From NCBI RefSeq assembly GCF_017571475.1, contig NZ_JAGETW010000002.1, positions 186,001-250,000 on the forward strand: a stretch of 64,000 nt of DNA. The letters are read 5' to 3'. The notes below the pieces were generated by a model. The model was not told the origin of the DNA, ran no database searches, and worked only from the letters and a program-made list of their open reading frames with translations. The stretch comes from Thiomicrorhabdus sp. 6S3-12 (lineage in GTDB: Bacteria; Pseudomonadota; Gammaproteobacteria; Thiomicrospirales; Thiomicrospiraceae). Both the position numbers and the translations under genes were made by a program. Shown piece by piece: positions 1-64,000 of this stretch. Numbering within the stretch: position 1 is the first letter of the stretch; each line of letters starts with the position of its first letter.

Positions 1-1
1 A

Positions 2-376
2 ATTGCTATTTGCTACCTTTTCTATAACTCATTAAATACATCAGAAGATGATACTGAGTCTCAAAAAAAATCTAAAAAGAAAGTTCAGCTCATTTTCGTA
101 TTTGTTATCTACTTAATTCCTATTGCTATTGGTAAATTTCAAGGTAATGTTTTAGACCAAACTATGAGATTAATTGGTGTGCGTAGTGATACTGCTATTG
201 TTCAGTTTGATAAAGATTACCAATTATTTGTTAATGAAATACTAAAAGAAAAATCTCAAAAAACATATGAGGCTAGAATTTTATACAGTGGCTTGGGTAG
301 CAGTAGTGTTTTACAGATCGGCGACAAACGCTTTGTAGTGCCAAACACTAAATACAGCTTAGCTTTTTCAAAGTAG
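2..376 (+). CDS. C-terminal part of an unknown membrane protein (5' end outside window)
   Basis: The reading frame is open from base 2 to the stop at 374-376, so the gene enters the window already in progress; the first internal ATG (164) is not its start. The visible part holds a hydrophobic stretch at the very edge, a lysine/acid-rich polar segment, a second hydrophobic helix (LIFVFVIYLIPIAIG), and a soluble tail of about 75 residues ending in FSK. I do not recognise a family. Base use is clearly more AT-rich than in the rest of the window, which suggests recent acquisition or relaxed selection. An orphan or accessory protein is likely; function unknown. Confidence 0.55.
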   Translation: MAICYLFYNSLNTSEDDTESQKKSKKKVQLIFVFVIYLIPIAIGKFQGNVLDQTMRLIGVRSDTAIVQFDKDYQLFVNEILKEKSQKTYEARILYSGLGSSSVLQIGDKRFVVPNTKYSLAFSK

Positions 377-432
377 CGCTAGCCGGATTCGGAGACTTCA
401 GGCTAAACTGTTTTTTTTGGAGATTTATTAGA

Positions 433-840
433 GTGGAATATTCGGGATCCTGCTTGTGTGGAGCGGTTCAATTCAAAGTTGAAGGAGAATTTGAGAGTTT
501 CTATTTATGCCATTGTCGGTACTGCCAGAAAGATACGGGCTCTGCACATGCTGCCAATTTGTTTTCATCAACAGCTAAACTTGAATGGATAAAGGGCGAA
601 AATAATGTACGAGTATTTCAAGTAAAGAAATCCAATCATATCAAAGCATTCTGTATGACATGTGGCTCTGCAGTTCCCAATGTACAAATGGAAGGAAGGC
701 TTCTGGTCGTTCCCGCGGGAAGTTTGGATTGCACATTGGACAAACGACCTGATGGGCATTTATTTATTTCAAGTAAGGCTAACTGGGACGAAGCGTTGGA
801 AACGGTACCAAAATATCAGCGTTTGCCCAATGAAGAGTAA
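433..840 (+). CDS. GFA-domain (glutathione-dependent formaldehyde-activating-like) zinc protein
   Basis: 135 residues, GTG start, with a TTGGAG SD about 11 bases upstream. The cysteine pattern of the GFA/CENP-V family is complete: C7xC9G, C26xCxxC31, and C73xxC76G. In the family these bind one structural and one second zinc. Members are often annotated as formaldehyde-activating enzymes, but most have no proven activity, and family members bind glutathione at best in a few cases. The length is typical of single-domain bacterial members. It stands alone between an AT-rich partial gene and a PQ-loop protein, so context gives no clue to substrate. The family call is firm; the activity is not. 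Confidence 0.85.
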   Translation: MEYSGSCLCGAVQFKVEGEFESFYLCHCRYCQKDTGSAHAANLFSSTAKLEWIKGENNVRVFQVKKSNHIKAFCMTCGSAVPNVQMEGRLLVVPAGSLDCTLDKRPDGHLFISSKANWDEALETVPKYQRLPNEE

Positions 841-940
841 ATCGCCATGAATCATGAAACAGGCTTCAATAGCGATTAGCAAGAAAACACTCATTGAGGC
901 AAGCCGTTGCAACGGAGCTCAATAGAAAAGGATTACGGAT

Positions 941-1234
941 TTGAATGAATTAGTGACTGACATAGCCGGATGGATTCCGGCGGTGATACTGCCGACCGCG
1001 ACCTTTATTCAGCTTGTGCGGCTTGCGGTCGTTCGCTCGGCGGTCGGCGTCAGCCTTTCGACCTGGCTGTTATTCGGCTTTGCCAATCTGGGCCTGTATG
1101 TTTATACCGAGAAGTATTTCGAAGTGCAATCGATACTGGGCTTGCTGGTCACTGCGGTGCTGGATTTCATTATCGTTGCCATGATTATCGCTTATCGCAA
1201 CAAGCCAGCCGATCAACCCGCCCCATCCAAATAA
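941..1234 (+). CDS. Small PQ-loop / SemiSWEET-like membrane protein
   Basis: 97 residues with three predicted transmembrane helices (about 11-30, 38-55, 64-86). After the first helix comes the PQ-loop-type pattern P17xxxxxQ, then a basic stretch and S-x-V-G-V-S-L-S-T-W, as in MtN3/SWEET and PQ-loop half-transporters. Three helices make half of a SWEET pore, so such proteins act as homodimers; sugars are the known SemiSWEET substrates, but this one could carry something else or act as an accessory. The start is a TTG, chosen because AAAGGA lies 8 bases upstream; no ATG exists in frame nearby. Its stop is 10 bases from that of the convergent downstream gene. Confidence 0.65.
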   Translation: MNELVTDIAGWIPAVILPTATFIQLVRLAVVRSAVGVSLSTWLLFGFANLGLYVYTEKYFEVQSILGLLVTAVLDFIIVAMIIAYRNKPADQPAPSK

Positions 1235-1244
1235 ACAAACCTCA

Positions 1245-1547
1245 TTAAGCAGTAAAATGCGCTTCCATCAGTTTTAAAATGTCGTCCGCAGTGAATTCTT
1301 GCGGATTGAACTTGTACTCATCATCAACATTACCCGTCTCGGAACTTCCGACCACAAGATGTATCGCCTGTGGTGTTGCGAGTGAATTAAAACCCAGAAC
1401 GATACGTTTCTTTGAAAGCGCACAGTCGATGGTACACATATCCGGTTTGTCTTTAAAAGCCCCCGCGCTTACCACGGCTTGTGTATTTAATTTCAAGAAA
1501 GTGGCAACAGCTTCGGTCGCAATTTCATGTAGATTTTCGTTTGTCAT
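1245..1547 (-). CDS. Conserved-looking hypothetical protein, 100 aa
   Basis: Soluble, acidic small protein with no signal peptide and no membrane segment. The ATG is preceded by GGAA at a loose spacing. It has a plausible alpha/beta pattern (helix at 5-25, strands around VVSAGAF, MCTIDCAL and RIVLGFNSL, and a C-terminal helix). Two cysteines lie at CTIDC. I do not recognise the family. Coding is supported by the compact fit between two convergent or tandem genes and by ordinary amino-acid composition. It could be co-transcribed with the Nudix-ThiE gene upstream, 82 bases away. Confidence 0.6.
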   Translation of the reverse strand: MTNENLHEIATEAVATFLKLNTQAVVSAGAFKDKPDMCTIDCALSKKRIVLGFNSLATPQAIHLVVGSSETGNVDDEYKFNPQEFTADDILKLMEAHFTA

Positions 1548-1629
1548 CTTTTAATATTCCGTTCTTTATTAACTTTATTTTTTTCTAATTCCGTTTGCAA
1601 TCAAATGCGTCGCCAATAACGCCAACAGC

Positions 1630-2568
1630 TTATTTCCAAAACTCGGAAATCGCGGCGATGCCTTGAGCGCCGTTTTGCTTTGCCGAATTTAACAGTTCGG
1701 TTTTCATCCCGCCCAAAGCAAACACCGGCACCGGAATGGCTTTAACCATTTCCCGGAAGGCATCCCAGCCGAGCGCTTCCATATCCGGATGGGTCGCGGT
1801 CGGCAGCACCGGCGAGAGCAGAATAAAATCGGCACCGATTTTCAGAGCCTGTTTGATCTCATCAGTATTATGCGTCGATGCACCGAGTAGCTTGTCTTTT
1901 GCAATCGGGCGCTCATCGTAAGCAAACAGTTGGTTGGAAGCCAGTTGAATGCCGTCCGCCTGAGTCTGTGCCAGCATTTCCGGCGTGCCGTTAAGCATCA
2001 GTTTCGCGCCCGCCTGATGAACCGCGTCGATATTTTCCTGCGCCAGTTTTAGCACTTGCGCTTCGTCCAGCCCTTTGGCGCGCAGTTGAATCAATTTAAT
2101 GCCGTCTTTCAAGACTTTAGCCAGTTTGCTAGAGAAATCCTCGGCATCGGAAAACTTGCCGCTGATCGCATAACGGTCGCCCAGTTCCAGAGCGGTCAGT
2201 ATGCCGTGATTAGCCTCAGGGAATGTCAGTGCTTTCAGCTCCGTTTGATTAAACCAGCGCACCTTCTGCCCCTCTTTTCCGTGCGGCGTGCCGTCAAAGT
2301 CGTAGCTCTGATAGACATGCAAACGAACGGAAACCTTTTCATAGTGCCACGGAATCTCGATCAGCGGTTCCCAGTTATCGGTCTCAACGCCGAGCTCTTC
2401 AATGAATTCACGCTGTATGGCTTGTTCAATCGACTCGCCGGCTTCGACCTTGCCGCCAGGGAATTCCCAGTGGTCGGCATGGCTTTGATGCTTCTGCCGT
2501 AAGCTTAGACAGATTTCGTTTTCACAGCGCAGAACACCGACGGCAATATCCAGAAACGTTTTTTGCAT
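1630..2568 (-). CDS. Nudix hydrolase (MutT-like) fused to a ThiE/TenI-like TIM-barrel domain
   Basis: About 312 residues. The N-terminal third carries a full Nudix box (GKVEAGE...REFIEELGV, matching Gx5Ex7REUxEExGU), as in MutT, which cleans 8-oxo-dGTP from the nucleotide pool. The C-terminal half looks like a thiamine-phosphate-synthase barrel (KLIQLRAKGL, ASTHNTDEI, GADFILLSPVLPTATHP, VFALGGM). This fusion is known in many gamma- and betaproteobacteria; the role of the ThiE-like part there is unproven and it may be a pseudo-enzyme. The open frame begins at 2613, but I prefer the ATG at 2568 (MQKTFLDIAVG), because Nudix domains begin there and a TACAAT -10-like box at 2602-2607 would lie upstream. 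It is divergent from hisC. Confidence 0.85.
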   Translation of the reverse strand: MQKTFLDIAVGVLRCENEICLSLRQKHQSHADHWEFPGGKVEAGESIEQAIQREFIEELGVETDNWEPLIEIPWHYEKVSVRLHVYQSYDFDGTPHGKEGQKVRWFNQTELKALTFPEANHGILTALELGDRYAISGKFSDAEDFSSKLAKVLKDGIKLIQLRAKGLDEAQVLKLAQENIDAVHQAGAKLMLNGTPEMLAQTQADGIQLASNQLFAYDERPIAKDKLLGASTHNTDEIKQALKIGADFILLSPVLPTATHPDMEALGWDAFREMVKAIPVPVFALGGMKTELLNSAKQNGAQGIAAISEFWK

Positions 2569-2664
2569 TGAACTAAGATCCCATTCATTTTGTCTAGCGC
2601 TATTGTAAGGCATTTTTTTCGGCTAAAATAAGCAGCATTTCCAACATAACGAAAGCCGAATTTT

Positions 2665-3723
2665 ATGAGTCAATACTGGAGTCAGCTGGTCCACAGCCTC
2701 ACCCCTTATGTTCCCGGTGAACAGCCTAAGGTCGATAACCTGATTAAACTGAATACCAACGAGAATCCTTACCCTCCTTCTCCGATGGTTTTGGCGGCAA
2801 TTAACGAGCAGACCAACGAAAAGCTGCGTCTGTACCCGGATCCGAATTCCGATCTGCTGAAACAGGCGATTGCCGACTACCACGGCATGCAGACCGATCA
2901 GGTGTTTGTCGGTAACGGCTCCGATGAAGTGCTGGCGCACTGCTTTCAAGGCTTGCTAAAACAGGACGCGCCGCTGCTTTATCCGGATATCACTTACAGT
3001 TTTTATCCGGTGTATTGCGGGCTGTACGATATCGATTACGAAACCATTCCGCTGAATGACGATTTCGAGATCGTTGCCGAAGATTATCAGCGCGATTGCG
3101 GCGGGATTATTTTCCCGAATCCGAACGCACCGACCGGCCGCCTTTTGGCTCTGGATGTCATTAAGCAGCTGCTGGAGATGCACCCGAACCGAGTTGTCGT
3201 GGTGGATGAAGCCTATATCGATTTCGGCGGCGAAAGCGCAATCGCGCTGGTTAATGAGCACCCTAACCTGCTGGTTATCCAGACGCTATCCAAATCGCGT
3301 TCTCTGGCCGGAATTCGTGTCGGCTTTGCCATTGGACAGGCGCATCTGATCGAAGCGCTGGAGCGCGTTAAAAACAGCTTTAACTCCTATCCGATCGACC
3401 GTCTGGCGCTGTACGGCGCAAGCGCTTCTTTTGCCGATGAAGAATATTTCCAGGATGCTTGCCAGAAGATTATCAATACGCGTGAAACGCTGGTGTCGGC
3501 CATGAGCGGAATGGGCTTTAAAGTGATCCCGTCGGCGGCGAATTTTATCTTTGCCAGCCATCCGAACAAGGATGCCGAAGAGATCGCACTGGCTCTGCGC
3601 GAACGCAAGATTATCGTACGCTACTTCAATAAACCGCGTATCGACCAATACCTGCGTATTACCATCGGCACCGATGCCGAAAACGATGCCTTGATTGCAG
3701 CCTTGAAAGAGATTATCGGTTAA
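2665..3723 (+). CDS. hisC: Histidinol-phosphate aminotransferase
   Basis: 352 residues, the usual size. PLP-dependent class I/II aminotransferase that converts imidazole-acetol phosphate and glutamate to histidinol phosphate in histidine synthesis. It shows [12 protein letters not shown] near the N-terminus, YPDP at 57-60, GNGSDE at 83-88, PNPNAPTG at 151-158, DEAYIDF at 181-187, and the Schiff-base lysine K210 in [10 protein letters not shown]. It is not in a his operon here; it is divergent from the Nudix-ThiE gene and ends in its own terminator. Possible promoter: TTGTAA at 2603-2608 and TAAAAT at 2624-2629 with a short 15-base spacer. A paralogue acting on other imidazole or aromatic substrates cannot be excluded. 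Confidence 0.93.
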
Positions 3724-3750
3724 TCTTTCTCAACCAGTATTCAAGCAATA

Positions 3751-3788
3751 AAAAAAGGGAGCCAGGTTTAAAACCGGCTCCCTTTTTT
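3751..3788 (+). terminator. Rho-independent terminator of hisC
   Basis: GGGAGCC pairs with GGCTCCC around a loop of about 12 bases, with A6 before and T6 after. The symmetry means it could act on both strands. Confidence 0.9.
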
Positions 3789-3846
3789 ACTTTATTCACA
3801 AAGACCTACCGCAAACGCCAATGGGCCCCTTTGAAATGAATTTTAC

Positions 3847-3941
3847 AGTGACTTAACGAAAATTTTGCATGAGCGGCGGTGACTGTTCGAAGCTCGCATA
3901 GCGAGCAAGTTAAAGCCGCGCAAAATTAAGTGCTCGTCACT
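3847..3941. repeat. Nested-palindrome non-coding element
   Basis: Four sets of inverted arms nest inside each other: AGTGAC (3847) with GTCACT (3936); AATTTTGC (3861) with GCAAAATT (3920); GCGGC (3873) with GCCGC (3915); and GCTCGC-ATA-GCGAGC at 3892-3906. The result is a branched or cruciform fold of 95 bases. No credible reading frame covers it. I see no second copy in this window, but the design is that of a dispersed repeat. Confidence 0.6.
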
Positions 3942-3961
3942 CTTAATGAATGGATCAGGGG

Positions 3962-4021
3962 TGTCTTTCTTTCGCTTCCTTTCTTGGACAAGCAAGAAAG
4001 GAAGAAAAGATCGAAAGAAAA
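3962..4021. repeat. Long inverted repeat downstream of argJ
   Basis: A perfect 12-bp arm (CTTCCTTTCTTG, 3975-3986) pairs with 3993-4004 across a GACAAG loop. The outer TTTCTTTCG and CGAAAGAAA arms extend it with a 7-base bulge. It lies 45 bases past the argJ stop, so it may protect or end the argJ transcript. Hairpins with a GGACAAGCAA-type loop recur in many gammaproteobacterial genomes as dispersed repeats (from memory). It sits next to the 3847-3941 element and may be part of the same unit. Confidence 0.6.
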
Positions 4022-4066
4022 TATCAAATCCGCTGAATTGCGGTACAAAGGTTAAAAACGAAAATA

Positions 4067-5281
4067 TTAAGAACGATACTCGGCATTGATCTTCACATAG
4101 TCGTATGAGAAGTCCGTGGTCCACACCGTTTCATACACCGGACCGCGATTCAACCAGATGGTGATGTCGATATCGGTTTTATCCATCACCGCCTGTCCTT
4201 GCGCCTCGGTATACTCTTCCGCACGACCGCCGTTTCTGACGATACAAACGTCGCCCAGATAAATCTCCAGAGCGTTAATATCCAGATCTTCAACGCCGGC
4301 ACGCCCGACTGCCGCCAGGATACGTCCCCAGTTCGGGTCCGAAGCAAACAGCGCAGTTTTGACCAGCGGAGATAGCGCTACTGCATGCGCAACTTTCAGA
4401 GCTTCTTCTTGCGTTTTGGCTTCTTCGACAATCACCGAAACAAACTTGGTCGCCCCTTCACCGTCACGGACAATCATCTGCGCCAGTTCGGTCATGATTT
4501 CACTCACCGCTTCGGCAAACACATGATAATTCAGCGTATTCGGATCGGTGATCTCTTCCATATCGGCTTGCTGCGTCGCGCTCAGCGTACAGGCGTCATT
4601 AGTCGAAGTATCGCCGTCGACGGTAATGCGGTTAAAGCTGACATTGACCGCATCGCTCAGCGCTTTGTGCAGACATTCCTGCGAAATTTTCGCATCTGTC
4701 GCGACAAAGCCGAGCATGGTCGCCATATTCGGGTGAATCATACCCGAACCTTTGGCCATCCCGGTCAAGGTCACACTGGCACCGTTAATATCGATCACGC
4801 GGCTGACCATTTTAGGCACCAGATCGGTAGTCATAATCGCGTGCCCGGCCTCTTTCCAGCCGTCAATCTTCAGGTTCGCCATGGCATCCGGAATCCCCGC
4901 CTCGAACTTTGCCATCGGCAGATTTTCACCGATGACACCGGTCGAAAACGGAAGAACCTCTTCAGACGAACAGCCCAACTCCTTGGCCACCAGCGCACAG
5001 GTTTCCAATGCATCACGCATCCCCTGCTCGCCGGTTCCGGCATTGGCGTTTCCGGCGTTAATCACCAGAGCGCGCGGAGCACTCTTGGCAAGATTTTCTT
5101 TGGCGACCGTGACCGGAGCCGCACAAAATGCATTTTGGGTAAAAGTCGCCGCCGTCAGCGTGCCTGCGGCCAGTTCGATAACCACCAGATCCGACTTACC
5201 GTTTTTCTTGATTTTAGCGGCGGTCGTACCCAGATAAACACCGGCGACCGGATGAATGTTCAATACCTGTTGAGAACTCAT
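4067..5281 (-). CDS. argJ: Bifunctional glutamate N-acetyltransferase / ornithine acetyltransferase
   Basis: 404 residues from the ATG at 5281, chosen over the longer frame (5347) because GAAGGAAT lies just upstream. ArgJ moves acetyl from N-acetylornithine to glutamate, recycling the acetyl group in arginine synthesis; many also use acetyl-CoA. The self-cleavage motif is present (KGSGMIHPNMATML, with the nucleophilic Thr of A-T-M-L), so the precursor should split into alpha and beta chains. GDTSTND is also typical. It follows secA on the same strand, but a terminator and a GC-rich hairpin (5312-5331) lie between, so it probably has its own promoter. No other arg gene is in the window. Confidence 0.94.
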   Translation of the reverse strand: MSSQQVLNIHPVAGVYLGTTAAKIKKNGKSDLVVIELAAGTLTAATFTQNAFCAAPVTVAKENLAKSAPRALVINAGNANAGTGEQGMRDALETCALVAKELGCSSEEVLPFSTGVIGENLPMAKFEAGIPDAMANLKIDGWKEAGHAIMTTDLVPKMVSRVIDINGASVTLTGMAKGSGMIHPNMATMLGFVATDAKISQECLHKALSDAVNVSFNRITVDGDTSTNDACTLSATQQADMEEITDPNTLNYHVFAEAVSEIMTELAQMIVRDGEGATKFVSVIVEEAKTQEEALKVAHAVALSPLVKTALFASDPNWGRILAAVGRAGVEDLDINALEIYLGDVCIVRNGGRAEEYTEAQGQAVMDKTDIDITIWLNRGPVYETVWTTDFSYDYVKINAEYRS

Positions 5282-5349
5282 GATAATTCCTTCAACTTGA
5301 AATCGTTTTAAGGCGCGACTTGGAACGCGCCCATTGTGAATGACCAATT

Positions 5350-5391
5350 AAAAAACCCACTGAGAGAAATCTGCGAAGACTCGTCAGTGGG
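5350..5391 (-). terminator. Rho-independent terminator of secA
   Basis: On the minus strand CCCACTGA pairs with TCAGTGGG across a 20-base loop, and T6 follows. It lies 27 bases past the secA stop. Confidence 0.85.
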
Positions 5392-5417
5392 CTGTTTGTC
5401 GCGGTTTAAGCGCTATC

Positions 5418-8168
5418 TTAGCTTAATTTTCCGCAGCACTGTTTATATTTTTTGCCCGAGCCACAAGGACAAGGATCATTACGGCCGACCTTCGGCGTAT
5501 CGCGACGGAAAGTGCTTTCGCCGTTCTCGTCTTCGGACGCTTCGGCCGTTTCCTGCTCCATCGCGTTGTTCATTGCATCGGCAATGCCCGCAGCGGCTGG
5601 ATGCGTCGCTTCCAGATGCTCAGGCTGATGCGCCTGCTCTTCATATTCGGCAACATCCTGCTGACCGCCGATCTGAACCAGAGACAGGATCTTAACGGTT
5701 TCCAGAGTCACTTCATACAGGAAGCCTTTGAAAAGTTCGCCCGACTCGCGACGGTATTCCTGGAAAGGATCTTTCTGTGCATAGCCGCGCAGGTGAATAC
5801 CGCGACGCAGATAATCCATCTCCGCCAGATGCGCGCGCCATTGCTTATCGATGGTACGCAGCAAAACTTCTTTCTCGAAATGATGGCGAGTGTCTTCATC
5901 AACCACAGCCATCTTCTCCTGATAACGCTCTTTAAGCTCGGTAACGATTTTTTCGATCAGCGTCTCTTCATACAGGTTCTTGTCTTCTTCAAGCCACTGT
6001 TCGATAGGCAGCTCCGTACCCAGCTCTTCGTGCAACGCTTTTTCCAGATTCGGAATATCCCACTGTTCGTGCAGAGAACCAGGAGGCACGTAGGTTGCAA
6101 CGATCTGTTCAACCACCTGTTCGCGAAGGCCATCCAGTACATCGGTAACCTCTTCGGCGTCGGACGACATCAACTCGTTACGCTGGGTGTACACCACTTT
6201 ACGCTGTTCGTTGGCGATATCGTCGAACTTCAACAGGTTGGCACGCTCGTCCTGATGCATACGTTCAACCTGCTTCTGAGCACGTTCGATCGACTTGGTA
6301 ACCATTTTATGCTCGATCGCTTCATTTGACGTCATACCAAGGCGTTTCATCATTCCTTTAACACGATCGGAAGCAAAACGACGCATCAGATCATCATCCA
6401 GAGACAGATAGAAACGGGTAACACCGACATCCCCCTGACGACCTGAACGACCACGCAGCTGGTTATCGATACGACGCGATTCATGACGTTCGGAACCGAT
6501 CACTTTCAGACCGCCAAGTTCCAATACTTTATTGTGGCGTTCCTGCCATTCGGCTTTAACTTGAGCAATCTTCTCTTCGCTGGCATTTTCCCCTAGCTCT
6601 TCAAGTTCCATCTCAAGGTTACCACCCAATACGATATCGGTACCACGACCGGCCATATTGGTTGCGATGGTAACGGCGCCCGGACGACCTGCATCGGCGA
6701 TAATGCTTGCTTCCTGTTCGTGGTGTTTAGCATTCAGAACGCTGTGTTTGATTTTTTCCTGCGTCAACAAACGCGACAGCAGTTCCGACATCTCAATCGA
6801 CGCCGTCCCGACCAGAATCGGCTGACCGGTTTTGGTGGTCTCGCGAATATCTTCGACGATCGCAGCGAACTTGCCATCCATATCCAGGAAGACCAGATCC
6901 GACAGATCTTGACGCTGCGGCGTCTTGTTCGGCGGAATGACCACAACTTCAAGATTATAGGTCGACAGGAATTCGCCCGCTTCGGTATCGGCGGTACCGG
7001 TCATACCGGAAAGTTTTGCATACTGTCGGAACAGGTTCTGGAAAGTGATCGAAGCGAAAGTCTGACTCTCCTGCTGGATTTTCACACCCTCTTTGGCTTC
7101 CATAGCCTGATGCAGACCTTCGCTCCAGCGACGTCCCTGCATTTTACGACCGGTAAATTCATCGATGATCACCACCTGACCGTCTTCGACGATATAGTCG
7201 CGATCTTTCTCGAATAACAGGTGCGCGCGCAAAGCGGCATTGATGTGAATCATCAGACCGATATTGGTGGCATCGTACAGAGAGTCTTCTTCCCCGAGAA
7301 GCTCGACGTCAACCAGCATCTGTTCGACCTTGGCGTGACCGTCGTCGGTCAGGAATACCTGACGCGATTTGGCGTCAATAATAAAATCGCCGGTTGTCTC
7401 TTTGGTCTCAGGATCTTCTTCACCTTGTTCCAGATGCGCAACCAGCGGATTGATCTTCTGATACAGTTCCGCTTTGTCCTCGGCCGGGCCGGAAATAATC
7501 AACGGCGTACGCGCTTCATCGATCAGAATCGAATCCACTTCATCGATAACGGCAAAGTGCTGATCGCGCATAACACGCTCTTCGGCAAAGATCGCCATAT
7601 TGTCGCGCAGATAATCGAAACCGAATTCGTTATTGGTTCCGTAGGTGATGTCCATTGCATAGGCCATCTGCTTTTCCTGCTGGCTCTGACCCGATACGAC
7701 AACACCGGTGCTCAGTCCCAGAAATCCGAAAAGCTGCCCCATCCATTCGGCGTCACGCTTGGCCAGGTAATCGTTTACGGTGATGATGTGAACGCCTTTT
7801 CCGCTCAGGGCGTTCAAATAGGCCGGCAGAGTCGCGACCAGCGTTTTCCCTTCACCGGTGCGCATCTCGGCGATTTTGCCCTGATGCAGGGTAATCCCAC
7901 CGACCATCTGCACATCGTAATGGCGCATACCGAAGACACGCTTACCGGCTTCACGAACCACCGCAAACGCTTCCGGTAGAATATCGTCAAGAGTTTTTCC
8001 GTTTTCCAGAGCCGCTTTGAACGCTTCGGTTTTTGCTTTCAGTTTTTCGTCACTGAGTGCTTCCAGCCCCGGTTCTAAAGCATTAATTTGCTGCACAATT
8101 TTTCGATACTGTTTCAGCAGTCGTTCGTTGCGGCTACCAAAGATTTTCTTGAAGATATTAAACGCCAT
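5418..8168 (-). CDS. secA: Preprotein translocase ATPase SecA
   Basis: 916 residues, close to the E. coli protein. Cytoplasmic and membrane-bound motor that pushes unfolded preproteins through SecYEG. Walker A is GEGKT at 105-109; the [13 protein letters not shown] helicase-type motif, the conserved [11 protein letters not shown], and the GRSGRQGD motif are all present. The C-terminus has the zinc-binding [14 protein letters not shown] linker that contacts SecB and phospholipid. It keeps its classical place next to lpxC at the distal end of the dcw cluster. No secM-like arrest peptide gene precedes it; a DciA-like gene on the other strand takes that position. No clear SD precedes the ATG. Confidence 0.98.
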
Positions 8169-8370
8169 TGGTTAATCAATTCCGATTGTTTCTTGCTTTT
8201 CAATTAGTTGAATTCTGAGTGACTTCCCGTTTTATCTAATGCCTGACGGATGACTTTTCAATAGCTGTCATTCCGTTAAACTGCAGATAAACCTTTTTGC
8301 TCATCTATTTTGCCGAAATTATGCGGTAAAATGAAGCGGATATTCTAGCACAATCAAAGATAAGCACCGA

Positions 8371-8808
8371 GTGAAACCTTTACTAACTCAAGCGCAAGGT
8401 AATTTAAAAAACTTATTGGAAAGCGCCCAGTTTTTTCAGCTGCTTCTGGAAACCGGTCGTGACCATTTACCGGGCGAATTGCAGGCACATTTAGTCGGCG
8501 TCAGTTTTGAAGAACGGACGCTGGTTTTGCAGCTTGATGCGTCCATCTGGGCGACACAGCTGCGTTTCTACGAACCGTCGATTCTCGGGAGTTTCCAGCA
8601 GGATTTTCCGCATCTGGAGTTAAATCGGGTCAAAGTCAGCATCTTGCCGCAACAAGAGCCCCCTGCCAAAAAACGGAATGTGAGCAGTCACCCGAGCGAG
8701 TTGGATGCTCAGAGAATGCGTCAATTGAGTCAGGAAGTGGAATCCCCGGAACTGAGTCAGGCGCTGTTGAAGCTCAGCCAAAGAGCAAAAAACCCCGATA
8801 ATCAATGA
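8371..8808 (+). CDS. DUF721 / DciA-like protein
   Basis: 145 residues, GTG start with a poor SD. The central part carries the DUF721 pattern: hydrophobic strands VGVSFEERTLVLQLDASIWATQLRFYEPSILGSF followed by VKVSILPQQ. DciA is the replicative helicase loader or partner in bacteria lacking DnaC/DnaI, and the gammaproteobacterial members often lie between lpxC and secA on the opposite strand, exactly as here. The C-terminal 45 residues are charged and probably disordered. It could serve DnaB loading, which fits the absence of a visible DnaC, but that is family inference. Its stop lies inside the loop of the shared terminator with lpxC. Confidence 0.75.
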   Translation: MKPLLTQAQGNLKNLLESAQFFQLLLETGRDHLPGELQAHLVGVSFEERTLVLQLDASIWATQLRFYEPSILGSFQQDFPHLELNRVKVSILPQQEPPAKKRNVSSHPSELDAQRMRQLSQEVESPELSQALLKLSQRAKNPDNQ

Positions 8809-8821
8809 CTACCGGGGTTTT
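8789..8821. terminator. Bidirectional terminator between the DciA-like gene and lpxC
   Basis: AAAACCCCG and CGGGGTTTT pair across a 15-base loop that contains the plus-strand stop codon, giving a U-tract for both transcripts. The hairpin therefore starts inside the plus-strand coding region. Confidence 0.88.
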
Positions 8822-8831
8822 GTCTTAAAGC

Positions 8832-9737
8832 TTAAACGACCAGACTGGAAGAGTAGCTGACCGGAGGATTCGAGCCTTCATACTCGACCAGTTCAAACGC
8901 ATCCGGCTGTTCAAGCAAGGCACGAATCAACTGGTTATTCAGTGCGTGTCCCGACTTGTGGGCGTTGAACTCGCCGATCACCGGATGACCAAGCATATAA
9001 AGATCACCGACCGCATCCAGAATCTTGTGGCGGACAAACTCATCCTTGTCGCGCAGACCTTCGGCGTTGACAACGCCTTCATCGCCAAGACCGATTGCAT
9101 TTTTCAGGCTCGCACCCAATCCAAGGTTCTTGGCACGCAGCATATCCATATCTTTCATAAACCCGAAAGTACGCGCACGCGACACTTCTTTGAAATAGGC
9201 TGTCGCAGAAAATTCCAGCGTCATTTTTTCCGCGGTATTTTCAAAGGCCGGATGCGAGAAAGCGATTGAGAAGTTCAGGCGATAACCGTCATAAGGAACG
9301 AATTCCGCCCAACCGCCCTGATCGTTTTCGACGCGAACCGGCTTAAGAATACGCACAAAACGTTTCGGAGCGTCCTGTAGCTGAATACCGGCGGCCTGCA
9401 ACAGGAACACGAAATGCGACGAACTGCCGTCCATAATCGGAACTTCATCCGAACTGATATCAATATAGACGTTATCGATTCCGACGCCGGCCAGTGCGGA
9501 CATCAGGTGTTCAATCGTAGCGATTTTCAATTGTTCATTGACGATCGTGGTACACAAAGTGGTTTCACCGACAATCTGCGGCGACACTTTGAATTCCACG
9601 ACCGGATCCACATCGATTCGGCGGAAAACGATTCCGGTATCCACCGGCGCAGGGCGCAAAGTCATGACCGACTCGTGTCCAGTATGTAGCCCGATGCCCT
9701 TCGCCTTAATCGAATTTACTAAGGTTCTTTGATTCAA
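8832..9737 (-). CDS. lpxC: UDP-3-O-acyl-N-acetylglucosamine deacetylase
   Basis: About 301 residues. Zinc hydrolase that performs the committed step of lipid A synthesis. The HLMSA zinc site (H79 when counted from the TTG at 9743), the HKILDAVGDLYMLG segment (zinc His and Asp) and HKSGHALNN (general-acid His) are all present. There is no ATG: the frame starts with TTG at 9743 or TTG at 9737. I prefer 9737, because ACGAG lies 7 bases upstream; from 9743 it is only one base away. Normally ftsZ lies just upstream; here a 357-base spacer does. The leader is rich in hairpins and a five-codon frame ends at the start site, which may matter because LpxC dosage is tightly set in other bacteria. Confidence 0.96.
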   Translation of the reverse strand: MNQRTLVNSIKAKGIGLHTGHESVMTLRPAPVDTGIVFRRIDVDPVVEFKVSPQIVGETTLCTTIVNEQLKIATIEHLMSALAGVGIDNVYIDISSDEVPIMDGSSSHFVFLLQAAGIQLQDAPKRFVRILKPVRVENDQGGWAEFVPYDGYRLNFSIAFSHPAFENTAEKMTLEFSATAYFKEVSRARTFGFMKDMDMLRAKNLGLGASLKNAIGLGDEGVVNAEGLRDKDEFVRHKILDAVGDLYMLGHPVIGEFNAHKSGHALNNQLIRALLEQPDAFELVEYEGSNPPVSYSSSLVV

Positions 9738-9743
9738 TGTCAA

Positions 9744-10100
9744 ACTCGTTTATTCATTTGTAGGCGCAGTCAAACTGCGCTTGATTAAACCTTCCGCCCA
9801 AGCGTTTTTATTCAACAACGCTTTACTTCTGGGACAGAATACATAAGAACGCTTCTGCGCTCATCCGAAGTTTAATCCTGCTTGGTATATTGGTAATTAT
9901 CAAAATCTGCTTGTTGTCAGGCAGGCTTATATTTAAGCAAAGAGGAATATTATCATAAGTTGACCTCTGCTAAAGCATAAAGCAGAGGCGATTGAGAAAT
10001 CGTTAATAAAACTATCTGGAAAAGCCGCATAATTCGTCAAAGAATGACAGGAGGGTTACAGCCGCTTTTCAATTTGACGATTTGAGAAACTGAAACCGGA
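9744..10100 (-). promoter_or_regulatory. Structured spacer/leader between ftsA and lpxC (the usual ftsZ site)
   Basis: 357 bases without a credible gene and without any recognisable ftsZ remnant (no tail motif, no GTPase fragment). Read on the minus strand it holds three stem-loops: an 8-bp stem at 9964-9988 (CCTCTGCT/AGCAGAGG), a 7-bp stem at 9800-9823 (AAGCGTT/AACGCTT), and a 7-bp stem with a 3-base loop at 9764-9780 (GCGCAGT/ACTGCGC). None has a U-tract, so they are not simple terminators. A five-codon frame (MNKRV, 9757-9740) ends at the lpxC start but has no SD. A possible -35 TTGACG lies at 10035-10040 with a weak GATAGT -10 after 18 bases. Confidence 0.5.
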
Positions 10101-11372
10101 TTAGAAGCTGGAAGATAACCAGTTTTTGAAACGACGGAATCGGTCGGTTGTTCTTTCCAGAAAACTTTCGTGGTCTTCAACGGTGAATTCGTAGCCGGGA
10201 TGATCCAGATCGAAATTCTGCTGCGCATACAGTAACAGACCGATTGCCGTCGAAAGTTCGGAGTGGTTGATCTCGTTGACCAGACCACCGCTCAGGTAAT
10301 CGCTTTTCGGCAAACCGATGCGCACCGGCATATCAAAAATTTCTTCCGCCAAAGGCACGCTGCCGAAAATCATTGAGGAACCGCCGGTAATCACGATTCC
10401 GGCGCCGAACATCTCCTTGGAAAAGCCGTCTTGCTTAAGACGCGCTTCGACGCTTTCATAAATCTCTTCCATACGCGGACGAATCACTTCGGACAACAGG
10501 CGCTGACTTAAGGCAAAAGGCTCGCGTTCGCCGACGCGCTGAACGTCGAATTTGAAATCTTCCTTAATCAGGCTCGGCATGGCGCAGCCGTACTGAACTT
10601 TGATTTTTTCCGCCGAGTCGGTCGGGGTGTTGAAAGCGATGGCCACATCGTTGGTGACATAGTTACCGGCAATCGGCAGAACCGCCGTATATTGCATAGA
10701 GCCATTGCGATAAACCGTAATATCCGTGGTTCCGCCACCAATATCGACGACACAGACGCCCAGCTCTTTTTCGTCTTCGCTGAGAACCGCTTCACTGGCC
10801 GCTAACTGCGCCAGTACCGGCGTACTGTCGTGCAGTCCGGCGGAATGGACGCATTTTTCGATATTACGTACCGCGCTCTGGCTGGCGGTAATAATGTGCG
10901 TTTTGACCTCAAGGCGCTTGCCGGCCATACCGACCGGTTCAAGAATGCCTTCCTGCATATCCAGGGTGAATTCCTGCGGCAGAACATGCAGCATACGCTC
11001 TTCGGACGGCGAATATTTACCGGCATGCGCCTGATCGGTCACGCGCTGAACATCTTCCGGCGAAACTTCGTTATTAATGGTCACGACACCGTGCGAGTTG
11101 ATGCTCTTGATGTGGCCGCCGGTAATCCCAATATAAGCGGAATCCACTTCACAACCAGCAAAATCTTCGGCTTCTTCAATCGCGGTTTTAATCGAGCGTT
11201 TGGTTTCCTCGATATTAATCACCACACCGTTTCGCAGTCCTTTAGTCGGAACAATACTGTATCCGCGAACTTCAATCTGGCCTGGAGAAAGTTCCCCGAT
11301 CACCGCCTTGATTTTTGAGGTTCCGATATCTAAACCGACAATAATATTTGGACTACTTTGCATGTTCGCCAT
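10101..11372 (-). CDS. ftsA: Cell division protein FtsA
   Basis: 423 residues. Actin-like ATPase that tethers FtsZ to the inner membrane and recruits the late divisome. Phosphate-1 motif GLDIGTSKIKAVIG, the phosphate-2 motif VVDIGGGTTDI, and GAGIVITGGSSMI mark the actin fold; the 1C subdomain region carries the SHVEEF-type segment. The last residues (FRRFKNWLSSSF) form the amphipathic membrane helix. The open frame starts at a GTG (11381), but GGAG followed by 8 bases favours the ATG at 11372. It follows ftsQ by 77 bases. The next gene should be ftsZ but is not; ftsZ lies about 36 kb away in the proximal dcw block. Confidence 0.97.
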   Translation of the reverse strand: MANMQSSPNIIVGLDIGTSKIKAVIGELSPGQIEVRGYSIVPTKGLRNGVVINIEETKRSIKTAIEEAEDFAGCEVDSAYIGITGGHIKSINSHGVVTINNEVSPEDVQRVTDQAHAGKYSPSEERMLHVLPQEFTLDMQEGILEPVGMAGKRLEVKTHIITASQSAVRNIEKCVHSAGLHDSTPVLAQLAASEAVLSEDEKELGVCVVDIGGGTTDITVYRNGSMQYTAVLPIAGNYVTNDVAIAFNTPTDSAEKIKVQYGCAMPSLIKEDFKFDVQRVGEREPFALSQRLLSEVIRPRMEEIYESVEARLKQDGFSKEMFGAGIVITGGSSMIFGSVPLAEEIFDMPVRIGLPKSDYLSGGLVNEINHSELSTAIGLLLYAQQNFDLDHPGYEFTVEDHESFLERTTDRFRRFKNWLSSSF

Positions 11373-11449
11373 CCGTGCCACTCCACCCTGCTTTAAGCTT
11401 AAGGTCTAATCTTTCTAATGTTTATATTTCTTTTGTTATTTCGCCATGG

Positions 11450-12211
11450 TTACGGTGTTTTCTTACCGACCACAAAACCATTACTATAGCGTAAATCAAA
11501 GGTCTCTGCGGATTTTATCAGGTCTTGCGATAATTGCTTATAGGCCTGAAAAAAGAGACGCAGTTTACGCTGCCACTGCTCGTCTTCCAGTATCACGCTC
11601 TGACCGCCAGCCAGGTAGATCTGCCAGATTTTGCCCGGTTTGTACGCCAGGCCGACCAGTGCCAGATTATGTTTCTGAAACAGTTCGTTAATTTCGACCC
11701 AGCGCTGCAATACCAACTGGCTGGAATCAAGACTGCCGTCAAGAACTACAAGATCCCGATAGCCTTCGATACTGTAAGGGAAAAACACCTGCCCCTGATG
11801 ATTAATCAAACCGTTTTCGCCCCAACGGGCAACCGGTTTCTGCTCGAACACCTGAACATCCAACTTATCCGGCCAGATCCGGCTGACTTCGGCTTTAACC
11901 ACCCAGTCAAGCTGTGTCAGACGCCCCTGAATCTCGTCGATCGGCACGTCCCAGAAAGAGACACCCAGATAACTTTTTAAAACCCGGTCAATGTCTTCCG
12001 GCCGAACTTCATTCAACTGCGATTGCACCTGATACGAACTGATGCCTTTGGAAAACCAGTGATCTCCGCCTTTATTCGGCAGCATTAACCAGGCACTGAA
12101 GACCAGAGCCAGCGCCGTAACCAGAAGCCAGAAAGCAACCTTGGGTAACTTGGACGGCTCCGCGCCCTGACCTGTTCTTCCCTGCTCGACTTCGGCTTGT
12201 TCTGGAATCAT
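11450..12211 (-). CDS. ftsQ: Cell division protein FtsQ
   Basis: 253 residues. Bitopic inner-membrane scaffold joining early and late divisome proteins (FtsBL, FtsK). Short cytoplasmic tail, one transmembrane helix (about 25-45), a POTRA domain with the NEVRPEDIDRVL...SFWDVPIDEIQGRLTQLDWVVKAEVSRIWPD pattern, then the beta domain with VFEQKPVARWGENGLIN. It lies between ddl (28 bases upstream) and ftsA, the classical order, and is probably translated from an operon starting at or before murC. The AAGGG SD is rather far (about 12 bases) from the ATG. Confidence 0.95.
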   Translation of the reverse strand: MIPEQAEVEQGRTGQGAEPSKLPKVAFWLLVTALALVFSAWLMLPNKGGDHWFSKGISSYQVQSQLNEVRPEDIDRVLKSYLGVSFWDVPIDEIQGRLTQLDWVVKAEVSRIWPDKLDVQVFEQKPVARWGENGLINHQGQVFFPYSIEGYRDLVVLDGSLDSSQLVLQRWVEINELFQKHNLALVGLAYKPGKIWQIYLAGGQSVILEDEQWQRKLRLFFQAYKQLSQDLIKSAETFDLRYSNGFVVGKKTP

Positions 12212-12239
12212 AAAAGCGGATACCCTTTTAAAAGCTAAG

Positions 12240-13157
12240 CTATTTCGCGCACTGCAGAATACGTTTTACCAACTGCTGGAAATCGATACTCTGCGCCTTC
12301 GCCGCCATCGGCACCAGACTATGATCGGTCATTCCCGGCACGGAGTTCAATTCGATCAGCCACGGCTGGTTATTTTCATCCAGCATCAGGTCGACGCGCC
12401 CCCAAGTGTCGGAGCCGACAACAGAAAACGCCTGGAGAACGATTTTTTGGATCGATTCCGTCAAAGCGGAATCCAGCTCCGCCGGACAAAGATATTGTGT
12501 ATCGTTGGACTGATATTTTGCTTCGAAATCGTAAAAGACATTGTTGGTCTTTAACTCGATTAACGGCAAAGCTTCACCGTCAAGAACCGCACAGGTAAAT
12601 TCACGGCCGGTAATCCATTGTTCGATCAGTACTTCTTTATCGAATTTCTGCGCTTCATCGACCGCCGCCTGCAACTGCTGCATTGAATCGACTTTCTGCA
12701 TTCCAATGCTCGATCCCTCATGAACCGGCTTGACGATCACCGGGAACTGCAGCGGAAAGTTCTCAGTATTCAGTGGTCTATGCTCGTTTACCCAGACAAA
12801 GTTCGGTGTCGGCAGATCTGCACCGCGCCACAGCCATTTAGTGCGCAATTTATCCATGGCAATTGCGGAAGCCGCCATTCGGCTGCCGGTAAAAGGCATT
12901 TTCAAATCTTCAAGAATGGCCTGAACCGTACCGTCTTCGCCCCAGCGCCCGTGCAGAGCGATAAAGGCAACGTCATATTCGCTGGCGACTTGCTGCAGCT
13001 GCGACAGACTGGAAACGTCAATCCCCGTGGCGTCGATTCCCTGCGCTTGCAAGGCTTCGGTTACCGCCTGACCGCTGCGCAGCGAAATTTCTCTTTCCGC
13101 AGCGACGCCGCCCATTAAGACGGCAACTTTACTTTGTTCATTTAACTCGAATAACAC
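12240..13157 (-). CDS. ddl: D-alanine--D-alanine ligase (DdlB type)
   Basis: 305 residues from a GTG at 13157; the open frame reaches a TTG at 13163, but AGGGA spaced 6 bases from the GTG supports the former. ATP-grasp enzyme that makes the D-Ala-D-Ala added by MurF. Motifs: VLMGGVAAEREISLRSG at the N-terminus, ALHGRWGEDG, the KPVHEGSSIGMQKV loop, and the C-terminal GRVDLMLDENNQPWLIELNSVPGMT metal/ATP site. It follows murC by about 50 bases; the murB that normally separates the two is absent. Confidence 0.96.
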   Translation of the reverse strand: MLFELNEQSKVAVLMGGVAAEREISLRSGQAVTEALQAQGIDATGIDVSSLSQLQQVASEYDVAFIALHGRWGEDGTVQAILEDLKMPFTGSRMAASAIAMDKLRTKWLWRGADLPTPNFVWVNEHRPLNTENFPLQFPVIVKPVHEGSSIGMQKVDSMQQLQAAVDEAQKFDKEVLIEQWITGREFTCAVLDGEALPLIELKTNNVFYDFEAKYQSNDTQYLCPAELDSALTESIQKIVLQAFSVVGSDTWGRVDLMLDENNQPWLIELNSVPGMTDHSLVPMAAKAQSIDFQQLVKRILQCAK

Positions 13158-13206
13158 TCTCAATCCCTTGTTTTATTCTTATCGCGACGGTTCCGCTGGA
13201 AACTTT

Positions 13207-14595
13207 CTAACTCTGGACGTTATCCGCCCATTTTTTCGCCAACTGCCCGATATCACCGGCGCCCATCACCAGCAACAGATCGTCGTCGGTTAGCACTTCC
13301 GAGCAAAGCGTATCGAGTTCGTCGAGACTTTCGGCATAGATTCCATGCCCGCCACGGGTACGCAATGCCTGCAAAAGCGCTTTGGAATCGAAGTTTGCCA
13401 GCGGCTTTTCACCAGCCGGATAAACCTCGCTCAAGATCACCAGATCGGCCATCAGCAATGCCTGTACAAAATCATCGAACAGATCGCGTGTGCGGCTGTA
13501 GCGGTGCGGCTGGAAAAGCAGAACCAGACGTTTATCTTCAAAAGCGTTACGCGCGGTCTGCAACGTCGCCTTTAATTCCGTCGGATGGTGTCCGTAGTCA
13601 TCGACCAGTGTGACCTTGTGACCGCCGATCGCGCGCTGCGGATAGACTTCAAAGCGGCGCCCCACTCCGGCAAACTCCTGCAATGCCTGCTGAATAGACG
13701 AAAAATCAACATCCAGTTCGAGCGCGACGCATATTGCGGCCAAGGCGTTCAGAACATTATGTTCGCCCGGAATATTCAGACACACCGGCAGCAGCGTTTC
13801 CTGATCGGGAAGTTTGACGTCAAAGCGCATGGTCATGCCGTCCGCACGGACATTTACCGCACGGATATCGGCATCTTCGCTAAAACCGTAACTGACGAAT
13901 TTACGACTGATTTTCGGCAGGATTTCGCGGATATTGTCGTCGTCCAGACAGACGATGACCTTGCCATAAAACGGCAGACGCTGAATGAATTCGATAAAGG
14001 TGTTTTCCAGATTGCGGTAATCACCTTGATAGGTTTCCATGTGATCCTGATCGATATTGGTAATCACCGAAAGCATCGGCGTCAGATGCAGGAAAGAAGC
14101 GTCGGATTCGTCTGCTTCGGCAACCAGATACTGGCTGGCGCCGAGACGGGCATTGGAGCCGATCTGATTAAGCTTTCCGCCGATCACATACGTCGGGTCG
14201 ATACCGCCCTGCGTCAATACCGCGGCAGTCAGGCTGGTGGTCGTGGTTTTCCCGTGGGTTCCGGCAATCGCGATACCAAAACGCACTCGCATCAGCTCCG
14301 CCAGCATTTCGGCACGAGGGATCACCGGAATACGCGCTTCACGAGCCCATTCGACCTCGGGATTATCCTTGCCTATCGCTGTCGAGACGACAACCACATC
14401 GGAATGTTTGACATGCTCGGCATTGTGCCCGATCTGTATCAGGGCGCCTAAGGAGATAAGATGCTCAACTGTGGCATTCTTACGAATATCGGAACCGCTG
14501 ACGGTATAGCCTAAATTCAGACAAACTTCAGCAATGCCGGCCATGCCGACGCCGCCGATTCCGACAAAATGAATCTGTTTAACTTGTTCTTTCAT
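13207..14595 (-). CDS. murC: UDP-N-acetylmuramate--L-alanine ligase
   Basis: 462 residues. First of the Mur ligases, adding L-Ala to UDP-MurNAc. N-terminal Rossmann glycine motif HFVGIGGVGMAGIAE, ATP loop GTHGKTTTT at 112-120, the central DESDASFLHLTP region, and the C-terminal VDDYGHHPTE and FQPHRYSRTR. Here it opens the distal dcw block instead of following murG. Upstream 145 bases separate it from the ABC permease of the efflux operon; they contain a TATGAT -10-like box near 14637 without a good -35, so its promoter is not settled. FtsQ, FtsA and Ddl probably depend on the same transcript. Confidence 0.97.
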   Translation of the reverse strand: MKEQVKQIHFVGIGGVGMAGIAEVCLNLGYTVSGSDIRKNATVEHLISLGALIQIGHNAEHVKHSDVVVVSTAIGKDNPEVEWAREARIPVIPRAEMLAELMRVRFGIAIAGTHGKTTTTSLTAAVLTQGGIDPTYVIGGKLNQIGSNARLGASQYLVAEADESDASFLHLTPMLSVITNIDQDHMETYQGDYRNLENTFIEFIQRLPFYGKVIVCLDDDNIREILPKISRKFVSYGFSEDADIRAVNVRADGMTMRFDVKLPDQETLLPVCLNIPGEHNVLNALAAICVALELDVDFSSIQQALQEFAGVGRRFEVYPQRAIGGHKVTLVDDYGHHPTELKATLQTARNAFEDKRLVLLFQPHRYSRTRDLFDDFVQALLMADLVILSEVYPAGEKPLANFDSKALLQALRTRGGHGIYAESLDELDTLCSEVLTDDDLLLVMGAGDIGQLAKKWADNVQS

Positions 14596-14740
14596 TCCCG
14601 AAAAGATCTATTTCCAAAACTCTATCTGCGCATATCATACAATGCCCCGCAGAGGAATTTGAGATTTTCCCTCTACTTTATATGCGTTTATTTGTGCTTT
14701 TAGAGTTTTCTCTCTCCTTGTTGCAAAATCCTGTAAACGC

Positions 14741-15946
14741 CTACTCGTGCCGTAAAGCGTCGATCGGGTTAAGGCGCGCCGCATTTCGCGCCGGAAAATA
14801 TCCGAACAGCACGCCCACCATCGCCGAAAAGACAAACGCCAAAGCGATAATGCTGTAATCAAGCATAAAGGGAATGCCCATCAGAGCGCTGCCGACGGAG
14901 GACGCCAGCAAGGCGAGCAGAATTCCGATTATTCCGCCCAGAGACGACAGCACCACCGCCTCGACCAGAAACTGCAGCAGAACTTCCTTCTCCAAAGCCC
15001 CGATCGCCATGCGTATGCCGATTTCACGCGTTCGTTCAGTCACCGAGACCAGCATGATATTCATAATCCCGATGCCGCCGACAATCAGACTGACCGCCGC
15101 CACAGCTCCCAACAGCATGGTCATTACTTTGGTGGTTCCGGTCAGAGTATTGGTTATCTCCCGGGTGTCCATAACCGAGAAATCGTTCTTTTCGTTGTCG
15201 CTCAAGTGACGTCGATCACGCAACAGCATAGTAATTGCGCGGTTCACCACATCGGTATCGATATTGGGTTTCACCGAAATGCGGATCATGCTGACATCCT
15301 GATTACCGCTCAATCGACGTTGAACCGTTTTGATCGGCATAATAATCGTATCGTCCTGATCACTGCCCATCATCGACTGCCCTTTGCTTTTCAACAGCCC
15401 GATCACCTCACAGGAAAAACTGCCCAAACGCAGCTTTTTACCCAAAACATCTTCTCCGCTGAGCAGCTCTTTGGCGATGGTATTACCGATTACGCAACGG
15501 TTTTTGCCGGACTTGAGTTCGCTGTCGGAAAATTTGCGCCCCGCAGCCAGCTCCCAGTTCCCGGTAATAAAGTAGTCGTTATTGCTGCCGACAACCGAAC
15601 TGGACCAGTTTTCATTGCCGTAAACAGCGGTTACGGATGCATTGGCCGTCGGCGCCACGGCAACAATCGACGCCACCTGCTGACGAATGGCTTCGGCATC
15701 CTCCAGATTGAAGCTTTTCCCGCCGGAACGCTGACCAGGCCCCATACGCTGCCCGGGACGCACCATCAGCAGATTGCTGCCGAGGCCGGAAATTTCCGCC
15801 GCCACCTGAGCGGTCGCACCGTTCCCCAGAGTCACCATGGTAATGACCGCCGCGACCCCGATAATAATCCCCAGCATGGTCAAAATAGAGCGCATAAGAT
15901 TGCGTCGAATCTCTCGCACGGCCAGTAGAAATGCATTCCAGATCAT
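14741..15946 (-). CDS. ABC transporter permease, MacB/FtsX family
   Basis: 401 residues: one N-terminal transmembrane helix (about 15-45), a large periplasmic MacB-type domain, and three C-terminal helices (FtsX domain with VGGIGIMNIMLVSVTERTREIGIRMAIGA). Unlike E. coli MacB the ATPase is a separate gene, whose stop overlaps this start as ATGA. With the membrane-fusion protein and outer-membrane factor upstream it should form a tripartite pump moving macrolides, lipopeptides, siderophores or haem-like compounds from the periplasm; the cargo cannot be read from sequence. It is the last gene of the operon. Confidence 0.92.
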   Translation of the reverse strand: MIWNAFLLAVREIRRNLMRSILTMLGIIIGVAAVITMVTLGNGATAQVAAEISGLGSNLLMVRPGQRMGPGQRSGGKSFNLEDAEAIRQQVASIVAVAPTANASVTAVYGNENWSSSVVGSNNDYFITGNWELAAGRKFSDSELKSGKNRCVIGNTIAKELLSGEDVLGKKLRLGSFSCEVIGLLKSKGQSMMGSDQDDTIIMPIKTVQRRLSGNQDVSMIRISVKPNIDTDVVNRAITMLLRDRRHLSDNEKNDFSVMDTREITNTLTGTTKVMTMLLGAVAAVSLIVGGIGIMNIMLVSVTERTREIGIRMAIGALEKEVLLQFLVEAVVLSSLGGIIGILLALLASSVGSALMGIPFMLDYSIIALAFVFSAMVGVLFGYFPARNAARLNPIDALRHE

Positions 15947-16653
15947 TGCTTCGCCTCCTGATATTGATCGCGTTCGACCTTGCCGTCAACGAAGTGAATC
16001 AAGCGATTGGCGTAGGCAGCCATCTCCGGCTCATGCGTCACCATCAGAACGGTAATCCCCAGATCGGAATTAAGCCGACTGAGCAGCGCCATAATCTCTT
16101 CACTGCGCGCCGTATCCAGATTCCCGGTCGGTTCGTCGGCCAGCAGAACTTTAGGATTGGTCACCAGTGCCCGGGCAATCGCCACCCTCTGTTGCTGACC
16201 GCCCGAAAGCTCTCCCGGCGCGTGATCTTCCCAACCTTGCAGGCCGACCAGTTCCAGCGCCTTGCGCGCCGCCGCATGTCTTTCACTGCGCTTTAAACCA
16301 CGATACACCAAAGGCAGCTCGACATTTTCCAGCGCCGAGGTTCGGGCCAGCAGGTTAAACCCCTGAAACACAAAACCGAGGTAGTTGCGTCTTAAAAGCG
16401 CACGTTGGTCGCGGTTCAACGTTTCCACATGAACGCCGTGAAACAGATACTCTCCGGAGGTCGGCGTATCCAGACAGCCAAGAACATTCATTACCGTCGA
16501 TTTGCCCGAACCGCTCGGCCCCATAATAGCGACAAACTCACCCTGATGAATCTGAAAATCGACCCCTTTCAGAGCCAGAAACTCCGACCCGCCCTTACCG
16601 TAGGCTTTGACAACCCCTTTGAATTCAATCAGAGGCGCTTCCCGAGATTTCAT
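15943..16653 (-). CDS. ABC transporter ATP-binding protein, MacB/LolD type
   Basis: 236 residues. Walker A GPSGSGKST, Q-loop FVFQGFNLL, signature LSGGQQQRVAIARAL, Walker B LLADEPTGNLD and the H-loop VTHEP are all intact, so it should be active. The subfamily signs (GEFVAIMGPSGSGKSTVMNVLG, DEPTGNLD) fit the MacB/LolD group that drives mechanotransmission rather than classical import. The start ATG overlaps the membrane-fusion gene by 4 bases and the stop overlaps the permease start by 4 bases, which indicates translational coupling. Confidence 0.94.
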   Translation of the reverse strand: MKSREAPLIEFKGVVKAYGKGGSEFLALKGVDFQIHQGEFVAIMGPSGSGKSTVMNVLGCLDTPTSGEYLFHGVHVETLNRDQRALLRRNYLGFVFQGFNLLARTSALENVELPLVYRGLKRSERHAAARKALELVGLQGWEDHAPGELSGGQQQRVAIARALVTNPKVLLADEPTGNLDTARSEEIMALLSRLNSDLGITVLMVTHEPEMAAYANRLIHFVDGKVERDQYQEAKQ

Positions 16654-17951
16654 TGCAAAGGCACCTCGACACCGACAATCAGCTCATCTCCTTCCGCAAG
16701 TTCCCCTTCCAGCACTTCAACCATTCGCCCGCTGCTTTCGCCGGTCTTGACCAACAGTGCTTCAGGCAGCCCTTGATTCAGGCGCCATACCCGCTGATAA
16801 CCCTGCGGAACCGACTCTTTTTTCACTGTCATATTGCTGCGACTGCGTGGACGCGGCATTAAGGAATCCAGCACGCTTTTATCCTGAACTTCCTGACCGT
16901 TGCCAAGCAACTCCGGCGTAAACCGAGTCGCGGCGATCGGAATCATCAAGGTGTTCAGACGTTCCTTGACCAGAATATCCGAGGTCGCCGTCATGCCCGG
17001 GCGTAGTTTCAAATCCGGATTATCGACTTCAAGCAAAGTCGTATAAGTCACCACGCCGTCGGTGCTTTCGGAACCGAAGCGAACCTGTTTAATGGTCGCC
17101 GGAAATTTCTGATTCGGGTAGGCATCGACGGTAAAACTCGCTCTTTGCCCGGCATCCACCAGACCAACATCCGCTTCGTCCACATCCACCTGCAATTCCA
17201 TCTTGGTTAAATCTTCGGCCAGGGTGAAAAGCACCGGCGCGGTCATGGAAGCCGCTACCGTCTGACCGACCTCTATCGAACGGATCAGCACGATTCCGTT
17301 GATCGGCGACACAATTGCGGATTTTTTGATATCGGTCAGATACTGTTCAAGACTGGCCTTAGCCTGCTCCACCTGAGCGGCGGCGGTTTGCGTTGCCGCC
17401 CGGGCGCGCTGCATACTGGCCTGCGCAGCCAGCAAATCTGCCTGCGACGGTAGTTTACCGGCACTCATTTTACGGATATTTTGCAGGCGCTGATATTGAG
17501 CTTCCGCCTCTTGAAGCGTCGCCTGAGCCTCAAGAACACCGGCTTCGGCAACTTTAAGAGACGCTTTCGACTGCAGCACCTGGGCTTGCAGTTTATCGGT
17601 ATTCAATTTCGCCAACAGCTGACCCACTTCGACCCGGTCGTTATAGTCGACCAGAACTTCATCAATCTTCCCGGATAATTCACTGCCCACTTCGACCTCA
17701 TTGGTAGGTTGTAAAGTTCCGGTCGCCGAAACCGTCACCCGAATATCGCCCTTAGAGGCCTTCCCGAGTTCGTATATCGGCTGACCGCTCGTCGGCGTAC
17801 TTTGCACATAGAGCCAAAAGCCATACACAACCGCTGCCGCGAACAAAACCGTAAGCGCCCAACGCCATTTTTTCGACTTGGTTGTACGATCCAACTGCAG
17901 CTCCTGCTTCAGACGTTCCGTATCATTACTGGCTTGATTATCGTTTTGCAT
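16650..17951 (-). CDS. Membrane-fusion (periplasmic adaptor) protein, MacA/HlyD family
   Basis: 433 residues. Cytoplasmic N-tail, one membrane anchor (about 29-49), barrel-sandwich/lipoyl halves (VGSELSGKIDEVLVDYNDRVEVGQLLAKLN and AIVSPINGIVLIRSIEVGQTV), a long alpha-hairpin rich in Ala/Gln/Glu between them, then beta-barrel segments (LEVDNPDLKLRPGMTATSDI). It joins the inner-membrane ABC pump to the outer-membrane factor. Its start lies inside the last 14 bases of the outer-membrane factor gene. The tail around residues 360-385 has an Arg/Ser-rich insert. Family firm, cargo unknown. Confidence 0.93.
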   Translation of the reverse strand: MQNDNQASNDTERLKQELQLDRTTKSKKWRWALTVLFAAAVVYGFWLYVQSTPTSGQPIYELGKASKGDIRVTVSATGTLQPTNEVEVGSELSGKIDEVLVDYNDRVEVGQLLAKLNTDKLQAQVLQSKASLKVAEAGVLEAQATLQEAEAQYQRLQNIRKMSAGKLPSQADLLAAQASMQRARAATQTAAAQVEQAKASLEQYLTDIKKSAIVSPINGIVLIRSIEVGQTVAASMTAPVLFTLAEDLTKMELQVDVDEADVGLVDAGQRASFTVDAYPNQKFPATIKQVRFGSESTDGVVTYTTLLEVDNPDLKLRPGMTATSDILVKERLNTLMIPIAATRFTPELLGNGQEVQDKSVLDSLMPRPRSRSNMTVKKESVPQGYQRVWRLNQGLPEALLVKTGESSGRMVEVLEGELAEGDELIVGVEVPLQ

Positions 17952-19449
17952 GGCTTACCTCTTCCACTTCTGCCGTTTTGTGTACTGAAGCGGCATAATT
18001 TTCTGTCGTGTTCTTGCTATCTTCCGTCTCATCGGCTTGCTGCATTGCCCAGTGTCCGGCGATCGCTTTGGACAAAGTAATCACCTGGGCCAGCTCGGAT
18101 GCATGCGCCTCGACACTTTGCTTGCGCAGTGACAATCGGGTTCTTTGCGCATCCATGACATCGGAAAAATCGAGTTCCCCGGCCTGATACTGGATCAATG
18201 CCAGTTTCTCCTCTTCCCGAGAAGTTTGTAGTGCAGACTCCAACGCCAGATAGGTTTCCCGGCTGTGCTGCAAATTGGCTAGTGCATTTTCGGTCTCCTG
18301 CAAAGCGCTCAATACCGTTTTGCGATATTGCAGAACCGCCTGTGCTTCAGTTTCCTGCTGGGCGTCAAGCTGTCCTTGTCGCAACTCGCCGTCAAACAGG
18401 GTTTGCGCCACACTGGCCGACAGCGACGACACCAGTGAACCGATGTTAAACAGATCGCTCAAATTGCTCGCCCCCCAACCTAAACGGCCGCCGAGTGCAA
18501 AACTCGGCAAAAGATTGGCTTTGGCCACGTCGGTTTGCGCCATAGCGGCAAGCACTCTCTGCTCGGCCGCTCTGACATCCGGTCTTTGGCGTAACACTTC
18601 GGAAGGCAGCGGTAGAAAGATTGAATCGGGCGTTGCCGGCAACGCGGAAATATCGCTTAAACCTGTCGGCAGGTCACCCGGCTGTCGCCCCAATAAAACG
18701 GCCAGCTGATGCTGCGATTCCAGGATGCTCTGACGCAACGGAGGAAGCGTCGCTATCGTCTGCTGATAACTGCGCCGAGCCTGCTCAACGTCCAGCTGCG
18801 AAACCTGTCCCGCGTCCGCCTGCCAGGTCGTCATTTGCAGCGCTTCCCGCCAACTTGACAAAGATTCTTCGGTAATCGCCAACTGCGCCTGAGTACTGCG
18901 TAAGGAAATATAATATTTGGCCACTTCGGCACTCAACGAAACCAGCGTATCGGCGAAATCGGCTTGTGCCGCCGACAACTCGGCATCCGCCGCCGAAAGA
19001 GAACTGCGGTTCGCGCCAAAAACATCCGGTTCCCATGAAGCATCAACAACGGCCGAATAGGCATCCGTCGTAACATTGGTATCATGATTACGGCTGGTAC
19101 TGAAGGCGCCGCTGGCGCTTACCGTCGGCAACAGCGCCGCATTGGCCTGCTTGCGATAAGCTCGGGCCTGGCGAATGGCCGACTGTGCCGAAAGCACATC
19201 CGGATTGGCTCGGATCGCTTCTTCAATCAGTCTATTCAGCAGCGGCTCCTGCAATGTTTGCCACCACGGCAGACGCGAGTTCACTTCGGGGCTTTCATTC
19301 TGGATAAAGCCATGCGAAACCTCAGCACCCTCTTTATTTGCCTGCCACTGTTCGGGCGCCTTCTCCCGCGGCACTTCCCGAACCTGCGGTGCGGAGCAGG
19401 CGGACAATAAACAAACGGCAAGTGCGCCGCTTATTAAAGGGAGTTTCAT
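17938..19449 (-). CDS. Outer-membrane efflux lipoprotein (TolC/OprM/NodT family)
   Basis: 503 residues. Signal peptide with lipobox LLSAC (C18), so it is lipid-anchored like OprM. Two tandem OEP repeats with coiled-coil character follow (about 60-260 and 270-460), including the conserved LPSEVLRQRPDVRAAEQRV and the DVMDAQRTRLSLRKQ helix. AAGGAG spaced 7 bases from the ATG supports the start. It is the first gene of the four-gene efflux operon, which puts the outer-membrane channel ahead of the adaptor and the ABC parts. The C-terminal 40 residues after the second repeat are polar and unlike the family. Confidence 0.94.
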   Translation of the reverse strand: MKLPLISGALAVCLLSACSAPQVREVPREKAPEQWQANKEGAEVSHGFIQNESPEVNSRLPWWQTLQEPLLNRLIEEAIRANPDVLSAQSAIRQARAYRKQANAALLPTVSASGAFSTSRNHDTNVTTDAYSAVVDASWEPDVFGANRSSLSAADAELSAAQADFADTLVSLSAEVAKYYISLRSTQAQLAITEESLSSWREALQMTTWQADAGQVSQLDVEQARRSYQQTIATLPPLRQSILESQHQLAVLLGRQPGDLPTGLSDISALPATPDSIFLPLPSEVLRQRPDVRAAEQRVLAAMAQTDVAKANLLPSFALGGRLGWGASNLSDLFNIGSLVSSLSASVAQTLFDGELRQGQLDAQQETEAQAVLQYRKTVLSALQETENALANLQHSRETYLALESALQTSREEEKLALIQYQAGELDFSDVMDAQRTRLSLRKQSVEAHASELAQVITLSKAIAGHWAMQQADETEDSKNTTENYAASVHKTAEVEEVSHAKR

Positions 19450-19730
19450 GCTTTATCTCCTTTTCATGAACCGGTTCGATTGCAAATTCCAGCCCGAAAC
19501 ACTCGTTTTCTATGGGAGTAGTTAGAGGTTAAGAGGCGTGTTCAGCCAAACCGAGGCGCCAGAAAGGGCCACTAAGAGATACTATAAAACAGCAACGCTC
19601 AACAGTGCTTCGAGAAATAAGGAAAAAATAAGGAAAAGCGTATCGGCGGGAAAAGGCGTTAATGAGCCGACACGGACAGACACAAAGACAGACTCGCGCA
19701 ATGCAATTGCCCCGAAAGGAAGAACGATGT

Positions 19731-20099
19731 TTATTGCAGCGTCGCAGCGGAGTTATCGGCTTCCGTACTCTCCGGACTTTCGTTTTCGGCGATTTCACCC
19801 GGCTGTGAAACCGGTTGCGGGATTACCCAATAGAATTGCGCCAGTATGACCGCCAACTCGGAAGGCTTGGCAAGTGGATCGGTGATTTCGTATTGCGAAT
19901 TTCCTCCGCCGACCGTTCCCTTCTGCAGCGCCTGATCAATAATCGAAAGAATCGTTTCCACGCCGTCGCCGAGCAGCTCTTTACGCTCCGGATTCCACCA
20001 GAGCCGGAGTTTTTCGCGATCCGAAATATGCGGCAGCGGTTCCAGTTCCAGAAAAATCCACTCCAGCGGCGGATTCCCCTGTTTAGATTCGGTTGTCAT
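19731..20099 (-). CDS. Hypothetical acidic protein, about 122 aa
   Basis: The open frame begins at 20147, but AGGTGC just before the ATG at 20099 supports MTTESKQGN as the start. The protein is soluble: a strand-rich N-terminal half (LEWIFLELEPLPHISDREKLRLWWNPE), a helix around ELLGDGVETILSIIDQALQKG, and a Glu/Ser/Pro-rich disordered tail. No signal peptide. I do not recognise a family. It stands alone between the suf terminator and the efflux operon; 281 bases downstream of it hold no gene that I can see. Confidence 0.6.
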   Translation of the reverse strand: MTTESKQGNPPLEWIFLELEPLPHISDREKLRLWWNPERKELLGDGVETILSIIDQALQKGTVGGGNSQYEITDPLAKPSELAVILAQFYWVIPQPVSQPGEIAENESPESTEADNSAATLQ

Positions 20100-20174
20100 C
20101 AAGCACCTGCATTGTTTGGTTGAATGTATTTCAAACCATTCTAGCAAAATCCCTTTCCGGTAATGCCTAAAAGC

Positions 20175-20209
20175 AAAAAACCTCTGCGAAAAACTTCGAC
20201 AGAGGTTTT
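20175..20209 (-). terminator. Rho-independent terminator of the suf operon
   Basis: On the minus strand AAACCTCTG pairs with CAGAGGTTT across a 13-base loop and a T-run follows. It lies about 35 bases past the sufS stop. Confidence 0.88.
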
Positions 20210-20244
20210 ATGACTGTTAGCTAAATTTACAGCAAATCGCGCCT

Positions 20245-21465
20245 TTACAACAGCATGTCCTTGGCTTCATTCAAAGAATCGATCAAACGGTCAATGTCTG
20301 CAAAGTTATTGTAGACACCGAAAGAAGCGCGGATCGTCGCAGGCACGTTAAAGTGCTGCATCACCGGCATGGCACAGTGGTGACTGGCACGTACGGCAAT
20401 TCCGTCCTGATCCATCAGCGTCGCCATATCATGCGGATGAACACCGTCAATCACAAAAGAGACCACGCCGCCTTTATTGTCCGCTTCGCCGATCACCTTC
20501 AAGCCGTCGATCTCTTTAAGACGCTCGGTCGCATAACCCAATAACTCGGCTTCATAGGCGGCAATCTCATCCAGACCAATATCCTGCAGGAATTTCATCG
20601 CCTCGCCCAGACCGATCGCCCCTTCAATATGCGGTGTGCCGGCCTCGAACTTGTAAGGCAACACATTGTATTCGGTCTTATCGAAGGTGACCGAATAGAT
20701 CATATCCCCGCCGCCCTGATAAGGCGGCATGGCTTCCAGAAGTTCTTCCTTGGCATACAATACGCCGATACCGGTCGGGCCATACATCTTATGCCCGGAC
20801 AGCGCATAAAAATCGCAATCGATATCCTGTACGTCAACCTGCATATGCGGTGTCGCCTGAGCGCCGTCAACCAAAACTTTCGCGCCGACCGAACGGGCGA
20901 TTTCCGCCATTTCCTTCACCGGGTTAATGGTTCCCAAAGCGTTCGACATCTGAGTCACGGCCAGCAGTTTGGTTTTTTCCGAAACCATACCTTTCAATGC
21001 ATTCAGGCAAACTTCACCTTTCTGATTGATGCGCAGCACCGACAGACGGATACCGATCTGATCGCGTAACAGCTGCCACGGAACAATATTCGAGTGGTGT
21101 TCCATTTCCGTGATAATGACCTCATCACCGGCTTTCAGATTGGAGCGCGCCCAGGATTGAGCAACCAGGTTGATCGCTTCGGTGACACCGCGCACGAAAA
21201 CGATTTCGCGCGTCGATTTCGCATTCAGGAATTGACGCGCCGTTTCACGGGCGCCTTCATAAAGCTCCGTGGCACGTTCGCTCAATCCATACACACCGCG
21301 GTGTACGTTGGCATTCTGCCAGCGATAGTAATCTTCCACCGCTTTGATAACCCGTTCCGGCTTTTGCGAAGTGGCACCATTGTCCAGATAAACAAGCGAC
21401 TGCCCGTTCTCTTCCTGCCGCAGAATCGGAAACTGTTCGCGAATTTCAGCAAACTTTGCTTTCAT
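20245..21465 (-). CDS. sufS: Cysteine desulfurase SufS
   Basis: 406 residues. Group II PLP cysteine desulfurase that takes sulfur from cysteine for Fe-S cluster building. PLP lysine in ALSGHKMYGPTG, mobile-loop active-site cysteine in RASHHCAMPVM, and the N-terminal YLDNGATSQKP are typical of SufS. No sufE or sufU lies in the operon, so the sulfur-accepting partner must be encoded elsewhere. Last gene of sufBCDS, 33 bases after sufD, and followed by a terminator. Confidence 0.96.
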   Translation of the reverse strand: MKAKFAEIREQFPILRQEENGQSLVYLDNGATSQKPERVIKAVEDYYRWQNANVHRGVYGLSERATELYEGARETARQFLNAKSTREIVFVRGVTEAINLVAQSWARSNLKAGDEVIITEMEHHSNIVPWQLLRDQIGIRLSVLRINQKGEVCLNALKGMVSEKTKLLAVTQMSNALGTINPVKEMAEIARSVGAKVLVDGAQATPHMQVDVQDIDCDFYALSGHKMYGPTGIGVLYAKEELLEAMPPYQGGGDMIYSVTFDKTEYNVLPYKFEAGTPHIEGAIGLGEAMKFLQDIGLDEIAAYEAELLGYATERLKEIDGLKVIGEADNKGGVVSFVIDGVHPHDMATLMDQDGIAVRASHHCAMPVMQHFNVPATIRASFGVYNNFADIDRLIDSLNEAKDMLL

Positions 21466-21498
21466 TAAAAACCTCTTAAATTCGACTCTATGGCGTGC

Positions 21499-22821
21499 TT
21501 AGGCCAGATGCGTTTTTTCCAGCGCCGTTTCCAGCTCGCTCATCACCCAGTGACGGATCTGCTGATCGGCAATCTCTTCGGCCGGTTCCAGCAGAAACGC
21601 TTTGGTGATCATGCGCATCGCATTCGCCTTATCGATACCACGGGCCTGAAGATAGAAAATCTGGTTCTTGTCGATCTGACCGGTTGCCGAACCGTGCGAG
21701 CATTGAACGTCGTCCGCATAAATCTCCAACTTTGGCTTGGCGTCCATTTTCGCCTTATCGGAAAGGAGCAGGTTTTTGTTATCCATCTGACCGTCGGTCT
21801 TCTGCGCCTGCTGATCGACACGGATCATACCGTCGAAAACACCGATCGCATCGTCGTCCAGAACATACTTATGCAACTGACGGCTAAAGCCCCACTCCTG
21901 GTTGTGCTCGGTATAGGTACGTGAATCGACCGTCTGTTTTCCACTTGCGATACAAGCGCTGTTCTGACTGTTTTCAATACGCTCGCCGTCCATATAAAGA
22001 TGGTTCTGGTGACGAGTGACAACGCAGCCGCTAGAAGCGAAGAACGTATTGAAATGACTTTCCTGTGCCTGAGTAATGAACTGGTTGTTAAAGTAATAAC
22101 TTTCGCCGTTCTGTTGCTGCAGAATGACCTGCTTGACGCGTGCATGCTTGGCAACATTGATTTCGGTAACGATGTTGTTGCACCCGGCACCTTCCGAATG
22201 CAGAGAGACATAGCGCTCGACCAGAGTCACCTCCGCATTCTGGCCGACATCGATACGGTTGCGAACCGCACTCAGATGCTCGGCCTTGGTTTGCAGATGC
22301 AGAATAAACAACGGCAGTTCCAAAGTCGTATTGGCCGCTAACTGCAGACTGAAACCATCGCTCATCAACATGGAGTTCATGCAACCGAAAGGTTCCGACA
22401 GAATTCGTTCTTCATCGGCAAACAGCTGATCCAGTTCGCTGTTCATGCTCAGCGTATCGGAAAAGGATTCCAGGCTGATGCCTTTCGGCAACTCGGACAG
22501 GTCGTCCGACAAGGATTCGCTGAACCAGCCGTCAACGAAAACCAGCTTAATGACCGGAAAGCCCGGCATATACCCTTGGATCTTGTCTGCAACCGCTTCG
22601 GAAGTTCCTACGGTCGTAAAGTGGTGCTGAATAAAACCGGTCAGCTTAGTGTATTTCCAATCTTCGTCTTTCGCAGTCGGGAATGCTTCCGCTGCAAACT
22701 TTGCCTGAGCGTTTTCGCGAACCTGCTTTAAAAAACCGTTTTCTGCAGTACTTTTGGCCTGCGCCTGCTGCAAATAAAAATCGCGCGCTTGCTGCGCGAC
22801 CGGAGAGAGTTTTTTCGCCAT
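21499..22821 (-). CDS. sufD: Fe-S cluster assembly protein SufD
   Basis: 440 residues. Beta-helix scaffold partner of SufB in the SufBC2D complex. The C-terminal signature DVQCSHGSATGQIDKNQIFYLQARGI carries the conserved histidine used at the SufB-SufD interface. The N-terminal helical region and the central beta-helix are of ordinary length. It lies between sufC (18 bases upstream) and sufS. Confidence 0.95.
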   Translation of the reverse strand: MAKKLSPVAQQARDFYLQQAQAKSTAENGFLKQVRENAQAKFAAEAFPTAKDEDWKYTKLTGFIQHHFTTVGTSEAVADKIQGYMPGFPVIKLVFVDGWFSESLSDDLSELPKGISLESFSDTLSMNSELDQLFADEERILSEPFGCMNSMLMSDGFSLQLAANTTLELPLFILHLQTKAEHLSAVRNRIDVGQNAEVTLVERYVSLHSEGAGCNNIVTEINVAKHARVKQVILQQQNGESYYFNNQFITQAQESHFNTFFASSGCVVTRHQNHLYMDGERIENSQNSACIASGKQTVDSRTYTEHNQEWGFSRQLHKYVLDDDAIGVFDGMIRVDQQAQKTDGQMDNKNLLLSDKAKMDAKPKLEIYADDVQCSHGSATGQIDKNQIFYLQARGIDKANAMRMITKAFLLEPAEEIADQQIRHWVMSELETALEKTHLA

Positions 22822-22839
22822 TGCTTAATCCCCTCTCGA

Positions 22840-23598
22840 TTACGCGTTTTTATACTGCTGAACAATCTCATCGTAGCCGTTTTCTTCCAGCTCCAGCGCC
22901 AGTTCGAAACCACCGGACTTGATGATTCGGCCATCATACAAAACATGAACATGGTCCGGTTTGATGTAGTCCAGAAGACGCTGATAGTGGGTTACGACAA
23001 TGAAACTGCGCTCGTCGGAACGCAAAGCATTGACCCCGTTGGCAACCTGACGCAAAGCATCGATATCCAGACCGGAATCGGTTTCATCCATAATGCACAG
23101 TTTCGGTTCCAACAACGCCATCTGGAAAATATCGTTACGTTTTTTCTCACCACCGGAGAAACCGACGTTTACGGAACGCTCCAACAGGTCGGCACGCATA
23201 TCCAGCAATTCGATCTTCTCTTTGGCATATTCGTCAAAGTCGAACATATCCAGAGGCGCCAAACCGCGTTCTTCGCGCATCGCATTGACCGCCGTCTGCA
23301 TAAACAGTTTGTTACTGACTCCCGGAATTTCTACCGGATACTGGAAGGCCAGAAACAGACCTTTGCGCGCACGCTCTTCCGGGTCAAGGTCAAGCAGATC
23401 TTCACCGTTGAACTCGACTTCACCGCCGGTCACTTCATAATCTTCACGTCCGGCCAGAACACTCGCCAGAGTACTTTTACCGGCACCGTTCGGCCCCATA
23501 ATGGCATGCACTTCACCTGGCTTCACTTCAAGGTTCAAGCCTTTCAAAATCTGCTTTTCTTCGATTTCCGCCTGTAGATTTTCAACTTTTAGTAGCAT
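22840..23598 (-). CDS. sufC: Fe-S cluster assembly ATPase SufC
   Basis: 252 residues. Soluble ABC-type ATPase whose dimerisation reshapes SufBD. Walker A GPNGAGKSTL, the SufC-specific signature FSGGEKKRNDIFQM, Walker B LCIMDETDSGLDID and the VVTHYQRLL switch histidine are all present. Second gene of the operon; a 104-base gap separates it from sufB, longer than the other junctions. Confidence 0.97.
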   Translation of the reverse strand: MLLKVENLQAEIEEKQILKGLNLEVKPGEVHAIMGPNGAGKSTLASVLAGREDYEVTGGEVEFNGEDLLDLDPEERARKGLFLAFQYPVEIPGVSNKLFMQTAVNAMREERGLAPLDMFDFDEYAKEKIELLDMRADLLERSVNVGFSGGEKKRNDIFQMALLEPKLCIMDETDSGLDIDALRQVANGVNALRSDERSFIVVTHYQRLLDYIKPDHVHVLYDGRIIKSGGFELALELEENGYDEIVQQYKNA

Positions 23599-23702
23599 GA
23601 TATTTTCACTTCAAAATTTTTAAATTAGCTTGTCCGCAAGGCGCCGTTACAGGCCATTGCGGCTGAATAAGGTTTATAGATCCTTCGGAACTGTATCTGT
23701 CT

Positions 23703-25214
<1,512 letters not shown>

Positions 25215-25236
25215 ATTACTAACGCCTAATATTTTA

Positions 25237-25275
25237 ATTTCGGAGCATTTTAGTGGGTTATTACCGCAAAGTCCA
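25237..25275 (-). promoter_or_regulatory. Candidate suf promoter with an IscR-like operator
   Basis: Minus-strand -35 TGGACT (25270-25275) and -10 TAAAAT (25247-25252) with a 17-base spacer, about 33 bases before the sufB ATG. The 25 bases at 25237-25261 match the E. coli type-1 IscR consensus (remembered as ATASYYGACTRWWWYAGTCRRSTAT) at 18 of 25 positions by hand count. The site overlaps the -10, as expected for repression by cluster-loaded IscR. Hand alignment only. Confidence 0.4.
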
Positions 25276-25365
25276 TTTTGAGCGCCTTTTTCCGGTATGA
25301 AAAAACGATCTCAACCCTGCGAATAAAAGGGTTATTTTTTATTAAAATTCATACAGTTAATTGTA

Positions 25366-26076
25366 TCATTGATTGCATGCTTCAAGCATTTGTTGCAGCC
25401 AAGCCTCATCGAGCTCAAAGCCCTGCAGGCGTAACTGTTTGTCCCGCAAGGCAATTTCCCGTTCGTCCGCAGCAAAGGTATCCCAGCGGTACGCCGCCCC
25501 TTCGAGCGCGACCCGGTTGTCATATTCTAAAGTCTCCAATACGCCCTGAACCCGGATCAATTTCATTCCAAGTGCAGTTTTTGCATTATCCAATACCATC
25601 AGCAGATGCTCCAAACTGACCCGATTCAATCTGAACTCGAAGCTCTGCAGATCGGCAAACCGATTCTGCGGCAGCGAACGCTTTTGCGGAGTCCGTTCTA
25701 ACAGGGCGCTCAATCCCTGCGGCACGGTCTGTTGCAGACTCATTAACACCGGCGTATCCGCGGCGTTGTCACGTAACCAGTTTTTCCACGCCATCTGAAC
25801 CGATAATTCCGATGCTTCCAAAAAATTCAGCACGATTGAATCCGCAGCCGTAATCAGCTGCTGCAAAATCTCTTCCAGCCACAGATCCCTCGGCATCAGC
25901 CAAAACGAACGGCTATCGATCACCAGGCATTTATGTCCGGACTCCCTGCTATAGATTTCATCCAACGCCTCTAGATCAACAATATCTATTGCATCATCAG
26001 ATGATTTACGCCACTGTTCGGCAAGACGATGCTTGCCGCTTCCCGGCAAACCATAGAGCAACACCCGAGATTGCAT
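25366..26076 (-). CDS. Degenerate COG0523 (CobW/YjiA/ZigA)-like P-loop protein beside znuA
   Basis: 236 residues; ATG with AAGGGAG SD, 18 bases after znuA. An N-terminal P-loop GLPGSGKH (9-16) has His where the Mg-binding Ser/Thr should be. Walker B-like CLVID follows. There is no NKxD guanine motif (VLMSLQQ stands at that place) and no GCxCC metal motif. The C-terminal 65 residues (LIRVQGVLETL...VALEGAAYRWDTF...ELDEAWLQQMLEAC) follow the CobW C-terminal pattern (RxKG..., ...VLVQG..., ELDEA.L...L..C). COG0523 proteins are metallochaperone GTPases, several zinc-related and Zur-regulated. Location after znuA fits a zinc role, but nucleotide use is doubtful. A short AAA-type ATPase is the alternative. 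Confidence 0.5.
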   Translation of the reverse strand: MQSRVLLYGLPGSGKHRLAEQWRKSSDDAIDIVDLEALDEIYSRESGHKCLVIDSRSFWLMPRDLWLEEILQQLITAADSIVLNFLEASELSVQMAWKNWLRDNAADTPVLMSLQQTVPQGLSALLERTPQKRSLPQNRFADLQSFEFRLNRVSLEHLLMVLDNAKTALGMKLIRVQGVLETLEYDNRVALEGAAYRWDTFAADEREIALRDKQLRLQGFELDEAWLQQMLEACNQ

Positions 26077-26094
26077 GCTATCTCCCTTGTATGC

Positions 26095-27078
26095 TCAATC
26101 CGCCAGACACTGCATGAACGAGTCGGTCAGATAGGCACTGAAACGGTCATACAGCAGATAGTTTTTCTGCGAACCTTTTTCGGCCAGAAGATAACTGGTT
26201 CCCATCGGATCCAGAGAACCGATTTTAGTGTCGGTCCCTTCTGTCAGACGCTGCATCTGCTTCGAAGGAAACTGCGGTTCCTGGAAAACACATTTGACCT
26301 GATTCTTCTGAATCTTTTCCCGTAACTCCGAAAGCCGCTTCAAACTTGGCGGAATCTCCGGATTCAGGCGTACCGAACCGACACCCTTGAGCTGATAATG
26401 ATTTTCGAAATACTGGAAAGCGTCATGCAACACAAAAAACGCATTATTCTGTACGGTTTGCAGACGCTGACGATTGATGCGATCCTGCTGATCCAGTTTG
26501 GCCAGCCAATCCGCTTCGCGCTGGCGATAAACGGCCGCTTTCTGCGGTTGCTGCTTTTGCAGCCAGTCGGATACGGCTCGGACGCTCAAACGGGCATTGT
26601 TCATCGACATCCAGATGTGTCCGTCGTAACTCAGCTCATCATGGCCGTGATGTTCATGCGGATCGTGATCATCATGATCATCGTGGTCGTCATCCATCAC
26701 CGCTTTGCCCGGTTTTCTTTCCCAGAGTCCGCCCTTACGGACAGGTAGTTTTTCGATAGCGGCCAAATCCGCCAGACGGATTTTGTTGGCTTCAACTCTC
26801 TGTGCATACTTGTTTACCCAGGCATCAACCGGACTGCCGACGGTGATCAGCAAATCGCTCTGCGACAGAATACGCAGGTGCGACGGTTTAAGCTGAAAAC
26901 CGTGCGGACTGACGCCAGGCTTAAGCAAAACCTCAATCTTGTCGTCCTCATCCAACAGAGGGGCAATCATTCCGGCCAAAGGCGGGATGGTTACGGTCAC
27001 CTGTAAAGCCTGAGCGGGAACAACGACAAGTGAAACCGTGAGAAGCAGAAGCAGTTGAAAAAATCGGGCAAATCTCAT
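26095..27078 (-). CDS. znuA: Zinc ABC transporter substrate-binding protein ZnuA
   Basis: 327 residues from the ATG at 27078 (AAGGAAT SD, signal peptide RFFQLLLLLTVSLVVVPAQA); the longer frame from 27126 would hide the signal. Cluster A-I periplasmic metal-binding protein. The ligand histidines appear in SPHGFQLKPS, in DGHIWM, and in VLHDAFQYFENHY. Between them lies an Asp/His-rich loop (about residues 130-150) typical of zinc rather than manganese members. The end has the conserved DPMGTSY. It is divergent from znuCB with 235 bases between, a layout like E. coli znuA/znuCB, and is followed by the COG0523-like gene. Confidence 0.94.
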   Translation of the reverse strand: MRFARFFQLLLLLTVSLVVVPAQALQVTVTIPPLAGMIAPLLDEDDKIEVLLKPGVSPHGFQLKPSHLRILSQSDLLITVGSPVDAWVNKYAQRVEANKIRLADLAAIEKLPVRKGGLWERKPGKAVMDDDHDDHDDHDPHEHHGHDELSYDGHIWMSMNNARLSVRAVSDWLQKQQPQKAAVYRQREADWLAKLDQQDRINRQRLQTVQNNAFFVLHDAFQYFENHYQLKGVGSVRLNPEIPPSLKRLSELREKIQKNQVKCVFQEPQFPSKQMQRLTEGTDTKIGSLDPMGTSYLLAEKGSQKNYLLYDRFSAYLTDSFMQCLAD

Positions 27079-27247
27079 TTTTGTAAATTCCTTAAAAGCA
27101 GCGTGCATAATCAAGCACGGCATCACGTCCTATACGGACACACTTTGATTTTTTTAACGGTGATCGAGCAAAATTAGGCAAAAAGCACCTTAAAGACTTC
27201 TCTCATGCCACATAATGTCTTACTCTTTCACAAACCAGAGTACAGAG

Positions 27248-27265
27248 CGGTTTATGATAATACCG
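27248..27265. promoter_or_regulatory. Dyad between znuA and znuC, possible metal-repressor operator
   Basis: CGGT and ACCG arms flank a 10-base core holding TTATGATAA and a TATGAT -10-like hexamer (27253-27258), 48 bases before the znuC ATG. It does not match the E. coli Zur box (GTTATAnTATAAC core). The location suggests control of zinc uptake, but the site is weak by sequence alone. Confidence 0.25.
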
Positions 27266-27313
27266 GTTCGACTCATTAATCTTCCAGTTTAGCAAAAGGT
27301 AGCAAAACCCCAA

Positions 27314-28168
27314 ATGCATAAGGCAAATTCTTTACGCGAGCCGGCTGAACCCGAAAAGTCTCCCTCACAGAATACGCAACTCATCGAAGCCATTAATCTG
27401 TGTCACAGCTTCGGTGATCAGGACGTCCTGCAAGACATCTCACTGACGCTGCATCGCGGTGAAATCATCACCCTGATCGGTCCGAACGGCGCCGGTAAGT
27501 CGACACTTCTGAAAATCCTGCTTGGCTTGCTGAAACCGTCTTCCGGAGAAGTCTGGCGCCGCCCGAATCTCCGCATCGGCTTTATGCCCCAGAAGATCCA
27601 GATCGATCCAACCCTGCCCATGACGGTGGAAAGATTTTTGGCACTCGGAAAACAGGCAAATTTAAAACCGGATGCGGATGATACCACAATCTCCAGCCAA
27701 CAGATTCTCGAAGACCTGAACCTGCAGGCTTTATTAAACAAACCGATCCAGAAAATATCCGGCGGCGAAATGCAGCGGGTTCTGCTGGCCAGAGCACTCT
27801 GTACCCGACCGCAGCTATTGGTTCTCGACGAACCCGTGCAAGGGGTTGATATTCAGGGGCAATCGGAAATATACCAATACATCAATCAAATCCGCAATGA
27901 ATACCAGTACGGCATTTTAATGGTCAGCCACGATCTGCACATCGTAATGAAGCATACCGATCAGGTCTTGTGCCTGAACCGGCACATCTGCTGTTCCGGA
28001 CATCCACAGGAAGTCAGTCAATCCGAAGACTTCATCACGCTGTTCGGCGAGCACGACCCAGCTATCGCGGTGTATGAACACCACCATAACCCGCATGTTT
28101 GCGGGCATTCTCACGGAGACGGTCATATACACCTGCACCATCCGGATCAAGAAAGCGATAGCAAATAA
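27314..28168 (+). CDS. znuC: Zinc ABC transporter ATPase ZnuC with a His-rich tail
   Basis: 284 residues. Walker A GPNGAGKST (56-64), signature ISGGEMQRVLLARAL, Walker B LLVLDEPVQGVD and the switch VSHDLH are complete. The C-terminal 40 residues are loaded with histidine (HHHNP, CGHSHGDGHIHLHH), a feature seen in several ZnuC proteins and thought to sense or buffer zinc. The N-terminal 20 residues before the ABC domain are polar and extra. It starts 22 bases before znuB and shares a divergent control region with znuA. Confidence 0.94.
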   Translation: MHKANSLREPAEPEKSPSQNTQLIEAINLCHSFGDQDVLQDISLTLHRGEIITLIGPNGAGKSTLLKILLGLLKPSSGEVWRRPNLRIGFMPQKIQIDPTLPMTVERFLALGKQANLKPDADDTTISSQQILEDLNLQALLNKPIQKISGGEMQRVLLARALCTRPQLLVLDEPVQGVDIQGQSEIYQYINQIRNEYQYGILMVSHDLHIVMKHTDQVLCLNRHICCSGHPQEVSQSEDFITLFGEHDPAIAVYEHHHNPHVCGHSHGDGHIHLHHPDQESDSK

Positions 28169-28189
28169 ACTAAAGGAAGCAGATACCCT

Positions 28190-28978
28190 ATGTTCGAGTT
28201 TTCACCTTTTCTGGCAACGGCATTGATCGGCGGCATTGGACTGGCACTGATTTCCGCTCCGCTCGGCGTTTTTGTCGTCTGGCAGAGACAGTCGTATTTC
28301 GGCGCAACTCTGGCACACTCGGCCCTTCTCGGCGTCAGCCTGGCGCTACTCATGCAAACCAATCTGAGCGGCACGATCATTGTCGTCTCGCTGCTGATCG
28401 CCTGGGGAATTTTCACCCTGAACCATACGCAGCAGCTTTCGTCCGACACTTTACTGGGCATCCTCGCGCACAGTTCTCTGGCGCTGGGCCTGATTTTGAT
28501 CAGCCTGCAGGACTCGGTGCAGATTGACCTTATGGGCTATCTGTTCGGGGATATCCTGAGCCTGAACCAAAACGACCTGATACTGATCGCGGTAACCGGC
28601 GTGCTGATCGCGCTGTTTTACTGGAAGCACTGGCGGGATATGCTCAACATCACGCTTAATAGCGAACTGGCGCAGGTCGAGGGGACTGAGGTAAAAAAGG
28701 TGCAGTTACAGTTTATTCTGCTACTGGCATTTATGATTGCGCTGTCAATGAAAATGGTCGGCGTCCTGCTGGTCACCTCTCTGCTGATCATCCCGGCGGC
28801 AGCGGCACGGCGCTTATCCCACACCCCTGAGCAGATGCTCGGTTGGAGTCTGATATTGGGCGTGCTATCGGTATTGACAGGAATTGCCGGATCCTATTGG
28901 TATGATCTGCCAACCGGCCCGGCAATCGTAATGATGGCAACCCTGATTTTCGGGCTGCTGCTGTTTAAGAAACAGTAA
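28190..28978 (+). CDS. znuB: Zinc ABC transporter permease ZnuB
   Basis: 262 residues, about eight hydrophobic helices, ABC-3 family. The conserved ALIGGIGLALISAPLGVFVVWQR start, the AHSSLALGLIL segment and the ALSMKMVGVLLVTSLLIIPAAAARR block are typical of zinc/manganese permeases. Together with ZnuA and ZnuC it imports Zn2+ into the cytoplasm. AAAGGAAG precedes the ATG. The stop is only 9 bases from that of the convergent chemoreceptor gene, leaving room for no more than a weak hairpin (28961-28975). Confidence 0.95.
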   Translation: MFEFSPFLATALIGGIGLALISAPLGVFVVWQRQSYFGATLAHSALLGVSLALLMQTNLSGTIIVVSLLIAWGIFTLNHTQQLSSDTLLGILAHSSLALGLILISLQDSVQIDLMGYLFGDILSLNQNDLILIAVTGVLIALFYWKHWRDMLNITLNSELAQVEGTEVKKVQLQFILLLAFMIALSMKMVGVLLVTSLLIIPAAAARRLSHTPEQMLGWSLILGVLSVLTGIAGSYWYDLPTGPAIVMMATLIFGLLLFKKQ

Positions 28979-28987
28979 TCTTAATCT

Positions 28988-31468
28988 TTAATCTGCTTGA
29001 TCCATTAACTGATAAAGCAGGTTAACCACTTTCTCGCTCTGGCGGTCCACGTCGGCGAGCCCTTGATCGACGGTTTCATAATCTTCGATCGATTTGGCAT
29101 CCATTACACGCTTGATCGCCTGATGCATCTGCATATGCTCTTCTCCGAGGTCTTTCATCAAAGGCAGATGCATTAGCGCCTGCCCTTCACCGTAATACCA
29201 CTTTCCGAGAACACAGGCCGTATGGTCGGTCGCCGCGTCGTAACTCACGCCGATATTCTCCCCGTCGACAAAGGCGCGGATTTTCGCTTTCCAGGCCAGA
29301 TGCGCTTCGACCATTTTTTCGAATTGTTCACCATTGCGGGAATCGGCGATTTTCAGCATTCGCGCCTGTACCTGAGAGTCGACCTTAAACATCAATACCT
29401 GCTGCTGCAGAGAATGCGCATTATCAAGCACTTTCTGACTTTCCTCGGCAGCCTGTTCGATCAACGAAGCGTTACGCTGCGTACTCTGATCCATGCTTGA
29501 TACCGACTGGTTAACCTGTTCGATACCTTGCGTCTGCTCGGAACTGGCCGTTGAAATATCCTCGATCATCTCGGCCATTTCGCCGATGGAATGATTAATC
29601 ACCTGCAGCGCATCACTGGTTTGCGCGACATAATTACTACTCTGCTCGGAAATCGCCACCGAATTCTCAATCAGCTTTTTAATCTCTCCGGCTGCTTCTG
29701 CCGATTTTGCAGCCAGATTGCGAACTTCTCCGGCAACCACCGCAAAACCGCGTCCGTGCTCACCGGCGCGCGCCGCTTCGACAGCCGCGTTCAAGGCTAA
29801 CAGGTTAGTCTGGAAGGCGATGCTGTCGATCATCGTGATAATGTCACTGATTTTCTGATTCGCTTCCGCCATCGTTTCGGTTGACTTGAGCGCTTGCTGC
29901 ATCGATTGCAGACCGTTAGTCAGCTTATCGCGCGCCTGAATCGTGACCTGATTGGCCTGCTGGGCACTGTCGGCATTCTGACGCACGCTCTGCGTCATCT
30001 GTTCCATGGAACTCGAAGCGCTGACCAGTGCTTGCGCTTGATCGCGCACCCGGTCGGAAATATCCGCATTCCCAGCCGCCATATTGCTGACGCCCTGAAC
30101 AACCGATTCGGTCACGGCACCGACCTTGGCTACCATACTGGCGGTATTACGCACAGAGCTGTTCAGTGAATCCTTGAGCAACGCCATCTTGCCCTGATAT
30201 ACACCTTCCACCAACTGCGTCAGATCGCCTTCGCTGATTTTTGCCTGAACCTGCGAGACTTCATTAACAAAGTTTTCCAGATCGTTCAGAGTGCGGTTAA
30301 GGCTGCTCTGCAAGGGAACAAAGTCTCCCACCACTTCTTTGGTATTGCGCACCGAGAAGTTCCCGCGCGCCAGATCCCCTAGCGTGTCCGAAATCGAATC
30401 GACCGTCTGGCGGATCAACTGCGCCGAAGCATCCAGATCGGTAACCACATCCAAAAAAGCGCCCGAAAGATTGACCGAGCGATGGTCGGCAGTTTCCAAA
30501 ACGCCTTCGCGAAAATTGTGCGCGGTAGTCTGCAGCAGCCGAACCACCGCCGACATCTGTTCGACACCGCGGTTGACCTGCTCTTTCATTGAAGCAAAGT
30601 CGCCGCGCAGATCACCTTCCACTCGACCGGAACAATCTCCGGCCGCCATATCGACCAGTACCTTATTGACGCTGTCCGTTGATTGCTGAACCGTTTCCAG
30701 CAGCTTGTTCAAAGCATGCCCGGTCTCGGCCAGTTCGTCTTTGCCCTTGATCTCTACACGCTGTTTAAGATCACCGTTTTCGGCAACGGACAACAGCGTA
30801 TTGCGCATACCGTTAATCGGAATCAGAAGGCTTCGCGCCACAATCCCCCCGACTACGGCAAACATCAGCATACTGATAATCAACCCTGTCCACAGGTAGA
30901 GACTGCTGTCACTCTGTTGCTGTTTCAACTCGGCAACGGCCATCGCATTCTGCTGGTTTTCGTACTCGAGAAACTCGCTGACGATCGAAGCAAAATCTTT
31001 ATACTTGGGGCGGAATTCGTTATGCAGAATATCGATAGCCTCTTCACGGAAGCCTTCACTGATCGCGGTATTGAAACTGGCGTAGACCAGATTGGCTCCG
31101 GAGACATTCGTCCGCAAACGCTGATAGATGTCTTCTTCCTTGGGCTGCAGATTAGAGGCATTCAAAGCCTCGAAAATATCAAAAATTTCTTTGGCGGTGC
31201 GTTCCAAGCCTTTTTTAAAGCCGTCCATTTTTTGCTCGTAACCCTCGTCATCTTCTTCGATCAGCACCATATCCAAAAGAATCAGTTCACGCTCATCGGC
31301 GCTGTGCTTCAAACTATTGATTAGAGCGACTTTTTTGTCGTTTTCGTTGACGATGCGATCAATCGCCTGATTGGTTTGCGCTATAAGAAACTGCGTAGCG
31401 AGATTACTGATAAATAACAATGACAAAGCGGCAATAATCGCCCCCGCCATTTTCAATTTAATGGACAC
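28988..31468 (-). CDS. Methyl-accepting chemotaxis protein with poly-HAMP linker and C-terminal zinc-binding CZB domain
   Basis: 826 residues, GTG start with GAGGAG SD. TM1 7-30, a helical periplasmic domain 31-189, TM2 190-212, then HAMP and several HAMP-like repeats ([52 protein letters not shown]). The signalling hairpin tip is [27 protein letters not shown]. The last 107 residues match the CZB domain: H723xxW, C752xLGKWYYG, H767 and H782, which in CZB chemoreceptors bind zinc (3His/1Cys). It is convergent with znuB, so a chemotactic answer to zinc, or to oxidants acting through the zinc-bound cysteine, is a fair inference. Confidence 0.92.
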
Positions 31469-31660
31469 TAAACACTCCTCAGCTTGGATATTATTATTTT
31501 TTATAGTTTCCCCATTCTAACAGTGGTTTTCTGGATAATTAACACCCATCAGCACTAATCATCTATATCGCCGCATAAGTAAAAATCGGGGAAAAATCAG
31601 GAGATAAATCTGGGAAAAAACCGGGGCTAAAGAAAGCGTTATGAAAAGCGGCGGGGGAAA

Positions 31661-31702
31661 TAAAAAAGGCGGCATTTCATCGACTTTCGCCGTTTGCCGC
31701 CT
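31661..31702 (-). terminator. Rho-independent terminator of lgt-thyA-folA
   Basis: On the minus strand AGGCGGC and GCCGCCT pair across a 22-base loop, followed by TTTTTTATTT. It lies 43 bases past the folA stop. Confidence 0.85.
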
Positions 31703-31744
31703 CGATTAAAAATGACTCAATCCATCTTCGAATTTTATAAAAGG

Positions 31745-32260
31745 TTAAGTGTCCGCCTTTTCAAGAATGACGTAATCGAACGCGTACTCATGCCGTTCGT
31801 CGGCCGGATGGTGTTCGCGATAAACCTCAAACCACTGCCCCGCTTGCGTCCAATCCGGAAAGTGGGTGTCACCATCAAGTTCGGCGTCAATCAACGTCAG
31901 ATAGAGACGGTCTACCTTTGGCAGCATCTGGGCATACAGTTGCCCGCCGCCCATAATCACCACCTCATCGGGATGATCAAGTTTAATGTCTTCCAGAGCC
32001 GCCTCAACGGAAGCATAAACCGGAGCCGCATAATCCAAGTCGGTCTGACGGCTGATCACCAGATTGGCACGTTTGGGTAAAGGGCGGCATCCCAAAGACT
32101 CGAACGTCTTGCGCCCCATAATCACCGGCTTGCCCAGAGTATTTTTCTTAAACCACTGTAAGTCGTCTGGCAGATGCCATGGCATATCATTATCCCGTCC
32201 GATCACGCGGTTTTTACTCATGGCGACAATCATCGAGAGTTTCATTTGCTCTTCGTTCAT
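31745..32260 (-). CDS. folA: Dihydrofolate reductase
   Basis: 171 residues. Makes tetrahydrofolate with NADPH, re-reducing the dihydrofolate released by ThyA. Chromosomal DHFR motifs: [31 protein letters not shown] (Trp and the catalytic Asp in LPDDL), GRKTFESLG, and [14 protein letters not shown]. The ATG overlaps the thyA stop as ATGA, so the two are translationally coupled; an in-frame ATG five codons later is the alternative start. Last gene of lgt-thyA-folA. Confidence 0.96.
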
Positions 32261-33090
32261 ACCGAAACCTCGGCTTTGATATGCGGATGCGACTGATAGT
32301 CGACAATTTCGAAATCTTCAAAGCGGTAATCGAAAATCGACTCCGGCTTACGACCGATCTTTAATTTCGGCAACGGCAAAGGCTCTCTCTGCAACTGAAT
32401 TTTTGCCTGTTCGATAGTGTTGTTATACAGATGCACATCACCGCCGGTCCAGATAAAATCGCCGACTTCATAGCCCGTCTGCTGAGCAATCATATGCACC
32501 AGCAACGAATAGGAAGCGATGTTGAACGGCACGCCCAAAAAGGTGTCGGCACTGCGCTGATACAGCTGGCAGGAAAGACGGTTGTTTGCCACATAGAACT
32601 GGAAGAAAGCGTGACAGGTGGCCAGCGCCATACGGCCCTGCTTAACGTTTTCCTGAGGGCTGATCGACTCATCCGGCAAATCGGCAGGATTCCAGGCGCT
32701 GACGATCATGCGCCGGCTGTTCGGGTTGTTTTTCAGCGTTTCGATCACTTCAGCAATCTGGTTGATAGTTTCGCCGTTCGGCTTCTCCCAGGCGACCCAC
32801 TGCTTACCGTAAAGCGGGCCGAGATCCCCCTCTTCGGTCGCCCATTCGTCCCAGATCCGCACCCCGTTATCTTTCAGGTATTTGATATTGGTATCGCCGG
32901 ACAGGAACCACAGCAACTCGTGAATAATCGAGCGCAGATGCAGTTTCTTGGTGGTTAGGAGCGGAAAACCCTCTTGCAGATCAAAACGCATCTGATAGCC
33001 GAAAACCGAACGGGTTCCGGTACCGGTACGGTCCCCTTTGTCGGTTCCGTTGTCCAATATATGCTGCAGTAAATCAAGATAGGCTCTCAT
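32257..33090 (-). CDS. thyA: Thymidylate synthase
   Basis: 277 residues, 13 longer than the E. coli enzyme because of a loop before the catalytic cysteine ([15 protein letters not shown] region), an insert also found in other ThyA proteins. It methylates dUMP using methylene-tetrahydrofolate. [13 protein letters not shown], the RR pair in [12 protein letters not shown], and the nucleophile C159 in [13 protein letters not shown] are in place. It sits between lgt (58 bases upstream) and folA, a common gammaproteobacterial order. Confidence 0.97.
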
Positions 33091-33148
33091 AACACTTCCC
33101 TAAATCCGAAAATCATGGCAAGCATTATAAGGGAATTGACATAAGATT

Positions 33149-33940
33149 TTATGTCTTAGCGCGATTATGGCTATACCACATCAATCCAAGACCGATAAGG
33201 ATCATTGGCGTGGAGAGAATCTGCCCCATCGTGACCCAGCCCCACAACAGATACCCCAACTGGACATCCGGCATACGCCAGAATTCAACGATGAAACGGA
33301 ACACCCCGTATCCGAGAAGGAACAAGCCGGTGACGCTTCCGGTAGGACGCGGTTTACGTGCATACCAAAGCAGAATAATAAGCAACACCCCCCCTTCCAG
33401 CAATGCTTCCAGAAGCTGAGTCGGATATTTCACTACGGTCATCTGCAACTGCGGGTCGTAAACGGCCATACCGAGCGAAGACTCGGTGGTTTTGCCCCAC
33501 AGCTCACCATTAATGAAGTTGCCGATTCTTCCGGTCAACAGCCCGATCGGCACCAGCGGTGCGACAAAATCACCGACTGCAAAAATCGACTGCTGGGTTT
33601 TGCGGGCAAACAGGATCAGGGCAATCGACACCCCAATAAGACCGCCGTGGAATGACATGCCGCCATTCCAGGTTTGCACAATGTCGAGCGGATTCGCCAG
33701 ATAATGGGAAAGATCATAAAACAGAACATAACCGAGACGCCCGCCGAGGATCACCCCTAAAGCGACGTAAAACAACAGGTCGCCGACCATTTCACCGTTC
33801 CACGGCGGACGGCTCTTGGCGCGATAAACACCAAGCGCCCAGCCGCCGGCAAAAGCCAGCAGGTACATCAGACCGTACCAGTGAATTTGCAGAGGGCCGA
33901 GCGACAGTGCGACCGGGTCAATTTCAGGATATGCCCACAT
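33149..33940 (-). CDS. lgt: Prolipoprotein diacylglyceryl transferase
   Basis: 263 residues, seven membrane helices. Adds diacylglycerol to the lipobox cysteine, the first step of lipoprotein maturation; clients in this window include the efflux lipoprotein, the PBP4-like protein and LpoA. The Lgt signature GRIGNFINGELWG and GGMSFHGGLIG are intact. A possible extended -10 (TGGTATGAT, hexamer at 33971-33976) lies 31 bases upstream, suggesting a promoter for lgt-thyA-folA separate from the chemoreceptor upstream. Confidence 0.96.
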   Translation of the reverse strand: MWAYPEIDPVALSLGPLQIHWYGLMYLLAFAGGWALGVYRAKSRPPWNGEMVGDLLFYVALGVILGGRLGYVLFYDLSHYLANPLDIVQTWNGGMSFHGGLIGVSIALILFARKTQQSIFAVGDFVAPLVPIGLLTGRIGNFINGELWGKTTESSLGMAVYDPQLQMTVVKYPTQLLEALLEGGVLLIILLWYARKPRPTGSVTGLFLLGYGVFRFIVEFWRMPDVQLGYLLWGWVTMGQILSTPMILIGLGLMWYSHNRAKT

Positions 33941-34026
33941 AGATCATCTCAGTTTTAAAAATTCAGTGGAATCATACCAAAACACGTTTGACGAATCGTG
34001 AACTTTATTTGACCTCGGCTCCACGG

Positions 34027-36075
34027 TTAAAACTTGAACTGTCCCACGATCACTTCAAGACGCTGCGAGAGCTGTTGCAGATCCTGTCCCGATTGTCGTG
34101 TCATATTGGCACCTTGCAGAGCTCGCTCGGTTACTTGATGAATTTCATGAATATTGTTATTGATCTGCTGCGCCAGTTGCGTCTGGGAATGCGCTGCATT
34201 CAGCATCTGATCGGACATTTGACTGATATCCTGCATCAGAAGCGTTACCGGTTGCAGCGTGTTTTTCGACTCGGTAACCGTCTGCATACTGTTTTTCACG
34301 GCATCCTGCCCCTGCCCGACGACAATCACCGTGGATTCAGTCGCCTTAAGAATCTTGTCGACAATCTCTTCGATCTGGCTGGTCGAATCCTGAGTTCGTT
34401 TGGCCAGCGAGCGTACCTGATCCGCAACCACGGCAAAGCCGCGCCCGTGTTCCCCGGCACGCGCGGCCTCAATTGCTGCGTTCAATGCCAGAAGATTGGT
34501 CTGCTCGGCGATTTCCTGGATAACATTCACCACCGAACCGATTGACTGACCGTCTTTGCGCAACTGAGTCACCGAATCGATCATCTGTTGCATGGTCGAA
34601 CTCAGACTCTCCATTTCCTGTACGCTCTCGACAACGGTCTCGCCGCCTTCCAATACTCGTTGAGTCGCCTGCTGGGTGGCTCGGGTAGTGTTGCTCGAAT
34701 GATCCTCAACGCTTTGCGCCTGCTGAGTCATCTCCAACATGGATTGATTCAAACCGGAAGTCGCCTTAGCCTGCTGCTCGACCCCCTCTTTCATGGAAAC
34801 GGTAATCTGCTGCAGGTGCTCGGACGAGTTTTCCAGCTGACTGACAGTGGTGCTGATTTCACCAAGCAACACTTGAATTCGACTGATAAACTGATTGAAA
34901 TGTTTCGCCAGAGCCCCGATCTCGTCACTGCTCTGAATCGGTAGTCTCTGGGTCAGATCCCCCGAACCGCGAGCAATTTCACCCATCGCATTCGAGATCT
35001 GCTCGACCGGTTCAACAACCGCCTTAGTCACGCGTCTGGAGATCAGCATCCCGATAAGCTGCCCAGTAATCGAAAACAGCAACAGGAAAAAGATATTCCA
35101 CAGGCTTCCAATTGCGACATCCTGTCCGGAATCCCGGGTCTGCTGCTGCGCCAAAAACTGAATCCGTTCGAAACTGGCATACAAGTTACTGTAAATAGGC
35201 TGAATCTGCTGTTCCATCAGAACCAGATCCTGACGCCATTGATCACCCTGATGAATCATTTTGAGGGTCATATAGTTATTGCGGTAATCTTCATACGCCT
35301 GTTCGATTTGCTCCAGAGCAATCTCTTCTTCAAGCGTCAATTGCGCGCCCGGAATAAGATCCTGCTTTTGCGAATAAGCCTTAAGAGTTTCCAACTGGGA
35401 TTGAAATCGGTTCAGATACTGTTCGGTCTGCTGCGCCATTTCATCACTTCGAAATGCCAAATAACCGCGCAGATTGCTGACCACATTAAGCCAGGCGGCT
35501 TCCATCTCCAGAACAATCTGCAAGCTCTGCTGTCGCTGCGCACTGATCGCTTCCATTTCCGAATAGCGCATCAATAACAGGGATTGCAGAATCTGACGAC
35601 TCAATGGCAGGACGTTTTCCTGAGCATAGGTAAAAGCCGGATATTTCTGATTCGGTGAACTCTGCAACTGCTGAATACGCAGAACCAGAGGTGGCAATTT
35701 GTCCAGTTCCTGCTTAATGATTTCCGCCTGCTCCATGAATTCCGGTGAATAGGCGTTGCCTTCAAGCTGCTCGGTCAACTTGGACAGTTTTTTCTCGGCA
35801 TGGTCGCTCTGATCAAGATACTGCTGGAGCTCCTGCAAATTCCCGCTGAGGATATAAGCATTCAACAGCGTCATATTATGCTCAAGCTGAATTGCAAGCT
35901 CCTGCGAGGCGCTCTCAAGTGGCTGGATTTTGGTCACCAGCTCATTGACATTGGAACGAACCATTGACAGATTTATGACGGCCTGGATGGTAATAATTGC
36001 CAGTGCCGCCCAAATCACACCAAAACCGAATTTCATTTTCTGTTTAAGACTTAATTTCTTAAGTAACTTATCCAT
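34027..36075 (-). CDS. Methyl-accepting chemotaxis protein with large helical sensor domain
   Basis: 682 residues. TM1 about 15-37, a long all-helical periplasmic domain (38-323, the size of a two-module HBM-like sensor), TM2 324-346, a HAMP domain around 347-400, and a standard MA signalling domain with the tip [28 protein letters not shown]. No C-terminal CheR-docking pentapeptide is visible. Ligand unknown; helical bimodular sensors bind organic acids in a few known cases. It lies between the murG-SDR terminator and lgt, with no chemotaxis kinase gene near. Confidence 0.93.
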
Positions 36076-36217
36076 TTTTGCCGCTCTTAACTTTTAAAAT
36101 CATCATTAACATGACTGAATGCAAAATATAGACCAATTTTAAAAAACTTACTAAACCCGGACTTACATAAAAAGCTACTTATGCCTTAAACCCTCTATTC
36201 ATAAGGGGTTCGCGCAA

Positions 36218-36246
36218 AATAAAAAAACGCCGCTGTATAGCGGCGT
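36218..36246 (-). terminator. Rho-independent terminator of murG-SDR
   Basis: On the minus strand the perfect 8-bp stem ACGCCGCT/AGCGGCGT with a 4-base loop is followed by TTTTTTATTTT. Confidence 0.93.
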
Positions 36247-36277
36247 CTGAAAATAATATTAAAACCAATTACTTTAT

Positions 36278-37057
36278 TTAGCGCTGGGGATAATTGCCTC
36301 TGGCAATCAGACCGCCGTCCAAAGTCAGAACCGAGCCGCTCATCCAGGAAGTCAAATCGGATAAAAGATACGCCGTCGCCTCTCCCATTTCTTGCGTGGT
36401 TCCATAGCGGCCAACCGGCATTGCACCCGTCCATTTTTGCTTCATCTCTTCCTGAGAGAGGATTCGATCGGTTCTCTCCACCGGCACTACCCCCGGTGCC
36501 AAAACATTGACGTTGATACCGTACTGCCCCCACTCGACCGCCTGAACTTTAGACACAGCGTCCAATGCAGCCTTGGAAGCCGCATAGGCGGAAAACCATT
36601 CACAGGTCTGCTGGCCGTGGATACTGGAGTTATTAACGATTCGACCCGGCTGTTTCGCCGCGATGCACTTCTGTGCAAAACAGCAACTCAACTGATAAGG
36701 AGCCTGCAGATTAACCGCCAAGGTCTGATTGAACTGCTCGCCTTTGGGGTCTTTAAGTGCTGTCACCTTGGAAACAATCCCGGCATTATTCACCAGCGCA
36801 TCCAACCCGTCGAACTGAGCCCAAGCCTGTTCGAAAAAAGCTTCCAGCGTATCGAGACGGGTGAAATCGCAGCGCAACACGCCGGCCTCGGCGCCGAGCG
36901 CTTCAACATCCGCCAGCGTTTTCTCGATTCCGGATTGATTATGACAGTAGTGCAAAACCAGCTTGCAGCCATACCCGGCCAACACTCTGGCCATTCCGGC
37001 ACCGATTCCGCTCGAAGCACCGGTAATCAAAACGCGTTTACCCGCTAACCCTTTCAT
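36278..37057 (-). CDS. Short-chain dehydrogenase/reductase co-transcribed with murG
   Basis: 259 residues, classical SDR. NAD(P)-binding TGASSGIGAGMA, NNAG, the catalytic Ser in NNSSIHG, and YxxxK as YAASK are present, so it should be active. The C-terminus (LTSWMSGSVLTLDGGL) is the usual classical-SDR end. The arginine-poor beta2 turn (LHYCHN) does not settle NADH against NADPH. It starts 16 bases after murG and ends in a strong terminator, so the two form a small operon. The substrate is unknown; a link to envelope building is only suggested by the company it keeps. Confidence 0.88.
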   Translation of the reverse strand: MKGLAGKRVLITGASSGIGAGMARVLAGYGCKLVLHYCHNQSGIEKTLADVEALGAEAGVLRCDFTRLDTLEAFFEQAWAQFDGLDALVNNAGIVSKVTALKDPKGEQFNQTLAVNLQAPYQLSCCFAQKCIAAKQPGRIVNNSSIHGQQTCEWFSAYAASKAALDAVSKVQAVEWGQYGINVNVLAPGVVPVERTDRILSQEEMKQKWTGAMPVGRYGTTQEMGEATAYLLSDLTSWMSGSVLTLDGGLIARGNYPQR

Positions 37058-37073
37058 AACGCCTCCGTATACT

Positions 37074-38165
37074 CTATTTCAATCGTTGCAACAACTCGGC
37101 GGTAATCTTCTCGCGCGCCTGCCGTGCGGCCTCGTTGCGAATTCTTGCCGAAGCGGCGGCACGTTTATCGCCTTGCGCACACCATGGCTGCAAAGCGGCC
37201 AGCAGAGTGTCGGCGGTCAACGCGCTCTGAGGAATGATCTGACCACCGCCAAGATTTACTAACGCCTGAGCATTCGCCGTTTGATGATCATCCACGGCAT
37301 GCGGATAAGGCACCATAATCGCCGGACGTGCGACGGCCATCAATTCGCTGACGGTCAGTGCACCGGAACGACAGACCAGCATGGTCGCATTGCGGTAGGC
37401 CTGTTGCATATCGTCGATAAAAGGCACTATCTGCACATTGACCCCGGCGTCCTGATACGCCTTTTGCGCTTCGGCGAGTGTTTTCTCACCGGTCTGATGC
37501 AAGACTTCAGGGCGCTGTGATTCCGGCAGTTTGGCCAGAGCCAGAGGCACCGTCAGATTCAATGCCTGAGCGCCGCGACTGCCGCCTAATACCAGTAACC
37601 GGCATGGTTCACCCTCCTTCAGCGTTTCAATCTGCTCCAGACCTTCGCGCACCGGATTTCCGAAGAGTTTACAATTCGCCTTGGCGGAAAACTGCTTCGG
37701 ACTGTCTGCTGCCACCGGAAACGCCAGCATGACCAGGTCTGCAATCTTGGCCAGCAAACGATTGGTCAACCCGGGAATCGCATTCTGCTCATGCAGAACC
37801 AAGGGAATCTTCAAACTTTTTGCCGCCAGTCCTCCAGGGCCGCAGACGAAACCACCCATCCCCAGAACCAGATCCGGCTTTTGCTGTTGCATGATTTTTT
37901 TCGCCTGACGGTACGCTTTCCAGACATTCAACGGCGCTTTAATCCATCCGAGAAGCCCGTTACCGCGCAGCCCGCGGATCTGAATCTGGGAAAACGGAAT
38001 TCCGGCATTGTCGACCCAGTTTTTCTCCATGCCGCCGGCCGTTCCCAACCAGTGAACCTGCACCTCATGCTTCTGCAATTCATGTGCAATGGCAATACCG
38101 GGAAAGACATGCCCGCCGGTTCCGCCGGCCATTACCATGATTTTTTTTCTCTTTTCTGAACTCAT
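37074..38165 (-). CDS. murG: UDP-GlcNAc:lipid I N-acetylglucosaminyltransferase
   Basis: 363 residues. Peripheral GT-B enzyme on the inner face of the membrane that converts lipid I to lipid II. VMAGGTGGHVFPGIAIA (first glycine loop), the second-domain LVLGGSRGAQALN, the VCRSGALTVSELMAV donor-site helix, and PYPHAVDDHQTANA are typical. It normally sits inside the dcw operon after ftsW, and does so here too, but a strong terminator separates the two. It probably relies on its own promoter in the 50 bases after that terminator, or on read-through. Confidence 0.97.
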   Translation of the reverse strand: MSSEKRKKIMVMAGGTGGHVFPGIAIAHELQKHEVQVHWLGTAGGMEKNWVDNAGIPFSQIQIRGLRGNGLLGWIKAPLNVWKAYRQAKKIMQQQKPDLVLGMGGFVCGPGGLAAKSLKIPLVLHEQNAIPGLTNRLLAKIADLVMLAFPVAADSPKQFSAKANCKLFGNPVREGLEQIETLKEGEPCRLLVLGGSRGAQALNLTVPLALAKLPESQRPEVLHQTGEKTLAEAQKAYQDAGVNVQIVPFIDDMQQAYRNATMLVCRSGALTVSELMAVARPAIMVPYPHAVDDHQTANAQALVNLGGGQIIPQSALTADTLLAALQPWCAQGDKRAAASARIRNEAARQAREKITAELLQRLK

Positions 38166-38216
38166 TGTTCGCTTCTTGAATACTCTTTGAAATGGCTCAA
38201 TTTAAACAGATCGTAC

Positions 38217-38248
38217 ACAAAAAAGCCAAGCGCCTGAACGCTTGGCTT
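38217..38248 (-). terminator. Rho-independent terminator between ftsW and murG
   Basis: On the minus strand a perfect 10-bp stem (AAGCCAAGCG/CGCTTGGCTT, 6-base loop) is followed by T-rich sequence (TTTTTTGTG with the stem end). It lies 20 bases past the ftsW stop and splits the dcw transcript. Confidence 0.92.
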
Positions 38249-38267
38249 ATAGGGTGAGCAAACGGCA

Positions 38268-39518
38268 TTAAGCAGTTCTCGTTTTCGGCTCTCTGCGTAC
38301 TTTGCGCGTTTTCTTGGCTGCTTTTTCGGCTTTCTTTTCTTCAGCCTCTGCCGCAAATTCCTGATCGGTTTTCAGGTCGTAGTCATCACTGTTTTTCGGA
38401 TCCGGATAGAAACGCGAGACATGCTCAACTTTCAACACCAGCGCAAACGCGATCAAAAACAGAATCATACTACTGCCGCCGTAACTGAACAGCGGCAGCG
38501 TCAAGCCTTTGGTCGGAATCACTCCGAGGTTGGCGCCCATATTGATCCCGACCTGCAGAACAAACCAGAAACTGACCCCATAGACATACAGTGCGCCAAA
38601 ATTGTAATTCGCCTGTTTGGCCTGATAGGCGATGCGGAACAGACGATAGATCACTGCCAGATAAAGCACCACCAGCCCGAGAACACCGAGAAAACCAAAT
38701 TCCTCGGCAAAGATCGAGAAGATAAAGTCGGTATGCGCATCCGGCAGATAAAGCATTTTCTGCACGCTGTTGCCCAGTCCGACGCCGGTCCAGCCTCCGG
38801 AGCCTTGCGCCAGTATCGCCTGGATCAGCTGATAACCGGTGCCGTACGGATCCTGCCAGGGATCGAAAAAAGAGGTCAATCGCGCGATTCGATAAGGTTC
38901 AAGCAGCAGCAATGCCGCCAGAATACCGATCATCGGAATAATGGTGTAGACGAAGAAACGATAAGGTGCGCCCGATATCAGCAGCATGCCGACAATAATC
39001 ATGGTGATAACCATGACGCTCCCGAAATCCGGTTCCAGAATCAGTAACAGCGCCATAAACCCGAAAGGCAGCGCCAGTCGCAGCACCGCGGTAAAACTTT
39101 CGGAAACTTCGCTCTTGTGCAAAGTCAGATACGCGGCCATAAAGACAATGACCGAAAACTTCATCAACTCCGAAGGTTGGAAATTAAACACTCCCAGCGG
39201 CAGCCAGCGTTTGGAACCGTTGATCTCCATTCCTACAATCAGTACCGCCACCAGCAACAACAGACTGAGCAGAAGCAGTCCGCCCCGCCGGTGAATCCAG
39301 GTCGAGAGCGGAATCTGATAGACGACATAGGCCGCCACCAACCCCAGTCCCAAGGCGATGGTTTGGCGAATGACAAAGAAAAATTCATTCGCATAACGTT
39401 CTTCAGCGTAGGCGATCGATGCGGAAAACAGCATAACCAAGCCGATAAAGACCACCGTTCCCAGCAGTCCGACCAATGTCAGGTCGATCTTAGGCTGATT
39501 GCTTTGTGCTCTCTGCAT
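38268..39518 (-). CDS. ftsW: Septal peptidoglycan glycosyltransferase FtsW
   Basis: 416 residues from the ATG at 39518, picked because GGAGG lies 9 bases upstream; the open frame to 39593 would add 25 residues and run into murD. SEDS-family polymerase with about ten membrane helices that works with FtsI at the septum. FSASIAYAE near the first helix, the catalytic-region KRWLPLGVFNFQPSELMKF, and the C-terminal GVIPTKGLTLPLFSYGGSSM are classical. The basic C-terminal tail (about 55 residues, Lys/Arg/Glu-rich, many Lys-Ala repeats) is cytoplasmic and longer than a minimal FtsW. Confidence 0.97.
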   Translation of the reverse strand: MQRAQSNQPKIDLTLVGLLGTVVFIGLVMLFSASIAYAEERYANEFFFVIRQTIALGLGLVAAYVVYQIPLSTWIHRRGGLLLLSLLLLVAVLIVGMEINGSKRWLPLGVFNFQPSELMKFSVIVFMAAYLTLHKSEVSESFTAVLRLALPFGFMALLLILEPDFGSVMVITMIIVGMLLISGAPYRFFVYTIIPMIGILAALLLLEPYRIARLTSFFDPWQDPYGTGYQLIQAILAQGSGGWTGVGLGNSVQKMLYLPDAHTDFIFSIFAEEFGFLGVLGLVVLYLAVIYRLFRIAYQAKQANYNFGALYVYGVSFWFVLQVGINMGANLGVIPTKGLTLPLFSYGGSSMILFLIAFALVLKVEHVSRFYPDPKNSDDYDLKTDQEFAAEAEEKKAEKAAKKTRKVRREPKTRTA

Positions 39519-39549
39519 GGCCATACGCCTCCATATCAAACTAATCGGA

Positions 39550-40926
39550 TTATAGGTTCTGAGCGTTCTCGACAGCTGTCGAATGAGGAACACTGCTCAT
39601 GGCAAACTGTTCTTTGACAATACGCTTGAAGACTTCCCCCCTTTCGACATAATTCGAAAACTGGTCAAAGCTGGCGCAGGCCGGTGAAAACAGTACGCAG
39701 TCGCCGCTTTCGACCAGTCCGGCGGCAAGCGAGACCGCATCCGCAAGCGTTTCAACCTGCTTGATCTGATCAAAACCGTTCTGTAAAAGCGCCTGTTCGA
39801 TAATGCCGCGATCGCGTCCGAAGAGAATCACCGCCGAACAGTAGGCTTGAACCGCTTCGGTCAGAGGCGAAAAATCGGCATCCTTACTGACGCCTCCGGC
39901 CAGCAGAATAATCCGCCCGTCGATTTCGGCGCCAAACGTCTCAAGCGCGGTCAGGGTTGCGCCGACATTGGTTCCTTTGGAATCGTTGATCCATTGAACG
40001 CCGTTAACTTCAGCAACCAGCTGTGTGCGGTGCGGCAGACCGGCAAAATTCGTCAGCACCTGCGAAAAAACCTGTTTAGAAATCTGAAAAGGTTCGCACA
40101 ACGCCATCATCGCCAGAGCGTTAAGCTGATGATGCTTACCTTTCAGCAGCATTTCAGCGGTATTGATTAAAGGCTCCTCCCCCTTGGCAAGGAATCTTTG
40201 GTTATCCATCTCAATAATTCCGTAATCGCGACTGCTCTGCGGGACACCCGGTCCAAAACGCACGATTCGGTCTTTCATCGAAGTCAGATCTTTGAGATCC
40301 GTTGGTAAAACCGCCAGCTCAGTATCGGAAAAGATTTTGTATTTGGCATGAACATAGGCAGCAAGATCATCATAGCGATCCATATGATCTTCGCTGATAT
40401 TCAGAACCGTCGCGGAAATACAGTGCAGGGAATAGGTTGTTTCCAGCTGAAAACTCGACAGCTCCAGAACATAAATTTCATATTCGACATCGTCAAGCAG
40501 CGCATCCAGCGCCGGCAGCCCGATATTACCCGCCACGGAGACCTCGAAACCGGCTGTCCGCAACACTTCGCCGATCAGGGTGGTCACCGTACTTTTACCG
40601 TTCGATCCGGTAATGGCAATCACCGGCACGCCGACAGCCCGTGCAAAAAGTTCGATATCACCAATTACTTCCACACCATTGGCAACCAGCTCCTGCACCC
40701 AGGGCTCACGCACGGCAATCCCCGGACTCAATACCAGCGTTTTGATCTGTGCACGCCATTTTACAGGCAGCTCTCCGGTCGCGAACGGCACCTCGGGAAA
40801 CTGTTCCTGAAGCGCCGAACAATCGAAATCAACGCGCGTATCGAAGGCACAGCAAGCTTCTTTCTGCACCTGCAAAAAGCGTAATACCGACTGACCTGTA
40901 ACCCCTAAACCGGCGACTAAAATCAT
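39550..40926 (-). CDS. murD: UDP-N-acetylmuramoyl-L-alanine--D-glutamate ligase
   Basis: 458 residues. Adds D-Glu in the cytoplasm. GLGVTGQSVLRFL at the N-terminus, ATP loop GSNGKSTVTTL, LELSSFQLE and NISEDHMDRY in the middle, the carbamylated-lysine region and NDSKGTNVGAT, and the C-terminal GGVSKDADF are all present. It begins 14 bases after mraY and ends 31 bases before ftsW. Confidence 0.97.
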   Translation of the reverse strand: MILVAGLGVTGQSVLRFLQVQKEACCAFDTRVDFDCSALQEQFPEVPFATGELPVKWRAQIKTLVLSPGIAVREPWVQELVANGVEVIGDIELFARAVGVPVIAITGSNGKSTVTTLIGEVLRTAGFEVSVAGNIGLPALDALLDDVEYEIYVLELSSFQLETTYSLHCISATVLNISEDHMDRYDDLAAYVHAKYKIFSDTELAVLPTDLKDLTSMKDRIVRFGPGVPQSSRDYGIIEMDNQRFLAKGEEPLINTAEMLLKGKHHQLNALAMMALCEPFQISKQVFSQVLTNFAGLPHRTQLVAEVNGVQWINDSKGTNVGATLTALETFGAEIDGRIILLAGGVSKDADFSPLTEAVQAYCSAVILFGRDRGIIEQALLQNGFDQIKQVETLADAVSLAAGLVESGDCVLFSPACASFDQFSNYVERGEVFKRIVKEQFAMSSVPHSTAVENAQNL

Positions 40927-40940
40927 CTAATGCTATTCCT

Positions 40941-42023
40941 TTATCGAATTTTCAGCGAGGCCAAACCGACCAGTACCAGAATAATCGTGACAATCCAGAA
41001 ACGGACAATGACAGTCGACTCGTGCCACCCTTTCTGCTCAAAATGATGGTGCAGCGGCGCCATCAGGAAAATTCTTTTTCCACGCAACTTATAGGAACCG
41101 ACCTGTAAAATCACCGACAGGGTTTCAGCGACAAACACACCGCCCATAATAACCAGCACCAGTTCCTGCTTGACTGCGATCGCCATGACGCCCAGCGCCG
41201 CACCGATTGACAGTGAGCCGACGTCCCCCATAAAAACCTGAGCCGGGTGTGCGTTATACCAGAGAAAACCTAGTCCAGCACCAACCAGAGCGGCGGCAAA
41301 AATGGTAATTTCACTGACGCCGGGAATGTAAGGGATATTCAGATAATTGGAAAATACCGAGTTGCCGGAAAGATACGCGAAAACACCTAAAGCGCCCGAA
41401 ATCATCACCGTCGGCATAATCGCCAAACCATCAAGACCATCAGTCAGGTTAACCGCATTCGAGGTTCCAACAATCACGAAATAACTGAGCAGAATGCTCC
41501 AGGCGCCCAAATGGATTACCGTATCTTTCATATACGGGATCAGCAGATCAGTTTCGGCCGGCACCGTTGCCATCGCAAACAACGCATAAGCGGCGATAAA
41601 GCCGATCAACGATTGCAGCAGATATTTTTGCTTGGCACTCATTCCTTTCGGATCGCGGTACACGACTTTCTTATAGTCATCGATAAAGCCGATCACACCG
41701 AATGCCAGCATGGTCAAAGTCACAATCAGCAGGTAATGGTTAGTCAGGTCACCCCACAGAATCACGGAAACCGCAACCGAAAACAGAATCATGGTTCCGC
41801 CCATGGTCGGCGTCCCTTTTTTGACCAGATGGGTCTGAGGGCCGTCACTGCGAATCGCCTGACCGACCTTGAGGCGTGTCAACCAGCGAATCATTCCCGG
41901 GCCGATAATGAATGACAACAGCAACGCGGTGAGCACACTCATAATGGTGCGCATCGTGATGTAGCTGAATACGGCAAAACCGGAAATATACTGTTGCAGA
42001 TATTCGGTTAGATAAACTAGCAT
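40941..42023 (-). CDS. mraY: Phospho-N-acetylmuramoyl-pentapeptide transferase
   Basis: 360 residues, ten membrane helices. Makes lipid I from UDP-MurNAc-pentapeptide and undecaprenyl phosphate. GTPTMGG, the metal-binding [19 protein letters not shown], and the C-terminal [14 protein letters not shown] histidine loop are intact. A 9-bp GC-rich hairpin occupies the 67 bases between murF and this gene. Confidence 0.97.
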
Positions 42024-42055
42024 TCGAAAACTCTTTTAATATATTGATATCTTTC

Positions 42056-42082
42056 GCCTTCCCGCTTATCCCTCGGGAAGGC
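42056..42082 (-). other. Intercistronic hairpin between murF and mraY
   Basis: GCCTTCCCG and CGGGAAGGC pair perfectly (9 bp) around a 9-base loop. The following minus-strand sequence (GAAAGAT) lacks a U-tract, so processing, pausing or protection of a transcript end is more likely than plain termination. Confidence 0.65.
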
Positions 42083-42090
42083 CTGTACTC

Positions 42091-43593
42091 TTAACCCCAG
42101 CTTTGCTGTACGGCGCAGGCGATCGTTTCCATCCGGGAACTGCGCGATCCCTTAACAAGAATGTTGATTTGCGGACACACTTCGTCCTCGACAAACCATT
42201 TATTCACGAGTTCGTTGAGGCTTCTGCTCAGGCTGTCATGTTCAAGAAAAGCGGCGCTGAAGATCTGCGGAATGCGCGGCGAGGCATGTATATTAGCCGC
42301 AAAAATCCGAGGCATATCCTGTGCCGCTTCACCATAAACCAACAGAGCGTCAAGACCGATATGGGCCGCATATTCGGCCACTTCCTGATGCGCTTGAACA
42401 CTATAGTCGCCCAGTTCCCCCATCGCCCCGATACAGGCGATATGACAGCCTGGAAGCGTCATCAAAGCGCTTAATCCGGCCTTGATTGATTCCGGGTTGG
42501 CATTATAACTGTCATCCAGTAAATAACCGCAACGAATTTGTGTTTTTTGCAAACGCCCCGGCACGCCGCCGTACGCCTCAATCGCGGCTTTAACCGCATC
42601 CCATGCCACGCCCGCCCACAGAGCCAGCAGAGTGCAGGCAGCAGCATTAGCTGCGTGGTGTTCGCCAAGAACCGGCATACGAACGCTATCCGAAAAACGA
42701 CTGCCATCGGCAAGCTCGGCGGTTAGCACAAATTCGATTCCATGATTATGTGTGGCGACTTCGCCGAAAGTGACATTCGGCAGTGTGACCGTTTCCTGAG
42801 AAGCTCTGGCAAACAGGCCGACCTTGCCGATTCCGAGTGCGGAACATTTTTTCAGCCAGTCCTCAAGCCCGGCCGAGTCATGGTTGAAAATCGCAACACC
42901 TTCACGCGGATCCAATCCTTCGACAATCTCGCCTTTGGTGTCGATAACCCCTTGTAAACTGCCGAATCCTTCAAGATGCGCACCGGCAGCATTGGTAATC
43001 AACGTCATATCCGGTTTGGCAATTTCGGTCAGATAACGAATCTCGCCCGGATGGTTAGCACCCATTTCGATAATCGCATATTCATCCTCCGGGCGGAGCT
43101 GCAGCAGTGTCCGCGGCACCCCGAAGTCATTATTGAGATTCCCCTGCGTCGCCAGCGTTTTGCCTGCTTTAGAGAAGATTTCCGCCAACAGGGTTTTATT
43201 GCTGGTTTTACCGTTGCTCCCGGTAATCGCAATCAGTTTTTTCAAAGGCATCTGCTGGCGGTGCCAGCGAGCAAAAGCGGCCAGAGCCAGACGCGTGTCC
43301 GCAACCAAAATGACTGCCGGCTGCTGGTCCTCTTGAAGCTCATCGGCCAGCGTCTGCCAAGCCTCTTCCTGCGAGATCAGAATCACCGCTGCCTGAGCGT
43401 CCACCACCTGCTGCAAAAAATGATGCGCGTCAAAGCGCTGGCCGCAGATAGCGATAAACAGACTCTTCTGCGTCACCTCACGCGAATCGGTAACCACTTC
43501 GCAAAAACGTCTAGTTCCGGCTTGCGGGTTCAGCCTTTTTCCTTCAACCGCACTCTGTAACTGTGCGTCAGTCCAAAAAAAATCCTGTTGCAA
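42091..43593 (-). CDS. murF: UDP-N-acetylmuramoyl-tripeptide--D-alanyl-D-alanine ligase
   Basis: 500 residues, slightly long. Adds the D-Ala-D-Ala made by Ddl. The N-terminal binding domain has VVTDSREVTQKSLFIAI; ATP loop GSNGKTSNKTL; then NLNNDFGVPRTLL, IIEMGANHPGEI, LLDDSYNANPESIKAGL and the IGAMGELGDYS block. The ATP loop shows Asn where many MurF have Thr (KTSNK against KTTxK), seen directly. It begins 9 bases after murE. Confidence 0.96.
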   Translation of the reverse strand: MQQDFFWTDAQLQSAVEGKRLNPQAGTRRFCEVVTDSREVTQKSLFIAICGQRFDAHHFLQQVVDAQAAVILISQEEAWQTLADELQEDQQPAVILVADTRLALAAFARWHRQQMPLKKLIAITGSNGKTSNKTLLAEIFSKAGKTLATQGNLNNDFGVPRTLLQLRPEDEYAIIEMGANHPGEIRYLTEIAKPDMTLITNAAGAHLEGFGSLQGVIDTKGEIVEGLDPREGVAIFNHDSAGLEDWLKKCSALGIGKVGLFARASQETVTLPNVTFGEVATHNHGIEFVLTAELADGSRFSDSVRMPVLGEHHAANAAACTLLALWAGVAWDAVKAAIEAYGGVPGRLQKTQIRCGYLLDDSYNANPESIKAGLSALMTLPGCHIACIGAMGELGDYSVQAHQEVAEYAAHIGLDALLVYGEAAQDMPRIFAANIHASPRIPQIFSAAFLEHDSLSRSLNELVNKWFVEDEVCPQINILVKGSRSSRMETIACAVQQSWG

Positions 43594-43602
43594 AATTTAC
43601 CC

Positions 43603-45255
43603 TTACACCTTATTGGTCAATGATTCGTCGGCAAACCACTTTCTGACCACGCTTGCATCATGAAACGGATAGCGTTTGCCGGCTATTTCCTGATAGTCCT
43701 CATGCCCTTTTCCGGCGATGACGACCAGATTGTTTTCCCGCTGTTCACCACTAGCCTGCTGTAAAGCCACCTCTATAGCCTGTTGTCGATCGACGATCAC
43801 TTCGACGTCCTGTGGCGACTGCATACCCTTCAGCACCTGCTCGATAATCTTTTCCGGTTCCTCGTTACGAGGGTTATCCGAAGTCACGATTACCTTATCC
43901 GCAAAGCGTTCGGCAACCGCGCCCATTAACGGACGTTTTTTTTGGTCGCGGTCTCCGCCGCAACCGAATACCACCCAAACCCGTCCTTCATGAACGCTTT
44001 TATCAATATAAAACGGATCTTTCTGTGCATCACTTGCCTCCTGTTGATGCTGTCGAACCGACTCAAGCAGTTTTTCCAAGGCATCATGAGTATGAGCAAA
44101 ATCGACCACAACGGTAGGACGCTGGTGAACAATCTGCATCCGTCCCTCCACCGATTCGACGGTTCTGGCCGCTTCAACCACTTCATCCGGCTCAAAACCG
44201 TTGGCCATTACGCAACTGAGTGCACAAAGCAGGTTTTCGGCATTGAAAGCGCCGAGCAAAGGCACATGAATCGGCAGCTTGCGTTGTGCATGCAACAAGA
44301 TAAATGTCATTCCTTGCGGTGTGAGCTGCAAATCAATGCCAAGATTGACACACAGGTTGAGCCACTCTTTCGGCTGCACCTCGTCCTCCAGCTCAGCGTG
44401 TTTCAGCTGGTAGCCCCAGAAAACGCAATCGTGCTGTCTAATGCAGTACGGATGACTGCGGTTCACCAGAGATTGGCCGACCGCATCGTTCAGGTTCAAT
44501 ATTTTGTGCTCGGCCGGAAAATCATGAAACAGCTTTACTTTAGCCGCCTCGTAGGCTTCCTGAGAACCGTGAAAATCGAGATGATCGCTGCTGACCTGAG
44601 TCAGTGCCAAGGTCGCGAACCGCACCTTATCAATCCGCCCGAGTTCAATCGCATGCGAGCTGACTTCCATCACCACATAATGCACACCCTGGGCAACAAA
44701 CTGCGCCAGAAGTCGATGCACTTGAAGCACATCGGGAGTGGTATTCCGCCCTTTATGCAGCTGACCGAAAACCCCGTATCCCAAAGTGCCGATCACACCG
44801 ACTTTGACATCCAGGCTTTGTAGCATCTGTGCGCAATAAAATGCTGTCGAGGTTTTACCATTGGTACCGGTAACGCCGATCACCCTAAGCTTGGAACTCG
44901 GAGAGTCATAAAACCAGTCCGCCAATCCGGCCAGTTCGTCTTTTAAAGCGGCGCAGTAGATAAAGTCTACCTGCAACTGCGCGCACAGCTGGCGCTCGGA
45001 TTCCGACGGCAGACGGTCTGCCAGAACAACGGCAGCCCCTTTTTCGACCACCTGAGGCAGATAATCAAGCCCGTGACTGCGCTGTCCCTGTACGGCGACA
45101 AAAACCGTCCCCCTTTCAACCTGACGGGAATCGTTGGTAAGGGAACGCAACTCAAGTGTCTGTCCCGCTTTCGAAACATCCTCGTGAGAATGAATAAACT
45201 GCTCCAGCGACATCTTGCGCTGGAGATAAACGCTCAATTCGCCGAGGGACTTCAC
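43603..45255 (-). CDS. murE: UDP-N-acetylmuramoylalanyl-D-glutamate--2,6-diaminopimelate ligase
   Basis: 550 residues, longer than the E. coli enzyme (495) through inserts, one of which lies around residues 395-410 (RQHQQEASDAQKDPFYIDKSV region). ATP loop GVTGTNGKTSTAFY; YVVMEVSSHAIELGR; substrate-specificity motif SDNPRNEEP, which marks meso-diaminopimelate use; late motif VIAGKGHEDYQ. The GTG start shares its first base with the TAG stop of ftsI (coupled translation); an ATG 14 codons later (MSLEQF) is possible. Confidence 0.95.
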   Translation of the reverse strand: MKSLGELSVYLQRKMSLEQFIHSHEDVSKAGQTLELRSLTNDSRQVERGTVFVAVQGQRSHGLDYLPQVVEKGAAVVLADRLPSESERQLCAQLQVDFIYCAALKDELAGLADWFYDSPSSKLRVIGVTGTNGKTSTAFYCAQMLQSLDVKVGVIGTLGYGVFGQLHKGRNTTPDVLQVHRLLAQFVAQGVHYVVMEVSSHAIELGRIDKVRFATLALTQVSSDHLDFHGSQEAYEAAKVKLFHDFPAEHKILNLNDAVGQSLVNRSHPYCIRQHDCVFWGYQLKHAELEDEVQPKEWLNLCVNLGIDLQLTPQGMTFILLHAQRKLPIHVPLLGAFNAENLLCALSCVMANGFEPDEVVEAARTVESVEGRMQIVHQRPTVVVDFAHTHDALEKLLESVRQHQQEASDAQKDPFYIDKSVHEGRVWVVFGCGGDRDQKKRPLMGAVAERFADKVIVTSDNPRNEEPEKIIEQVLKGMQSPQDVEVIVDRQQAIEVALQQASGEQRENNLVVIAGKGHEDYQEIAGKRYPFHDASVVRKWFADESLTNKV

Positions 45256-47261
45256 TACATCCCCCCCCGGGCAATCTGTCCGGCAAAACGCGGATCGGAA
45301 GCCGGCAATGGCAGATTCGGCAATTCCTGCCAGTCCGGTTTCACCTTACGCAAACGCAAAGCATTCTGCATGACTTCCTTGAAAACCGGGGCTGCTACCA
45401 AACCGCCGTAATACTTGCCGCGCGAAGGTTCGTTGACCGCGACAACCATTACCATATCCGGATCGGAAGCCGGAACCATACCGGCAAAAAGTGAAAGATA
45501 GGTATTGTCTTCATAGCCCCCTTCACGGGAAACCTTGTGCGACGTTCCGGTTTTACCGGCAACCTGATACCCCGGAATCATGGCCAGAGGCGCTGTGCCG
45601 CCGGGCGCAACCACCTTATTCATCATATCCAGAACTTTCTGGCTCGCCTGCGGACTGAATATAGGCGTTGAAGCAGGAACCTCGTTTTCGCCCATTTTAA
45701 ACAGCTGCGCTTCCAACATTCGTCCCTGATTGGCGAAAACCGTATAGGCTCGCGCCAGGGTCAGCAGGTTCACACTCAAACCGTAACCGTACGATGTTGT
45801 CGCCTGATCGATCTCGCTCCATAGAGAAACATCTTTCAGGCGCCCCGCTGTCTCGCCCGGCAGATAGGTATGCGTTCCCTCTTTGAATCCGAGCTGTTTG
45901 AACAGATCGTACTGTACTTCCGCCGGCATACGAAAAGCGATCTTGGCCGTTCCGACGTTACTGGATTTCTGAATAATTTCTTCCGGCGTCAGTACACCGT
46001 GGCGTGAGGTATCTTTAATCAACTTGCCCTGAACGCGCATAAAACCTCGACCGGTATCGATCTCGGATTGCAGATCAACCACCCCTTCGTCGAGCGCTTT
46101 GGCAATCACGAACGGTTTCATGGTTGATCCCGGTTCCAGCACGTCGGCGACAACACGATTTCGAATACCCGGGCCTCTGCGCTGCGCCGTGTCATTTACG
46201 TTAAAACTCGGCAGACTGGCCATTGCCAGAACCTCACCGGTTTTGGCATCTAAGACCACCGCACTGGCGCTCTTCGGCTGATGCTTATACATCACCTGTT
46301 TCAGCGCTTTATAGGTCAAATACTGAATATTCTGATCAATACTCAACACTAGAGGATTGCCGTCCTGCTCCTGCTTTTTTGTTTTCAGCAGATTAATGAC
46401 ATTACCTTTAACGTCCTTAACGACAATTTTTTTGCCGCTGCGGCCGCTCAGGTGTTTGTTGTAAGCCAACTCAATGCCTTCGATCCCCTTACCGTCGACA
46501 TTCGTGTAACCGAGCAGATTGGCCATGCTTTCGCCGTTCGGGTAATAGCGTTTATATTCGGTACTGACATACACATGCGGCAGGCGAAGCGCTTCAATCT
46601 TGTCTCTGAAATCCGGCGTCAGACTGCGTTTAACATACATGTGGCGGCGTTTCTGATTGGCATAGGCGCGCTTGCGCAGCTCAGTGGCCGAAATTCCCAA
46701 AACCTTTGCCAGACGGTCAAAGGTATAGATAATGCGATCCAGTTCTTTCTCGTTGATCCACAGAGAGTGATACTCTTTTTTTACCGAAACTTGTCGCTGC
46801 AGACCTTGATACTCGGATACGTAGCTGTGCTCGGTCTTTTTGATATGAACGCCGGGCAAGGAAAGCTGTTCGATTTTCTCTTTAAGCTCAGGGGTTTTGA
46901 TATAGCGGATAAAGCTTAGATTACGATCACGGTTCTCGCGCGCCCGTTGCAGAAGCTGATTGTTCTTCAGCCCGATAAGCTGTAAAAACTCGTGATAATT
47001 GGCTTCATTTTTAACGATCTGCTTCGGATCCAGTTCCACCGCGACCATCGGCGTGCTCATTGCCAGCAGGTTGCCGTTTCGGTCGTAAATCTGACCGCGG
47101 ACACCGGGAACGTTATAGCTGCGGATATGCCGGTCGTCAGCCTTCTCCTGATATTCGTCCGCTTTGACGATTTGGGTAATGAAAGCTTTGGCGACCAGAG
47201 CCGACATCATCATCACGATAAGAAAAAAGATCACAATTTCCCGGTTTAGAAATCTATTCAC
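45255..47261 (-). CDS. ftsI: Septal transpeptidase FtsI (PBP3) with a duplicated pedestal segment
   Basis: 668 residues against 588 in E. coli. Class B penicillin-binding protein that crosslinks septal peptidoglycan with FtsW. Start: the frame is open to 47351, but AAGGA 8 bases before the GTG at 47261 gives an 8-base overlap with ftsL instead of 98. One membrane helix follows a short tail. GVRGQIYDRNG begins the dimer/pedestal domain. Catalytic S379 lies in EPGSTMKP, SSN in IQKSSNVG, and KTG in VAGKTGTS. Two ungapped, same-length segments (95-148 and 187-240) resemble each other, 16 of 54 identical by hand count, and only the second matches the single copy I recall in E. coli. Confidence 0.95.
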   Translation of the reverse strand: MNRFLNREIVIFFLIVMMMSALVAKAFITQIVKADEYQEKADDRHIRSYNVPGVRGQIYDRNGNLLAMSTPMVAVELDPKQIVKNEANYHEFLQLIGLKNNQLLQRARENRDRNLSFIRYIKTPELKEKIEQLSLPGVHIKKTEHSYVSEYQGLQRQVSVKKEYHSLWINEKELDRIIYTFDRLAKVLGISATELRKRAYANQKRRHMYVKRSLTPDFRDKIEALRLPHVYVSTEYKRYYPNGESMANLLGYTNVDGKGIEGIELAYNKHLSGRSGKKIVVKDVKGNVINLLKTKKQEQDGNPLVLSIDQNIQYLTYKALKQVMYKHQPKSASAVVLDAKTGEVLAMASLPSFNVNDTAQRRGPGIRNRVVADVLEPGSTMKPFVIAKALDEGVVDLQSEIDTGRGFMRVQGKLIKDTSRHGVLTPEEIIQKSSNVGTAKIAFRMPAEVQYDLFKQLGFKEGTHTYLPGETAGRLKDVSLWSEIDQATTSYGYGLSVNLLTLARAYTVFANQGRMLEAQLFKMGENEVPASTPIFSPQASQKVLDMMNKVVAPGGTAPLAMIPGYQVAGKTGTSHKVSREGGYEDNTYLSLFAGMVPASDPDMVMVVAVNEPSRGKYYGGLVAAPVFKEVMQNALRLRKVKPDWQELPNLPLPASDPRFAGQIARGGM

Positions 47262-47583
47262 TATCCATTTCCTTATCGACAATATAGACCGTCTGCTTCT
47301 GCTTCTGGCTACTGACCATCTTGAGTTCTTCTTTAGCGATGCGTTCGACATTGGCCGGTGAAGTCAGATGCATTTTTTCCAGCATCAACTCCCCCCACTC
47401 GTGCCGCGCCGCCACAAGTTGGTCGACATTTTTGTAATACTCTTTTTGAATGCCTCTGATCTGATGCGACAAATAGATATTGCCGAACAGCAAAGCAAAC
47501 AAAAACAGGACTAAAAAAATCAATAAAAAAAGCCCACCAGACTTTGAATAACTCAAGTTTGCGGGCTTCGACGATTGAGACAT
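47254..47583 (-). CDS. ftsL: Cell division protein FtsL
   Basis: 109 residues. Start at 47583 after a perfect AGGAGG SD 5 bases away; the open frame to 47607 is unlikely. Short polar N-tail, one transmembrane helix (about 19-40: GLFLLIFLVLFLFALLFGNIYL), then a leucine-zipper-like coiled coil and the conserved ERIAKEELKMV near the end. It bridges FtsQ and FtsB to FtsWI. It lies just after a terminator-like hairpin that follows ftsZ. Small and poorly conserved, but position and topology make the call safe. Confidence 0.9.
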   Translation of the reverse strand: MSQSSKPANLSYSKSGGLFLLIFLVLFLFALLFGNIYLSHQIRGIQKEYYKNVDQLVAARHEWGELMLEKMHLTSPANVERIAKEELKMVSSQKQKQTVYIVDKEMDSE

Positions 47584-47598
47584 CAATCCTCCTAAAGA

Positions 47599-47630
47599 CC
47601 CGACCAAGCAGACAGAGGAACTTGGCCGGG
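47599..47630 (-). terminator. Attenuator-like hairpin between ftsZ and ftsL
   Basis: On the minus strand CCCGGCCAAG pairs with CTTGGTCGGG (10 bp, one G-U) across a 12-base loop, followed by a short TCTTT. It sits between the ftsZ stop and the ftsL SD. The short U-tract suggests partial rather than full termination. Confidence 0.65.
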
Positions 47631-47649
47631 CGGGATTTACAGCAGTTTT

Positions 47650-49044
47650 TTAATCTTTCTGGCGGCGTAGGAAAGCCGGAATATCCAACAGATCACGTTT
47701 ACCGTATTTATCGTTTACCAGACTGGCCATCGTTGTTTGTGCGGCCGCCTGAGTTTCGACATCCTGCATCGTCATGGCACCGCTCTGAGGTTGAGCAACA
47801 CCTGCCTGAGCATTAAAATTCTCGGCTGACATCTGGACCGGCTGGGCAGCTGGCGCAGCTTCCTGAACTGGTTGCTGAACCGCCTGCGGAGCCTGTTGCG
47901 CGGAATAGTTCATTTCAGATGAACTCTGGTGCATAGTGTAATTCGGCTGCTGATGAGACGGTTGAGCAGGTGCTGTCTGTTCCTGAGTCGCTTGAGTAGA
48001 ATACTGCACAGACTGCTGCATCTGATTTACCGCACTATTAAGCCCCATATTGCGAACCTGCTGTGGTTGCGGAGCAGTATCTTCGCGACGCGACAGACCT
48101 GTCGCAACGACAGTAACACGAATTTCGTCATTCATGCTCTCGTCCAGAGAGTTACCGATAATGACTTTGGCATCCGGAGCCGCAACCTGATCGATTACGT
48201 CACCGACCGCATTGAATTCGCTGATTGTCAGATTCGGACCACTCGTTACATTAATCAGAATTCCTTTGGCGCCAGAGACTTCGATATCGTCAAGCAGAGG
48301 GTGAGCAATCGCTTTTTTGGTTGCCTTGATCGCACGATCGTCACCGGTCGCATAACCGACACCCATCAACGCCATTCCGCGCTCGGACATAACGGTACGC
48401 AAATCTTCAAAGTCAACGTTAATCAGACCAGGACGAGTAACCAGCTCGGTAATCCCCTGCACGGCACTCAACAGGATTTCGTTGGCATAGTTGAAAGCGT
48501 TGCTTAGCGTAAAGTCATCGCCAACGATTTCCTGCAACTTATCGTTAGGAATCGTAATCAGAGAATCGACATGCTGAGTCAGTTCATCAATACCCGCCTG
48601 AGCTGCCGCACCGCGACGCTCGTATGAAAACGGCTTACTGACAACACCGACGACCAGAATACCCATTTCACGCGCAAGCTGTGCCACAACCGGAGCGGAA
48701 CCGGTACCGGTACCACCACCCATACCGGCAGCCAAGAACAACATATCCGCACCTTCGATTTCGCCTTTAATCGCTTCCATCGAATCTCTGGTTGCCATGC
48801 GACCCTTTTCCGGATCAGCACCGGCACCTAAACCTTTCTCACCCAGCTGGATACGGTTCTGAACACGGGAATGCGCCAAAGCCTGCGCATCGGTATTGGC
48901 GACAATAAAGTCGACACCTTCGATGGTATTTTCCATCATAAAGTTAACGGCATTACCGCCACCGCCGCCAAGGCCGATGACCTTGATTACCGGCATGCCG
49001 GCTTCGCGAATATCGCTTGCTGCATCATCTGAAATGAATTTCAT
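47650..49044 (-). CDS. ftsZ: Cell division GTPase FtsZ, at an atypical place in the dcw cluster
   Basis: 464 residues (E. coli 383). Tubulin-like GTPase that forms the Z ring. KVIGLGGGGGNAV at 21-33, the GGGTGTGS signature at 109-116 and the T7 loop NVDFEDL at 209-215 are intact. The extra length is a Gln/Ala/Pro-rich linker from about 318 to 450. The tail LLDIPAFLRRQ (452-462) is the binding site for FtsA and ZipA. GAGGAT precedes the ATG. It lies 57 bases after rsmH and before ftsL, where no ftsZ is expected, and is missing from the normal place after ftsA. No second copy is in the window. Confidence 0.97.
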   Translation of the reverse strand: MKFISDDAASDIREAGMPVIKVIGLGGGGGNAVNFMMENTIEGVDFIVANTDAQALAHSRVQNRIQLGEKGLGAGADPEKGRMATRDSMEAIKGEIEGADMLFLAAGMGGGTGTGSAPVVAQLAREMGILVVGVVSKPFSYERRGAAAQAGIDELTQHVDSLITIPNDKLQEIVGDDFTLSNAFNYANEILLSAVQGITELVTRPGLINVDFEDLRTVMSERGMALMGVGYATGDDRAIKATKKAIAHPLLDDIEVSGAKGILINVTSGPNLTISEFNAVGDVIDQVAAPDAKVIIGNSLDESMNDEIRVTVVATGLSRREDTAPQPQQVRNMGLNSAVNQMQQSVQYSTQATQEQTAPAQPSHQQPNYTMHQSSSEMNYSAQQAPQAVQQPVQEAAPAAQPVQMSAENFNAQAGVAQPQSGAMTMQDVETQAAAQTTMASLVNDKYGKRDLLDIPAFLRRQKD

Positions 49045-49101
49045 GTCTCTATCCTCTGTCTTTCTGAAACTTTTTTACTGCGTTTTGTAATCCAATTACT
49101 T

Positions 49102-50040
49102 TTACTGTGTAAGCCTTTCCGCGATTCTTAGGACCGCGCTGCGCGACCGGGCATTCAACTCACACTCATCCTTGCTGGGAAAAATCGGCTTACCGATTCT
49201 TTTTAACACCGGTTCAATTACCTCTATTTGCACCGGTGAGTCCGGGAAAAGATCCCGAATTTTTGACTGGTCGCGGATAAACACCTTGGCGATCCGATCC
49301 TCCAAAGAATGGAAACTGATCACGGCCAGTCGGCCACCTGGAGCGAGAACATCCAGAGAGCCTTGTAATACATTTTTCAATACATCCAGTTCGCGGTTAA
49401 CGGCAATACGGATTGCCTGAAAAGTTCGCGTTGCAGGATGTTTGTTTTTTTCTTTTTTCGGTAGCACCCGCTCAACGACTTCAGCCAGATCTTTCGTGGT
49501 ATTCAGCTCTCCGGCATCGGCTGCTTCTTTTATGACTCTGGCGACCCGTCCGGAAAACCGCTCTTCGCCGTAATTCTGCAAGACCAGCTTCAGCGTTTTC
49601 TCGTCAACCTCTTGCAACCACTCTTTTGCACTGACCCCTTCCTGCGGATTCATCCGCATATCCAGAGGCCCTTCACGCATAAAACTGAAACCGCGCTGCG
49701 CATCGTCAAGTTGCGGCGAGGACACGCCCAGATCCATCAAAACACCATCTACCTTACCCAGCAGATCGCGCTGCCGGCAGTAAGCGTCCAAATGTTCGAA
49801 ACTGCCATGAATAATTTCAAACCGCGGGTCCTGAAAATGCTCATGCGCATAGGCGACGGCCTGCGGATCCTGATCGATCGCGTAAAGCTTACCGTTTTCT
49901 CCCAGACGATCCAAAATCGCCCGAGAGTGCCCGCCTCTCCCGAAGGTACAATCGAAATAGATACCGTCCGGTTTAATATTGAGAGCATCAATGGATTCTT
50001 GTAAAAGAACGGAAAAATGCTGGTTAAAATTTTCACTCAT
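49102..50040 (-). CDS. rsmH: 16S rRNA m4C1402 methyltransferase RsmH (MraW)
   Basis: 312 residues. Methylates N4 of C1402 in the ribosomal P site; RsmI, also in this window, methylates the 2'-O of the same base. HFSVLLQESIDAL, the SAM motif YFDCTFGRGGHSRAIL, DGVLMDLGVSSPQLDD, RGFSFMREGPLDMRM and AVISFHSLEDRIAK are classical. Second gene of the cluster, 32 bases after mraZ, as usual. Confidence 0.97.
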   Translation of the reverse strand: MSENFNQHFSVLLQESIDALNIKPDGIYFDCTFGRGGHSRAILDRLGENGKLYAIDQDPQAVAYAHEHFQDPRFEIIHGSFEHLDAYCRQRDLLGKVDGVLMDLGVSSPQLDDAQRGFSFMREGPLDMRMNPQEGVSAKEWLQEVDEKTLKLVLQNYGEERFSGRVARVIKEAADAGELNTTKDLAEVVERVLPKKEKNKHPATRTFQAIRIAVNRELDVLKNVLQGSLDVLAPGGRLAVISFHSLEDRIAKVFIRDQSKIRDLFPDSPVQIEVIEPVLKRIGKPIFPSKDECELNARSRSAVLRIAERLTQ

Positions 50041-50072
50041 GGGATGGATCGCTTCTTTTAAATCAGCATTTA

Positions 50073-50528
50073 TTAAAAACTCAGGTCGCCAAGCAGTTCG
50101 GACATCTCTTCCAGATCAATCTCTTCCAGAATGTCATCACAGGTCGCATCCCAAGCCGCTCTATCCCAAAGTTCGAATTTCTTGCCCTGACCGACCAGCG
50201 TCGATTCCTTAGCGATTTCCGCATAACCGAGCTGTTCTTTGGTGACCAGAATGCGCCCCTGACCATCCATGACCTGCTCAACCGCGCGACCAACGAAGAT
50301 TCTCTGTAACGCGCGTACGGATTTGGACGAGTTCGGCAGCGCCATAATTTTGTCTTCAACCGCGCGCCATTCCTGATATGGATAGAGCGCCAGACACTTT
50401 GCATTCAGGTCCAGGGCAATAATTAGGGTCGACTTGTGTTCTTCCACCAAGTATTCACGGAATTTTTTCGGAATTGCGATCCGCCCTTTGGCATCAACGC
50501 TCAAATTGTAATTTCCGCGAAAAAACAC
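50073..50528 (-). CDS. mraZ: Transcriptional regulator MraZ
   Basis: 151 residues, GTG start; MFFRGNYNLSVDAKGRIAIPKKFRE is the first AbrB-like swapped-hairpin half, and FVGRAVEQVMDGQGRILVTKEQL the second. Ring-forming DNA-binding protein that represses its own dcw promoter in E. coli by binding TGGGN repeats spaced by 5 bases. Three such boxes lie at 50535-50560, right before this gene and partly over its ribosome-binding region. First gene of the proximal dcw block. Confidence 0.96.
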   Translation of the reverse strand: MFFRGNYNLSVDAKGRIAIPKKFREYLVEEHKSTLIIALDLNAKCLALYPYQEWRAVEDKIMALPNSSKSVRALQRIFVGRAVEQVMDGQGRILVTKEQLGYAEIAKESTLVGQGKKFELWDRAAWDATCDDILEEIDLEEMSELLGDLSF

Positions 50529-50534
50529 CTAATT

Positions 50535-50560
50535 CACCACTTTTCACCACTTTACCCCAC
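50535..50560 (-). promoter_or_regulatory. Three MraZ-type operator boxes
   Basis: On the minus strand GTGGGG (50560-50555), GTGGTG (50550-50545) and GTGGTG (50540-50535) recur exactly every 10 bases with 4-base A/T-rich gaps. This matches the TGG-core, 10-bp-period repeats bound by MraZ. The boxes lie just past the predicted transcription start, 7 to 32 bases before the GTG start codon. Confidence 0.75.
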
Positions 50561-50571
50561 ATTCGTAACTA

Positions 50572-50600
50572 ACTATATTCATCCGCCTCATCAGTGTCAA
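50572..50600 (-). promoter_or_regulatory. Pmra, sigma-70 promoter of the dcw cluster
   Basis: Minus-strand -35 TTGACA (50600-50595), a 17-base spacer, -10 TATAGT (50577-50572). The predicted start is near 50565, immediately before the MraZ boxes. This is the best promoter that I see in the window. Confidence 0.85.
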
Positions 50601-51187
50601 CATAGTGCCTACTCTAAAATTCTTTTATATGACAACAACTTAGAGAGCAATAATCACCCCCTTAAGAGAACTTAAATAAAAAATTCCCCTGCCTTTTCAT
50701 TGACTTATGAATAAATTCAAAAAACAACCTTAAACAAACCTTACAAATAACGCCTCTTATACCATGCTCTAAATACCCTGTTTTCTAAAGGGAAAAAACA
50801 GCCTATATAGTTACTTAAAATAAAATAAAAACAACATATAGTGGTAAGTAGAAAAACCCACGTTTTTTTTCAACTTTTTTTTATTTTTTTTCAGGAGTTA
50901 ACAATTTAATTTTTGATACAATTTTCAAGTTTAAATAAGACAAAAATACAAGCCGATAGAGAATGGCGGAGAAAACCGGAAAAAAACCTGAAAACACCCG
51001 CTTTAAGGCTAAATCGATGAACAAAATCGGAGCACTGATAAGAACGGTGGGGAATTTTCCCTAAAAAGATTACTTTTGGAGAAAAGTGGCGATTGAAACT
51101 TAAAAATTGACGGCTTCTGATGAAGTAAACCGATCGGGAGAAACGAGTCGAAAAAAGACTCAGACCGGGAACAAGAAAGAAGAAAAA
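50601..51187. other. Long AT-rich non-coding spacer between Pmra and rnpB
   Basis: About 590 bases with no credible gene. It is far more AT-rich than its surroundings, with long T-runs at 50862-50890 and many A-tracts, which suggests curved DNA or an upstream activating region for Pmra. A small GAGTC/GACTC hairpin (51146-51162) lies 3' of rnpB. I see no DnaA boxes and no RNA gene that I can name. Confidence 0.5.
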
Positions 51188-51189
51188 AG

Positions 51190-51566
<377 letters not shown>

Positions 51567-51651
51567 GGCGCGCATCTTACCTTATTCGCCGACAAAAAAC
51601 GACTTAAATAAATTCCGGCCGCTCATCAGCGAAGAATTCCTTCAACTCGGT

Positions 51652-52968
51652 TCACTGCTGTTGTTGACTCAGAATCCGTTGACGAGGCAACTGTGCCCTA
51701 AGCGATTTGGCCAGACGGTTGCGGAAATGATACGGCACCCGCTGATTACTAAGGAAGACAAAAGGAAGCCATTGCTGCTGATGATGCAGATAACCTGCCA
51801 AAGTACTGACACCGATTAGAGAGCCGGACTTGGCATAAACCCCCTCTTCGACTTCCGGCAGCAGATGGCGCCACGGTTCAAATGCCTGCAGAACCGCCAT
51901 CAACTGAAACGCACTGATACTGTTATCCCGGGAAAGACCGGCACCATCCAGAAAACGGACGTCATTACGCTTCCAACCGAAAATAGCTGGTAACTGCTCG
52001 GCGTACAGCTTTTGCAGTTTGAGCGCAGAAGCCGGTGCCCCGTAAATTTCTGCGCAGAGGTTTAACGCGATCTGGTTGGCGATGAAATTTGTCGAATATT
52101 TCATCATCGGACGGATAATCTCCGCCAGCGTACGACTGTTATAGTGCCGGTAGCTGAGTATTTCCAGCGCAGAGTCCTGGTCGGAAAGCGGAGTACTTTG
52201 CAATTCGGCGTGCTCGACTTCAATTCCCTCCCGCTGCAAAAAAGCGATCAGGATTTCCACGGCATACTGTCGGTTAAGCATGTCGTCCTTGCCGATATTG
52301 ATCCTTTCGCTCTGTCCGACCTTAAGCTTTAACCCCGACTGTTGGGCAATACGCATAGAAGTTGCCGTCATAGGCGTCTGCTCTTCAGCGGAAGACCAGC
52401 CATCGGCATCTTTACGCAATTTGATGCTATTGAAATTGACCGCAAAGGCGCCATTTACCGCATCATACGGATTCAGGCTTTCTCCGGTACCCGGCAGACG
52501 GATATCCTTTTCGAACCACTGATTCACCAGTTCGATCCGTGAAATACGCTCGATACCTTGCGCTTTCAGACGTTGAGCCAGATTTCCGGCCAGCAACGCC
52601 ATTTCTTCGGACACCAGAAAAGGGTCGCCGTAGGCGCTGATCTGCAAAACCGGCGTCGCTCCAGCCGACGACTGGCGCACCGAGAAATCGGTATAAAAAC
52701 GGAACCCTTCCCCCCAGTGACGCAAAGCCAGCAACGCGGTAATCAATTTGGTCGTCGATGCGGGAATCAGCGGTTGATCGACATGGTCGGCAAAAAGCGG
52801 CTCGCCGTCTGGCGTAGCTATCAGCAGCGCCGCCGGATCAAGCGTTTTATACAAGGCGTACTCTTTACCGGAAAAATGCAGCTTGTCTGTAGAAGCACAG
52901 GCGGCAAGACTTAAAAGCAGAACACTGCTTACGGCTGCCTGTCTGAAAATGCGCAATATCGATCTCAT
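51652..52968 (-). CDS. dacB: D-alanyl-D-alanine carboxypeptidase/endopeptidase, PBP4 (DacB) type, predicted lipoprotein
   Basis: 438 residues. Class C penicillin-binding protein that trims or cuts peptidoglycan peptides in the periplasm. Catalytic S71-T-T-K74, the STN triad in KYSTNFIANQ and KSG in YAKSGSLIG are in place. The N-terminus is not a plain signal peptide but a lipoprotein one, with lipobox LAAC (C24), so the enzyme should be tied to a membrane. It follows the general PBP4 order with an inserted domain between the first two motifs. The gene lies upstream of rnpB on the same strand with no obvious terminator between. Confidence 0.88.
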   Translation of the reverse strand: MRSILRIFRQAAVSSVLLLSLAACASTDKLHFSGKEYALYKTLDPAALLIATPDGEPLFADHVDQPLIPASTTKLITALLALRHWGEGFRFYTDFSVRQSSAGATPVLQISAYGDPFLVSEEMALLAGNLAQRLKAQGIERISRIELVNQWFEKDIRLPGTGESLNPYDAVNGAFAVNFNSIKLRKDADGWSSAEEQTPMTATSMRIAQQSGLKLKVGQSERINIGKDDMLNRQYAVEILIAFLQREGIEVEHAELQSTPLSDQDSALEILSYRHYNSRTLAEIIRPMMKYSTNFIANQIALNLCAEIYGAPASALKLQKLYAEQLPAIFGWKRNDVRFLDGAGLSRDNSISAFQLMAVLQAFEPWRHLLPEVEEGVYAKSGSLIGVSTLAGYLHHQQQWLPFVFLSNQRVPYHFRNRLAKSLRAQLPRQRILSQQQQ

Positions 52969-53101
52969 TCAAAACCCGTCGGCTTAACAAAATTTCCCGC
53001 TCCTTGGTAACGAAGGTTTTTGGCGGGAAAGAAAATTTCTTTTATCATAATCGTTTTAAGCGCCCGATGCTGACTTACTGCCTACATGAAGAGAGCGACG
53101 A

Positions 53102-53929
53102 TTGAGTAAACCGACCACCGAACCGATGCTGACCTGGATAGACGACCGTCATTACAGCGATAGCGCCAAAACCCTGCACACCCGACTTGGCCTCCCTCTC
53201 TTGAGCGAAGCTTCCGCAGAACATTCTTACGACCCGGAAAAGGACGCTCTTCTCAGTTGGCAGACGCCGAAAAAGTCCGTAACGCAGCAGCTTACCCTTA
53301 TCCCACCGAATACCGGAGCCATCAGCATTGACTTCCTCGGCGGCAAAAAAGCGCACCGCCGCCAGTTTGGCGGCGGCAAAGGTCAGCCCCTGATCCGAGC
53401 TATGGGATCGCTGGAAGAACGATTGCCTGAAGTTTTCGATGCCACCGCCGGTATGGGCGGCGATAGTTTTGTCCTCGCCAGCCTCGGTTTCAATGTCTGG
53501 ATGAATGAACGCAGCCCGATTGTGCATGCGCTTTTGCAGGACGCCCTGCAACGGGCGCAGAACGCCGACGACCTCGAACCCGAAACCCGCGGGATTATCG
53601 AACGCCTGAAACTGACGAACGGAGACAGTGCCGAGATTATCCGCCACTGCGAACAGGAACTGGAAACCATCTACCTTGACCCGATGTACCCGGAAAAGAG
53701 AAAGAAAGCGGCGACCAAAAAAGAGATGGCCGCCCTGCAACAGTTGCTCGGCCCGGATATGGACAGTTCGGATCTGCTGGATGCCGCTCTGAATAAAGCC
53801 ATTTACCGTGTAGTGGTCAAGCGCCCGAAAGGCGCCGAACCGATCGCTCACGAAATCCAGCCGACCACTGCGGTACAAAGCCCAAACACCCGTTATGACA
53901 TCTATGTCATTAAAACCCTGAAGCGATAA
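53102..53929 (+). CDS. rsmJ: 16S rRNA m2G1516 methyltransferase RsmJ
   Basis: 275 residues. Methylates N2 of G1516 of 16S rRNA. DATAGMGGDSFVLASLG (SAM loop), NERSPIVHALLQDALQRAQ, the catalytic YLDPMYPEKRKKAATKKEM and RVVVKRPKGA follow the family pattern closely. The start is a TTG with AAGAGAG 6 bases upstream; an ATG eight codons on (MLTWID) is the alternative. It stands alone, divergent from dacB. Confidence 0.93.
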   Translation: MSKPTTEPMLTWIDDRHYSDSAKTLHTRLGLPLLSEASAEHSYDPEKDALLSWQTPKKSVTQQLTLIPPNTGAISIDFLGGKKAHRRQFGGGKGQPLIRAMGSLEERLPEVFDATAGMGGDSFVLASLGFNVWMNERSPIVHALLQDALQRAQNADDLEPETRGIIERLKLTNGDSAEIIRHCEQELETIYLDPMYPEKRKKAATKKEMAALQQLLGPDMDSSDLLDAALNKAIYRVVVKRPKGAEPIAHEIQPTTAVQSPNTRYDIYVIKTLKR

Positions 53930-53984
53930 AACAGCGGAAATTTTATTTAAAATCAACCTTGTTCAAATTTAGCGTTCAAAGCCG

Positions 53985-54012
53985 CTAACAATATCTTTAA
54001 TCCCCTTATAAT
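53985..54012 (+). promoter_or_regulatory. Candidate promoter of the CheY-like gene
   Basis: CTAACA (53985-53990), 16-base spacer, consensus TATAAT (54007-54012), 28 bases before the ATG. Confidence 0.5.
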
Positions 54013-54040
54013 GTAGGAGATTTAAGGCAAAGGTAAACGC

Positions 54041-54415
54041 ATGTATCGTATTTTAGTCGTCGATGATTCGGACGTAATCTGCTCACTCCTGAAACTGACT
54101 CTGCAGAGTGACGGTCATCAGGTGCAAGTCATGAAAAACCTGCATGACGCGCAAGAAATTGCCGATAAGGAATTGTTCGATCTGGTTATTGCCGACTATA
54201 TGCTGGGCCGGGAAGAGAATGGCTTGCAGCTCGTTTCCCACCTGCAACAGACGGTAAACGTCTCGACGCCGGTGATTATGCTCAGCGCCGAAGCCATGCC
54301 GGAACATAAAGCCGAAGCCAAACAGCTCGGCGTCAATGCCTGGATGAAAAAACCCTTTTCACCACACGGTATCCTGAAGATCATCCATAAGGTGATTGAA
54401 GAGCGTCAGGCTTAG
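54041..54415 (+). CDS. Single-domain response regulator (CheY-like)
   Basis: 124 residues, receiver domain only. Acid pocket D8-D9, phosphorylation site D52 in VIADYML, S82 in the Thr/Ser position and K104 in MKKPF. There is no output domain, so it acts by protein contact, as CheY or Spo0F do, or as a phosphate sink. No kinase gene adjoins, although two chemoreceptors lie in the window; motor control is possible but not shown. AAAGGT precedes the ATG. Convergent with rsmI, 3 bases between stops. Confidence 0.93.
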   Translation: MYRILVVDDSDVICSLLKLTLQSDGHQVQVMKNLHDAQEIADKELFDLVIADYMLGREENGLQLVSHLQQTVNVSTPVIMLSAEAMPEHKAEAKQLGVNAWMKKPFSPHGILKIIHKVIEERQA

Positions 54416-54418
54416 AAG

Positions 54419-55291
54419 TCACGCATCCTTTAATTCCAGCACCCGCTGATAGACCGCTTTCTTTTTCACCGAGAAATAATCGGCGACAATTTCCGAAATC
54501 TGCTTGACCGGAAGCCCTTGCTTCATCAAAGACTCGATCAAAGGGTCATAATCGCTCTGTTGCGACGGCTGCGAACTCTGCTCGAAGCCCTGAACCATCA
54601 AAACAAATTCGCCGCGCACCTTATCGCGATTGGCGGAAAAATACTCGACGACCTCATGAAACTCGCCGGAAACAAATTGCTCGAACTGTTTACTCAGTTC
54701 CCGGGCGACCACGATCTGGCGCGATTCGCCAAAGACCTGCGTCATATCCGCCAAGGAATCCAGCAGCCTGTGCGGAGACTCATAAAACACCAGCGTTCGA
54801 GACTCTTCGGCCAATAAGGTCAGCTGTTGAATACGCTTGGAAGATTTTGCCGGCAGGAAACCTTCATAGGTAAAGCGGTCGGTCGGCAAACCGGCCGCAG
54901 ACAAAGCGGTAATCACCGCACTGGCACCCGGAACCGGAACTACGGCTACACCGGCCTGGCGCAACCGTTTAACCAGCACATACCCAGGATCGTTGATCAA
55001 AGGTGTTCCTGCGTCCGAAACCAAGGCGCCGTTTTCTCCAGCCAGAAGTCTTTGCAACAACTGTTCGCTGCGTTCACTCTCGTTATGTTCATGCAGACTG
55101 ATCAGGTTCTGGTTGATCGCGAAGTTCTGTAACAACGGTCTGGTATGCCGGGTATCTTCGGCCGCCACCCAATCAACGGCGGCTAAGACTTCCAAAGCCC
55201 TGTGCGTGATATCCTGCAAATTTCCGATCGGGGTTGCGACTACATAAAGTGTGCCGCTTCCCGGTTGTAACTGGTTTGAACTCAATAGCAA
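54419..55291 (-). CDS. rsmI: 16S rRNA 2'-O-methyltransferase RsmI (C1402)
   Basis: 290 residues. Tetrapyrrole-methylase-fold enzyme that 2'-O-methylates C1402. GTLYVVATPIGNLQDITHRAL, AAEDTRHTRPLL, VSDAGTPLINDPGYVLV, and the FEGFLPAKSSKR-like block (YEGFLPAKSSKRIQQL) are diagnostic. The normal neighbour order rsmI (divergent) - lpoA - yraN is kept. The 5' spacer contains an unusual hexanucleotide repeat. Confidence 0.96.
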   Translation of the reverse strand: MLLSSNQLQPGSGTLYVVATPIGNLQDITHRALEVLAAVDWVAAEDTRHTRPLLQNFAINQNLISLHEHNESERSEQLLQRLLAGENGALVSDAGTPLINDPGYVLVKRLRQAGVAVVPVPGASAVITALSAAGLPTDRFTYEGFLPAKSSKRIQQLTLLAEESRTLVFYESPHRLLDSLADMTQVFGESRQIVVARELSKQFEQFVSGEFHEVVEYFSANRDKVRGEFVLMVQGFEQSSQPSQQSDYDPLIESLMKQGLPVKQISEIVADYFSVKKKAVYQRVLELKDA

Positions 55292-55344
55292 AATAAATAA
55301 CCTGCTTTTTTAATTGTCGATGGGCAGCGGACGGTTACATTAAC

Positions 55345-55392
55345 GAATACGAATACGAATACGAATACGAATACGAATACGCATACGCATAC
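55345..55392. repeat. Hexanucleotide tandem repeat, six GAATAC plus two GCATAC units
   Basis: Eight perfect 6-base units (48 bases) in the spacer between the divergent rsmI and lpoA genes, 54 bases from the rsmI start and 82 from the lpoA start. The last two units share one A-to-C change. Such arrays are prone to slippage in steps of 6 bases. On the minus strand every unit offers a TATTCG or TATGCG -10-like hexamer. Confidence 0.9.
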
Positions 55393-55474
55393 GCAATCGT
55401 TGCGATAATGCCCTGTGCCTAACGGATAAATCGCTTATAATTTTGGCTATTCTAACTAAATTTTTCGCTTGCAT

Positions 55475-57169
55475 ATGTCGTTTTACTTTCTGTCCCGTGT
55501 TTTCCCCTTTTCCTTTTTGCCCGCCGGCAGGGCTCAATCGAAAACCGCATTAAAATCTCTGGCGGTTGCCTTAGCCTCGGCCAGTCTTCTGCATGGCTGT
55601 TCGAGTCCGCAACCGCAAGCGGAGAAAACCGCTCCCGAAGCGGTTAAACCGGAACAACCGATAGTGGAAATCAGCGCTGTCAAACAGCCTGAACTGCTGG
55701 TTTCCATCGATCCGGAATTGGAGCGCCAAAAAGCGTTTGAAAATCGCGACTGGCCTGCATATCTGCAATTCAGCTACGACCTGTGGCAGGAATCTCCGCC
55801 GGCCAGACAGGCGGAAATCGAAGATCAGGCCTGGGAAGCCCTGCTGCCGCTGGACGACATGACGTTGCAGCAGCTTGACGACAACAGCGATCCTCGGGTC
55901 AATGCCTGGTCGCACCTGATTCAGGTTTTCCGTTTGCAGGGACTCCCTTTCGAACACGCACTTTCCGATCTGCAACTTTTCGAAAGCGATGCCATCTATC
56001 GTTCGCACCTGCTTCCCAAACTGCTGAGCCAGCTTCCACCGGAAGAAGAGATTCGCAATGTCGCCGTCTTTTTACCGATGCAGAGCAAATTCAAACCGGT
56101 TGCCGAGCAGATCCAGAACGGTATTCTCAAAGCCTACTACCGGAACGAGAATCTGAACCGAAAATTGCGCCTGAACTTCTATGACAGTACCGACATTACT
56201 CAGGTCAGCAGTCTGTACTTTCAGGCCAAGCAGGAAGGTGCCGACGTGATTATCGGTCCTTTGCGTAAAAACGCCGTCGAACAGTTACAGGGATTCGACG
56301 ATCGCAATATCGTTGCGCTTAACACCATTGACGGAATCACCTCCTTCACCCAGTTCAGTCTGAAATCCAGCGACAAAATTCAACAACTGGCGGAAGGTTT
56401 TGCCCAGCAGCAGTACCGTATGCTCGGCATCCTCAACAGCGACGAGAAAGAAAACGCGCTTAATGCTGCGCTTCTGGCCAGCGTGTGGAACCAGCCGCCG
56501 CAACAGTCTCTGGTTCAGGTCTCTTATTCCGATGAAAAGCCGGAGTTACGCAAAGCATTTGATCAGCTGGTCAACGCCAGCAACAGTATCGAACGCAAAA
56601 ACACTCTGAGATGGACGATCGGCGAGAAGGTCGAATTCTATCCACGCGTGCGCGAAGATCTGAATGCTATCGTCGTTTTTGACAGCGCCAACCGTCTGGC
56701 GGTCATTAATCCGCAGAAAGGGCTCTATCTGCTGAAGACCCCGGTGTACACAGCGACAGAGCTGAACCAGCAGAACCTCAAGGCTCTTAAGAACAACCAC
56801 GACCTGAAAGAAGTGGAACTTTTAACGCAACCGGTGACCCTGAACCCGGAAGACCTTCAAGGAACTTTCGAAGCGTTCGGCTGGGACAGTCTGCAAGTTG
56901 CGGCCAACCTGCCCAAACTTAAAAAAGGTGCCTGCCTGAGCAATACCAAAACCGGTTATTTGCGGATCGTAGACAATCAGGTCCAGCAGACGCTGGTATG
57001 GGCAAAGTTCGACGATAAGGGGCAACTCACCCCGTATCGCTTGCCGCATATTGCACCGCAACAGATCCTTGAAGAAGAGATGGCTCCGCAATCAGACGCT
57101 GAAGAAGCGCTCCAGCAGCGTCTGCGGGATGAATTGAAATCCAGCGACATGGAAAGCGTATCGCCTTAA
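55475..57169 (+). CDS. lpoA: LpoA (LppC), outer-membrane lipoprotein activator of PBP1A
   Basis: About 564 residues. Lipoprotein signal with lipobox LLHGC; an N-terminal helical TPR-like domain (about 60-170) and a C-terminal periplasmic-binding-protein fold (about 185-540; NVAVFLPMQSKFKPVAEQIQNGILKAYY, GADVIIGPLRKNAVEQL). In E. coli it reaches from the outer membrane to switch on PBP1A. The start is uncertain: the frame opens with a TTG at 55469 and an ATG at 55475, neither with a good SD, and the signal peptide from there is unusually long (about 42 residues); a TTG at residue 15 would give a normal one. It sits beside rsmI and yraN as usual. Confidence 0.92.
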   Translation: MSFYFLSRVFPFSFLPAGRAQSKTALKSLAVALASASLLHGCSSPQPQAEKTAPEAVKPEQPIVEISAVKQPELLVSIDPELERQKAFENRDWPAYLQFSYDLWQESPPARQAEIEDQAWEALLPLDDMTLQQLDDNSDPRVNAWSHLIQVFRLQGLPFEHALSDLQLFESDAIYRSHLLPKLLSQLPPEEEIRNVAVFLPMQSKFKPVAEQIQNGILKAYYRNENLNRKLRLNFYDSTDITQVSSLYFQAKQEGADVIIGPLRKNAVEQLQGFDDRNIVALNTIDGITSFTQFSLKSSDKIQQLAEGFAQQQYRMLGILNSDEKENALNAALLASVWNQPPQQSLVQVSYSDEKPELRKAFDQLVNASNSIERKNTLRWTIGEKVEFYPRVREDLNAIVVFDSANRLAVINPQKGLYLLKTPVYTATELNQQNLKALKNNHDLKEVELLTQPVTLNPEDLQGTFEAFGWDSLQVAANLPKLKKGACLSNTKTGYLRIVDNQVQQTLVWAKFDDKGQLTPYRLPHIAPQQILEEEMAPQSDAEEALQQRLRDELKSSDMESVSP

Positions 57170-57189
57170 AGGCGGCATGGGAGTGGAGG

Positions 57190-57591
57190 GTGAGTAATTC
57201 TCAGCGTCGCAAACTCCCGAAGCTGCCGGATCTTGTCAGCAAACTGATCGGGCAGCAGAAAGAGCAGCAGGCAGAACGCTGGCTGCAAGCACAGAACATC
57301 AAGATACTGGAACGTAACTTCCGCTGTGACCGCTTCAAAAAAGGCGAAATCGATCTGATCGGAATGGAAAAAGACCATCAGACGTTGATCTTTTTCGAAG
57401 TGAAATACCGCAAGAACTGCGACTTCGGCCACCCGCTGGAATTTATCACGTCCGGCCAGCAGGCTCGAATCCGTCGTTGTGCGGAAGTCTTTCTGCAAAA
57501 ACATCCGCAATATCAAACCAGCGACTGCCGCTTCGACGTCATAAGCTTCACTGCCGATGACGATCCGGAGTGGATTAAAAACGCCTTTTAA
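57190..57591 (+). CDS. yraN: YraN (UPF0102) family endonuclease-like protein
   Basis: 133 residues, GTG start with GGGAG 6 bases upstream. Restriction-endonuclease-like fold: EQQAERWLQAQNIKILERNFRC, then the putative catalytic GEIDLIG and FFEVKYRK (E...D...ExK). Such conservation suggests nuclease or DNA-binding activity, but the role is unproven. It is 20 bases after lpoA, so the two are probably one transcript. Convergent with ppsA, 19 bases between stops. Confidence 0.92.
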   Translation: MSNSQRRKLPKLPDLVSKLIGQQKEQQAERWLQAQNIKILERNFRCDRFKKGEIDLIGMEKDHQTLIFFEVKYRKNCDFGHPLEFITSGQQARIRRCAEVFLQKHPQYQTSDCRFDVISFTADDDPEWIKNAF

Positions 57592-57610
57592 TCCGCCCGG
57601 AACGTGCGTG

Positions 57611-60085
57611 CTATGGAATCACCATTTCGCTTGGTGAAAGTTTGCGAGCCTTGGCCCCGCCCCCTTTGCTCTCCGCCTGAAGAATCAACGGCAGGGTTTT
57701 CAAAACCGAATCCGGATTCAGACTCATCGCATCAATCCCCAATTCAACCAAAAACTCGGCAAAATCCGGAAAATCCGACGGTGCCTGACCGCACAGACTG
57801 ATATGTTTGCCGTTGCGCTTGGCGCCTTCAACCGCCCAACGCACCATTTTCTTGACCCCCGGGTCGCGCTCATCGTAGTCGTAAGCGACCTTTCCGGAAT
57901 CCCGGTCGACACCGAGCACCAGCTGAGTCAGATCGTTAGTCCCGATCGAGAAGCCATCGAAATATTCGGAAAATTCGTCAATCATTAGTACATTGTTCGG
58001 AATCTCGCACATCATATAAACTTTAAGACCGTTCTGACCGCGTACCAGCCCGTTAGCGGACAAATTATCGATTACCGCCTTGGCCTCCTCGACACGACGG
58101 CAGAACGGCACCATAACAATGACATTATCCATTCCCATCTGTTCGCGAACCTGCTTGATCGCCTGACATTCCAGCGCGAAGGCCGGCGCAAACTCTTCAT
58201 CGTTATAGCGTGAAGCGCCGCGGAAACCGATCATCGGATTCTCCTCCCGCTCTTCAAAGAACTTGCCGCCGATCAGATTGGCATATTCGTTCGATTTGAA
58301 ATCCGACAGACGCAAGACAACCGGCTTCGGATAAAAACCGGCTGCTAGGGTGCCGATCCCTTCGGAAAGTTTGCGTACAAAATATTCAGAACCGTTGGCA
58401 TAGCCTTCGGTGAGCTTATCGATCTTACCCGCAATCTTTGAAGAAGTAACCTTGTCCGGTTGCAGCAGTGCCAGCGGATGCACCTTGATCTCGTTATTAA
58501 TAATGAATTCCATACGCGCCAAACCGACTCCGGCGTTTGGAATCGTATTCACCTGAAATGCGATCTCCGGATTACCGACATTCAACATCACCTCTGTTTC
58601 CGGCTCTTCCAAACTGCTCAAATCCGTCTCTTCGACTTCATAGCGCAGCTGTCCGTTGTAGACCCGTCCGAGATCGCCTTGCGCACAGGAGATAGTGACC
58701 ATCTCACCGGTTTTTATCTTCTCGGTTCCCGATTCGGTACCAACCACCGCCGGAATTCCCAACTCGCGGGCGATAATCGCCGCATGGCAGGTACGCCCGC
58801 CACGATTGGTCACCAGCGCCGAGGCGATCTTCATCACCGGTTCCCAGTCCGGCGTAGTGATATCGGAGACCAGCACTTCGCCGGGCTTAAATTCATTCAG
58901 ATGTTCAATCGATTCAATCACGCGGGCGCGACCGAATGCGATTTTGGCCCCGACCGAACGGCCGGTGACAATCGGCGTCATCAAATCGGCTTCATCGCAG
59001 ATTTTATATTGTTCCAGCACCTGCTGACGCTTCTGCGAAGCGACCGTTTCCGGACGCGCCTGAACGATAAACAGTTCACCGGTCTGACCATCTTTGGCCC
59101 ACTCGATATCCATCGGACGCAGCTTACCGGCCTTGGCACTGTAATGTTTCTCGATAATGCCCGCATAACCGGCCAGCTGCAGCACTTCCTTATCGCTGAT
59201 ACAGAATTTCTGACGTTCGAAATTACTGGTCGGAACGTTGCGCACCGGATTGCGCTGATTGGAATCGGAAGAATAGACCATTTTGATTTTTTTCGCGCCG
59301 ATATGGCGTTTCAGAACCTTGCGGTATCCCTGATCGAAAGTCGGCTTATGCACATAAAACTCGTCCGGATCGACGACCCCCTGAACGACGTTTTCACCCA
59401 GACCGTAAGCGCCGGTGATCAGCATTACATCCTTAAAACCGGTCTCGGTGTCGATTGTAAACATAACCCCGGACGACGCCAGATCCGAGCGCACCATCAG
59501 CTGCACCCCGATCGACAGCGCCACTTCGAAGTGATCGAACCCCTGATCGATCCGGTAGTGAATCGCGCGGTCGGTAAACAGGCTGGCGAAACAGCGTTTA
59601 CAGGCATCGATAAAAGAGGAAAGTCCGCTGATATTCAGATAGGTATCCTGCTGCCCGGCAAAACTGGCGGTCGGCAGATCTTCGGCCGTCGCCGAACTGC
59701 GAACGGCAAACGAAACTTCTGAACCGTACTCATCGACCAAAGCGTTATAGGCTTCGACCATTTCATGAAACAACTCGTCCGGAATCTGTGCGCCGTAGAT
59801 CGCATCCCGCACCAGGGCTCCGCGCATCTGCAGATCGCGCGGGTCTTCCGGATTCAAAGCATCCAGATATTCATGCAGTTTCGGCCATAGATCATTGTGT
59901 TCAATGACATAACGGTAAGCTTCGGCGGTAATGGCAAAGCCGTTCGGCACCGGCACCCCTTTCGGAACCAACTCCTGATACATCTCGCCAAGAGAAGCGT
60001 TCTTCCCTCCGACTAAAGGGATATCCTCGATACGCAGTTCATCGAAAAAACGTATATATTGAAATTTAGGGGTCACACCGGCCAT
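57611..60085 (-). CDS. ppsA: Phosphoenolpyruvate synthase
   Basis: 824 residues from the ATG at 60085 (AGGAG 7-8 bases upstream; the frame is open to 60103). Converts pyruvate and ATP to PEP, AMP and phosphate. ATP-grasp-like N-terminal domain with [11 protein letters not shown] and [21 protein letters not shown]; phosphohistidine domain with [22 protein letters not shown]-terminal PEP-binding barrel with [20 protein letters not shown], and [18 protein letters not shown]. It would feed gluconeogenesis. No PpsR regulator gene adjoins it. Confidence 0.97.
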
Positions 60086-60180
60086 AAAACACTCCTGGCT
60101 CACGCTCTGCTGAAATTTGTTGAAGAAGCTTACAGGTTACGCACTTCGCGCAAAGAAGAAAGTGTTTTTTCGGTAAGAAA

Positions 60181-60222
60181 AACGCTTTTTTGATCTCGCT
60201 TAAGAGAGATCGAAAAAGCGTT
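60181..60222. terminator. Long bidirectional hairpin between the methyltransferase and ppsA
   Basis: A 17-bp stem (AACGCTTTTT/AAAAAGCGTT extended by GATCTC/GAGATC, one G-U) with an 8-base loop; T-runs follow on the minus strand. It probably ends the upstream methyltransferase transcript before the ppsA promoter. Confidence 0.75.
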
Positions 60223-60276
60223 GATTCAAAGGTAAAAAGTAAAACCTTGGCGCGCCGCAAGCGCTTAAGACAGGAG

Positions 60277-60966
60277 TTAAGAGTGAAGCGGTTTTTCGAC
60301 AACCAACCGGGTCATTCGCCCCATCGGCGTCTGTTCCACCAGTTCGAAACCGGCCTGTTCGAGCATATAGATCAAGTCCTCGGCGTGATAGCGGTTGTGC
60401 TCGAGAAAATGCTCGAAGACCTCTTCGATCTCTTCTTTCTCGACCGCATCGTCCCACAGACGTTTATCGGGAAATTTATAATCCAGATACACCTGCAACG
60501 GCTGGCGAACCAGATCGATAATGCACCAGCGTCCGCCCGGCTTCAACCATTGATAGACCGCTTTGATCAGCGTCACCGGCTGCGGCAATTCATGCAGAAG
60601 CATATTGGCCATCACCGCTGCGGCACTTCCATGATCGACCCAGTTTTGCGGCGCTAACAGATCCCCGCGCAACAGACGACCGTTTTCCGGCAGTTTCAAA
60701 CCGGCGACCAGCATATATTCGGCCGCTTCGATACCGATGGCGCGGTTCTGCGGATAACGCAACGCCAGATCATTGACGAACTGGCCGATACCGGCGCCCA
60801 GATCGAGCAAGACATCATCCGGCTGGATTGCGCCCGCCATCTGCTGATTCCAGAACTCCCAGAACTCGCAATCATGCCGCCGCTCGTAACTTTGGGTGAT
60901 CATCTCTCTGGCATGTTCACCGTCTCCGCCGTGGTGACGGAGTATCTGCTGCTGTGTTTTTTCCAT
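60277..60966 (-). CDS. Class I SAM-dependent methyltransferase, substrate unknown
   Basis: 229 residues. SAM loop VLLDLGAGIGQFV near residue 55, an acidic end of strand 2 (AIGIEAAEYML), the motif MANMLLHELP, and GGRWCIIDLV (post motif). Methyltransf_11/25-like. The C-terminal 70 residues (PDKRLWDDAVEKEEIEEVFEHFLEHNRYHAEDLIYMLEQAGFELVE) form a helical lid. The head is charged. No neighbour suggests the substrate; small molecules such as quinones, or a protein side chain, are possible. It lies 61 bases after the helicase-nuclease gene on the same strand. Confidence 0.85.
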   Translation of the reverse strand: MEKTQQQILRHHGGDGEHAREMITQSYERRHDCEFWEFWNQQMAGAIQPDDVLLDLGAGIGQFVNDLALRYPQNRAIGIEAAEYMLVAGLKLPENGRLLRGDLLAPQNWVDHGSAAAVMANMLLHELPQPVTLIKAVYQWLKPGGRWCIIDLVRQPLQVYLDYKFPDKRLWDDAVEKEEIEEVFEHFLEHNRYHAEDLIYMLEQAGFELVEQTPMGRMTRLVVEKPLHS

Positions 60967-61027
60967 CTGCTCTCTCCTTTACCTTGCCTGAGAAGGCGCA
61001 CTGAAAGGTGGCAGTTTAAATCGTTCG

Positions 61028-64000
61028 TTAATCGACTTCCACCCAGGCGTCAATCTCTGCCAGATAGAGTACAAGCTTTTGCGTTCTGGATTCTTGAGCC
61101 GAGAAAAGTTCTGCGTAACGATTCAGCTGCGAACGATAATATTCGCTCTGCTGCTGAATAAATGTGTTGCGTTTCTGCGGTTGATCGCAATCATCGCAGG
61201 CGCTGGTCTTGTAATCGATAATCCAGCGCACACCGTCTTGATCGACCAGTGTCCGGTCGATAATATGCAGCTCAATCTCGCCTTGCGCATTGATTGACTG
61301 CAACTCATACTCGCTCATCGCCTGTGACTGGCTGTTCGACAGCGCCCAGCGCACCTTCGGGTTTCGATAAGCGTTTTGCAGACAGCGTTGCACCTTATCC
61401 CATGCCTTGTCCACCTGAGAAGCGTTTAATCCCTGCTGTTGCAGCCAGCGCAAATAAAACGCCTGCTGGGTCTTCAGGAAATTATCGGCAACCGTTTCTA
61501 TGCCGATCCGCGCCCATTGCTCAAGAACATTGTGCACCAGATTCCCAGACGCTTTGCTGACCAGATTGGCGCCCTGCCAGTAATCCGGCTCCAGATTCTC
61601 ATCCGCCGGAGTCGTATCGACCGACTTGGTCGTTTTCTCTTTCGCTTCCGGGGGGGATAAAGCCGGCCTAGGCAAGTGCGCCAAATAATCGAACAGTCCC
61701 GCGCGCTCCAGCGGCAGACGGGAAACCAAAATAGCTTCCTCATGCTCACCGACGTCCTCGCCAGACGGCAACTCCTGAGTCAGGCGCTCGCAGATCGCTT
61801 CCTGCACCGACCCGCCCAAAGCCGGCCACAGCGCTTCCAGCATCGAACCTTTCGGCGTGCTATAACTCTCTTCGTCGGTTTTTTCGTCAATTTTCAGTTC
61901 CGCAAACAGATGCAACTGCGCTTTGGCGCGCGTACAGGCGACATACAGCAGACGCCCCAGCTCAAAGCCCTGTTTCTGCGATTCGAACTGGTTTAACAGC
62001 CGGCTCAGATAGGATTTATCCTGCCCTTTCTGGTCGATCGGCGCGAGCACCAGATGTTCCTGCCCGGCCGAATCCATAAACTGGAACCAGGACACCAGTT
62101 CCGGATCATCATTGCGAGCCTTTTTCGCCAGCCCCGGCAGAATGACGGTATCGAACTCCAGCCCCTTGGATTTATGCATGGTCATCAGCTCAATCTGCTG
62201 ACTCGGCTCAGAGGCATCGGCGCTGGCGAAAAGCGTTTCCACCAGCTCTTCGAGACGTTCCAGATCCAGCGCTTCGTGATCAAATTCGCCGAGAACATCA
62301 AAATAGGCGGCGACATTTTGCAAGGCCACCGGGCTTTCCACACTCAAAGCGCCATCCAGCATCAGCCAGCACTCTTTGAGCAGTTTTGAAAACGGATAAA
62401 TGCCCAGCTGAGCAATCGCCGTCTGCAACACCGGCCATGCCTTTTGGATGCGCTGCTGCCCCTCAAGACTCAACTCGCCCAAATCAATCAGGCCGTCGCT
62501 GTGCAATGCCTGCTCGACACAGAAAGCAACGGTTTTATAGGGTTTAGAGGCGATCAGCGCGTGCAAATCATGCAGATTCAAACCGACCAGAGGCGAACGC
62601 AAAAGCGCGATCCACGCGGCACGGTCGCCCAAATGCAGCAGTGCCCGGCTTAAGGCCAGACAATCCTGTACCTCCTGACGCTCCTGCAAGGTTTCCAGCT
62701 CTACCGCCCGGAAAGGGATGGCCGACTTTTTCAGCTCCGTAGCGATGGCCAGAAGATGCGAACGCGAACGCCCGAGCACGGCAATTTTGCGACTGTAGAT
62801 CGCTTCTTCGTAACTGCGCTCCTGTTGACGCTGTTGCTCCAGACGCTCAACAATAAAATCGACAACACTCCGGCTCTGATCGCCGTCGCCGTGAAATTCC
62901 CAATGGTTAAAGACCGCTGGCTCGGTATCCTCGCGCGGGGTCAGCGCATGGCTGAACTTAACTGCCCCCTTGGCCATATCGTCTTCTTTCGGCAGCACCT
63001 GTTTAAAGGTCTGGTTGACCCACTCCACCACCTGTTTCTGCGAGCGAAAGTTGACCGTCAGATTCAACGGTTGCAGGCTTACCGGCCCGAAAGTTCCTTG
63101 CCACGCCTTCAGAAAGTTAGCCACCTCCGCTTCGCGGAAACGGTAGATCGATTGCATCGGGTCACCGACGATAAACAGAGTACGAGCATCGTCCGGCTGC
63201 CAGCCGGCAACCAGTTTATTGACCAGTTCAAACTGCTTGGAGCTGGTGTCCTGAAATTCGTCAATCAGCAGATGCTGAATCTGATAATCGAGTTGCAGCG
63301 CCAGATCGGTCGGCTCCTCTTTTTCTCCCAGTGCCTGCGAAGCAGCCTGCGCGATCTCGATGAAATCCGCTTCGGAACGACTCTGGAAAACCACCTTAAG
63401 ATAAGCCGCGCACACCTTGAGCAGTTGCATCAGGCTTTGCAGTTTCAACCATTGGTCATCGCTGTAATGCGGATCGGGCAGATCTTTTAACGAAGCCAGC
63501 GCCGTCACCAAGGAACCCTGACGGTCGTCGGCATCGGCAATTCCCTGAATGACCTGCGCCATCTGGTCCTTGCGCTCTTTGGCTTCGCCCTTTCCGGCCG
63601 GAAAACCTTCGTTTTTAGTCAGGCGACCGCGCAGTTTCTTGCCGTCTTTGGTCAAGACCCAGGAGGCAAGAATACGCCAGGATTCGGTATCTTCTTCGGC
63701 AAACGGCCAGGCTCCAGCGATTCTGGACAGGTCAGGCTGATCGTTATGCTGGGCATAGTCGGCAATGTCGCAGACTTCTCTTAACAAGTCGCTGACCTTG
63801 CTCAGACTTTTACGATGCTGACGCAGTTCGCTGAAAACAATTTCCTGCAGAGACTGCTCTAGCGCGTGGCGCTGATCCGAGTCGGCATAAGGCAGATAAT
63901 CCATCCACTGGTCACGTTTGGCGAGCATATCGCTGAGCAGATTCTGCGCGCGCGAATAACGTCCATTGACCAAGTCCAAGAGCTGTTCGACCAGCGGCGC
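61028..64000 (-). CDS. UvrD/Rep-type helicase with C-terminal RecB-like nuclease (AddA-like), N-terminus outside window
   Basis: At least 990 residues; the frame is open through the window edge, so the start and the Walker A part are missing. Superfamily 1A motifs in order: LLIDEFQDTSSKQFEL (II), FIVGDPMQSIYRFREAE (III), LNLTVNFRSQ (IV), MTMHKSKGLEFDTVILPGL (V) and LLYVACTRAKAQLHLF (VI). Near the end, RWIIDYKTS is the PD-(D/E)xK nuclease core of the RecB family. This layout fits AddA, the helicase-nuclease of AddAB double-strand-break repair; the AddB-like partner would be expected just upstream, beyond the window. Confidence 0.9.
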   Translation of the reverse strand, partial: APLVEQLLDLVNGRYSRAQNLLSDMLAKRDQWMDYLPYADSDQRHALEQSLQEIVFSELRQHRKSLSKVSDLLREVCDIADYAQHNDQPDLSRIAGAWPFAEEDTESWRILASWVLTKDGKKLRGRLTKNEGFPAGKGEAKERKDQMAQVIQGIADADDRQGSLVTALASLKDLPDPHYSDDQWLKLQSLMQLLKVCAAYLKVVFQSRSEADFIEIAQAASQALGEKEEPTDLALQLDYQIQHLLIDEFQDTSSKQFELVNKLVAGWQPDDARTLFIVGDPMQSIYRFREAEVANFLKAWQGTFGPVSLQPLNLTVNFRSQKQVVEWVNQTFKQVLPKEDDMAKGAVKFSHALTPREDTEPAVFNHWEFHGDGDQSRSVVDFIVERLEQQRQQERSYEEAIYSRKIAVLGRSRSHLLAIATELKKSAIPFRAVELETLQERQEVQDCLALSRALLHLGDRAAWIALLRSPLVGLNLHDLHALIASKPYKTVAFCVEQALHSDGLIDLGELSLEGQQRIQKAWPVLQTAIAQLGIYPFSKLLKECWLMLDGALSVESPVALQNVAAYFDVLGEFDHEALDLERLEELVETLFASADASEPSQQIELMTMHKSKGLEFDTVILPGLAKKARNDDPELVSWFQFMDSAGQEHLVLAPIDQKGQDKSYLSRLLNQFESQKQGFELGRLLYVACTRAKAQLHLFAELKIDEKTDEESYSTPKGSMLEALWPALGGSVQEAICERLTQELPSGEDVGEHEEAILVSRLPLERAGLFDYLAHLPRPALSPPEAKEKTTKSVDTTPADENLEPDYWQGANLVSKASGNLVHNVLEQWARIGIETVADNFLKTQQAFYLRWLQQQGLNASQVDKAWDKVQRCLQNAYRNPKVRWALSNSQSQAMSEYELQSINAQGEIELHIIDRTLVDQDGVRWIIDYKTSACDDCDQPQKRNTFIQQQSEYYRSQLNRYAELFSAQESRTQKLVLYLAEIDAWVEVD

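Follow-up and report, generated by a model that had tools for sequence, protein, structure and literature searches.

What is the additional sequence in the pedestal of FtsI (PBP3) of Thiomicrorhabdus sp. 6S3-12, how did it arise, and what might it do for the septal synthase? The ftsI gene lies in the division and cell wall cluster of the window, the whole stretch of 64,000 nucleotides that was analysed. An earlier note, made from the letters of this DNA, had proposed a tandem duplication in the pedestal domain. The duplication is real, and its unit, about 92 residues long, is the head subdomain of the pedestal in full (residues 88-165 of E. coli PBP3).

The gene order ftsL-ftsI-murE is present in the cluster, with ftsL recognised by PF04999; we take 43603-45255 to be murE, and the rest of the cluster is named provisionally from translations. 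Coordinates are collected in Table 1. An in-frame ATG upstream at 47351 would give an alternative product of 698 residues, but the GTG start is favoured over it by the starts in two relatives (L004 and L005); both numberings are used below.

Table 1. Positions in the window of ftsI, its subregions and the adjacent ftsL
Feature	Position	Strand	Description
ftsI (PBP3)	45255..47261	(-)	668 aa from GTG 47261; Pfam Transpeptidase and PBP_dimer; matches 4kqo_A
Transmembrane helix region of FtsI	47166..47243	(-)	residues 37-62; AF2 helix 37-62
Head copy 1	46818..47045	(-)	residues 103-178 (698 numbering), 73-148 (668); more diverged copy; ancestral DPK-type site kept
Two head-joining strands	46782..46829	(-)	residues 175-190; DSSP strands 175-181 and 184-190 on the AF2 model
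Head copy 2	46542..46769	(-)	residues 195-270 (698 numbering), 165-240 (668); closest to single-head FtsI; ancestral KRYYP-type strand kept
Transpeptidase domain of FtsI	45366..46265	(-)	residues 363-662 (698 numbering); PF00905; STMK, SSN and KTGT motifs
ftsL	47254..47607	(-)	PF04999, E 3.6e-12

The protein resembles FtsI/PBP3 of E. coli and P. aeruginosa in its adjacent ftsL, transmembrane helix, pedestal and transpeptidase domain with STMK, SSN and KTGT motifs. Pfam detects Transpeptidase (PF00905; E 2.6e-71, 240.7 bits over a cut-off of 22.1) and, for the pedestal, PBP_dimer (PF03717; E 7.5e-25 in two stretches, 88.8 bits over a cut-off of 24.4). S409, K412, S463, S464, N465, K600 and T603 fall in conserved columns of FtsI in an alignment of 45 sequences, where the motif residues are invariant (structure alignment A2 leaves out L041, L042, L045, L049 and the later loci L161-L180). 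The SxxK, SxN and KTG motifs within PF00905, the pedestal, the gene order and the fold mark a class B penicillin-binding protein, and by analogy with FtsI in general, helix 37-62 is presumably its membrane anchor. The FtsI subfamily model PRK15105 of NCBIfam scores 429.4 bits (E 2.2e-128), under its curated cut-off of 737 bits, and no other NCBIfam model searched reached its own cut-off with this FtsI; the protein is assigned only to the broad FtsI/class B PBP family and not to PRK15105.

The two segments paired in the earlier note (95-148 and 187-240, 668 numbering) are identical at exactly 16 of 54 positions, as it had counted. When ungapped pairs of 54-residue segments of FtsI, separated by at least 60 residues, are scored, the 25 best listed all have an offset of 92, with BLOSUM62 scores from 83 to 63; outside offsets 85-99 the top score is 21. 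Smith-Waterman alignment of the two regions gives 86, against a maximum of 59 among 5000 shuffles (Gumbel p ~2e-7). With 31 relatives aligned, hhalign of copy 1 against copy 2 returns E 1.5e-15, and of copy 1 against the single heads of other genera 1.2e-22, each a comparison of one profile with one. The repeat statistics and the profile-profile E-value rule out chance similarity of the segments. The 54 residues first noticed hold as part of the repeat but not as its full extent, since the whole head of about 92 residues is duplicated.

By sequence, copy 1 belongs with the FtsI heads. All 31 copy-1 sequences match, at E<1e-3, a model built from 36 single heads (a set without L048 and L049, where the pattern was not found). 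A profile made from copy 1 only, run against PDB, matched FtsI of E. coli, Y. pestis and P. aeruginosa at 3.7e-10 to 1.3e-9 and MrdA only at 5e-5; the matches to 4bjp_A (3.7e-10) and to E. coli PBP3 88-165 (4bjq_A, 3.9e-4) establish homology to the PBP3 head. The two strands that join the copies match rim strands by position and have diverged in sequence.

In an AF2 model of FtsI alone, mean pLDDT is 87, with 10-residue means of 87-95 across residues 81-270. Both copies are predicted at high confidence with nearly the same succession of elements, the one difference being a break in the first helix of copy 2. The model aligns with P. aeruginosa PBP3 (4kqo_A) at Z 62.5 over 511 of 513 residues, rmsd 2.6, covering model residues 73-677; as modelled, the protein is a complete ordinary FtsI with about 94 additional residues. 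Identity to E. coli and P. aeruginosa FtsI is 40-42% over aligned structures. As a guide to which copy occupies the canonical head site, the 39.2-41.5% predicted across head arrangements overlaps the 40 and 41% reported and does not tell the copies apart. Copy 1 modelled alone is of middling quality (pLDDT 76.5). Its first-ranked and best fold match is E. coli PBP3 V88-S165 (4bjq_A; Z 7.1, 75 residues, rmsd 4.2), a Z under the tool's own secure level, and 49 of the 50 structural matches listed are penicillin-binding proteins. Foldseek also places the E. coli head first, at a best E of 0.048 with none at E<=0.001; after the first two rows PBP3 and unrelated chains are interspersed, none of them with an E better than 0.86. 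An unrelated fold for the first segment, which the earlier note had named as grounds for dropping its claim, is ruled out by the element order, the profile matches and the fold matches of copy 1 alone. Its other such ground, a lack of significant self-similarity, is contradicted by the repeat and profile statistics.

The doubled head occurs in every one of the 31 FtsI found in Thiomicrorhabdus and in none of the 29 found in the family's six other genera; by genome, a full-length double match was obtained for 31 of 32 in the genus versus 0 of 30. The sole member without a doubled FtsI is G008, whose assembly gave no match for FtsI and none for murE or ftsZ either; a gap in the assembly is more probable than a loss, and an empty search proves nothing by itself. 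Samples of the class and phylum, searched with a profile of the genus's own head pair, yielded double heads only in the window's own genome. The order search covered 62 genomes, the same number as the family search, and added no wider ground. With such a query, and the E<=1e-35 applied in the phylum and order searches, a diverged double head of separate origin in other lineages may have escaped notice.

Phylogenies of both copies, which had been suggested as a check, are compatible with a single origin. Copy 1 forms one clade (100/100) on a head tree of 75 columns with 16 of the 31 genus members, for which the bootstrap had not settled. Its branch is long (1.27 on its own side of the midpoint root), and this root puts copy 1 outside all other heads, so that the head tree alone is no proof of origin within the lineage. 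On the transpeptidase tree, where other families are represented by 8 of their 13 loci, the doubled FtsI form one clade (SH-aLRT 93) requiring one change. By parsimony, the head was most simply duplicated once, in the Thiomicrorhabdus ancestor, and the extra head seems to have been maintained by selection thereafter. Purifying selection on copy 1 is strong: of 10 pairs, 6 have a finite dS, and their dN/dS lies at about 0.02-0.10. A purely structural role would fit this too. Mean pairwise identity is 0.52 for copy 1 and 0.49 for copy 2, and the 31 doubled FtsI have no stop codon inside the match.

The copies have kept complementary ends of the ancestral head. The DPK-type site is present in 31/31 copies 1 and 1/31 copies 2, the KRYYP-type strand in 31/31 copies 2 and 0/31 copies 1. 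In P. aeruginosa, one study (PMC7614612) assigns the FtsL contacts mainly to the head (L64, P72-P78 and F151-P156), and these residues map onto strands at both head rims. With the N-terminal ancestral site in copy 1 and the C-terminal ancestral strand in copy 2, the outer strands, which by analogy with P. aeruginosa would touch FtsL, are kept in sequence while the inner ones have diverged. Only in this outermost pair is the sequence kept; the additional head is thus not, judged by its residues, a second FtsL site. The earlier note had the duplicated region contacting FtsQLB and FtsN. The P. aeruginosa contacts uphold this for FtsL; for FtsN it finds no support in the E. coli study (PMC4038516), where affinity tests with residues 88-165 detected no binding of PBP1b, FtsN or FtsW, although the fragment's own dimerisation may have masked FtsN binding. 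The FtsI head, a small module to which protein-protein contacts are ascribed, is poorly ordered in several crystals and of unsettled function (PMC4038516).

The FtsL ruler is 19 residues in all 28 genus sequences parsed (of 31; the others are L002 with a faulty extract, L029 with no ORF and L031 with a pattern mismatch), in 23 of 24 parsed from other family genera (of 25; the remaining one has 22) and in all 6 parsed from other families (of 13). No lengthening of the FtsL coil to go with a longer pedestal was seen. The PF04977 match of FtsB spans about the same model range in the genus and in other genera, with no length change evident from these spans in 61 of 62 genomes. Loss of divisome partners as the cause of the doubling was rejected: FtsA turned up in all 9 genomes checked, FtsQ in all of these but one (G032 missed; 8 of 9) and SPOR proteins, among which FtsN was not singled out, in 62 of 62.

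We lean, with somewhat better than even confidence, towards the extra head being a lateral docking surface on an FtsI that is ordinary in other respects, produced by one tandem duplication and leaving the FtsL contact in place. After duplication, the outermost rim strands, which would face FtsL, were retained in sequence and the inner ones released. Because FtsL kept its length, the extra head would sit beside or on the normal head, with the catalytic domain probably no higher than usual. The new surface, under constraint, would probably receive a divisome protein or another FtsI, and docking there may tune FtsWI assembly or activation.

Copy 1 might instead be a structural spacer, constrained by folding alone, that adjusts the tilt or reach of the pedestal and binds nothing. 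The few invariants of head 1 (D, Y, S, F, L, G) could be core positions and unrelated inserts occupy the same place in other lineages, but a longer pedestal is unexpected where FtsL, tied in P. aeruginosa to both pedestal and transpeptidase domain, is unchanged in length, and copy 1 is conserved as well as copy 2, seemingly beyond the need of mere filler; we consider a spacer rather unlikely. Also doubtful, and a little more so, is a second head devoted to receiving an activating or recruiting signal, one delivered in another way in other gammaproteobacteria, the inputs of FtsL and a putative partner, normally merged on one head, being split over two.

A built-in dimer is improbable. Here the tandem heads would mimic the domain-swapped dimer of isolated E. 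coli PBP3 88-165 and stabilise or replace FtsI-FtsI contacts. According to the E. coli study (PMC4038516), that fragment crystallises as a swapped dimer, exchanging 18 N-terminal residues, and is mainly dimeric in solution; the equivalent first strand lies within the duplicated unit, and both copies retain a strand at this place. Yet its authors judged swapping unlikely for full-length PBP3, and in the profile alignment the E. coli Phe that stacks on Trp92 is Leu in most copy-1 members. That the duplication was an accident, tolerated and functionless, would suit the long branch of copy 1 but is very hard to reconcile with doubling throughout the genus, the low dN/dS and the intact frames. An origin of copy 1 by recombination from a different class B PBP (PBP2/MrdA, for example), without tandem duplication, would explain why it stands well apart from copy 2 and every single head on the head tree, but is scarcely credible given that its profile prefers FtsI over MrdA, that a single-head FtsI model excluding the genus scores it higher than the copy-2 model does, and that complementary ancestral FtsI sites at the two ends are the pattern left by tandem duplication.

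The lateral docking surface that we favour would be an addition to a familiar enzyme: the subdomain that E. coli FtsI, like that of P. aeruginosa, carries once is present twice per chain in Thiomicrorhabdus. No description of a duplicated FtsI head was found in the open-access literature (open-licence PMC, titles and abstract openings). The double head of these sulfur-oxidising bacteria is a natural experiment on a poorly understood FtsI domain; with the outer FtsL-side strands kept and the inner rims freed, head function can be probed by deleting one head or exchanging it.

Other enlargements of the head are of a different kind. Class B PBPs of subclass B5 carry a 60-residue four-helix insert there, according to PMC4038516, and head inserts of about 22-36 residues occur in FtsI of two other genera of the family and of Pseudoalteromonas. 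The latter are likewise lineage-specific enlargements, with one head match each. What Thiomicrorhabdus has inserted is the head itself in a further copy, unlike the inserts of B5, the two family genera and Pseudoalteromonas, which show no resemblance to a second head. The regulatory part of the SEDS-bPBP pair can thus be enlarged at one defined site, the place of unrelated inserts in other lineages.

The FtsI (PBP3) encoded in the window carries two tandem head subdomains in its pedestal, and an ordinary FtsI carries one, the unit equivalent to residues 88-165 of E. coli PBP3. The translation matches both the Transpeptidase and PBP_dimer domains of Pfam. Residues are numbered here from an upstream ATG (698 aa); subtracting 30 gives the numbering of the earlier note. 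The protein of 668 aa starting at GTG 47261 is the likelier one, because the ATG, at 47351, falls within ftsL and the FtsI starts of two relatives (loci L004 and L005) coincide with the position of the GTG.

Coordinates of the FtsI heads, with the elements of the AlphaFold2 model, and of the division and cell wall genes
Feature	Location	Strand	Details
FtsI	window 45255-47261	-	
FtsI copy 1	residues 103-178		E95-107 H109-126 H130-139 E145-151 H154-163 E168-171 E175-181
FtsI copy 2	residues 195-270		E184-190 E195-199 H201-208 H210-218 H222-231 E238-244 H247-255 E260-269
ftsL	window 47254-47607	-	
ftsZ	window 47650-49044	-	genome's only ftsZ match
Division and cell wall cluster, main block	window 37074-50528	-	
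Division and cell wall cluster, second part	window 10227-11830	-	
MrdA/PBP2	contig C11 of the window's own genome (G000), 11689-12897		open frame of 628 aa

The earlier note, made from the sequence, had claimed a duplication between segments 95-148 and 187-240 of the 668-aa protein. The repeat is real, with the 16 of 54 identities claimed. FtsI was compared with itself without gaps, pairing 54-residue stretches separated by at least 60 residues; the 25 highest-scoring pairs listed all have offset 92, as had been said, and the top score is 83, whereas outside the offset range 85-99 the maximum is 21. The self-similarity is significant: the two regions align locally with a score of 86 (maximum of 5000 shuffles, 59), and the profiles of copies 1 and 2 from 31 genus members match at E 1.5e-15. 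Single heads of other genera match the copy 1 profile at 1.2e-22 and the copy 2 profile at 2.3e-36, and a single-head model, run against the 31 copy-1 sequences alone, matches every one of them at E<1e-3. Searched against the PDB, a copy-1-only profile first retrieves FtsI from E. coli, Y. pestis and P. aeruginosa (3.7e-10 to 1.3e-9); MrdA comes further down (5e-5), and the entry for residues 88-165 of E. coli PBP3 as an isolated domain matches at 3.9e-4.

An AlphaFold2 model of FtsI (mean pLDDT 87) was made from an alignment of 45 FtsI sequences, 31 doubled and 14 single. The order of elements is equal in the two copies, except that the first helix of copy 2 is broken. Since this alignment included single-head FtsI, copy 1 was also folded apart, from copy-1 sequences alone (pLDDT 76.5). 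In a Foldseek search of the PDB this fold matches E. coli PBP3 V88-S165 best (E 0.048, probability 0.99; nothing at E<=0.001), and after the first two rows PBP3 is interspersed with unrelated chains, with E values from 0.86 upwards. Structural alignment to the same domain gives Z 7.1 over 75 residues (rmsd 4.2), and penicillin-binding proteins occupy 49 of the 50 rows listed in the Z-scored search. Residues 73-677 of the whole model align with 511 of 513 residues of P. aeruginosa PBP3, leaving ~94 in excess. As modeled, the protein is a complete ordinary FtsI plus one additional head.

A profile of the doubled region was used to search genomes. Of 32 genomes in the window's genus, 31 have full-length matches (positions 1-207 in 30 of them and 2-207 in one); in the exception, G008, no FtsI was found, and neither were murE and ftsZ. 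FtsI was matched in 29 of 30 genomes from the family's six remaining genera, with copy 1 in 0 of these 29. At E<=1e-35 the matches are 31 of 62 family genomes, all within the genus. In wider samples, where an independent, diverged double head could escape a profile made from this genus's head pair, 334 of 369 genomes of the class matched at E<=1e-10, with both copies spanned only by the window's own genome among the matches listed, best E first (4e-91; next 3.6e-32), and one of 398 genomes of the phylum, again the window's own, passes 1e-35. We also scanned named genomes, the best 80 of 533 relatives, obtaining an FtsI reading frame at 79 of 80 loci: 73 have one head match and six have two. 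The six records (four titled Thiomicrorhabdus, and one each Hydrogenovibrio sp. UBA650 and Thiotrichales bacterium ZodW) all correspond to members of the window's genus, here called Thiomicrorhabdus.

In a phylogeny of heads, built on 75 columns and with a bootstrap that had not settled, the copy-1 sequences form one clade (100/100) with a long branch, while those of copy 2 lie unresolved among single heads. The tree shows copy 1 as one group and does not indicate its source, because midpoint rooting places it outside every other head. In a quick search of the transpeptidase part, doubled FtsI form one clade (SH-aLRT 93), requiring 1 change. A D-P/A-K/E site is present in 31/31 sequences of copy 1 and 1/31 of copy 2, and a KRYYP-type strand in 31/31 of copy 2 and 0/31 of copy 1; these complementary ancestral sites in the two copies speak for tandem duplication. 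Mean pairwise identity is 0.52 for copy 1, 0.49 for copy 2 and 0.67 for the transpeptidase part; by sequence, copy 1 is as conserved as copy 2. Its dN/dS is ~0.02-0.10 (close pairs, 6 of 10 with finite dS). These analyses show an added head that is constrained and carried by an otherwise complete FtsI.

FtsL contacts of P. aeruginosa FtsI are placed mainly on the head, at L64, P72-P78 and F151-P156, in the account of PMC7614612; the alignment equivalents here are 87, 95-101 and 266-271. A second paper on the P. aeruginosa complex, PMC10764723, reports an interaction between the pedestal and FtsL's long helix. In 31 genus members LLALSTP or a near variant forms the strand ahead of copy 1 and YKRYYP or a near variant the strand behind copy 2, and such sequences are absent from the equivalent inter-copy strands (174-179, 187-193). 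Therefore the doubled unit still resembles one ordinary head at its outer rims, the inner rims having been released. The FtsL stretch from a conserved Arg to a WG-type motif is 19 residues in 28/28 parsed sequences of the genus (of 31) and 23/24 of other genera (of 25), and so the distance from membrane to transpeptidase contact is probably not increased.

The additional head probably sits next to or on top of the normal one, where it would provide a new surface for docking. E. coli FtsI mutations activating or blocking FtsWI, as described in PMC8078798, affect residues 57-62 and 210-211, on the pedestal face towards FtsW ECL4. The basic FtsW switch should be unaltered, because these residues fall outside 88-165, the unit duplicated here. 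The FtsI head is without a settled partner: in the affinity tests described in PMC4038516, E. coli 88-165 was not seen to bind PBP1b, FtsN or FtsW, and the isolated domain is there a swapped dimer, which may have masked binding.

FtsI is a familiar kind of protein, and its doubled head appears to be a novel variation; we found no description of it in the open-licence literature searched. Thiomicrorhabdus is not alone in having this subdomain enlarged, since two other genera of the family and Pseudoalteromonas bear inserts of ~22-36 residues, whereas Thiomicrorhabdus has a whole second head; the same site is enlarged differently across lineages. The inserts directly follow the VDPK/ADPK head strand (loci L032, L034, L161-L170, L059 and L064) and are unrelated and perhaps helical. 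The enlargement seems limited to the division enzyme, since the frame of MrdA/PBP2, its likely elongation counterpart, is close to the usual length.

The cluster of division and cell wall genes is split into two parts. The main block we take to be mraZ-rsmH-ftsZ-ftsL-ftsI-murE-murF-mraY-murD-ftsW-murG, most names being assigned from the translations; the ftsQ and ftsA matches lie ~25 kb from it. ftsZ is placed at the front, between rsmH and ftsL, rather than behind ftsA, and adjoins ftsI in most genomes of the family (coordinates compared by eye).
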